Source: Prevotellaceae bacterium
GTDB lineage: Bacteria; Bacteroidota; Bacteroidia; Bacteroidales; UBA932
Length of the DNA stretch: 35,013 nucleotides
Reading direction: 5' to 3'
NCBI GenBank assembly: GCA_031269545.1
Contig: JAISYZ010000195.1
Location: forward strand, 1-35,013
Of the stretch, positions 1 to 35,013 are shown in pieces; the stretch's first letter is position 1, and each line of letters starts with the position of its first letter. Made by a program: the position numbers and the translations under genes. The notes below the pieces were generated by a model. It was not told the origin of the DNA and did not search any database. It was given only the letters and a program-made list of their open reading frames with translations.

Positions 1-231
1 GAGTTTAAGAAGTAAAAATCCGAGTTTAAGAAGTAAAAATTTGAGTTTAAGAAGTAAAAATTTGAGTTTAAGAAGTAAAAATTTGAGTTTAAGAAGTAAA
101 AATCCGAGTTTAAGAAGTAAAAATTTCAGTTTAAGAAGTAAAAATTTCAGTTTAAGAAGTAAAAATTTCAGTTTAAGAAGTAAAAATTTCAGTTTAAGAA
201 GTAAATATTTGAGTTTGGGAAGCCGATTTTG
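1..231. repeat. 21-bp tandem repeat array, about 11 copies, continuing past the left edge
   Basis: Head-to-tail copies of a 21-base unit (gagtttaagaagtaaaaatt plus one t) start at base 1 and recur at 22, 43, 64, 85, 106, 127, 148, 169 and 190. A degenerate eleventh copy covers 211-231. Copies differ mainly in the last two bases (cc or tt) and in the first base (g in the left copies, c from 127 to 210). The left boundary lies outside the window. Because the unit is a multiple of three, one plus-strand frame stays open and reads S-L-R-S-K-N-(L/P/F) repeatedly up to a stop at 263-265. No real gene start is visible, so I call it a non-coding or remnant minisatellite rather than a gene. Confidence 0.9.
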
Positions 232-254
232 CTGCAAACTGCGCCTGCCAGGTG

Positions 255-285
255 CAAAAAAATAGCCGCATTCATTAGCGGCTAT
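255..285 (-). terminator. Rho-independent terminator of mdh
   Basis: ATAGCCGC at 262-269 and GCGGCTAT at 278-285 form a perfect 8-bp stem with an 8-base loop. Read on the minus strand, the stem is followed directly by a run of T (complement of the A run at 255-262). It lies 24 bases after the mdh stop codon, so it is correctly placed and oriented to end mdh. Confidence 0.85.
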
Positions 286-308
286 CTGTGTATATGGTTG
301 AAACAGTT

Positions 309-1253
309 TTATATCATCCCATTGTCAACCATAATTTGATTTACTTTGCGTGTAGCATCTGCCGATGCTTTGAATGCAAGTTTTTCTTCGTCGGCAATCG
401 GAAAATCCACAATCTTTTCCCAGCCGTTTTCACCAAGTACAACAGGAACACCGATTGTAAGGTCGTTTTCGCCATATTCGCCTTCGAGCATTACGGCGCA
501 GGGAATAATGCGTTTTTGGTTTCTTACAATTGATTCAACCATAGATGCTGCCGCTGCTCCGGGTGCATACCAGGCGGATGTTCCAAGCAATTTTGTTAAG
601 GTTGCTCCTCCGACTTTTGTTGCTTCAACAACTTCGTCGAGTTTCTCCTTCGACAAAAATTTTGCGACAGCCACGCCTCTGCATGTAGCGAGCGATACAA
701 GCGGAACCATTGTCGTGTCGCCGTGTCCGCCTATTACTGTGGCTTCGATGTCTTTTGAATTTGCACCCAAAGCCCGACTTAAATAATATTTGAACCGTGA
801 ACTGTCCAAAGCGCCGCCCAGTCCCAAAACCTTATTACGGGGAAGTCCCGACGTTTTTGCTGCAAGATGACACATTGCATCCATTGGATTGCTTACGATT
901 ACAAGTATCGCATCCGGAGAATGTTTAAGAATGTTTTCCACTACATTTTTAACAATTCCTGCATTTACGCCGATTAGTTCTTCGCGCGTCATTCCGGGTT
1001 TGCGGGGAATGCCTGATGTTATCACTACTACATTTGAGTTTGCCGTTGCCGTATAATCGTTTGTTACGCCTTTTACACAGCCTCCAAACTCGGCAAGCGC
1101 TGCCGTTTGCATAATATCCATTGCTTTTCCTTCCGAAATTCCTTCTTTAATATCGAGAAGTACAATTTCTGATGCAACATTGCGCGTTGCAAGCACATTA
1201 GCGCAAGTTGCGCCTACGTTTCCCGAACCTACTATTGTTACTTTTATTGCCAT
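309..1253 (-). CDS. mdh: NAD-dependent malate dehydrogenase
   Basis: Interconverts malate and oxaloacetate with NAD in the cytoplasm (TCA cycle). The protein is 314 aa, normal for the LDH-like MDH family. Residues 9-14 (GSGNVG) form the Rossmann nucleotide loop, and Asp34 at the end of the second strand suits NAD rather than NADP. IPRKPGMTR places an Arg at position 84, the residue that marks MDH rather than lactate dehydrogenase (Gln there). Asn122 in SNPMD, Asp150 and Arg153 in ALDSSRF, and the catalytic His177 in GGHGDT are present. It stands alone, with a strong terminator downstream and a long gap upstream. The start (MAIKVTIVG) begins right at the first beta strand, so a longer form is unlikely. 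Confidence 0.95.
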   Translation of the reverse strand: MAIKVTIVGSGNVGATCANVLATRNVASEIVLLDIKEGISEGKAMDIMQTAALAEFGGCVKGVTNDYTATANSNVVVITSGIPRKPGMTREELIGVNAGIVKNVVENILKHSPDAILVIVSNPMDAMCHLAAKTSGLPRNKVLGLGGALDSSRFKYYLSRALGANSKDIEATVIGGHGDTTMVPLVSLATCRGVAVAKFLSKEKLDEVVEATKVGGATLTKLLGTSAWYAPGAAAASMVESIVRNQKRIIPCAVMLEGEYGENDLTIGVPVVLGENGWEKIVDFPIADEEKLAFKASADATRKVNQIMVDNGMI

Positions 1254-1305
1254 AATATTTTATACTTTAATAATTTAAATATTTATTTTGATTTGAAATT
1301 AAATA

Positions 1306-1313
1306 CAAAGGTA
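1306..1313 (-). promoter_or_regulatory. Candidate -7 element of the mdh promoter
   Basis: On the minus strand this reads TACCTTTG, matching the Bacteroidota -7 consensus TAnnTTTG, about 53 bases upstream of the mdh start. No clear TTG -33 element is found at the usual distance, so support comes from the -7 box and its location only. Confidence 0.4.
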
Positions 1314-1416
1314 AAAATTAAAAATTAAAAACTTGAAATACCTTAATTTTAAGATATACTTTGTTCGAATAAAAAAATCTGAGGTTAAAAAGAAAAAAGT
1401 AAGAATCTGTGGCTAA

Positions 1417-1593
1417 TTCTTGATTTTCCCATTTTTTAACATTCCCGTAAACAACCACTCTGACATTATTGATATTGCTAACGATGCTTATAGAACAGGG
1501 TATGAATATTCAGGATGTTTTAGTAAAAGAGATGCATTATATTGGTCTAAAAAGGGACGAAACATCTTTATTAAAATAACAAAAGAAGAATAA
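1417..1593 (+). pseudogene. Remnant of an unidentified gene (C-terminal piece)
   Basis: An open frame from just after a stop at 1414-1416 to TAA at 1591-1593 has no ATG and gives about 58 residues. The second half looks protein-like: it runs through DIIDIANDAYRTGYEYSGCF and then SKRDALYWSKKGRNIFIKI before the stop, with balanced charge and aromatic residues unlike random AT-rich frames nearby. I read it as the tail of a gene whose 5' part has been lost. The family is not recognised. It could also be chance. Confidence 0.3.
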
Positions 1594-1773
1594 GATATTC
1601 AAAGTTGATGAATAAACAAATTTCTCTCGGCGTAGCGTAGCACTACGCAAAATTGAAAAAGTAAGGCAGATATGCAAAATAGTTGCACAAAAACATTAAC
1701 TTTGCAAAGTAAAGAACAACAAAGAACATTCAAACAATTTAAAACGGAGGTACAAAATAATTGTAAATAAAAA

Positions 1774-1925
1774 TGTCCCGTCAGGGACAAAATGTCGGTA
1801 GAAAAATAATTGCCGCCGATATTTTTGCGCGAAACATTGTCGCTGACTTGAAACACCGTCGGCAACTCGCGCGATATGCATGTGTCTGCGTTTCTTTCTA
1901 CCAATATTCTGTCCCTGACGGGACA
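1774..1925. repeat. 152-bp MITE-like element with hairpin-forming terminal inverted repeats
   Basis: The left end (1774-1804) and the reverse complement of the right end (1895-1925) agree over about 31 bases with three mismatches. Each end is itself a small palindrome: TGTCCC-GTCA-GGGACA at 1774-1789 and TGTCCC-TGAC-GGGACA at 1910-1925. The interior is more GC-rich than the surroundings and encodes nothing convincing. No target-site duplication is obvious. This architecture fits a non-autonomous mobile or REP-like repeat family. Copy number elsewhere in the genome cannot be seen from this window. Confidence 0.65.
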
Positions 1926-2037
1926 GCAAGCATCATCAAAATGCCTGTTTATTAATTTTTTGTATCCGTAAATTTCACTTTTTAAGGAGCAACTATTTAA
2001 CAATTTAAGAATTAAGGTTTTAAAACTTATTCTAATA

Positions 2038-2085
2038 AAACAACAACCGCAAACTCTTGTAAGTTCAAGTTTGCGGTCGTTGTTT
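2038..2085 (-). terminator. Terminator of the nucleoside permease gene
   Basis: ACCGCAAACT at 2046-2055 pairs with AGTTTGCGGT at 2068-2077. The stem continues outward through AACAAC/GTTGTT after one mismatch, giving about 17 pairs around a 12-base loop. On the minus strand it is followed by TTTTATTAG, and it lies just beyond the stop of the permease gene. Confidence 0.75.
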
Positions 2086-2110
2086 GTATAATACTGTATG
2101 TTTTATCTGT

Positions 2111-3427
2111 CTATATTTTTTGCTTTTCGGGTTGCCGTTTGTAATTGAAGAATATTGCAAACAAAATTCCTATTACCAGCGCATAGGCGGCAAATATGAA
2201 CCAGCATGATGTCCAATCCGTTGTTTTTACACCTGCGGTTTCGGTTGTATAACGATTGATAACCGTCTGCGCTCCGTAATTACCTATGATAGCGCCCAAC
2301 CCGTTTGTTACCATCATCAACATTCCCTGTGCGCTTGCTCGAAATTTTGATGGAGTTTCTTTTTCGATAAACAATGAGCCTGAAATATTAAAGAAATCGA
2401 AAGCCATACCATATATAATCATCGATGCTGTCAACCAAATCAGTCCGTTTCCTGCATCGCCAATGCCAAATAATCCGAAGCGTAAAATCCATGCTCCGAA
2501 ACTCATTAACATAACAGTTTTGATTCCGAACTTGCGCATAAAAAACGGTATTGCCAGAATAAACAACGCTTCTGCTATTTGCGAAATGGACAAGAATATA
2601 TTATTGTATTTTATTGCAAACGAATCTGGAAAATCAAAAGCAAAGCTGCCTATAAATGTACTTCCGTATGAATTTGTAATTTGCAGGCATACACCCAACA
2701 AAACGGCAAATAAAAAGAAAACAGCCATTTTCTTTTCTTTCAGCAAAACCAAAGCGTCCAATCCCAATGTAGCAATAAGCGAACTGCCTTTTTTTGCTTT
2801 TGCAGGAGGCGATGGAGGAAGTGTAAACGAATACATACCAAGAAAAAGAGCGGCACAGCTTGCCATTAATAATTGATTTGAACTTGTTCCCCATCCTGCA
2901 ATATCTACTATCCACATTGCAATAATAAAACCTACAGTTCCCCAAACACGAATCGGCGGGAAATCTTTAACCGTGTTCATTTTATTTTTAGCCATTACGC
3001 TGTAACAAACGGAATAACTCAATCCTATGGTAGGCATAAATACCAATGCATTAAAGAACATGCAAATGTAGAGAGAATTAAATTCTGTTCCTATTACTTT
3101 CTTAAGCTCATCTGCCTCCATTATCTTGGATGCTTCGCTTGCTAAAAATGTTTCTGTTCCACTTGCCGCTAACGATGCAATAAAAAGACAGCCTGCACCC
3201 AATAAGTGCAGTATTCCCAATAATCTTTCGGAATTAATCCAACGGTCGGCAATAATTCCAACAATAGCAGGCATTATAAACGATGCAATACCTGCTGTCG
3301 CAAATAAAGTCCCTATATAATCTCCCATATTTAAACTGCTCATATACTTGCCGAATGAAATCAGCCATGATCCCCAAATGAAAAATTGAAGGAACTGTGT
3401 AATTGTAAGTCTTAATTTTAAATTCAT
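2111..3427 (-). CDS. nupG: NupG-type nucleoside:H+ symporter (MFS)
   Basis: Probably imports nucleosides by proton symport across the inner membrane. The 438-aa protein is hydrophobic throughout with about 12 predicted helices. It opens with MNLKLRLTITQFLQFFIWGS, the typical start of the nucleoside:H+ symporter family (NupG/XapB, PF03825). Another family-like segment is the cytoplasmic loop around PPIRVWGTVGFIIAMW, and the C-terminus ends in a short basic tail (YKRQPEKQKI). Length fits the family. The gene follows the NamZ-like lipoprotein gene in the same direction with a 54-base gap and has its own possible promoter in that gap, so the two may be co-transcribed or independent. Exact substrate range cannot be read from sequence. 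Confidence 0.88.
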   Translation of the reverse strand: MNLKLRLTITQFLQFFIWGSWLISFGKYMSSLNMGDYIGTLFATAGIASFIMPAIVGIIADRWINSERLLGILHLLGAGCLFIASLAASGTETFLASEASKIMEADELKKVIGTEFNSLYICMFFNALVFMPTIGLSYSVCYSVMAKNKMNTVKDFPPIRVWGTVGFIIAMWIVDIAGWGTSSNQLLMASCAALFLGMYSFTLPPSPPAKAKKGSSLIATLGLDALVLLKEKKMAVFFLFAVLLGVCLQITNSYGSTFIGSFAFDFPDSFAIKYNNIFLSISQIAEALFILAIPFFMRKFGIKTVMLMSFGAWILRFGLFGIGDAGNGLIWLTASMIIYGMAFDFFNISGSLFIEKETPSKFRASAQGMLMMVTNGLGAIIGNYGAQTVINRYTTETAGVKTTDWTSCWFIFAAYALVIGILFAIFFNYKRQPEKQKI

Positions 3428-3456
3428 AACGTTTTTTTTAATATATTTTTATTGCC

Positions 3457-3490
3457 CAAAATTAAAAAAATATTTGTATCATTATTCAAA
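3457..3490 (-). promoter_or_regulatory. Candidate promoter of the nucleoside permease gene
   Basis: On the minus strand TTTG (3487-3490) is followed after 22 bases by TAATTTTG (3457-3464), resembling the Bacteroidota TTTG/TAnnTTTG promoter. It overlaps the stop region of the upstream lipoprotein gene and lies about 30 bases before the permease start. The spacing is slightly long. Confidence 0.4.
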
Positions 3491-4672
3491 ATCTTCGTAC
3501 AAAAGATATTTTTTTCGCATTATCTTGTATTCTGCAAGTTCTTCTTTCCACGAAGCGCGTATTTCATCTTCGCCAAGTCCGTTTTTTATTTGTTCCTGCA
3601 ATTCGGCATTTCCTGCAAGTTTGTTAAAGAAGTCGGGACGCGCAAAGAAATTAAAGCCTTCGATTTGCTGTGATTTTTTATAAAAATCAAGAATATATTT
3701 TAATGTAAACTTTGATGTTTCGGGATTTTCATTTCTTAAATCAATTCCATAACACTGTTGTCCTTTATTTTCGACATGGGCGCTCATTCCGATACGCGAT
3801 TCCGGCGTAAATGTGTATTCGCCAAAAACAGAATTAGGATAACCTGTTTGTTGAAATGGAAAATCTGTTCCTCTGCCAACATTTATATCGGTTCCCTCGA
3901 ACAGGCAAAGCGAAGTATATAAACGTACCGAGAGATAATTCGGCAAACTTGGAGATGGAGTAACAGGCAAACGGTACAAAGTTTTATGGGTGTAGTTTTT
4001 TACAGGAATTACGGTCAGCTTGCACTGTGCGCCATCGTCCAGCCATTTTTCGCCGTTAATCATTTGCGCAAGTTCGCCAACGGTTAATCCGTGAATCATT
4101 GCAATTTTGTGATAACTGACACCCGATTTGAATTCATCGCTTTTGCGAACAGGTCCGTCAACCTGGTCGCCATTCGGATTCGGTCGGTCAAGAACGATTA
4201 ACTCAATTCCCGCATTTGCACAAAGTTGCATAACTCTGTGTAATGATGTGATATAAGTATAAAATCTTGCTCCTACATCCTGCAAGTCGAAAATCATAAT
4301 ATCTACCGATGCAACTATTGAATCGGCTTTTTCGTTTTTGCCGTAAAGCGAATGAATCGGCAAACCCGTTTTTTCATCAATTTCATTCGACACTTTTTCG
4401 CCTCGCTCAACAGTTCCACGAAATCCGTGTTCGGGAGCAAATACAAATTTCAAATCTACGCCATTTTCAAGCAAAACATCTACCAAATGTTTGTCACCGG
4501 CAACAGATGTTTGATTTCCCATTAATCCCGCTTTCTTACCTTCGAGCAAAGGCAAATATTTTTCGGTTTGTTCGGCGCCTGTTATCACGTTTTTGTTTTC
4601 GTTGTTTTGTCCACAGGCAATTGCAATTATACTTGCAAAGATCAGTGCAAAAGTTAATTTTTTCTGTTTCAT
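3482..4672 (-). CDS. namZ: DUF1343 / NamZ-like exo-beta-N-acetylmuramidase lipoprotein
   Basis: The DUF1343 family includes NamZ, which removes N-acetylmuramic acid from the non-reducing end of peptidoglycan fragments; the role here is inferred from family membership. The 396-aa protein has a lipoprotein signal peptide with the cysteine at residue 20 (SIIAIAC-GQ), placing it on the periplasmic side of a membrane. Residues 79-86 read APEHGFRG, the family's signature with the proposed catalytic Glu81 and His82. Other conserved stretches are FDLQDVGARFYTY, LDRPNPN, GLTVGELA, PSPSLPN and NVGRGTDFPF. Length and domain coverage look complete. It faces the biosynthetic operon head-to-head, separated by about 490 bases. 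Confidence 0.88.
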   Translation of the reverse strand: MKQKKLTFALIFASIIAIACGQNNENKNVITGAEQTEKYLPLLEGKKAGLMGNQTSVAGDKHLVDVLLENGVDLKFVFAPEHGFRGTVERGEKVSNEIDEKTGLPIHSLYGKNEKADSIVASVDIMIFDLQDVGARFYTYITSLHRVMQLCANAGIELIVLDRPNPNGDQVDGPVRKSDEFKSGVSYHKIAMIHGLTVGELAQMINGEKWLDDGAQCKLTVIPVKNYTHKTLYRLPVTPSPSLPNYLSVRLYTSLCLFEGTDINVGRGTDFPFQQTGYPNSVFGEYTFTPESRIGMSAHVENKGQQCYGIDLRNENPETSKFTLKYILDFYKKSQQIEGFNFFARPDFFNKLAGNAELQEQIKNGLGEDEIRASWKEELAEYKIMRKKYLLYEDFE

Positions 4673-4700
4673 TATTTTATTGTTTTACTGTTTGTGTTTA

Positions 4701-4734
4701 CAAAGATAACATAAAATCCTCAATTACACACAAA
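4701..4734 (-). promoter_or_regulatory. Candidate namZ promoter
   Basis: On the minus strand TTTG (4731-4734) and TATCTTTG (4701-4708) are 22 bases apart, close to the Bacteroidota promoter pattern, and lie about 30 bases upstream of the namZ start codon. Confidence 0.45.
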
Positions 4735-4762
4735 CGAATAAAAATGTTTTACAAAATTTATA

Positions 4763-4810
4763 AGGGAAAAATCCCTGAAATTGCGGATTAAAAAAAATAT
4801 TATACCTTTG
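4763..4810 (+). promoter_or_regulatory. Promoter of the aryl-polyene-type operon, with a short upstream palindrome
   Basis: TTG at 4781-4783 and TACCTTTG at 4803-4810 are separated by exactly 19 bases, matching the Bacteroidota -33/-7 promoter (TTTG, N19-21, TAnnTTTG). Directly upstream, AGGGA-AAAA-TCCCT (4763-4776) is a small palindrome that could be an operator or the end of a transcript. Transcription would start near 4816, leaving about 345 bases before the ammonia-lyase start. This is the only clear promoter I see for the genes from 5160 to 24538. Confidence 0.6.
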
Positions 4811-4831
4811 TTCTCTCAAATTTATCGAGAA

Positions 4832-5167
4832 ATGAAACAACAAAATAAAAATGATGTAAAAGTAACTGTGCTGTCAAAAATATCTTTAATACAGATGAAA
4901 ATATTTAACTGCTTGACACAAAAAGCAGCAAAATTATTTGCCGTTAGTGGATATTTTATTACACGCCATGTTCTATCGCATAATTTCACCATTCTTTATA
5001 AAAAGTTTAATAATACTGAAAATATTCAACATAAGGCAAAAACTATGCACAACTCAAACATTTTACGCTTTATTGGTATTTGTTTTCTTTCTCGTGTTTA
5101 CGACAGATTTCTTATAAATCACATACAAATATCAATAACATCTTTTTACTCGTCGAGTTATGAATGA
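4832..5167 (+). CDS. Doubtful 111-aa leader ORF overlapping the ammonia-lyase start
   Basis: An ATG at 4832, 22 bases after the candidate -7 box, opens a 111-codon frame whose TGA (5165-5167) overlaps the first codons of the ammonia lyase by 8 bases. That position is what a translationally coupled first gene of the operon would have. Against it, the protein is rich in Ile, Asn, Lys, His and Ser, poor in acidic residues and Gly, has no recognisable domain, and is of a kind that AT-rich leader DNA can give by chance. The alternative is that this stretch is a long untranslated leader. Confidence 0.2.
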   Translation: MKQQNKNDVKVTVLSKISLIQMKIFNCLTQKAAKLFAVSGYFITRHVLSHNFTILYKKFNNTENIQHKAKTMHNSNILRFIGICFLSRVYDRFLINHIQISITSFYSSSYE

Positions 5168-6671
5168 ATTTTCGTCTGAATCATTAAAAAATATCGTATT
5201 TAACAACGAAAAAATAATTATTTCGGAAGATGCTAAAAAGAGAATAACTGACTGTTTCGATTTTTTAAGAAAATATTCATCAAATAAGATTATTTACGGC
5301 ATTAATACAGGCTTCGGTCCTATGGCACAGTATCGCGTTGATGACGGTTATCTCATTCAACTGCAATACAATATTATCCGCAGTCACTCTACCGGTGCAG
5401 GCAATCAGTTGCCCGATATATATGTGCGTGCTGCAATGGTAGCGCGTTTGGGAACTTTTTTGCAGGCGCGTTCAGGCGTACATATTGAGTTGCTGAATCT
5501 GCTTGTGGAGTTTATAAATCGAGGAATTTATCCATTTGTCCCCGAACACGGAAGCGTGGGAGCAAGCGGCGATTTGGTGCAGTTGGCGCATATTGCCCTT
5601 GCGTTAATTGGCGAGGGACGCGTACATTATAAAGGCGAATGGCGCGAAACTGCCGATGTTATGAAAGAAACCGGCTTGCAGCCACTTAAAATACATATCC
5701 GCGAAGGACTTTCGGTAACAAACGGCACTTCGGTAATGTCGGGTATAGGTTTTGTTAATATGCTCTATTCTAAAAGGTTGCTCGATTTGACAATTCTGGC
5801 ATCTGTGTGGATAAACGAAATTACGCAAGCGTATGACGACGGTTTTTCAGAAGAACTGAATCGAACAAAAAGGCACACGGGACAATTGGCAGTCGCCGCC
5901 CGTATGCGTGAAATAGCAAAAGACAGCCGACTGTTGCAAAAGCGCGAAAATAAACTTTATGCGAATATAGATAAGGACAAGTTGATTTTTGAGCATAAAG
6001 TGCAAAGTTACTATTCGTTGCGTTGTGTACCGCAAATCTTGGGCGCTGTTTGGGATGAGATTGCTAATGCAGAAACAGTGATAGTCAATGAATTTAACTC
6101 CGCCTGCGACAATCCGATAGTTGACCCCGTAAGTCATAATGTATTGCACGGCGGAAATTTCCATGGCGACTATGTTTCGTTTGAAATGGACAAGTTAAAA
6201 ATTGCCGTTACGAAACAGACGATGCTTATTGAGAGACAGTTAAACTATCTTTGCCATGACCGCATTAACAATATTTTGCCGCCTTTCCTCAATTTGGGTA
6301 CTTTGGGGTTAAATTACGGTTTGCAGGCAGCGCAATTTACCGCCACTTCCACAACAGCAGAATGTCAGACACTTTCGTTTCCGAATTACGTACATTCTAT
6401 TCCTAATAACAATGATAATCAAGATATTGTGAGTATGGGGACAAATTCAGCGCTGATTGCTAAAACGGTGATAGAAAATGCTTTTCAGGTACTTTCAATT
6501 CAATTTATGGCATTGTCGCAAGCAACGGATTGCCTGAAAATAGATGAAAAACTTTCTTCACAAACACGAGAAATGTACAGAGAAATACGCAAAATTTTTC
6601 CTGTTGTAATTGATGACAGAACACATTATCAGGAAATTGAAAATATAACAGAATTTTTGAAAAAAATATGA
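5160..6671 (+). CDS. Aromatic amino acid ammonia-lyase, tyrosine ammonia-lyase type
   Basis: Member of the HAL/PAL/TAL family, 503 aa, complete. Ala135-Ser136-Gly137 inside GSVGASGDLVQ forms the self-made MIO electrophile. Tyr46 in YGINTGFG is the catalytic Tyr, and NDNQDIVSMG is the conserved C-terminal loop. The selectivity segment NIIRSHSTG (71-79), and the general look from QLQYNIIRSH onward, closely resemble what I recall of the characterised Flavobacterium johnsoniae TAL. I therefore infer deamination of tyrosine to 4-coumarate rather than histidine breakdown; no other hut genes are nearby. First well-supported gene of the operon; its stop overlaps the next start by 4 bases. It would supply the aryl starter of a polyene. 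Histidine as substrate cannot be formally excluded from sequence. Confidence 0.88.
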   Translation: MNEFSSESLKNIVFNNEKIIISEDAKKRITDCFDFLRKYSSNKIIYGINTGFGPMAQYRVDDGYLIQLQYNIIRSHSTGAGNQLPDIYVRAAMVARLGTFLQARSGVHIELLNLLVEFINRGIYPFVPEHGSVGASGDLVQLAHIALALIGEGRVHYKGEWRETADVMKETGLQPLKIHIREGLSVTNGTSVMSGIGFVNMLYSKRLLDLTILASVWINEITQAYDDGFSEELNRTKRHTGQLAVAARMREIAKDSRLLQKRENKLYANIDKDKLIFEHKVQSYYSLRCVPQILGAVWDEIANAETVIVNEFNSACDNPIVDPVSHNVLHGGNFHGDYVSFEMDKLKIAVTKQTMLIERQLNYLCHDRINNILPPFLNLGTLGLNYGLQAAQFTATSTTAECQTLSFPNYVHSIPNNNDNQDIVSMGTNSALIAKTVIENAFQVLSIQFMALSQATDCLKIDEKLSSQTREMYREIRKIFPVVIDDRTHYQEIENITEFLKKI

Positions 6672-7390
6672 AATATGCACTTATAACAGGCGGCTCGCGC
6701 GGAATTGGCAGATCTATTTGCGTGAAATTAGCAGAAATGGGCTTTTCGGTTTTAGTTAATTATCAGTCGAACAAAGCGGCTGCAGAAGAAACAAAATCGT
6801 TGATTGAACAACGTGGCGGAATAGCAGAGTTGTTGCCTTTTGATGTGGCAGATGGTGCAGCGGTTGAAAAAAACTTATCGGAATGGCAAATGGCGCACGC
6901 TGATGATTATATTGCCGTATTAGTGAACAATGCCGGTATTAGACGCGACAACTATATGTTTTGGATGTCGGACGAGGAATGGAAAACGGTACTTGATACA
7001 AGTTTGAACGGCGTTTTTTATGTTTCGCGCATACTTGTAAAATATATGATGAACAAAAAATTCGGTCGCATCATTAATATTGTGTCCATTTCGGGCGTCA
7101 ATGGTATGGCAGGGCAAACCAATTATTCTGCCGCCAAAGCAGGAATTATCGGCATGACAAAAGCGCTTGCACTGGAAACCGCTAAAAAAGGCGTAACCGT
7201 GAATGCTATTGCACCCGGTTTTATTGAAACATCTATGACAAAAGATTTGCCACAGGACGAATTAAAAAAACTCGTACCGATGCAACGTTTCGGTCAACCT
7301 GAAGAAGTAGCGGATTTAGTTGCTTTTTTGGCATCCGAAAAGTCATCATACATAACAGGACAAATAATTTCAATAAGTGGAGGTTTATGA
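6668..7390 (+). CDS. fabG: 3-oxoacyl-ACP reductase, FabG family (ketoreductase)
   Basis: NADPH-dependent short-chain dehydrogenase that would reduce the beta-keto group after each condensation. It is 240 aa, the usual FabG size. TGGSRGIG (7-14) is the cofactor loop and NNAG (87-90) the structural motif. The catalytic set Ser140, Tyr153 and Lys157 lies in NIVS...NYSAAKAG. The C-terminal IAPGFIETSM and ITGQIISISGGL segments are also FabG-like. It is the only ketoreductase in the operon, so it probably serves all chain-extension rounds, like ApeQ in aryl polyene clusters. Coupled by 4-base overlaps to the genes on both sides. Confidence 0.92.
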   Translation: MKYALITGGSRGIGRSICVKLAEMGFSVLVNYQSNKAAAEETKSLIEQRGGIAELLPFDVADGAAVEKNLSEWQMAHADDYIAVLVNNAGIRRDNYMFWMSDEEWKTVLDTSLNGVFYVSRILVKYMMNKKFGRIINIVSISGVNGMAGQTNYSAAKAGIIGMTKALALETAKKGVTVNAIAPGFIETSMTKDLPQDELKKLVPMQRFGQPEEVADLVAFLASEKSSYITGQIISISGGL

Positions 7391-8604
7391 AAAGAGTCGT
7401 TATTACAGGAATGGGAATTTATGCATGTATAGGAAAAACTTTGGAAGAGGTTACAAAGTCGCTCTACGAAGGCAAATCAGGCATAGGCATTGATCCCGAA
7501 AGGACAAAATACGGTTATCGCTCACCATTGACAGGTATTGTTGAAAAACCACAGTTGAACAGTATGCTTGACCGCCGCTTGCGTATAGGTTTGGCGGAAG
7601 AAGGAGAATATGCATACATTGCTACTTTGGAAGCATTGAAAACTGCCAATATTGATATTGATTACCTCAAAGAAAACGAAGTCGGCATTTTTTACGGCAA
7701 CGATTCAAGCGCCAAACCAGTGATTGAGGCATACAATGTGGTGGTAGAAAAGCGCGACACAACTTTAATGGGATCGGGCTATATTTTTCAGTCGATGAAT
7801 TCAACCATAACAATGAATCTTTCGACTATTTTCAAACTGAGAGGCGCAAATATGACCATTTCGGCGGCTTGTGCAAGCGGTTCACATGCTATAGGTTTGG
7901 GTTACATGTTTATAAAGCAAGGACTTCAAAGCGTGGTATTGTGTGGCGGAGCTCAAGAAACGAACATCCATTCAATGGCATCGTTTGACGCATTGAGCGC
8001 GTTTTCCATAAATATTGCCGACCCGACTAAAGCCTCGCGACCTTTTGATGCAGGCAGGGATGGATTAATCCCAAGCGGTGGAGCCGCAACTCTGGTATTG
8101 GAAGATTATGACCACGCCGTTGCTCGCGGCGCAACGATTTATGCCGAAGTCGTTGGCTACGGATTTTCATCAAACGGTATGCACATTTCGCAACCAAGTG
8201 AAACGGGTTGTATTATCGCAATGACACGCGCATTGAAAGATGCGGCAGTGTCGGTAAAAGAAATTGATTATGTGAATGCTCATGCAACTTCCACGCCACA
8301 GGGAGATGCTGTGGAAGCAATAGCGCTTAACAAAATTTTTGGCGAGAATAAGACGTTGATAAGCAGCACTAAATCAATGACAGGACACGAATGTTGGATG
8401 GCAGGCGCAAGTGAAATAATATATTCATTGCTAATGATGAAAAATTCTTTTGTCGCACCGAATATAAATTTTGAAACGCCCGATGAACATTCAAAAAAAC
8501 TGAATATTGCCACCAAATGCATTGATAAAAAATTAAATTTGATTTTATCCAATTCCTTTGGTTTTGGCGGAACAAACAGCGCATTGATAATAAAAAAGTT
8601 ATAA
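7387..8604 (+). CDS. Beta-ketoacyl-ACP synthase 1 (FabB/FabF type)
   Basis: Decarboxylating condensing enzyme, 405 aa, full length. It begins with MKRVVITGMG, the usual first strand. Active-site Cys162 lies in ISAACASGSH; the two catalytic histidines are in NAHATSTPQGD and TGHECWMAGASE; the glycine-rich loop is SNSFGFGGTN near the C-terminus. All residues for a Cys-His-His condensing enzyme are present, so it should be active. Within the operon it is one of three synthases with an intact cysteine. By analogy to aryl polyene systems it could be the ApeR-like or ApeO-like enzyme; I cannot tell which. Followed after 19 bases by an acyl carrier protein. Confidence 0.92.
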   Translation: MKRVVITGMGIYACIGKTLEEVTKSLYEGKSGIGIDPERTKYGYRSPLTGIVEKPQLNSMLDRRLRIGLAEEGEYAYIATLEALKTANIDIDYLKENEVGIFYGNDSSAKPVIEAYNVVVEKRDTTLMGSGYIFQSMNSTITMNLSTIFKLRGANMTISAACASGSHAIGLGYMFIKQGLQSVVLCGGAQETNIHSMASFDALSAFSINIADPTKASRPFDAGRDGLIPSGGAATLVLEDYDHAVARGATIYAEVVGYGFSSNGMHISQPSETGCIIAMTRALKDAAVSVKEIDYVNAHATSTPQGDAVEAIALNKIFGENKTLISSTKSMTGHECWMAGASEIIYSLLMMKNSFVAPNINFETPDEHSKKLNIATKCIDKKLNLILSNSFGFGGTNSALIIKKL

Positions 8605-8623
8605 TAAATATTAGTATAAGAAT

Positions 8624-8875
8624 ATGACAAGAACAGAAATTGATGAAATTGTAAAAAAATTTCTGATTGAAGATATTGAAATTGATGAGGCAGTTATTAA
8701 ACCCGAATCTCACTTGAAAAATGATTTAGGTATTGACAGTCTTGATTTTGTGGACATTGTTGTAATTGTTGAGCGTAATTTCGGTTTCAAAATAAAACCG
8801 GAAGATATGCAGAATGTAACTACTTTGAGCCAATTTTGCGATTATATTGAGTCGAAAGTAGAAAATAAATTATGA
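8624..8875 (+). CDS. Acyl carrier protein 1
   Basis: Small acidic 83-aa carrier protein. Ser39 in DLGIDSLDFVD is the phosphopantetheine attachment site, in the classic DSL context. Helix pattern and length match stand-alone fatty-acid and polyketide ACPs. It would hold the growing aryl-polyenoyl chain or the starter. It lies between the first ketosynthase (19-base gap) and the LpxL-type acyltransferase (4-base overlap), whose acyl donor it may present. A second, different ACP lies at 14879, as in other aryl polyene clusters, where two ACPs are typical. Confidence 0.92.
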   Translation: MTRTEIDEIVKKFLIEDIEIDEAVIKPESHLKNDLGIDSLDFVDIVVIVERNFGFKIKPEDMQNVTTLSQFCDYIESKVENKL

Positions 8876-9771
8876 CGAATAACCTCAAATGGCAAGGCAA
8901 TACGGGCGGTGGAACCTTGGGACAGCGCGGGTTGATTTTCTTTTTCCGCTGGTGGAATTTGCGTTTGGCTTACGCTATTACATTAGTGGTCGTACCGTTT
9001 TATATGCTTTTCGCTCGTAAGAATTATTTGGCTATTTATCATTATTTCAGGCAGCGATTCTGTTTTTCAAAATGGAAATCGTTTTGGAAAACCTATCGCA
9101 ACCATTTTCTTTTTGCACAGATAATTCTTGACCGTTTTGCTGTTTTTGCAGGTAAAAAAAACAACTTTGAGATTGAAATCATCGGTAACGAATATTACGA
9201 ACAGTTGGCAGCAGACAAAAAAGGCTTTATCATTGTCGGTTCGCATCTTGGAAATTTTGAAATTGCAGGTTATCTTCTGAATGCCGACAAGAAACGCATT
9301 AATGCGCTTGTTTTCGGCGGCGAAACACAAATTGTGCAGCAAAATCGCTCTAAGATATTGAACGAAAACAATATAAATCTTGTGCCTATTTCGGCTGACA
9401 TGTCGCACTTATTTGTTGCCAATTCCGCTTTGACAAATGGTGAAATTGTCAGTATGCATGCAGATAGAATTTTTGGTTCGTTAAAAAGCGTTGAGTGCGA
9501 ATTTATTAAAGGCAAAGCCAATTTTCCTGTTGGTGCATTTACGCTGGCAGTAAGTGCAAATGTGAAAATTCTTGCCGTATTTTGTGTAAAAGAAAGTATG
9601 AAGAAATATAAGGTTTTTGTACAGCCGCTTTCTTGTTGTCATGAGCAGCAATCTGCTAATACCAAAAAAGAAACTATTGAAAATTTGGTTTTTTCGTATG
9701 TTGCTGAATTGGAAAATATTGTAAAACAATATCCCGAACAATGGTTTAATTACTATGAATTTTGGAAATAA
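8872..9771 (+). CDS. LpxL/HtrB-family acyltransferase
   Basis: 299-aa inner-membrane-associated acyltransferase of the lysophospholipid/lipid A late acyltransferase family. A hydrophobic segment at about residues 31-47 anchors it. His125 to Glu130 in GSHLGNFE is the family's catalytic HX4(D/E) motif. The C-terminus PEQWFNYYEFW corresponds to the conserved PEQW ending of LpxL/LpxM. In this setting the likely role is to transfer the finished polyenoyl chain, or a fatty acid, from the ACP to a lipid acceptor, like the acyltransferase of aryl polyene clusters (ApeD). It is distinct from the PlsC-type domain fused to the exporter at 19578, so two acylation steps are possible. The acceptor cannot be deduced. 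Confidence 0.87.
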   Translation: MTNNLKWQGNTGGGTLGQRGLIFFFRWWNLRLAYAITLVVVPFYMLFARKNYLAIYHYFRQRFCFSKWKSFWKTYRNHFLFAQIILDRFAVFAGKKNNFEIEIIGNEYYEQLAADKKGFIIVGSHLGNFEIAGYLLNADKKRINALVFGGETQIVQQNRSKILNENNINLVPISADMSHLFVANSALTNGEIVSMHADRIFGSLKSVECEFIKGKANFPVGAFTLAVSANVKILAVFCVKESMKKYKVFVQPLSCCHEQQSANTKKETIENLVFSYVAELENIVKQYPEQWFNYYEFWK

Positions 9772-9775
9772 AAAT

Positions 9776-10867
9776 ATGAAACTTTTCCCCGCATTAGAAA
9801 AAAAATACACTAAAGAGCATCTTACGGCTTTGGAAGCGCAGCGTTTGGCGCACGAAATTGCCCAAGGTCCTGTCGTTTTTCAGGTGTCGCGCCTGATGAT
9901 TAAATTTGGCATTTTGCAACATCTGCTTGATTCTGAAAACGGCTTGACGCAGGACGAAATCATAGAAAAAACAAAATTATCCCGCTATGCCGTACAATGT
10001 CTTTTAGAGTCGTCATTAACTATTGGAACAGTACTTTATCAAAATGGAAAATATACCGTTTCCAAAGCAGGCTGGTTTTTGCTCAACGATTCGCCTGTGC
10101 GCATAAATATTGATTTCAATCATGACGTAAATTACCTTGGACTTTTTCATCTCGAAGAAGCCTTGCAAAACGGCAAACCAGAAGGTTTAAAAACTTTTGG
10201 CGACTGGACAACGATTTACGAAGGACTTTCTGAACTTCCTGAAAATGTGCAAAAATCATGGTTTGCTTTCGACCATTTTTACAGCGATGAATCTTTCGAT
10301 AAGGCATTGCAAATTGTGTTTGCCGACCATCCGTCAACACTGCTTGATGTGGGAGGAAATACAGGGCGTTGGGCTTTACGCTGTGTTGATTTTGATGAAA
10401 ATGTACATGTTACAATAATGGATTTGAATCAACAACTTGAAATGATGCGCCGCCAAACGGATGGCAAAAAAGGCGCTGACAGAATTAATGGATATGATTG
10501 TAATCTGTTGGATGAAAATGTGCCGTTTCCTGCTGATTTTGAAGTGATTTGGATGAGCCAGTTCCTCGATTGTTTTTCTGAAGAAGAAGGTATAAACATA
10601 CTTGCAAGGGCTTGCAAATCAATGAATCAAGACTCAAAACTTTTCATTATGGAAACTTTTTGGGACAGGCAACGTTTTGAAACTGCCGCCTATGCTCTCA
10701 CGCAAATTTCGTTATATTTCGCGGCTTTGGCAAATGGCAACAGCAAAATGTACCATAGTGAGGATATGATTCGCTGCATTGACAAGGCTGGTTTGATGGT
10801 AGAACAAATTTACGATGGAATAGGGCAAGGACATTCTATATTTCAATGTAAAATAAAAAATGATTAA
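9776..10867 (+). CDS. SAM-dependent O-methyltransferase with N-terminal winged helix
   Basis: About 363 aa. The N-terminal half carries a dimerisation/winged-helix region (TQDEIIEKTKLSRYAVQCLL, then YTVSKAGWFLL) as in plant-type and polyketide O-methyltransferases. The C-terminal half is a class I Rossmann domain with motif I LLDVGGNTG at residues 189-197. By family it would methylate a hydroxyl, here plausibly the phenolic hydroxyl of the aryl head group. I start it at ATG 9776, four bases after the upstream stop; an in-frame ATG at 9755 would add seven residues and overlap the acyltransferase by 17 bases. The stop overlaps the next gene by 8 bases. Confidence 0.82.
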   Translation: MKLFPALEKKYTKEHLTALEAQRLAHEIAQGPVVFQVSRLMIKFGILQHLLDSENGLTQDEIIEKTKLSRYAVQCLLESSLTIGTVLYQNGKYTVSKAGWFLLNDSPVRINIDFNHDVNYLGLFHLEEALQNGKPEGLKTFGDWTTIYEGLSELPENVQKSWFAFDHFYSDESFDKALQIVFADHPSTLLDVGGNTGRWALRCVDFDENVHVTIMDLNQQLEMMRRQTDGKKGADRINGYDCNLLDENVPFPADFEVIWMSQFLDCFSEEEGINILARACKSMNQDSKLFIMETFWDRQRFETAAYALTQISLYFAALANGNSKMYHSEDMIRCIDKAGLMVEQIYDGIGQGHSIFQCKIKND

Positions 10868-11297
10868 CTTTGAAGCAATTGACATACAGGAACTTTTACC
10901 ACAATGTCCGCCATTTTTAATGGTGAATAAATTATTGTATTGCGACTTAAAAACTGCAAAAACCACTTTCACTGTGAATGAAGATAATATTTTTTGCCGC
11001 AATAGAATTTTTTCTGAAACAGGAATTGTTGAAAATATTGCTCAAACTTGCGCTGCACAAATTGGTTACGTTAATAAATACGTGTATCACGAAGCAATAA
11101 AAATCGGTTTTATCGGAGCAATACGAAATCAGGAATTTTTACGTCTTCCGAATGTAGGCGAAATTCTTGTTACACAGATAGAAGCCATACAGGAAGTTTT
11201 TCAGACAACGCTTGTGAATGCAACTGTTTACATTGAAAACGAACTGATTACATCCTGCGAAATGAAAATAGCAATAACGAATATCGATGGAAAATAA
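10860..11297 (+). CDS. Hot-dog-fold 3-hydroxyacyl-ACP dehydratase, ApeP-like
   Basis: 145-aa single hot-dog domain. LLPQCPPFLMVNKL near residue 12 corresponds to the LLPHR-PFLLVD opening of FabZ-type dehydratases. ETGIVENIAQTCA (53-65) is the long central helix with the likely catalytic Glu58. The His of the usual opening is replaced by Gln15 and no HFP motif is present, as I would expect for the divergent ApeP-type branch. The proposed job is to dehydrate the 3-hydroxyacyl intermediate to keep the chain conjugated. A second, different hot-dog protein is encoded at 18410; aryl polyene clusters usually have such a pair. Overlaps the thioesterase gene by 11 bases. Confidence 0.75.
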   Translation: MINFEAIDIQELLPQCPPFLMVNKLLYCDLKTAKTTFTVNEDNIFCRNRIFSETGIVENIAQTCAAQIGYVNKYVYHEAIKIGFIGAIRNQEFLRLPNVGEILVTQIEAIQEVFQTTLVNATVYIENELITSCEMKIAITNIDGK

Positions 11298-11712
11298 AAA
11301 ATTAAAAGCGGAAAAAGAAATAAATGTGCGATTTAGCGAAGTAGATTCAATGAATATTGTTTGGCATGGCTCGTATGCGTTGTATTTTGAAGATGCTCGC
11401 GAAGCATTTGGCGCAAAATATGGTTTGGGTTATTTGGATATTTTCGGCAACGGATATTATGCGCCTTTGGTCGATTTACGTTTTGAGTACAAAAAACCAT
11501 TGATTTACGGACATAAAGCCCGCATAGAAATCACTTACAGAAACACACCGGCAGCAAAAATTATTTTTGATTACGAAATTTTTGATACAGAAGATAATTC
11601 GCTGATTGCCACGGGATATTCAATTCAAGTGTTTATGGATAAACAATATCGGTTGCTTTGGACAAATCCTGAATTTTACGAAAGGTGGAAAGAAAAAAAC
11701 GGTTTGCAATGA
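11287..11712 (+). CDS. Acyl-ACP/CoA thioesterase, 4HBT family
   Basis: 141-aa hot-dog thioesterase of the 4-hydroxybenzoyl-CoA thioesterase group. RFSEVDSMNIVWHGSYALYF (15-34) with Asp20 and His27, followed by EDAREAF, matches the family pattern VDxxGHVxxxxYxxxFExAR, and the Asp is the catalytic residue in studied members. It would release a chain or clear stalled intermediates, as the thioesterase (ApeK-type) of aryl polyene clusters is thought to do. It overlaps the ketosynthase that follows: ATG at 11709 lies inside its TGA stop context. Confidence 0.85.
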   Translation: MENKKLKAEKEINVRFSEVDSMNIVWHGSYALYFEDAREAFGAKYGLGYLDIFGNGYYAPLVDLRFEYKKPLIYGHKARIEITYRNTPAAKIIFDYEIFDTEDNSLIATGYSIQVFMDKQYRLLWTNPEFYERWKEKNGLQ

Positions 11713-12860
11713 TAAATACTGTCGGTACAAATATAATTTCTTCGTTAGGTTTTACGACAAACGAAAATTATGAAAATGTAAAGCGCGGTATTTCAGGCAT
11801 CAAGCATTACGATGTCGGTACATTTGGTTTGCCCGAAGCATTTATGGCTTCACTTATTGAGAAAGAACGTTTGAATGATTTGTTTTACCCTTACTGTAAT
11901 CATGTTTCACAATCAAATTACACCGAACTTGAAAAAGCCGCTATTCTTTCAGTTTTTGATGCAAACAAGGAGGCAAATATTGATTTGTCGAGCAAAAAAA
12001 CAATTTTTATTATTTCAACAACAAAGGGAAATGTAAAGAATTTAGAAACGCCTTCAAAAAATCCAATGCACAAGGTTTATCTTTGGCATACGGCGAAATT
12101 AATTACCACTTTTTTTCAAAATACGAACACGCCGATAGTCGTTTCAAATGCCTGTATATCAGGAGCAGCGGCGCAAATTACAGCAATGCGCGAACTGAAA
12201 AACAGACATTTTGATTATGCGGTGGTTATAGGTGCAGATTTTCTGTCGAAATTCATTATTTCAGGTTTTCAGTCGTTCAAAGCCTTGTCGTCTGATATTT
12301 GTCGCCCGTTTGATAAAGAACGTTGCGGATTGAATTTAGGCGAAGCTGTGGCAACGATAATTTATACTAACAAAGTACACAATGCCAAACATAGAATTTC
12401 GTTAAGTGACGGAGCTATCCGCAATGATGCCAATCACATTTCATCTCCTTCGCGAACAGGAGAAGGAAGTTTTCGTGCCTTAAACTGTGTTTTGCAAGAT
12501 ATTAATAAAGAAGAAATTGCATTTATAAATGCGCATGGAACGGCAACACTTTACAACGATGCCATGGAAGCCGTTGCGATTGAACGGGCTGGATTACAGC
12601 TTGTACCTGTAAATTCGCTAAAAGGTTATTTTGGACATACCTTGGGAACTGCAAGTGTGTTAGAAAGTATTATTTCGATGTGCGCACTGCAAGAAAATAC
12701 AATACTGAAATCACTGAATTATAATGAACAAAACTTTGAAAATCAAATTAATATTTCAACAGAAAATAAGAGAACACATAAAAAATATTTTATCAAAATG
12801 CTTTCGGGTTTTGGTGGCGTAAATGCAACTTTGCTGTTTGAAAAAATTAGTCAGTTATGA
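11709..12860 (+). CDS. Beta-ketoacyl synthase 2 (divergent FabF type)
   Basis: 383-aa condensing-enzyme homologue. Active-site Cys149 in VVSNACISGAA, a histidine in NAHGTATLYND, the second histidine in GYFGHTLGTAS and a final SGFGGVNAT loop keep the full Cys-His-His set, so catalysis is possible. The N-terminal half is clearly less conserved than in the other two synthases, and the usual SGIxxxP region is reduced. I start at ATG 11709 (MINTVGTNII), which gives an ATGA overlap with the thioesterase stop; an upstream in-frame start would put eight residues (MERKKRFA) inside the thioesterase gene. Its 3' neighbour is a half ketosynthase-like protein, so the two may form a complex. Confidence 0.82.
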   Translation: MINTVGTNIISSLGFTTNENYENVKRGISGIKHYDVGTFGLPEAFMASLIEKERLNDLFYPYCNHVSQSNYTELEKAAILSVFDANKEANIDLSSKKTIFIISTTKGNVKNLETPSKNPMHKVYLWHTAKLITTFFQNTNTPIVVSNACISGAAAQITAMRELKNRHFDYAVVIGADFLSKFIISGFQSFKALSSDICRPFDKERCGLNLGEAVATIIYTNKVHNAKHRISLSDGAIRNDANHISSPSRTGEGSFRALNCVLQDINKEEIAFINAHGTATLYNDAMEAVAIERAGLQLVPVNSLKGYFGHTLGTASVLESIISMCALQENTILKSLNYNEQNFENQINISTENKRTHKKYFIKMLSGFGGVNATLLFEKISQL

Positions 12861-13420
12861 AGTTATATATACAAAAACATATCAATTTGTCATTTAAAAA
12901 TTCAGCGGAAATGACTGATTTTTATCGGGCATTAGAAGTTAATTATCCTAAATTTTTCAAAATGGATGGATTGTCTAAACTTGGTTTTTTAGCATCGGAA
13001 AAGATTTTTGAAAATACGCCGAATCGCTTTGAACCTCGCGAGGATATTGCTGTCGTTTGTTTCAACCGTAGCAGTTCGCTCGAAATTGATATGCTGTACC
13101 AAAAAAACATACAGAGTAATGAAAATTATTTTCCTTCTCCTTCGGTTTTTGCTTATACATTGCCTAACATCGTTACTGGCGAAATCGCAATACGAAACAG
13201 ATTTTATGGCGAAACATCGTTTTATATTTCAGAAAAATATGACACAGAAATGATTTTTCGCACAGTAAACAATTGCTTTTTAGATAAAATAACTAACTTT
13301 GTACTTTGTGCGTGGATAGAAAGTTTTAAGGAAAAATTGGACGTGAAAATGTTTTTGATTACAAAAGAAAAAACAGATAACGAATTTTCGGAACAAACTA
13401 TTCACATGAATGATAATTGA
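12857..13420 (+). CDS. Stand-alone half of a ketosynthase-like fold, no catalytic residues
   Basis: 187 aa, coupled to the upstream ketosynthase by a 4-base overlap. I do not recognise a named family with certainty. The segment NYFPSPSVFAYTLPNIVTGE and the following AIRNRFYGETSFYIS resemble the central part of condensing enzymes just before the active-site Cys, but no Cys-containing nucleophile loop, HGT or GH motif follows, and the protein ends at about half the usual length. It may be a degenerate, regulatory or scaffolding partner of a ketosynthase, comparable to a chain length factor. The alternative is a protein unrelated to ketosynthases. The 3' end is followed after 8 bases by the barrel gene. 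Confidence 0.55.
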   Translation: MKLYIQKHINLSFKNSAEMTDFYRALEVNYPKFFKMDGLSKLGFLASEKIFENTPNRFEPREDIAVVCFNRSSSLEIDMLYQKNIQSNENYFPSPSVFAYTLPNIVTGEIAIRNRFYGETSFYISEKYDTEMIFRTVNNCFLDKITNFVLCAWIESFKEKLDVKMFLITKEKTDNEFSEQTIHMNDN

Positions 13421-13428
13421 TTAATTAA

Positions 13429-14268
13429 ATGAAAATTATGAAAAAAATAAAATTAATTTTAATAAGCATATTTTTATCCATTTCGCCATTGATTTTGGCG
13501 CAGGATGGGTTAATTTCCATGCCGCGAATGCGTTTGGGCATTGAAGCGGGAATTACAAGCACTATTGGTGCAAAAACAAACAAGCATTCAAATCTTCGTG
13601 AAAACAGGTCGTATTATTATGATGACTACGACTATGATTATAATTGTGGTTTTATTTTTGACGGACAGACTTATGACATGTACTATTTCGGATTAAATCT
13701 TGAATACACACTGATTGAAAGATTAACAATTGCAGCAGGATTACGCTGTACATTCACCCACAGCGAATTAAATTCCGACAGAGATTATTTTCTTTGGAAA
13801 ACGACAGAAAGCGGCTTAACTACCAATTATGTCAAAATCAGAGACATATCGCAAAAAAGTATATTTGTGGGCATACCGTTAGAACTAAAATTTTTTCCCA
13901 ACAAAAAAGATTTTTTTATACGGCATTACTTCATTTTAGGTACGGCTCTGAATTTTTTGGTTAATTCAAAAAACTATATTTCGTATGCAAACGACAATAT
14001 GAAAAAATATAGCTCCCTTATTTCCGAACAGGCAGGAAAACCTAATGTTTTTCAAGGTTATTTGTACGTTGGTGTTGGACTTAAAATCGGACGAATGAAC
14101 AAAGCCTTTGGAAATATAGAAATACATTTTCCTGTATATATGTTTGATAATGAGAAGTTAAGTTCATTTGCAAAATCAAGTGGAACTGCAGGTATCGGCA
14201 TACGGACTACCTTGCAGATACCCGTTTTCAAAAATAAAAAATTACAATATAAAATTGATAACTATTAA
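13429..14268 (+). CDS. Outer-membrane beta-barrel protein of unknown role
   Basis: 279 aa with a clear signal peptide (KKIKLILISIFLSISPLILA, cleavage likely before QDG). The mature part alternates hydrophobic and polar residues as in a small barrel, with short strands such as MRLGIEAGITSTIG, FGLNLEYTLIERLTIAAGL, YLYVGVGLKIG and GTAGIGIRTTLQI. An acidic Tyr/Asp-rich loop (YYYDDYDYDYN) near residue 62 would face outward. It resembles porin-family or OmpA-barrel-like proteins of Bacteroidota; no specific function is recognised. It sits inside the polyketide operon next to a lipoprotein, so it may help place or display the product in the outer membrane. An internal ATG at 13438 is an alternative start. 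Confidence 0.72.
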   Translation: MKIMKKIKLILISIFLSISPLILAQDGLISMPRMRLGIEAGITSTIGAKTNKHSNLRENRSYYYDDYDYDYNCGFIFDGQTYDMYYFGLNLEYTLIERLTIAAGLRCTFTHSELNSDRDYFLWKTTESGLTTNYVKIRDISQKSIFVGIPLELKFFPNKKDFFIRHYFILGTALNFLVNSKNYISYANDNMKKYSSLISEQAGKPNVFQGYLYVGVGLKIGRMNKAFGNIEIHFPVYMFDNEKLSSFAKSSGTAGIGIRTTLQIPVFKNKKLQYKIDNY

Positions 14269-14280
14269 AAATATAAAGAT

Positions 14281-14865
14281 ATGAAAAAGACTATTTTTTT
14301 ATTACTGACAAGTTGTTTATTAGCGTCTTGCGCCAAAGAAGATGTCTTGGACAGGACGATTTTTATTCCCGATGAATCTGATCCCAATTTGCCTGCTTAT
14401 ACCGAGTGGGGTTACAATTCGTTTGGCGCAAAATATGAAAGAAGTTATTTTTTAGCTTCAAATTCGATTATCCCATGTAAAATTTTATATAAAGACGGAA
14501 AATTGCAGTTTTCGCTCATAGGAAACATAGATTATGAAAAAATAACACTGTCATTTATTTTTCCTTTCCCTTCGATTTCCGATTACAGCGGTTTGATTCA
14601 ACTTAATGATAAAGAAATAAATCTTGTTGATGCAGACTGTACCGTGAAAATTTCGCAAAACGACGGCAACGATAAAATTCTCAACGTGTTGAACGGCAAA
14701 TTGCATTTTAAGCGTACGCAACTGCTTAATATTGACGATATTCCAAATCGTGTTATCCTTTCAGGAACATTTGAGTTGCGATTTATGCAGGATGATTTCC
14801 CCGAATCTATATCGGACGGACGTTTTGACTTGGGAATAAATAATAATACTTTTTATGCTTTTTAA
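14281..14865 (+). CDS. Lipoprotein of unknown function
   Basis: 194 aa. The signal peptide ends in a lipobox, LLASC, with the lipidated cysteine at residue 17, followed by AKED. The presence of acidic residues just after the cysteine is compatible with export of the lipoprotein beyond the inner membrane in Bacteroidota. The remainder looks like a beta-rich domain without recognised motifs. It follows the barrel gene after 12 bases and precedes the second ACP gene, so barrel and lipoprotein are probably a functional pair within the operon. Confidence 0.75.
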   Translation: MKKTIFLLLTSCLLASCAKEDVLDRTIFIPDESDPNLPAYTEWGYNSFGAKYERSYFLASNSIIPCKILYKDGKLQFSLIGNIDYEKITLSFIFPFPSISDYSGLIQLNDKEINLVDADCTVKISQNDGNDKILNVLNGKLHFKRTQLLNIDDIPNRVILSGTFELRFMQDDFPESISDGRFDLGINNNTFYAF

Positions 14866-14878
14866 TATTTAGTTGATT

Positions 14879-15154
14879 ATGAATACTTTTTCACAAATGG
14901 AAAATTTAATTTTAAAACTGAAAGAAGAAATTATCGAAGTATTGAATCTCGAAGATACTAAACCTGAAGACATAAATGAAAACGACAATCTTTTTGGCGA
15001 TGGTTTGGGTTTGGATTCCATTGATGCGCTTGAACTTATAGTTTTGATGGAAAAAAACTATGGCATAAAGATTAAAGACCCAGCACAAGGAAAGGAGATT
15101 TTTAAGTCAATAAAAATTTTGGCGGAGTACATTGCTGCAAAAAGGACAAAATAA
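14879..15154 (+). CDS. Acyl carrier protein 2
   Basis: 91-aa acidic carrier protein with the phosphopantetheine serine at residue 47 in GLGLDSIDALEL, the DSI variant common in polyketide and aryl polyene ACPs. It differs clearly from ACP 1, suggesting separate tasks such as starter loading and chain extension. I use ATG 14879; a TTG at 14873 adds two residues, and an internal ATG at 14897 would still keep the domain. The stop overlaps the next ketosynthase by one base. Confidence 0.88.
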   Translation: MNTFSQMENLILKLKEEIIEVLNLEDTKPEDINENDNLFGDGLGLDSIDALELIVLMEKNYGIKIKDPAQGKEIFKSIKILAEYIAAKRTK

Positions 15155-16401
15155 TGAGCAAAATTCTCGTCAGCGGCATGGGCATTATTTCGGCAATTGG
15201 CAATAACGTTGTAGAAACATTACAGTCGTTGCGGGAAAACCGTAGCGGCATAGAGCATTTACGTTATCTCAAAACCGCTCACAACAAATTTCCTGTTGGT
15301 GAAATAAAACTTAGCAACGAGGAAATGATGCGAATGTTAAATATTCCTGAAAATCTACCTGTTACACGTACTTCTCTAATGGGAATGCTGGCAGTGCATG
15401 AAGCTCTCATCAGTGCCTGTTATTGCTGGCGCAATCAACAACTGTCAGACAAACAGAAGGTTGCTGCATTATTTAAAATGACTGATAAACGCATAGCTCT
15501 TATAAATGGTACAACGGTTGGCGGAATGGACAAAAGAGAACAATTTTATAAAGATTTTTTGGAAAATGATTCGAAAAACGACTATATAAAATCACACGAT
15601 TGCGGCACCTGCACAGAAATGATTGCTGATTATTTTGGCATTTTCTCGCAGCTTCAAACCATTTCTACAGCATGTTCGTCAGCGGCTAACTCTATTTTAT
15701 ATGGAGCGGAACTGCTCAAAAACGATAAAGCCGACATTGTGGTAGTGGGAGGCAGTGAATGCATCACAAAATTCCATCTCAACGGCTTCAAAATGTTGAT
15801 GATTTTAGACAGAGAAAAATGTCGCCCGTTTGATATTACTCGTGCAGGTTTGAATTTGGGCGAAGGCGCAGCGTATCTTGTTTTAGAAAAAGAAGAACAT
15901 TTTCGTAAACGTACGGCTTTATCTCCACTTGCAGAATTAAAGGGATACGCCAATACTTGTGACGCTTACCATCAAACAGCCTCGTCGCCCGAAGGCGATG
16001 GCGCGTTTTTAGCAATGAAAAAAGCCTTGGAAAATGCAAATCTCTCGCTCTCCGACATTGATTATATCAATGCACACGGCACAGCTACACAAAACAACGA
16101 TTTAAGCGAAGGTACAGCCATCCAAAGACTTTTTGGCGACAATATTCCGCCTGTCAGTTCCACAAAGACTTTTACTGGACACACGACAAGCGCGGCAGGC
16201 AGCGTAGAAGCAGTAATTTCCATACTTGCCCTGCAAAACAATTTTGTACCTGCAAATTTGGGATATAAGAAAAAAATGCAGGAATTGAACTTTGAACCAT
16301 TTACAAACTCGCATAAGACTTTGAAACCTGTTCGCGTTGTCCTTTCAAATTCATTTGGATTTGGCGGAAATAATACAACTTTAATTTTCAGCAAGTTATG
16401 A
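15154..16401 (+). CDS. Beta-ketoacyl synthase 3 (partner of the cysteine-less subunit)
   Basis: 415 aa, full-length condensing enzyme. MSKILVSGMGIISAIG is the first strand-turn; Cys174 lies in ISTACSSAANS; catalytic histidines are in NAHGTATQNND and FTGHTTSAAGS; SNSFGFGGNNTT is the C-terminal loop. The next gene overlaps it by four bases and encodes a ketosynthase-like protein without the cysteine. The order active synthase followed by inactive homologue is that of KS/chain-length-factor pairs, and in aryl polyene clusters such a heterodimer (ApeO with ApeC) builds the chain. I infer the same here. Confidence 0.9.
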   Translation: MSKILVSGMGIISAIGNNVVETLQSLRENRSGIEHLRYLKTAHNKFPVGEIKLSNEEMMRMLNIPENLPVTRTSLMGMLAVHEALISACYCWRNQQLSDKQKVAALFKMTDKRIALINGTTVGGMDKREQFYKDFLENDSKNDYIKSHDCGTCTEMIADYFGIFSQLQTISTACSSAANSILYGAELLKNDKADIVVVGGSECITKFHLNGFKMLMILDREKCRPFDITRAGLNLGEGAAYLVLEKEEHFRKRTALSPLAELKGYANTCDAYHQTASSPEGDGAFLAMKKALENANLSLSDIDYINAHGTATQNNDLSEGTAIQRLFGDNIPPVSSTKTFTGHTTSAAGSVEAVISILALQNNFVPANLGYKKKMQELNFEPFTNSHKTLKPVRVVLSNSFGFGGNNTTLIFSKL

Positions 16402-17411
16402 AAAATAAAATTTATATATTATCCGCCGCTCATATTTCTGCTCAAACGCCTTTACGTGAAGACTGGATGAAAAATCCAATTTTGTACAATGAAGAATATG
16501 TGCGAGCGATTGAGCCGAATTATAAAGAACATTTTTCAGCATTGGAAGCACGACGTTACGGACAGTTGCTGAAACGTGCTCTCCTTGTGTCGCGCAAAGC
16601 AATGGAAACAAGCGGAATAACCAATCTGGACGCTATTATTACAGGCACGGGACTTGGCTGCATTGAAAATACGGAATTTTTCTTGAAAGACTTGACCTTT
16701 AATGGAGAAGAATTGTTGAAACCTACGCATTTTATTAATTCTACACACAATACAATCAGTTCTCTTGTAGCTATTGATACTAAATGCAACGGCTATAATT
16801 CAACTTATACTCATAAGGGAATTTCGTTTGAATGCGCCTTACAAGATGCTTTCATGCAATTGAATAACAGAAAAATCAATACCGCTCTTATCAGCGGACA
16901 CGATGAAATGACACCCGATTATTTTGCCATACTAAAAAAGACGGGATATTTGGATTTTTCAGAACAGGGATTTGCAGGTGAAACAGCAGTTGCGATGATA
17001 TTGGGAACGGAAAAAACGGCAAATACGTTATGCAAAATAGAAAAAGTCGAAACGCTATATACTATTGATTTTGAATATATTAATTCCGTTACAGAAAAAT
17101 TTGCAAAACCTGATTACATTTTCACAGGTATCAACGGACAGTCTGAAAACGATAATCGCTATTTTGATGTTTGCGAAAAAATATTCCCTAAGGTTCCGCT
17201 TCTGCAATATAAAAACCTTTTTGGAGAAAGTTACACTGCGCCCGCTTTGGGAATTTATGCGGCAGCGAATTGTTTGCAGAAAGGAAATATTCCTGTTCAC
17301 TTTTTAATTCAAGGAAAAAGTGCAAATTGCAAATCTGAACCAACGAAGATATTGTTCTACAATAATTTTGAAGGGAAAAATCATTCATTAATACTTTTAT
17401 CAATATGTTGA
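16398..17411 (+). CDS. Ketosynthase-like subunit without active-site Cys (chain-length-factor-like)
   Basis: 337 aa. The overall order of segments follows a condensing enzyme: YILSAAHIS at the start, then LDAIITGTGLGCIENTEFF, then the region where the nucleophile should be. There the sequence reads TYTHKGISFE (137-146), with no Cys in the position of ACSSG, and no HGT motif follows. It is also shorter than the roughly 400 aa of active enzymes. I infer a non-catalytic partner of the synthase encoded just upstream, comparable to ApeC or a chain length factor. Classical type II factors have Gln in place of Cys, which is not seen here. The stop overlaps the next gene by 7 bases. Confidence 0.72.
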   Translation: MKNKIYILSAAHISAQTPLREDWMKNPILYNEEYVRAIEPNYKEHFSALEARRYGQLLKRALLVSRKAMETSGITNLDAIITGTGLGCIENTEFFLKDLTFNGEELLKPTHFINSTHNTISSLVAIDTKCNGYNSTYTHKGISFECALQDAFMQLNNRKINTALISGHDEMTPDYFAILKKTGYLDFSEQGFAGETAVAMILGTEKTANTLCKIEKVETLYTIDFEYINSVTEKFAKPDYIFTGINGQSENDNRYFDVCEKIFPKVPLLQYKNLFGESYTAPALGIYAAANCLQKGNIPVHFLIQGKSANCKSEPTKILFYNNFEGKNHSLILLSIC

Positions 17412-17758
17412 AAATAATACTTTTAACCATAATACAATGCCTGCTTTCAGCCAGCGGACAAGTTTTTTTCAAATTAGCAGTACAAAAAATCGGTAAATTT
17501 GTTCTTTCGTGGGCATATTTTGTTGATATTTTGACAAACTGGTGGTTATTGGCAAGCGGCATCAGTTTGATTTTGGCTATCATCTTGTGGAGTTATATTT
17601 TGAAACATTTCGAATTTTCAGTAGCATATCCAATTACGGCGGTTGCATACGTTTTCGGCGTTTTATCTGCTATTTTTATTTTTCACGAAACAGTGTCGCT
17701 AACGAGATGGCTGGGTGTTGGATTAATAATTTTGGGAGTGATTTTAATTGCAAAATAA
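17405..17758 (+). CDS. Four-helix EamA/SMR-like membrane protein, possible lipid-linked sugar flippase
   Basis: 117 aa, four predicted membrane helices (about 3-22, 34-62, 66-90 and 97-116). Motifs GQVFFKLAV in helix 1 and SVAYPITAVAYVFGVLSAI in helix 3 are typical for the EamA-like small multidrug resistance group, which includes the ArnE/ArnF undecaprenyl-phosphate-sugar flippase subunits. Given the GT2 glycosyltransferase in the same operon, flipping a lipid-linked sugar or polyene intermediate is plausible, but this is inference. Overlaps the preceding gene by 7 bases. Confidence 0.68.
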   Translation: MLKIILLTIIQCLLSASGQVFFKLAVQKIGKFVLSWAYFVDILTNWWLLASGISLILAIILWSYILKHFEFSVAYPITAVAYVFGVLSAIFIFHETVSLTRWLGVGLIILGVILIAK

Positions 17759-17780
17759 AAAATTAAAGTTAATTATACTC

Positions 17781-18413
17781 ATGAAAAGGAAAGTTGTTTT
17801 ATTTATTTTGTTTTCTGTGTTTTGTGAAACTGTACTTTCTCAAGACAGTCGAAATTTGAATGAAAAAGAAAAAGCGGTTTTCGAGCAAAAGATGCAAGTG
17901 CGGTCGAAAAATATAAACACGCTACAATGCCGTTTTGTGCAGGAGAAAACTTCGACATTAGTTTTGGCGAAGGCTGTCGCAAAGGGTATTTTACTCTATC
18001 AATCACCATCGATGTTGCGTTGGGAATATACAGAACCTGTGCATTCTATATTGATTTTGAATGGAAAAAATGCCGTTCTTCTCAACAAAGACGGCAATCA
18101 GCAAGGCAACTCTCATGTATTAAAACAACTTGGCGGTATTATCATTTCGATGATCAATGGCGAAAGTTTGCGGCAAAATAAACAGTTTGCAACCGAAGTT
18201 TTTGAAAGTGAAAAAGATTTCAGGGTAGTTTTAACGCCAATTCAAAAGCGCTTAAAAGAGTTTTACAAATCAATTGAACTGAAACTTGACAAAAATACTT
18301 TTCTTGCTTACGAAATTGTATTGGAAGAAAAGTCGGGCGATAAAACAATCATTTTTTTGAATGACAAAGAGATAAATAATGAAATAGACATAAATAAATT
18401 TGCCGTAAAATGA
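17781..18413 (+). CDS. LolA-like periplasmic lipoprotein/lipid carrier
   Basis: 210 aa. A signal peptide (RKVVLFILFSVFCETVLS, cleavage near SQD) precedes a LolA-type fold: KNINTLQCRFVQEKTS, then GILLYQSPSMLRWEYTEP, a hallmark of LolA proteins, then SILILNGKNAVLLNKDG. LolA-like proteins are part of aryl polyene clusters (ApeL) and probably shuttle the hydrophobic product or a lipoprotein across the periplasm. I place the start at ATG 17781, 22 bases after the upstream stop; an upstream TTG would add 11 residues before the signal sequence and overlap the preceding gene. It overlaps the next gene by 4 bases. Confidence 0.82.
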   Translation: MKRKVVLFILFSVFCETVLSQDSRNLNEKEKAVFEQKMQVRSKNINTLQCRFVQEKTSTLVLAKAVAKGILLYQSPSMLRWEYTEPVHSILILNGKNAVLLNKDGNQQGNSHVLKQLGGIIISMINGESLRQNKQFATEVFESEKDFRVVLTPIQKRLKEFYKSIELKLDKNTFLAYEIVLEEKSGDKTIIFLNDKEINNEIDINKFAVK

Positions 18414-18772
18414 TACTTAAAGATAAATTTTTTACTATAGAAAAACAGAATTTAGCGAATGACAAAGCCTATTTTCGGATAAAATGGAATGTTGAAAATT
18501 CTATCTACAAAGCGCATTTTCCCAACAATCCGATTACGCCGGGCGTGTGCCTGATTCAAACGGCTGTTGAACTTTTCAGCATTTTGAAAGGTATTGATTT
18601 TAATATTAAAACATTGAAAAATGTAAAGTTCACAGCGCCTGTCAATCCGCTGGAATTTCCCGAAACGGATTTTTTGTTCGAATTTGCAGAAAATGAAAAC
18701 GCATGGCAAATTAAAGCACTTGTCAAAGAAAATGAAACTGTTTTTGCAAAAATGAGTATGATTTTGAAATGA
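18410..18772 (+). CDS. FabZ/ApeI-like hot-dog dehydratase homologue with Glu replaced by Gln
   Basis: 120-aa single hot-dog domain. YKAHFPNNPITPGVCLIQTA (33-52) is the FabZ/FabA active-site helix with His36 in HFP and the conserved PGV. The position that is Glu in FabZ (PGVLxxEA) is Gln50 here. ApeI-type dehydratases of aryl polyene clusters have the same general layout, so it probably belongs to that group. If the acidic residue is truly absent, it may act as a non-catalytic partner of the 145-aa dehydratase or use another residue. Coupled by 4-base overlaps on both sides. Confidence 0.78.
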   Translation: MILKDKFFTIEKQNLANDKAYFRIKWNVENSIYKAHFPNNPITPGVCLIQTAVELFSILKGIDFNIKTLKNVKFTAPVNPLEFPETDFLFEFAENENAWQIKALVKENETVFAKMSMILK

Positions 18773-19581
18773 AGAATGTACACGACATAAGACAGAAAAC
18801 ACGATTTTGTGTAATTATTCCTGTTTATAACAGTGAAAATTTCATATCTGATACTATCAATTCTGTTTTGCAATATGCTGAAAATATAATTATTATAAAT
18901 GATGGTTCAACAGATGGAACTGCAGATGTCATAATCCAACATTACGGATTTGATTTGCAATCACGCGAAGTAATAGAGAACTGTAAATGTCAAAAAAATG
19001 CTAATATCATTGTAATTTCTTACTCTAAAAATCGTGGTAAAGGTTATGCATTGCAGCAAGGTTTCAAAAAAGCCCTGGAACTTGGTTTTACACATGTTGT
19101 AACGATGGATGCAGATGGACAGCATTTAGCAAATGACATAGCGCTTTTGACAGAAAGAACTCAAAAAAATCCTGATGCACTGATTGTTGGTTCGCGGAAA
19201 TTCGATAATCCTAATATGCTCAAAGGCAGCCGATTTGCCAATAATTTTTCAAATTTCTGGTTCCGAATGCAAACAGGAATATCTTTGCCTGATACTCAGA
19301 CAGGCTTTCGTCTTTATCCGTTGCATCGGATGGGAAATATGAGATTGTTTACAAACCGTTACGAAACCGAATTGGAACTTTTAGTACGCTTGGCATGGCG
19401 TGGTATTAAAATTATTCCGCAAGAAATAAATGTATATTATCCACCTGAAAATGAGCGCCTTTCGCATTTTCGCAAAGGTATAGACTTTTTCAGGATTTCA
19501 GTTTTGAATACGGTTTTGTGTGTGTTTGCGGTGGTTTATGGGTATCCGAGCATGTTTTTGAGAAAAATTTTTAAGACATGA
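18769..19581 (+). CDS. GT2-family glycosyltransferase (dolichyl-phosphate-mannose-synthase-like)
   Basis: 270 aa. Residues 16-21 (IIPVYN) and 44-50 (NDGSTDG) bind the nucleotide sugar, DADGQ at 114-118 contains the metal-binding DxD, and DTQTGFRLYPL near residue 182 is the acceptor-side signature of this group. A hydrophobic stretch near the C-terminus (VLNTVLCVFAVVYGY) probably associates it with the inner membrane. Such enzymes are standard in aryl polyene clusters and may transfer a sugar to a lipid carrier or to the polyene. Sugar and acceptor are unknown. Overlaps both neighbours by 4 bases. Confidence 0.87.
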   Translation: MKNVHDIRQKTRFCVIIPVYNSENFISDTINSVLQYAENIIIINDGSTDGTADVIIQHYGFDLQSREVIENCKCQKNANIIVISYSKNRGKGYALQQGFKKALELGFTHVVTMDADGQHLANDIALLTERTQKNPDALIVGSRKFDNPNMLKGSRFANNFSNFWFRMQTGISLPDTQTGFRLYPLHRMGNMRLFTNRYETELELLVRLAWRGIKIIPQEINVYYPPENERLSHFRKGIDFFRISVLNTVLCVFAVVYGYPSMFLRKIFKT

Positions 19582-22500
19582 ATAATTTTTTTATCAAAAT
19601 ATTCGATTTAGTAAAACATCGCAAAACGTTGCTATGGTTGCTTTTAGCATGTATTGTCGTTTTGTTGATGTTTTCTGCTTTGCATATTTCATTTGTAGAA
19701 GATATTTCGTCTTTTATGCCAACTAATGGTGATAACAAACGAATTAAGGAAGCATATCAAAAAATTGGGACGACAAACAAAATTATCGTTACTGTTTCGC
19801 AATGCGATACAACAAATACTGACGAAAACTTATTAACAGATGCTACCACTCGTTTTGCTGAAATTTTGCAGGAAAGCGATTTATCGGGATTGATAGATGA
19901 ATTGATATATGAAATTGATGATGAAAAAATTAATGAAGTTGCCAATTTTATCACACAAAACTTGCCGTTTTTTCTCGAAGAAAAGGATTATACAAAATTT
20001 GACTCGCTGATTCAAAATCAAAACATTGAAAATCAATTAAAAGCAGACAAAGAACTGCTAATGTCGCCAATGGGCGGTTTTGTGCGCGAAGTAATTTTGC
20101 ACGACCCGTTACACCTTTCGGATAAAGCGCTGAAAAATCTTGAAATTTTCAGGCAAAACGACAATTACAATACCGACAACGGTTATATTTTCAACAAAAA
20201 AGGCGAATGTATTGTAACGATTTCTTCAAAATATCCTGTCAGTGAAACCGCCAATAATAAATTGCTCGCAAATAATATTTACAACGCAGTCAATCAGACA
20301 GTAAAAGAATTTTCCTTTAAAATAAAAATCGTACCGTTCGGGGCTATATTAGTGTCAATAACCAACGCTGACCAACTCAAAAACGATTCGATTTTTGCTG
20401 TGTCCATTGCATTAGTTTTAATTCTTGTTCTGCTGGTTTACTTTTTCCGAAATGTAAAATCACTGTTTTATATTGCCTTTTCTATCGTATTCGGTGCATT
20501 ATTTTCGTTAGGAGTGATAGCGCTTTTCAAATCTACTGTTTCAATAATTGCTATTGGTATTGCTTCAATTATTTTTGGCATTGCTATAAATTATCCGCTG
20601 CATTTTTTAGCGCACAATCGGCGCATCTCTGATACCAAACGCACGCTCAAAGAAATCATTAATCCATTATTAATAGGGAATATAACTACTGTCGGCGCTT
20701 TCCTTTCGCTGTTGTTTATCAGTAGCGATGCGATGAAAGATTTGGGACTGTTTTCATCTTTGCTGTTGGTAGGAACAATTGCTTTTGTTCTGATTTTTTT
20801 ACCGCATCTTATTTCAGACAGAAAATATCAGAGAAAAGACGCCATACCTGTTTTTGGGAAATTAGCAGAATTTTCTCCCGAAAAAAATAAATGGATTGTG
20901 CGTATGTTTTTGATTTTTACAGTAATGTTATTCTTTTTCAGCTTTGGGACGAAATTTGAAACGAATTTACATGCAATTAATTACATGACAGCCGAACAGA
21001 GGATAGCAATGAATCAATTGATTGAGGAGAATCAGAGAAAAGGAAAAACGATATATGTGGTGGCAGAAGGGAAAACTATGGACGAGGCTTTGCAAAACTA
21101 CGAACATTATTGTGATTTTGACCTGTCTATTAAAAACGTTTCTGGCATCGGCAACTTCTTTCCATCAAAAGAATTGCAAAAACGGAAAATTGATATATGG
21201 AACAGATTTTGGAAAAATCGAAAAGATATTTTGATAAAAAACATCAATCAAATTTCTGAAAAACAAGGATTTAATAAAGGCGTCTTTGACGGCTTTGCCA
21301 AAGTGCTGAATAAGGATTTTCAACCACAGGATTTTGAATATTTTTCCCCAATTTACAAAAATATGGGCGAAAATTATTTTTCCATTTCTAATGATAAAAT
21401 ATTGATTTACACAATTTTGAATTGTAATGATAGTCAGTTTAAGAATATTGAAAATCAGTTTGCAAATAACAATGATAATATGTTCACTTTCGACGACACC
21501 TCTATCGCTATGAAAATAGTCAATGCCCTTTCCACCGATTTTAATAACGTGTTGTACATTTGCGGATTTATTGTATTTTTATTTCTATTTTTATCATTCG
21601 GGCGCATTGAGTTGGCTGTTTTGACTTTCGTTCCTCTCGCAGTTGGTTGGGTGTGGATTTTGGGACTGATGAATATATTTGACTTGAAATTCAACATCGT
21701 TAATATTATTTTGGCGACATTTATTTTCGGTCAGGGAGATGATTATACTATTTTCATTACCGAAGGGCTGATTTATGAATATACTTACCGCAAAAAAATG
21801 CTTGCCTCGTTCAAAAACTCCATTATTCTGTCGGCAACTATTTTGTTTATTGCTATCGGCATGTTGATTTTTGCCAAACATCCTGCAATGCGCTCTTTGG
21901 CACAATTGACTGTTGTAGGAATGGTGTCAGTAGTGATGTGCGCTTACCTTTTTCCACCTCTTATTTTCAAATTTTTGACAGTTAAAAAAGGCAAACCACG
22001 TGAAGTTCCATGGACTTTTAAACGCTTTTTGAAGATGTTGTACGCCTTTGTAATATTTCTTATAGGAAGTTTATTTATAATGATTTACGGATTTATATTG
22101 TTTGGTTTCCGTAAAAAAACCAGCGAAAAAAATAAATTTTACTATCATCGTCTTTTGCATAAAGCTGCCAACTTTACTATTCGATGGATACCGGGAGTAA
22201 AATTCCGCTATGAAAACCTTTCGGGCGAAACATTCGACAGACCATCAATAATAATCAGCAACCACCAGTCGCATTTGGATTTAATGTGTCTGATGATGCT
22301 GACGCCTAAATTGATAATTTTGACTAATGATTGGGCGTGGCGCAGTCCATTCTACGGAAAAATTATCCGCTATGCCGATTTCTATCCTGTTTCGCAAGGA
22401 ATAGAAAACAGCGTTCCGCAACTCATCGATGCCGTCAATCGCGGTTATTCTATCGTGGTGTTTCCCGAAGGCACGCGATCTGTAGATTGCAGCATTGGAC

Positions 22501-23066
22501 GTTTCCATCGTGGAGCGTTCTATTTGGCTGATAGATTGGAACTTGACATTGTACCTGTGTTTTTGCACGGTGCAGGACATGTTCTGCCAAAAAATGATTT
22601 TTTGCTGCGCGAAGGACAAATTACAGTGCAGGTACATGAACGTATCACGCTTGCCGATAAACGTTTTGCCAATGATTATACTCTGCGTACTAAACAAATA
22701 AGAAAATATTACATTGAAAATTTTGTTTCAATATGCCAAAAAATAGAAACGACAGACTATTTTAAACGTTTTGTTATGTATAATTATATGTATAAAGGCG
22801 TTGAAGTCTGGCGCAGAACGAAAAAAGAATTTGCTGACGTGGAAAAAAATCATTCGCCTGTACAAATCAATGAAAATACGGTTTTGATACGAAACAGCGG
22901 TTACGGCGTTTTTGCGTTTTTATATGCGCTTGTGCATAAAGACGTACAGGTTATTGCCGTTGAAGAAGATGAGGATAAGACAGCAATAGCAAAAAGTTGT
23001 GCAGGATTGCCAGATAATATCAAATTTTATAATAATTTCGAATGGACAAACATATCATCATCATAG
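19578..23066 (+). CDS. MMPL/RND-type lipid exporter fused to a PlsC-type acyltransferase
   Basis: 1162-aa fusion protein. Residues 1-810 form an MMPL/RND transporter: helix 1 at about 15-35, a periplasmic domain, helices from about 270 to 430, a second periplasmic domain, then a second helix bundle up to about 810. After another membrane segment (about 823-845) comes a lysophosphatidic-acid-acyltransferase domain with HX4D at 896-901 (NHQSHLD) and FPEGTR at 962-967. The last 80 residues (VLIRNSGYGVF, then VQVIAVEEDEDKTAIA) look like the first half of a Rossmann/SAM-binding domain that stops early. It probably acylates and exports the polyene lipid through the inner membrane, like the separate exporter and acyltransferase of other aryl polyene clusters. 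The stop overlaps the next gene by 25 bases. Confidence 0.88.
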   Translation: MNNFFIKIFDLVKHRKTLLWLLLACIVVLLMFSALHISFVEDISSFMPTNGDNKRIKEAYQKIGTTNKIIVTVSQCDTTNTDENLLTDATTRFAEILQESDLSGLIDELIYEIDDEKINEVANFITQNLPFFLEEKDYTKFDSLIQNQNIENQLKADKELLMSPMGGFVREVILHDPLHLSDKALKNLEIFRQNDNYNTDNGYIFNKKGECIVTISSKYPVSETANNKLLANNIYNAVNQTVKEFSFKIKIVPFGAILVSITNADQLKNDSIFAVSIALVLILVLLVYFFRNVKSLFYIAFSIVFGALFSLGVIALFKSTVSIIAIGIASIIFGIAINYPLHFLAHNRRISDTKRTLKEIINPLLIGNITTVGAFLSLLFISSDAMKDLGLFSSLLLVGTIAFVLIFLPHLISDRKYQRKDAIPVFGKLAEFSPEKNKWIVRMFLIFTVMLFFFSFGTKFETNLHAINYMTAEQRIAMNQLIEENQRKGKTIYVVAEGKTMDEALQNYEHYCDFDLSIKNVSGIGNFFPSKELQKRKIDIWNRFWKNRKDILIKNINQISEKQGFNKGVFDGFAKVLNKDFQPQDFEYFSPIYKNMGENYFSISNDKILIYTILNCNDSQFKNIENQFANNNDNMFTFDDTSIAMKIVNALSTDFNNVLYICGFIVFLFLFLSFGRIELAVLTFVPLAVGWVWILGLMNIFDLKFNIVNIILATFIFGQGDDYTIFITEGLIYEYTYRKKMLASFKNSIILSATILFIAIGMLIFAKHPAMRSLAQLTVVGMVSVVMCAYLFPPLIFKFLTVKKGKPREVPWTFKRFLKMLYAFVIFLIGSLFIMIYGFILFGFRKKTSEKNKFYYHRLLHKAANFTIRWIPGVKFRYENLSGETFDRPSIIISNHQSHLDLMCLMMLTPKLIILTNDWAWRSPFYGKIIRYADFYPVSQGIENSVPQLIDAVNRGYSIVVFPEGTRSVDCSIGRFHRGAFYLADRLELDIVPVFLHGAGHVLPKNDFLLREGQITVQVHERITLADKRFANDYTLRTKQIRKYYIENFVSICQKIETTDYFKRFVMYNYMYKGVEVWRRTKKEFADVEKNHSPVQINENTVLIRNSGYGVFAFLYALVHKDVQVIAVEEDEDKTAIAKSCAGLPDNIKFYNNFEWTNISSS

Positions 23067-24538
23067 GTAGCGGATTGGGAGGATTGACTTGCGGATATAT
23101 TTTGGCAAAAAACGGCTACCGAGTAACGATTTTAGAAAAAAACGCGCAACTTGGCGGTTGTCTGCAATCCTTTGTACGCCGCGGAGTAAAGTTTGAAACA
23201 GGTATGCACTATATCGGCAGTATGGAAGAAGGACAATTGTTGCACCGTTTTTTCCAATATCTGAACTTGTTGTCGGATGTGAAACTTCATTCTCTCGACC
23301 GCAATGCTTACGACATCATTTCCATTGGCGGAGAGCGTTTTCCCTTTGCCAACGGCACGGAAAATTTTATTGAGCATTTGGCAAAATACTTTCCTGCTGA
23401 AAAAAGTAATTTGTGTCGATACTGGCAAATAATACAGGAAGCGACTGAAAGTTCACCACTGCACTCGTTGAAAACAACCAACGAGCCGATAATTTTCAAC
23501 CCGGCATACGTAAAACAGAGTTATGACAGTTTCCTCGATAGCATAACCGACAACGAACAGTTGCGTCTTGTGCTGGCTGGCAATCTGCCACTGTATGCAG
23601 GCGAACGTGGCAAAACGCCAATGTACATTTCGGCGTTCGTCAACGATTTTTATAATCGCAGCGCCTATCGCATTGTGGGTGGCAGTGAAACAATTGTACA
23701 ATCGTTGGTGCGTTCAATTCGTGCGATGGGTGGCGAAGTGCGGCAATCGGCGGAGGTAAGTAAAATTAATTGCGATGACCGACAGGCAATAAGTGTGTCG
23801 TTAAAGAACGATGAAATGATAGAAGGCGATTATTTTATATCAAATGTGCATCCTGCGCGAATGGTGGAAATGGTAAAAGGTAATCTTTTGCGTAAATCGT
23901 ATCGCGACAGAATTGTCAATTTGAATAATACCATTTCAAATTTTACGGTTTATATTGCTTTCAAAAAAGAATCCTTGCCTTATTTGAACAGCAATCTTTA
24001 TCATTACGAAACGCCAGCCGATGTGTGGCGCGGTAAAAGTTATTCGACAGAAACTTATCCAAGCAATTTTTTGTATATGCACTTATGTTCATCTGTAAAT
24101 CAGCAGTTTGCAGATGCCGCAGTGCTGATTACCTATATGAATTTCGAAGATGTGATGCAGTGGGCAGGTACAAAAGTTGGTCAGCGAGGTGCAGAGTATG
24201 AAGAATTTAAACGAAAAAAAGCGGAAAAATTGTTAGATATTTTAGAACGACAAATGCCCGGAACTCGGAAAAACATTGCTTATTACTATACATCTTCGCC
24301 GCTTACCTATTTAGACTACACAGGTACTGAATGCGGCTCAATGTATGGTGTGTTGCGCGATTGCAACGAATCTATACATTCACTCGTATCACAGCGTACG
24401 CGTATTCCTAATTTGTTTCAAACAGGGCAAAATGTTAATTCTCACGGTATTTTGGGTGTTATTATCGGATCAATTCTTACTTCGGGTGAACTTTTGGGTA
24501 TAAACAGCATTGTAGAACAAATAAAAAATGTTGATTAA
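23042..24538 (+). CDS. FAD-dependent oxidoreductase, phytoene desaturase/RetSat-like
   Basis: 498 aa. The N-terminal dinucleotide loop GSGLGGLTCG (9-18), Glu32 for the ribose of FAD and GGCLQSF (38-44) are typical of the CrtI-like amine-oxidase superfamily. Near the C-terminus, LFQTGQNVNSHGILGVIIGS closes the FAD site as in carotene isomerases and retinol saturases. The substrate is not deducible; with a conjugated polyene made by the same operon, a double-bond-modifying (desaturating, saturating or isomerising) step is a reasonable inference. The start lies within the last 25 bases of the exporter gene. An unlisted small frame begins 8 bases before its end. Confidence 0.85.
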   Translation: MDKHIIIIGSGLGGLTCGYILAKNGYRVTILEKNAQLGGCLQSFVRRGVKFETGMHYIGSMEEGQLLHRFFQYLNLLSDVKLHSLDRNAYDIISIGGERFPFANGTENFIEHLAKYFPAEKSNLCRYWQIIQEATESSPLHSLKTTNEPIIFNPAYVKQSYDSFLDSITDNEQLRLVLAGNLPLYAGERGKTPMYISAFVNDFYNRSAYRIVGGSETIVQSLVRSIRAMGGEVRQSAEVSKINCDDRQAISVSLKNDEMIEGDYFISNVHPARMVEMVKGNLLRKSYRDRIVNLNNTISNFTVYIAFKKESLPYLNSNLYHYETPADVWRGKSYSTETYPSNFLYMHLCSSVNQQFADAAVLITYMNFEDVMQWAGTKVGQRGAEYEEFKRKKAEKLLDILERQMPGTRKNIAYYYTSSPLTYLDYTGTECGSMYGVLRDCNESIHSLVSQRTRIPNLFQTGQNVNSHGILGVIIGSILTSGELLGINSIVEQIKNVD

Positions 24539-24707
24539 TATTGATAAACAAGATTATACTTCACACGGCATAAACTGTGAATCGTCAGTATTATGGATTG
24601 GCGGCGCTTCGGCTGGATTAGCAACAATACAGATTACGGAATACGAAACAACATCGGGAGATTTGTTTTTTTGTCATATACTCAGCAGTTTTTTGTACAT
24701 TTCGTAA
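24528..24707 (+). CDS. Small 59-aa ORF at the operon end, possibly a truncated gene
   Basis: ATG 24528 lies inside the last codons of the oxidoreductase gene (11-base overlap), the same coupled arrangement as elsewhere in the operon. The frame continues for 59 codons to TAA 24705-24707. Its first 50 residues (starting MLINIDKQDYTSHG, later VLWIGGASAGLATIQITEYE) have a protein-like composition. The last 34 bases overlap the 3' end of the opposing exonuclease gene. I do not recognise a family. It may be a genuine small protein or the surviving start of a larger last gene that was cut when the neighbouring region was joined. Confidence 0.4.
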   Translation: MLINIDKQDYTSHGINCESSVLWIGGASAGLATIQITEYETTSGDLFFCHILSSFLYIS

Positions 24708-25246
24708 CAAACCCATGCATCTGTTGCGGCATAGCGTTTTTGAGCGTTTGTATATTCATCTTTTTCCCAGTTCGACAAGCGTTGCGATTTTGATATTCTG
24801 AAACCGAGTACTATTGCGGTGATTTTTCTTAAACTGTTATCCATTATTCCAAATTTCTTTGTATATTCCTGTAAATCAACAAAACATGCTGGATTAAAAC
24901 GTTTCATCTTTTTTAATGCATACATGTCATCTGTCATTCCCGAACCCACTTTTATTACTTTTTTACTTTCGAAAATATCAATAATGTTTTTTTGAAGTCC
25001 TAAAATATCAACACGTACAAGAAATGCTTTATTATCTGTTGCAAATTGTAAAAGAGCGATATGTCGTTTCGAACCTTTTATGAATCGCGGTCGCGCTTCG
25101 GCATCAAATCCTATATACGGTTGATCTTGCAAATATTCGATTGCTTTATCAAGTTTCGTCTGACTGTCAACAACGATTATTTCGCCATCGAACGAACGAC
25201 ATTCAAGTAAATTTACTTCTTCATTTTTTATATTTTCAATAAACAT
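24674..25246 (-). CDS. RNase D-like 3'-5' exonuclease (DEDDy)
   Basis: 190-aa DNA/RNA exonuclease domain protein of the RNase D/WRN type. Exo I is IGFDAEARP with the Asp and Glu that bind metal; exo II lies around VGSGMTDDMYAL; exo III is YAATDAWVCYEMY, the Yx3D form. Family proteins of this size in Bacteroidota consist of this single domain. The substrate is unknown. It is convergent with the biosynthetic operon and overlaps the small ORF at its end. Confidence 0.88.
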   Translation of the reverse strand: MFIENIKNEEVNLLECRSFDGEIIVVDSQTKLDKAIEYLQDQPYIGFDAEARPRFIKGSKRHIALLQFATDNKAFLVRVDILGLQKNIIDIFESKKVIKVGSGMTDDMYALKKMKRFNPACFVDLQEYTKKFGIMDNSLRKITAIVLGFRISKSQRLSNWEKDEYTNAQKRYAATDAWVCYEMYKKLLSI

Positions 25247-25263
25247 TTAACGTATATTTTATG

Positions 25264-25271
25264 CAAAAATA
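25264..25271 (-). promoter_or_regulatory. Candidate -7 element of the exonuclease promoter
   Basis: Minus-strand TATTTTTG fits TAnnTTTG and lies about 18 bases upstream of the exonuclease start. No convincing -33 element at the standard spacing, so support is limited. Confidence 0.35.
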
Positions 25272-25436
25272 CTAAAAAAAGCATAATAGAGTTTGATAAC
25301 TTTTAAAAATTCTAAAGAAATATATAATTCATACATATAGTCTGTTATTTGCTGAAAAATAATTGAACATGTGAATATTATACAAACTGCGATTTTTGAA
25401 TTATAAAAAAATATCTAAAAATTTGATATTTATTAA

Positions 25437-25466
25437 TTGTAATGTGTTCAAAAAATATTAACTTTG
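25437..25466 (+). promoter_or_regulatory. recJ promoter
   Basis: TTG at 25437-25439 and TAACTTTG at 25459-25466 are 19 bases apart, an exact Bacteroidota promoter arrangement. Because transcription would start near 25472, a translation start at 25464 is excluded and ATG 25518 is favoured. Confidence 0.7.
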
Positions 25467-25517
25467 CGAAATTTGTTTCGACAATTATATTCACTCGAAA
25501 CCTTATTTTATTTGCAG

Positions 25518-27248
25518 ATGAGTGTAGAAAAAAAATGGATATTGCCTGTTGCCGCTGATTCTGAAAAAATCAACAGTCTGGCAACGGCTCTTGGCGTTGA
25601 CTGGACGCTTGCTCAATTATTGGTGCAACGCGAAATTTATACTTTTGAACAGGCTAAATTTTTCTTTCGTCCTCAACTTGAAAATCTGCATGATCCATTC
25701 CTTATGAAAGATATGCAACATGCAGTTAACCGCATAAATCAAGCGATTGCAAATGATGAACACATTATGGTTTATGGCGATTATGATGTAGATGGAACAA
25801 CAGCCGTTGCTTTGGTGTATTCATTTATTCATAAAATTCATGCAAATATTTCATATTATATTCCCGACAGATACGATGAAGGTTATGGAATATCGACCAA
25901 AGGCATAGATCATGCAAAAGAAAACAACGTAAAACTCATAATCGCCCTTGACTGCGGAATAAAAGCAAATGAAAAAATAAATTATGCAAAGCAATCGGGA
26001 ATAGATTTTATTATCTGCGATCATCATCTTCCGGGCGATGATATTCCGAAAGCCGTTGCAGTATTGGATGCTAAACGTTACGACTGCGAATATCCGTTTA
26101 AAGAACTTTCGGGATGCGGAGTAGGATTTAAATTAATTCAGGCATTGGGAAAAGAAAATAATATTCCATTCGAAAATATTGAAAAATACCTTGATCTTGT
26201 TGCAGTCAGTATTGCAGCCGATATTGTTCCCGTTGTCGGCGAAAACAGAATTTTGGCTTTTTACGGATTGAAACGTCTGAACGAAAATCCACGCAACGGA
26301 TTGCTGGCAATAATAAAACTTTCGGGACTTGAAAATCATCAAATATCACTTGACGATATTGTATTTAAAATAGGACCTCGAATAAACGCCGCAGGACGAA
26401 TGGAACAAGGTCGCAGCGCTGTTGATTTGCTTATTGCTGACGATAACGAATCAGCTATCGAACAGGCTACATCCATAAATTCGGTGAACAACGAACGTAA
26501 AAATGTTGACAGAGCAATTACTCTCGAAGCCATTGAAATGGTAAAATCGACTGATGAAAACAAGAAAACCACTGTCGTTTACAATCCAAACTGGCACAAA
26601 GGAGTTGTCGGAATTGTTGCATCGCGACTGATAGAATCGTTTTATCGTCCGACTATTGTGCTTACAAAATCAAACGGACTGATTTCGGGTTCGGCTCGCA
26701 GTATTCCCGGCTTTGATTTGCATCAGGCAGTTGAAGCGTGTTCCGATTTACTCGAAACTTTCGGCGGACACACTTACGCCGCAGGAATGACACTGAAAGA
26801 AGAAAATCTGGAACAATTTAAATATCGATTCGAAAAATATGTAAACGACAATATCGACGAATCTATAATGACACCACAAGTTTCGATTGATGCACATTTG
26901 GATTTCAAACAGATAACTCCTAAATTTTTCAGAATACTCAACCAGTTTCAACCATTTGGACCCGGAAACATGTCGCCCGTTTTTCTTACTCAAAATGTTT
27001 ACGACAACGGTAACAGTCGAAAAGTAGGACAATTCGGCGAACATGTAAAACTTGAGATAATTCAGGAAGAGGAGCCGTATCGTCCGTTTCATGGAATTGC
27101 ATTTAATCTGTCGGAGCATTTCAATTTTATAAAAGGCGGAAATCCGATTGATATGTGTTATTCGATTGCCGAAAATTATTATCGAGGAGTTGCAAATATA
27201 CAACTGCGTGTGAAAGATGTGAAATGCAAGGAAATTGACTTTTTATAA
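25518..27248 (+). CDS. recJ: Single-stranded-DNA-specific exonuclease RecJ
   Basis: 5'-3' single-strand DNA exonuclease used in recombination and mismatch repair. It is 576 aa, the usual length. DHH-family motifs are all present: DYDVDG (88-93), ALDCG with Asp145, CDHHLPGDD with DHH at 168-170, GPRINAAGRM, and the DHHA1 part with KGVVGIVASRL, GSARSIPGFDL and FGGHTYAAGM. The C-terminal OB-like domain (QPFGPGNMSPVF onward) is complete. I use ATG 25518 (MSVEKKWILP) because the longer frame would begin inside the promoter. The prenyltransferase gene follows after 22 bases, so both may be co-transcribed. Confidence 0.95.
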   Translation: MSVEKKWILPVAADSEKINSLATALGVDWTLAQLLVQREIYTFEQAKFFFRPQLENLHDPFLMKDMQHAVNRINQAIANDEHIMVYGDYDVDGTTAVALVYSFIHKIHANISYYIPDRYDEGYGISTKGIDHAKENNVKLIIALDCGIKANEKINYAKQSGIDFIICDHHLPGDDIPKAVAVLDAKRYDCEYPFKELSGCGVGFKLIQALGKENNIPFENIEKYLDLVAVSIAADIVPVVGENRILAFYGLKRLNENPRNGLLAIIKLSGLENHQISLDDIVFKIGPRINAAGRMEQGRSAVDLLIADDNESAIEQATSINSVNNERKNVDRAITLEAIEMVKSTDENKKTTVVYNPNWHKGVVGIVASRLIESFYRPTIVLTKSNGLISGSARSIPGFDLHQAVEACSDLLETFGGHTYAAGMTLKEENLEQFKYRFEKYVNDNIDESIMTPQVSIDAHLDFKQITPKFFRILNQFQPFGPGNMSPVFLTQNVYDNGNSRKVGQFGEHVKLEIIQEEEPYRPFHGIAFNLSEHFNFIKGGNPIDMCYSIAENYYRGVANIQLRVKDVKCKEIDFL

Positions 27249-27270
27249 CGTATAATGTTTGCCAGATTAG

Positions 27271-28146
27271 ATGAAAGCAGATAAATTTAAAAACTACATA
27301 TCGCTTGTGAAATTTGAACATACGGTTTTTGCATTGCCCTTTGCCTGCATTGGATTTTTTTTAGGATATTATGAAAACAGCGAATTATCGTTTGATTGGA
27401 TTTTGCTTTTGAAAATGTTGCTTTGCATGGTTTTTGCACGCAATGCTGCAATGAGTTTCAACCGTTATGCCGACCGTAAAATTGATGAAAAAAATCCGCG
27501 TACTGCAAAACGTGAAATTCCTGCAAAAATAATTTCGCCAACAGCTGCATTGATTTTCGTTGTTATAAACTGCATATTATTTTCGACAACAGCATTTCTT
27601 ATCAACAATCTTGCATTTTATTTGTCGCCGCTTGCGCTTTTTGTTGTACTCGTTTACAGCTATACAAAACGCTTTACGGCGATTTGTCATTTTGTTCTCG
27701 GAGCGGCGCTTGCAATAGCACCTGCTGGCGCATATATTGCCGTTTGCGGAAACGTAAGCATGACGCCGATATTGCTTTCTGCAACAGTTTTATTGTGGAC
27801 GGCTGGCTTCGACATAATATACGCTTTGCAGGATGAAAAATTTGATAAAAGTCAATCGTTGAAGTCGATACCTGTATCATTAGGTTGCAAAAATGCAATG
27901 ATATTTTCTTCGATTTTACATTTTTTTGTAATAATTTTACTTATTATAATTCGTTATTACAACAACTTCGGAATTTTTTACATCTCGGGTTCTGTAATAT
28001 TTTCAATTATGCTGATATATCAACATTTAATAATAAAACCGAGCGATTTGCGAAGAATAAATGCAGCATTTTTTACAACAAACGGAATAGCAAGCGTTGT
28101 TTTCGGAATATTTTTCATTATTGAATTATTCAATACTCCATTATAA
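27271..28146 (+). CDS. ubiA: UbiA-family prenyltransferase (menaquinone pathway likely)
   Basis: 291-aa inner-membrane prenyltransferase with about 8-9 helices. First Asp-rich motif: Asn64, Asp68 and Asp72 in NRYADRKIDEKNPRTAKREIP. Second motif: Asp188 and Asp192 in YALQDEKFD. These bind the prenyl diphosphate through magnesium. Annotation pipelines usually call this subgroup UbiA (4-hydroxybenzoate polyprenyltransferase), but Bacteroidota make menaquinone, and this subgroup may be the MqnP enzyme of the futalosine route. The aromatic acceptor cannot be decided from sequence. It lies 22 bases after recJ and is convergent with tamB. Confidence 0.88.
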   Translation: MKADKFKNYISLVKFEHTVFALPFACIGFFLGYYENSELSFDWILLLKMLLCMVFARNAAMSFNRYADRKIDEKNPRTAKREIPAKIISPTAALIFVVINCILFSTTAFLINNLAFYLSPLALFVVLVYSYTKRFTAICHFVLGAALAIAPAGAYIAVCGNVSMTPILLSATVLLWTAGFDIIYALQDEKFDKSQSLKSIPVSLGCKNAMIFSSILHFFVIILLIIIRYYNNFGIFYISGSVIFSIMLIYQHLIIKPSDLRRINAAFFTTNGIASVVFGIFFIIELFNTPL

Positions 28147-28187
28147 AAGTTCACTTATTCATACCAATTAACACCAATTCTCTTTCA

Positions 28188-31100
28188 CTATCTTTTTTGA
28201 GGAATTGTATCCGTGTTGTTCAATTTTATTTCAAATTCGTTTGGATTTCTCTGAACATTATTTATGGAGTCTTGAATATTTTCTCGTCTTTGGCGAATTC
28301 GTTCGCGGCGCTGACGCAACTGTTTAGGACGGAATATTGAATTCCACAATTCTTTCCATGTATTAAATCCGCCCTGATACGAAATTCGTCCTCCCTGTCG
28401 GCTTGTTTCGGTATCGTCAGTATATTCGTCGGTCGAATGACTGAATACTTTTAATTTCCATGTTCCTGGATTATTTAATTTTATATCTATATCAAAATTT
28501 CCTGCAATGTCGCTTGTAGATGTTCGCGGCGCACTGCCGACATTTCCGGTAATTTCAACTCTGTCTTCAAACATTTTAACCGATGCATGTGCATCAAATT
28601 CGGTTTCGGCTGAAGCGTTTCCTGTACGAATATCAACTCCGATATCAACCGGTACTTTAAGCGAGGCGAGCCATGCGCTTAATTGGTTAGATAAAATTTC
28701 CGAAAGATTTGATGTTATGCTTATAGTGTTTCCCATCTGTTCTTCGGGTATAAAATTTCCGAATGCAAGCAAAAACGAAAACTGTTTCCATAATTTTTCG
28801 TCGGTATCCAGCATTGATTGAGCGCGCGCTTTTGTATCAACATCTATATTTTGAATATCAATAACAGGTTTTATCTTGAAATTAGAAATATTGCCTGTGA
28901 GTTGCACTCTGCATATAACAGGATATTTGGCATTGCTTATAGTCGTATCGGACAAAAGATTACGCAACGACAAACGCAAAGGACGTACATAGTCGGCAGT
29001 AATATCTATTGTCGTTTTGTTCATGTCGCCGTTGAAATTTATTTGACTGCCACTGTTTATTGCAAATTCTTTTGATAAGAAATTCAGCATTGGAAGCGTC
29101 CACTTGAAGTTACCGTTTTCAATTGTATAGTTCCCATATAATTTGAATTTTTCTTCGCTTGGATTTACGCTCATTTGTAGAGTTCCCGAACCTGTTCCTG
29201 TTATTGCATCTCCAAAATTTTCGTCAAGTACGATTTGAATTTCCGCATTTTTATTCATTGTAAGTGCAAGAGATATGTCGAGTGCCGACTTTGTTACATT
29301 TGTTTCTTTATTTTGTTTGATTTGAGCCATAAACTTTTCTTCATCGCTCAATTCATTAATAGAATCGTATGTTTCGAAAGTAAGAAGCGTTTTTTCAGAT
29401 ATGCTTGCCGAATTAATAGGAATAACAATTTTCGTATTTTTTTCTGGTGCAATATTTATATTAAAATTTAAATCTTCCAATTTCCCCTTCATGCGTATAA
29501 GCCCTGATATATAGGCTTTCCCGTGAAATTCATCATTGTCGTTTTTAGTTGTGTTCAGTCCTGATAATTTATCGGCATTAACATTTATGTCGAAAAGAAA
29601 ATCTCTCAAATATTTATGATTTACGGCAATATTCAAACGTCCTTTATTGTTTTGCATGTCGAGCAATATTGCGTTTTGGATTTTAATTGCATTTTCTGAA
29701 AAGTTTATCGGCGCTGAAACTCGATAATGCGTTTTCAAAAAATCGACAGTAAATCCTGCGTTGTCGAGATTAGCATTGCCGAGCAAACTTAATTTTCCAC
29801 CTGTTCCTTTCAAATGCAAAGTTCCCGATAAGTATCCTTCTATTTCGTTCAATTCGCTGTTTATAAGCGGCTCTACCATTTTTAATTCAAATTTTTTAGC
29901 ATCAAACGTCAAATCATAATAACCTTGCTTGGGTGTGTACGAACCGCTAACTTTAAGTTTTTCATCGCCGTTTTTTGTAATTTGTGATGAAAATCTCATG
30001 TTTTTTGTTTTTTCTTCCCAAAAACTTCGTATAGATATTTTTCCTAATAGCCAATTGTTTGCGCGAATATCTGTTGTTCTTATATCGGCAAAAAACATTG
30101 TATTTCCTTCTAAATTGGCAATTCGTGCATTACCAAAAATATGTCCTTCAAATTGATAACCTTCAGACTCGAATATCGGATTGAAATTCGCTATGTCGAA
30201 TCTTGTCAATTGAAAACTCATTGAAGTATTTGGCAAAGTTGAGTATATTCCGTCTATATAAACACGTTGCGAGTCGCTTACCGCATCAAATTTCGATACT
30301 TCAATATAATCTTTTTTAATCTTCATATCGTCCATTGCAAAATTCCAAACCGTATTGTTGATTATCATTTGCGATGAATCTATTTTGAAGCGATAATAAA
30401 TTTGTTCGTCATCATCTTTCAATATTTGCGTTTGTACATTTATATTTCCCTTGTTTATGCTTTCTGTTTTGTTATTATAATTTATTGTGGCTGATATTTC
30501 ATTATTACTGATATTTCCATCCAAAAATATTTTTTTGAAATTAAAACCTTCGACAGTCATTTCTTCGCAATTCGCATCAAATACGACATTAGAATCAATA
30601 ACGCTGTTAAAATTAATGTTTTTAATCATGGTTTCGCCAAAACCAATAAAACCTGATTTCACATCAATCCTTGTTTTATCGTTTATTTTAAGATTTGCAG
30701 TAGTATTTTCGGCGATAAAAAGTTCAGGATGTATAATTCGCGCAAGATTTTTTATCTTTTTTACTTCAATATCAAATTTATAGTTCCCGCCTTTACTGCA
30801 AGTTACATCTTCGCAAATATTTGGAATATATTTTGAAATTATATGTTTGGCATTGCATATAAAATGCTCGAAACTTGCATTACCACTGTATTTTGCATCA
30901 AAATATGATGATTCTAATGAAATTGTGTTATTGCTTCCTGTCTGGTTTGCTTTCAAATATATTTCCTTTATATCAATTACTTCGCGGGAATCTTTATATT
31001 TTGCATCCTGCAATCTCAGCGTTCCGTTGAAATTAATGTTTTTTCCTGACAAATCGGCAACAATTTTTCCTGAAAATACAGATATTGTATCATCGGTTTT

Positions 31101-32738
31101 TATTTTCAGTTTATATAAATCGGCATGATCTACGTTTACCGTAAACACAAAACGATAATCATCTTTTTCAGTTTTATTCATATTGACATTTCCTGAAAAG
31201 TCAAATTTCAGGTTCTCGTCATTGCTTGTCAGTTTTCCGTTGAAAGCGTTGTTAGATAATGTCCCGATAATATCAATATCATTATAAACACGATCATTGA
31301 AAGTCAAATTTGATACTTTACCATCTGCATACAAATTAAATTCTCCATTTACAGGTTTTTTACCTAATACGTTATTGATATGCAACGATGCATTTTTGAC
31401 ATCTTCAATTCCCAAAAGTTTTCCCAGATCAAAATTCGCCAATATCAAATCGCCATTGAAATCAAAGTCGTTTTCGGCAGATGAAAAATTAAAATTCGTA
31501 TTGGTCTCTATCTTTCCGAGATTTGTATTTAACAAACCTTTTGCCAAAAAGTTGTTATAATTTCCAAACAGTTTACCCGAAAAATTAATATTTGTGAACG
31601 GTTCAAATTCCTTTCCCAATGCATCTTCATTTGTATGAGTAATTTGTTTAAGCGTAGTATTTATATCTTTTATATTTGTAGATACCGTTAAATTATCGCA
31701 GATAAAGACAGTTGAATCAATTTCGGGCAATCCTTTAAACGAAAAATTACCTTTAATACTTGTAAACCCTGTTGCGCTTAATATGTTAAAATTTTCGGTA
31801 TGCATATCGGCAACAGTTCCATCTACCTTGCCGTGTGGAAAAACTATAATATTGCTGCTTGCCAAATCGTGAGCAAAAAAACCTATCGTTTTAAAAGCCA
31901 AATATCCGCCTGCGATATTGGCTTCCATACGGACGCGGTTAAGATAATCGTCGATATCATCGCTGCCGTCAGGAAAATTCATTGCAAAATAATCAAATTT
32001 CAAATACGTATAATCATCAATTATCGAAAGTTCAGGCAAATAAGCCCTGTGTGAACACACATAAGATTTTTCTCCTGTCGAAATTTCTATAAGATGAAAG
32101 CCCGATTTTTCGCGAAATCCAAGACGCGAAATGTTAAAAAACACAGTATCCGCAACTATTTTTATGTTGTTTGCAACAAGATTTATGCTGTCGATTCTTA
32201 AATTCGAAAAATTAATTTGCGAAGGAATTGCCTCGTCCGTATCATCTCTATCTTGCAGCGAAAAACTGAAATTACTCAATTCCAACTTTTTAGTTGACAG
32301 CGAAAAGCCTTCGCTTTTTTCAACGCTGCTTGTGTCGCTGCTTGACAGACGCGCTAATAATTTATCCAGATTAAGCGTATCGTTGGTTGTGATTAAATTA
32401 AACTGTCCGTTAGAAAGTTTTATCGAACTGAGATTTATTTTTTTTCCTGTAAACCAAATGTTTGCAAGACTTGCTTCCACTTCGGCTATGCTCACAAGCG
32501 TATCGCCTTCGGTGTCTTCTATATATAAATCATCCAATACAAGACTTTTAAAAAATTTGTAGTTTACCGATTTTATGCTTACTTTCGTTTTTGTTATTTG
32601 CGATATTTCACTCGTTATTTTTTGAATAATATATGTTTGAACAGCCGGAAGTTTAAGCATAAAATACGCTGTCAGAGGTAATAAAATTACCAGTAACAAC
32701 AGTATTTGTAATATTCCTTTTATCGTTTTAAACAGCAT
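28188..32738 (-). CDS. tamB: TamB/DUF490-family inner-membrane-anchored translocation protein
   Basis: 1516 aa. An N-terminal membrane anchor (GILQILLLLVILLPLTAYFM) is followed by a very long beta-rich region of repeated strands, as in AsmA/TamB bridge proteins that span the periplasm and carry phospholipids or assist outer-membrane protein insertion. The C-terminal DUF490 domain is recognisable in YPVICRVQLTGNISNFKIKP, then RAQSMLDTDEKLWKQFSFLL, then ISNLSEILSNQLSAWL. After it comes a basic coiled tail rich in Arg/Gln (RQRRERIRQRREN). Length is normal for Bacteroidota members. It is divergent from tsaD, an arrangement I recall as common in this phylum. Confidence 0.92.
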   Translation of the reverse strand: MLFKTIKGILQILLLLVILLPLTAYFMLKLPAVQTYIIQKITSEISQITKTKVSIKSVNYKFFKSLVLDDLYIEDTEGDTLVSIAEVEASLANIWFTGKKINLSSIKLSNGQFNLITTNDTLNLDKLLARLSSSDTSSVEKSEGFSLSTKKLELSNFSFSLQDRDDTDEAIPSQINFSNLRIDSINLVANNIKIVADTVFFNISRLGFREKSGFHLIEISTGEKSYVCSHRAYLPELSIIDDYTYLKFDYFAMNFPDGSDDIDDYLNRVRMEANIAGGYLAFKTIGFFAHDLASSNIIVFPHGKVDGTVADMHTENFNILSATGFTSIKGNFSFKGLPEIDSTVFICDNLTVSTNIKDINTTLKQITHTNEDALGKEFEPFTNINFSGKLFGNYNNFLAKGLLNTNLGKIETNTNFNFSSAENDFDFNGDLILANFDLGKLLGIEDVKNASLHINNVLGKKPVNGEFNLYADGKVSNLTFNDRVYNDIDIIGTLSNNAFNGKLTSNDENLKFDFSGNVNMNKTEKDDYRFVFTVNVDHADLYKLKIKTDDTISVFSGKIVADLSGKNINFNGTLRLQDAKYKDSREVIDIKEIYLKANQTGSNNTISLESSYFDAKYSGNASFEHFICNAKHIISKYIPNICEDVTCSKGGNYKFDIEVKKIKNLARIIHPELFIAENTTANLKINDKTRIDVKSGFIGFGETMIKNINFNSVIDSNVVFDANCEEMTVEGFNFKKIFLDGNISNNEISATINYNNKTESINKGNINVQTQILKDDDEQIYYRFKIDSSQMIINNTVWNFAMDDMKIKKDYIEVSKFDAVSDSQRVYIDGIYSTLPNTSMSFQLTRFDIANFNPIFESEGYQFEGHIFGNARIANLEGNTMFFADIRTTDIRANNWLLGKISIRSFWEEKTKNMRFSSQITKNGDEKLKVSGSYTPKQGYYDLTFDAKKFELKMVEPLINSELNEIEGYLSGTLHLKGTGGKLSLLGNANLDNAGFTVDFLKTHYRVSAPINFSENAIKIQNAILLDMQNNKGRLNIAVNHKYLRDFLFDINVNADKLSGLNTTKNDNDEFHGKAYISGLIRMKGKLEDLNFNINIAPEKNTKIVIPINSASISEKTLLTFETYDSINELSDEEKFMAQIKQNKETNVTKSALDISLALTMNKNAEIQIVLDENFGDAITGTGSGTLQMSVNPSEEKFKLYGNYTIENGNFKWTLPMLNFLSKEFAINSGSQINFNGDMNKTTIDITADYVRPLRLSLRNLLSDTTISNAKYPVICRVQLTGNISNFKIKPVIDIQNIDVDTKARAQSMLDTDEKLWKQFSFLLAFGNFIPEEQMGNTISITSNLSEILSNQLSAWLASLKVPVDIGVDIRTGNASAETEFDAHASVKMFEDRVEITGNVGSAPRTSTSDIAGNFDIDIKLNNPGTWKLKVFSHSTDEYTDDTETSRQGGRISYQGGFNTWKELWNSIFRPKQLRQRRERIRQRRENIQDSINNVQRNPNEFEIKLNNTDTIPQKR

Positions 32739-32773
32739 TTATACAGATATATTCTGCAAAAAAAACGAAAAAA

Positions 32774-32806
32774 TTTGAGATATGAAGTAATTTTGAAGTA
32801 TTTTTG
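32774..32806 (+). promoter_or_regulatory. tsaD promoter
   Basis: TTTG at 32774-32777 and TATTTTTG at 32799-32806 are separated by 21 bases, a full match to the Bacteroidota promoter consensus. The start of transcription would be near 32812, just before ATG 32823, giving a very short leader. Confidence 0.7.
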
Positions 32807-32822
32807 CATAATTTTTAAAACT

Positions 32823-33833
32823 ATGGCTATTATTCTTGGTATAGAATCATCGTGCGACGACACATCCGCAGCAATAATTAAAGATGGAATTTTACTGTCC
32901 AATATTATTGCAAATCAATCTGTTCATGAGTTTTACGGAGGTGTAATTCCTGAACTTGCATCACGCGCTCATCAGCAAAATATTATTCCTGTTGTGTCGG
33001 TGGCGATTAAGACGGCAAAAATTGAAAAAAATGAAATTTCGGCAATTGCATTCACGCGAGGTCCCGGACTTATGGGTTCGCTACTTGTTGGCGTTTCGTT
33101 TGCAAAAGGTTTTGCAAAAGCGCTTGATGTGCCGATGATTGAAGTAAATCATTTACAGGGACATATTCTCGCTCATTTTTTGGACGAAAAAGACAAAAAA
33201 AATCCTCATCCCGAATTTCCTTTTTTGTGTCTTCTTGTTTCGGGCGGACATACGCAATTGGTTGTTGTAAAAGATTTTCTGACTTTTGAAATAATAGGCA
33301 AAACTGTTGACGATGCAGCAGGCGAAGCATTTGATAAATGCGCAAAAGTTATGGGATTGCCGTATCCGGGAGGTCCCGTTATTGATAAACTTGCAAAAGA
33401 TGGAAACCCCAATGCTTTCGCCTTTGCGCATCCTGTTGTCGGCGGACTTGATTACAGTTTCAGCGGATTGAAAACATCGTTTTTATATTTTCTGCGCGAC
33501 AGAATTACCGAGAATCCTGATTTTATTGAAGAAAACACAGCCGATTTATGCGCATCACTGCAAAATGACATTATACATGTTTTATTAAAAAATCTTATGA
33601 AAGCGTCTGAACAGACAAAAATAAAAGAAATAGCAATATCGGGCGGCGTTTCTGCAAATTCGGCTTTGCGCAATGCCATTGCTGCCGAAGGAAAGCACAG
33701 AGGTTGGAACGTTTATCTTCCTCAACTGAAATTTACAACCGACAATGCTGCAATGATTGCAATAACAGGATATTTCAAATATTTGAACGGTCAAACCTGC
33801 GGATACGACGTTACGCCAACGACAAGAATGTAA
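32823..33833 (+). CDS. tsaD: tRNA threonylcarbamoyltransferase subunit TsaD
   Basis: Transfers the threonylcarbamoyl group to A37 of ANN-reading tRNAs, together with TsaB and TsaE. It is 336 aa, standard length. Family marks: ILGIESSCDDTSAA at the N-terminus, metal ligands His110 and His114 in NHLQGHILAH, LVSGGHTQLV, DDAAGEAFDKCAKVMGLPYPGG, ISGGVSANSALR and FTTDNAAMIA. I place the start at ATG 32823 (MAIILGIES); the longer frame from 32775 would begin inside the promoter and add 16 residues foreign to the family. Confidence 0.95.
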   Translation: MAIILGIESSCDDTSAAIIKDGILLSNIIANQSVHEFYGGVIPELASRAHQQNIIPVVSVAIKTAKIEKNEISAIAFTRGPGLMGSLLVGVSFAKGFAKALDVPMIEVNHLQGHILAHFLDEKDKKNPHPEFPFLCLLVSGGHTQLVVVKDFLTFEIIGKTVDDAAGEAFDKCAKVMGLPYPGGPVIDKLAKDGNPNAFAFAHPVVGGLDYSFSGLKTSFLYFLRDRITENPDFIEENTADLCASLQNDIIHVLLKNLMKASEQTKIKEIAISGGVSANSALRNAIAAEGKHRGWNVYLPQLKFTTDNAAMIAITGYFKYLNGQTCGYDVTPTTRM

Positions 33834-33840
33834 TAAAAGT

Positions 33841-33876
33841 CAAAATCCCGAAAGCAGAAAGCATTTCGGGATTTTG
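33841..33876 (+). terminator. tsaD terminator
   Basis: CAAAATCCCGAAA (33841-33853) pairs perfectly with TTTCGGGATTTTG (33864-33876) around a 10-base loop, giving a 13-bp stem 7 bases after the tsaD stop. The T run is inside the stem arm and the downstream tract is not T-rich, so it may be only moderately efficient. Confidence 0.7.
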
Positions 33877-33956
33877 GAGTTATGGAGAATTTGGGGGTTC
33901 TGTGTTAAATTGAATTTTCCTAAATAAATAAAATTATTTATAAAATTACTGTGTTT

Positions 33957-34763
33957 TTAATATGTATAAGTTTCTCCGTTGTATGTAACATTAATTGAAT
34001 TTGCAGTGAAAATAACATCTACAGGCAAAGCAAGTCCTCCGAACTCAGGCACTATAAGAGTCATTGAACCGCTTGTAAAAAAATAATTTTGTGAAACACT
34101 AAGATCGGATATAATATCCTGTGAAAATATTCCATACGTAACATGGTTTCCCGATGCGTTTCCGCTGATTTTACATTCGGTCATTGTGCCGTTTGAATAT
34201 TTACTTTCAAATGTATAATAAGCGTTCAAATACACTTCGTTATTTGTTTTGCCCCAGCCGAACTGGTTCGTTATCACATTGCGAGATGTTTCGGTTGCGT
34301 TTGTTGAATTATTTGTTACTTCAACTGTTCCAAAAAATTTAAGACTGTTACCTGCATTGTCATTTATTGTTATCTGGGAACAGTCAATAGTCTTTGTAAC
34401 TCCATCGTCAAGAAGCTGACCATTAAATGTAACTGTCATCGTACCTTTAAGAAAAATTTGCTCTTCTGCCAAATCAAATTTCCATTTCCATCCTGTTGTA
34501 TCACTTGAAACATCATCTGTTATAAATTCAAGCGCAGGATTATTTAATGTTGCTGCGTCTTTATTGGCAATTTTTGTTGATATAGCCTCCTCATAAGTAA
34601 AAATATTAAATAATCCGTTTCTTATTAAATCTGAAACGTTTACTGCAAGTATATATTGCGGAGTAAATTCTATCGGATCAACGTCCGAGTTACATGAAGT
34701 CATCATTCCCAATGTGGAAATGGCTAAAAATGCTGCTAAAATAGTTTTTTTAATACTTTTCAT
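33957..34763 (-). CDS. Lipoprotein of unknown function
   Basis: 268 aa with a lipoprotein signal peptide (TILAAFLAISTLGMMTSC, cysteine at residue 24, followed by NSDVDP). The mature part is beta-rich, with many Asn and Thr residues and alternating strands such as GTMTVTFNGQL and GSMTLIVPEFGG. No domain is recognised. An AT-rich stretch with 8-base repeats lies immediately upstream, and no promoter box of the usual kind is clear. It lies next to a T9SS substrate gene and may be part of a surface protein region extending beyond the window. Confidence 0.75.
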   Translation of the reverse strand: MKSIKKTILAAFLAISTLGMMTSCNSDVDPIEFTPQYILAVNVSDLIRNGLFNIFTYEEAISTKIANKDAATLNNPALEFITDDVSSDTTGWKWKFDLAEEQIFLKGTMTVTFNGQLLDDGVTKTIDCSQITINDNAGNSLKFFGTVEVTNNSTNATETSRNVITNQFGWGKTNNEVYLNAYYTFESKYSNGTMTECKISGNASGNHVTYGIFSQDIISDLSVSQNYFFTSGSMTLIVPEFGGLALPVDVIFTANSINVTYNGETYTY

Positions 34764-34800
34764 TTTTTATCTTTTTTTGATTAAACAATATTTTATTTTA

Positions 34801-34829
34801 TTATTTTATTATTTTATTATTTTATTTAT
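34801..34829. repeat. AT-only 8-bp short tandem repeat
   Basis: About three and a half copies of the unit ttattttatta, phased every 8 bases (ttattttatt-attttatt-attttatt), lie between the lipoprotein start and the T9SS gene end. Such a tract can vary in length by slippage and sits where a promoter of the lipoprotein gene would be. Confidence 0.6.
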
Positions 34830-34846
34830 AAATATTAATTACTATG

Positions 34847-35013
34847 TTAATGATTAACTATTATTGTCTGTTCCTTTATTTTTTCGTTGTTTGCAATCAT
34901 GTTGAGATAATAAACGCCGTTGGGCAGTTTTGATGTATCAATGCGTATCTGCTCTGCCGATGCCGAAAAATCCTTGCTGTAAACCAACTTTGTAGTGCTG
35001 TGGCTGTAAAGCA
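34847..35013 (-). CDS. C-terminal end of a T9SS-secreted protein (type A sorting domain), partial
   Basis: The frame enters from the right edge and ends at a TAA (complement of 34847-34849), giving 54 visible residues. The pattern is that of the type IX secretion C-terminal domain: an early VYSKDFS strand, then IRIDTSKLPNGVYYLNM, where LPNGVY(Y/F)L is the hallmark, then a final strand with EQTIIVNH. The cargo domain lies beyond the window. It shows that the organism encodes a T9SS, which narrows the taxonomy to T9SS-bearing Bacteroidota. Confidence 0.85.
   Translation of the reverse strand, partial: LYSHSTTKLVYSKDFSASAEQIRIDTSKLPNGVYYLNMIANNEKIKEQTIIVNH

Follow-up and report, generated by a model that had tools for sequence, protein, structure and literature searches.

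What are two genes for predicted outer-membrane proteins doing in the midst of a polyketide gene cluster? This question is raised by a contig of a Prevotellaceae bacterium (JAISYZ010000195.1, assembly GCA_031269545.1), the whole 35,013-nucleotide stretch of which is referred to here as the window. The first-pass annotation had described a barrel gene and a lipoprotein gene lying, with spacings of 8-14 bases, between a 'half ketosynthase' (hKS) gene and ACP2, and had raised the possibility that their products insert, anchor or flip the pathway product at the outer membrane.

Position of the Barrel and Lipoprotein Genes

Examination of the ORF list of the window revealed both genes to be present where they had been described, each beginning with ATG:

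13429..14268, + strand: predicted 8-stranded outer-membrane beta-barrel gene, first of the pair (ORF, signal peptide, AlphaFold, Foldseek, VIA-align)
14281..14865, + strand: predicted outer-membrane lipoprotein gene, second of the pair (ORF, lipobox LLAS|C, AlphaFold, NF052634 below cut-off)

The encoded proteins comprise 279 and 194 residues, respectively. The close spacing was also borne out, with 8 nt separating the hKS stop at 13420 from the barrel gene, 12 nt separating the barrel and lipoprotein genes, and 13 nt separating the latter from the ATG of ACP2 at 14879 (7 nt from an in-frame TTG at 14873). The order hKS, barrel, lipoprotein, ACP2 forms a single unbroken run on the + strand; no terminator-like sites were detected within positions 12600-15400, and promoter-like sites around the pair occurred at chance level (10, as compared to 12.9 expected). 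The G+C contents of the pair (0.325 and 0.344) fall inside the range of the host cluster (0.309-0.416). Because invariant residues are kept in both the barrel and the lipoprotein families, each considered as a 49-member alignment, the two sequences can be taken as real genes.

The Host Cluster

The genes flanking the pair belong to one long + strand run extending from 5160 to 24538, in which the following were identified:

5160..6671, + strand: FlxA tyrosine ammonia-lyase, first cluster gene (NF053541, 844 bits, cut-off 700)
9755..10867, + strand: FlxJ family methyltransferase (NF053543, 617 bits, cut-off 560)
11685..12860, + strand: ketosynthase KS2 (PF00109/PF02801)
12857..13420, + strand: 187-aa 'half ketosynthase' (hKS), directly upstream of the pair (label from the first-pass annotation)
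14879..15154, + strand: ACP2, directly downstream of the pair, alternative start TTG 14873 (PF00550)
15154..16401, + strand: ketosynthase KS3 (PF00109/PF02801)
17405..17758, + strand: EamA/SMR-like small membrane protein (PF00892)
17748..18413, + strand: LolA-like periplasmic carrier (PF03548)
19578..23066, + strand: MMPL/RND-type exporter fused to a phospholipid acyltransferase domain (PF03176, PF01553)
23042..24538, + strand: CrtI/CrtD-like FAD oxidoreductase, last cluster gene (PF01593, PF13450)

As both FlxA and FlxJ match over cut-off, the cluster can be assigned to the flexirubin/aryl-polyene type, its flexirubin-type components including the FlxJ-type methyltransferase, ketosynthases, ACPs, LolA and the MMPL exporter. 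The top NCBIfam match of the oxidoreductase was CrtD (119 bits, far under cut-off), and no DarA/DarB dialkylresorcinol genes appear in the annotation of the window. The EamA/SMR-like protein stands in place of another kind of protein, of 222 aa, present in loci L007 and L050.

No Pfam match was obtained for the 187-aa hKS protein. Since a long KS2 (>540 aa), as if fused to hKS, directly precedes ACP2 in 10 of 80 Bacteroidales loci, hKS belongs with the ketosynthase machinery, with 'half' being a putative label of the first-pass annotation.

The window contains no FlxY CoA ligase gene; a FlxY homologue is instead encoded on another contig of the same genome (G000; C9:29211-30491; L331:9209-11670). 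There, FlxY is followed by a partner gene, and a similar satellite of FlxY and partner recurs elsewhere in Bacteroidales, outside the 13429-14865 interval to which the first-pass annotation referred.

Predicted Structures of the Two Proteins

The AlphaFold model of the barrel protein, generated with the 49-member alignment, presents eight long strands (mean pLDDT 90.8). Foldseek ranked OprG first (E 3.6e-6) and OmpW next (E 1.7e-5), while VIA-align yielded Z 14.3 against OprF (rmsd 2.4, 133 aligned) and Z 13.3 against OmpW (rmsd 3.0, 173 aligned), such that OmpW/OprG, at Z 12-13, is tied with OmpA/OprF. The window barrel is predicted to have the 8-stranded outer-membrane fold of these proteins, with about 10% identity to them and no sequence family match. 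Neither Pfam, where no convincing match was found, nor a sequence search of the PDB was informative for the window protein, and it is not among the 19 of 49 family members that match PF13568 (OMP_b-brl_2; best 9.5e-8). On the strength of the model, the protein is predicted to be an 8-stranded outer-membrane barrel of the OmpW/OmpA class.

The lipoprotein was modeled with a pLDDT of 92.8. Its lipobox reads LLAS|C, with the Cys being invariant in 49 of 49 family members, of which 23 also present two adjacent acidic residues at positions +2 to +6 after this Cys. The C-A-K-E-D of the window protein fits the C-X-K-(D/E)2 surface export signal, a consensus that was defined in Capnocytophaga, according to the available text of PMC5080379, and that may not be that of the host. 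Structural comparison gave weak matches, the best of them, at Z 7.0, to a designed barrel (for such a score, a common arrangement can be enough), followed by YceI-like 3q34 (Z 6.5, rmsd 3.4, 113 aligned) and nitrophorin (Z 4.5); Foldseek returned no match under E 0.08, no convincing Pfam match was found and a PDB sequence search was fruitless. The model thus only weakly suggests a lipocalin/YceI-like fold, of the up-and-down soluble barrel type.

Given the Foldseek ranking of OprG and OmpW and the export-signal-like AKED following the lipobox Cys, the pair could be read as an OmpW/AlkL-like uptake pore and a ligand-binding surface lipoprotein that feed an aromatic or lipid precursor to the pathway, rather than exporting its product. 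However, fold class alone says little, the pair has no transporter partner, and precursor uptake would be needless, given that FlxA converts tyrosine to the aromatic starter. As such, precursor uptake is considered highly improbable.

A Conserved Two-Gene Module Found in Bacteroidales

A scan of GTDB genomes using the lipoprotein alignment yielded 56 loci, mostly from Bacteroidales. Of the 55 loci with a lipoprotein call, 53 have a barrel gene directly upstream of the lipoprotein gene and in the same orientation, and one of the two exceptions begins at a contig edge; the gap between the two genes has a median of 5 nt and falls between -150 and +100 in 50 of the 53. In a sample of 393 genomes of the order, the lipoprotein was detected in at least 33, including that of the window. 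Because only the best 8 candidates per genome were scored in the scans of the phylum and order samples, pairs may have been missed among the negative genomes. The pair is a conserved two-gene outer-membrane module of gut and environmental Bacteroidales. The existence of a further fixed partner gene was rejected upon clustering of the neighbors, which gave no widely recurrent non-polyene partner; the non-polyene neighbors form only small groups of at most 7 loci, at varying places.

The pair is not a regular feature of clusters like that of the window. In the phylum sample, FlxA was found over cut-off in 33 of 395 genomes and the lipoprotein in at least 2, with only the genome of the window presenting both; in the other 32 of the 33 FlxA-bearing genomes, the lipoprotein was unmatched among the best 8 candidates per genome. 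In a survey of 30 regions, chosen for their FlxA hits apart from a few, the hKS/ACP2 junction was readable in 20 FlxA-type loci outside the window. The pair was found in none of the 20, with hKS adjoining ACP2 in 19 and a long KS2 preceding ACP2 in one. In 80 Bacteroidales marker regions, the junction was direct in 53, followed a long KS2 in the 10 noted above, contained the pair in 5 and was not seen in 12. Given the 0 of 20 junctions and the 32 of 33 FlxA-bearing genomes without a match, the pair is not core to flexirubin clusters, and its being a core biosynthetic part was rejected, in view of its absence from the related FlxA-type clusters examined. The earlier statement that neither gene is a recognized core part of aryl polyene pathways calls for some qualification, in that comparable parts of such pathways have been described (ApeA, ApeL/ApeN, LolA2/LolB2 and ArcC; see below).

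In one genome (G843; L267:2716-5146), the hKS/ACP2 junction holds FlxY (NCBIfam 701 bits, cut-off 520) and its partner gene in place of the pair. This partner has no family match and regularly adjoins FlxY, its acyltransferase label coming from a reading of the sequence alone. When G843 is compared with the pair-bearing loci, the junction looks like a favored insertion point. In addition, another small barrel-like gene, of 186-195 aa, is found between hKS and the barrel gene in two loci with window-type clusters (L075:8582-9142 and L078:3422-4009); the L075 copy has no Pfam or NCBIfam match.

Recurrent Linkage to Polyene Genes

Polyene genes were found near the pair in 14 of the 56 loci, in 12 by virtue of main-cluster genes and in two (L085 and L089) by virtue of the FlxY satellite. 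For the remaining 42, the DNA stretches examined, many of which are short, showed no polyene gene. At least five arrangements of the pair beside polyene genes can be distinguished. The pair is inside the cluster in seven genomes, i.e., that of the window and those of L071, L072, L073, L074, L075 and L078, all of which present the hKS-barrel-lipoprotein-ACP2 order of the window, with L075 and L078 including the extra small barrel-like gene. In L118, the pair lies just upstream of DH1, in L094, hKS is directly upstream of the pair, and in L093, the lipoprotein gene is convergent with CrtI-MMPL-GT2. Cluster-type genes lie 2-9 kb from the pair in L084, L086 and L092, the last with weaker evidence. 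Finally, the pair is divergent from the FlxY satellite in L084 and L089, where FlxY is at -3753 and -5674, respectively, relative to the lipoprotein gene start, and convergent with it in L085, where the nearest listed satellite gene starts at +590 from the same point.

A similar neighborhood is seen in the single-contig genome G619, in which CrtI is followed by an AAT-type acyltransferase, FlxY and a small gene, after which come the convergent lipoprotein and barrel genes, the lipoprotein lying 0.7 kb beyond FlxY. In G832, a barrel gene at one contig end is divergent from FlxY and the L093 lipoprotein gene begins at another contig end; the pair may therefore lie between satellite and cluster, a reading that crosses a contig break. 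In L083, which is outside the 14 linked loci, a satellite-type esterase is found 1.8 kb from the lipoprotein gene.

In a chance model assuming a 27-kb target per genome and a 10-kb reach, 0.9-1.3 linked loci of 56 are expected, as compared to the 14 observed, a rough estimate that ignores kinship. Five linkage events alone would have a P of ~2e-3 to 1e-2. In a tree of the pair, the linked loci occupy at least three separate parts. The seven genomes of the clade of the window probably reflect one event, and neighboring lineages with the pair are not independent. Chance insertion alone was rejected on the basis of recurrent linkage in several arrangements, as judged by this rough model that ignores kinship. 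The first-pass annotation had set against itself the finding of the pair as an unrelated unit elsewhere and its absence from all related clusters. The pair does occur elsewhere as its own unit, but is not absent from all related clusters.

Enrichment of the Pathway Marker in Pair-Bearing Genomes

The distribution of the hKS marker was next considered. The marker was detected in 19 of 32 pair-bearing and 31 of 125 pair-free Bacteroidales genomes (Fisher p=5e-4), the latter figure combining 7 of 45 and 24 of 80, with 125 genomes searched of 130 drawn. Genomes G000, G005 and G029 were left out of the 32. Of 26 matches among the 80, the weak hits in G684 and G761 were disregarded, leaving 24, and including both gives p=7e-4; the partial hit in G549 was counted as positive, with p=0.0011 if G549 is omitted. 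The other 13 of 32 pair-bearing genomes gave no marker hit. In a second set, comprising the genomes behind the pair loci, the marker was found in 37 of 48 and not in 11; this set overlaps the order sample and excludes L083, L088, L071, L087, L118, L122, L124 and L125. nifH, found over cut-off in 2 of 32 and 3 of 45 genomes, served as a control for lineage and lifestyle, albeit a weak one at this low prevalence. When genomes were stratified by GTDB family, in hand-compiled strata, the association fell to p=0.06, supported by five informative families and opposed by one; enrichment of the marker is therefore partly a matter of kinship.

These results bear upon the possibility that the pair is a general envelope module, serving, for example, stress or lipid homeostasis, with no dedicated polyene role, that came to lie in an insertion-tolerant, well-expressed site, with enrichment reflecting shared ancestry. 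Most pair loci show no polyene genes, some of the marker-free pair-bearing genomes are highly complete and in few contigs (G513 and G541), and the family-stratified p is as given above. Against this stand the several different arrangements beside polyene genes, including the satellites of FlxY and its partner. A general envelope role is judged somewhat unlikely. The association of the pair with polyene pathways is fairly well supported. The earlier proposal that the pair may handle the product at the outer membrane is partly supported. In its favor are the presence of the pair inside the cluster in seven genomes, its other arrangements beside polyene genes, enrichment of the marker and the predicted outer-membrane nature of both proteins; against it are the 0 of 20 FlxA-type junctions, the lipoprotein match in only 1 of 33 FlxA-bearing genomes of the phylum sample, the 42 of 56 loci showing no polyene gene in the DNA examined and the 13 of 32 pair-bearing genomes with no marker hit.

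The Pair and LolB

In Bacteroidales polyene loci, a LolB-like gene is usually found between LolA and DH2. In the window, the gene following the LolA-like gene, which it overlaps by 4 nt, is not LolB-like, and a LolB profile gave no match in the window or elsewhere in its genome. A LolB-like gene is missing between LolA and DH2 in the window (17748-18772), G005, L072, G619, G703, G520 and G826. In a profile search of 24 genomes, no match was obtained in 14, among them G000, G005, G814, G815, G816, G820, G619, G703, G832 and G827, whereas all five positive-control genomes were matched. The LolB-like gene of G052 lacks a lipobox, as do LolB-like genes in some other polyene loci.

Such absences could mean that the pair replaces a lost LolB2, with the lipoprotein and barrel having taken over cargo from LolA. 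The missing LolB-like genes of the window, G005 and L072, the ten unmatched genomes named above and the G052 gene would all agree with replacement, as would a comparison of linked and unlinked cases (0 of 6 vs. 17 of 26; Fisher p=0.006, uncorrected for kinship), in which the 17 of 26 is a hand tally including L315 and L316, with the lipobox marked by a simple pattern. However, a LolB-like gene is retained in G825, G831, G833 and G817, the last of which presents the window arrangement; the pair-free G609 and G696 also lack one, and several of the MAGs are incomplete. Nor is the lipoprotein recognizably a LolB homologue, with hhalign giving, over columns 6-108, a probability of 65% that stems from the signal region. 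LolB replacement is accordingly held to be improbable; because G817 keeps the gene, it is a suggestion rather than a rule, and replacement as a rule was rejected on the basis of G817 and of G609/G696. The lipoprotein as a LolB homologue was also rejected, as the weak profile match comprises the signal region and little beyond. LolA and LolB are not among the listed fold matches of the lipoprotein, which excludes neither.

A Possible Role at the Outer Membrane

The reading favored here is that the pair is a Bacteroidales outer-membrane module, mostly stand-alone, that is tied functionally to flexirubin/aryl-polyene pathways, has been recruited several times and receives or places the polyene; we give this reading as a whole an even chance. 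The evidence suggests that the pair handles pigment at the outer membrane, probably as an accessory module receiving or placing the polyene lipid. In such a scheme, the pair would have been inserted between hKS and ACP2 in the lineage of the window. The polyene lipid would be exported by the MMPL protein and then carried by LolA, after which the lipoprotein would receive the hydrophobic polyene at the outer membrane via a lipocalin-like cavity. The barrel, as the membrane partner of the lipoprotein, would serve in placing or keeping the polyene in the outer leaflet. Against a module tied to polyene pathways, OmpW-class barrels are small, such that a polyene lipid may not pass, and the fold matches of the lipoprotein are weak. 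A more elaborate version of the proposal, in which a lipocalin-like lipoprotein and an OmpW-class barrel form a dedicated outer-membrane polyene receiver that is fed by LolA in clusters lacking LolB, places the product in the outer leaflet and moves as a cassette between the main cluster and the FlxY satellite, is thought unlikely.

Comparison with described systems places this proposal in context. The flexirubin cluster of Chitinophaga pinensis and Flavobacterium johnsoniae, as given in the available text of PMC3992019, has in common with the window a FlxA lyase, methyltransferase, ketosynthases, ACPs, LolA, a glycosyltransferase and an exporter, and the flexirubin pigment is reported there to be in the outer membrane. 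The two differ in that the related loci examined lack the pair at hKS/ACP2, while the window cluster lacks FlxY and a LolB-like gene. In the F. johnsoniae flexirubin locus, LolB2 adjoins LolA2, and a dedicated carrier and outer-membrane acceptor for pigment or lipoproteins have been proposed (PMC11885536, available portion); by contrast, the window encodes LolA but no LolB, and its lipoprotein, without convincing similarity to LolB, is paired with a barrel. For the Escherichia coli APE system, the portion of PMC8253772 considered describes the lipoprotein ApeA together with the LolA/LolB-like ApeL/ApeN, and proposes export of the polyene lipid by an MMPL protein and LolA. The idea shared with that system (ApeM, ApeL, ApeN and ApeA) is that delivery to the outer membrane has components of its own, an accessory lipoprotein among them, ApeA being compared by description only; unlike the window, the 18-gene table in that source lists no outer-membrane barrel. 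The Azoarcus arc cluster, as presented in the available part of PMC3949708, lists an outer-membrane protein, ArcC.

No description of the barrel-lipoprotein pair was found in the literature searched, which covered little of the subscription literature. Both the fold classes and this type of cluster have been described before; the pairing of the two genes as a module, and the way in which it recurs beside polyene loci, are new as far as searched. In the consulted portions of PMC8253772 and PMC11885536, proposals for how aryl polyenes and flexirubins reach and sit in the outer membrane stop at MMPL/RND, LolA and LolB-like proteins. The pair offers a concrete and deletable candidate for the last delivery step, in lineages often lacking LolB.

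The Lipoprotein and the Riean_0653 Family

The window lipoprotein is distantly related to the Riean_0653 family (NF052634) over nearly its full length (E 2e-14), scoring 54.7 bits, below the curated cut-off of 57. Members of this group were matched in 121 of 395 Bacteroidota genomes (E 0.001), and a barrel gene lies beside the lipoprotein gene in 1 of 30 loci examined, this being that of the window itself. That the wider family occurs without the barrel also counts against a module tied to polyene pathways. Insertion mutants of Riean_0653 lost hemolysis, according to the accessible text of a transposon study (PMC7881567). Lipoproteins of the family also occur in tandem, with five copies in G371 (C13:143239-146557) and three in G225 (C2:70566-72870). 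A lipoprotein-like gene without an assigned family lies at the right edge of the window (33957-34763, - strand).
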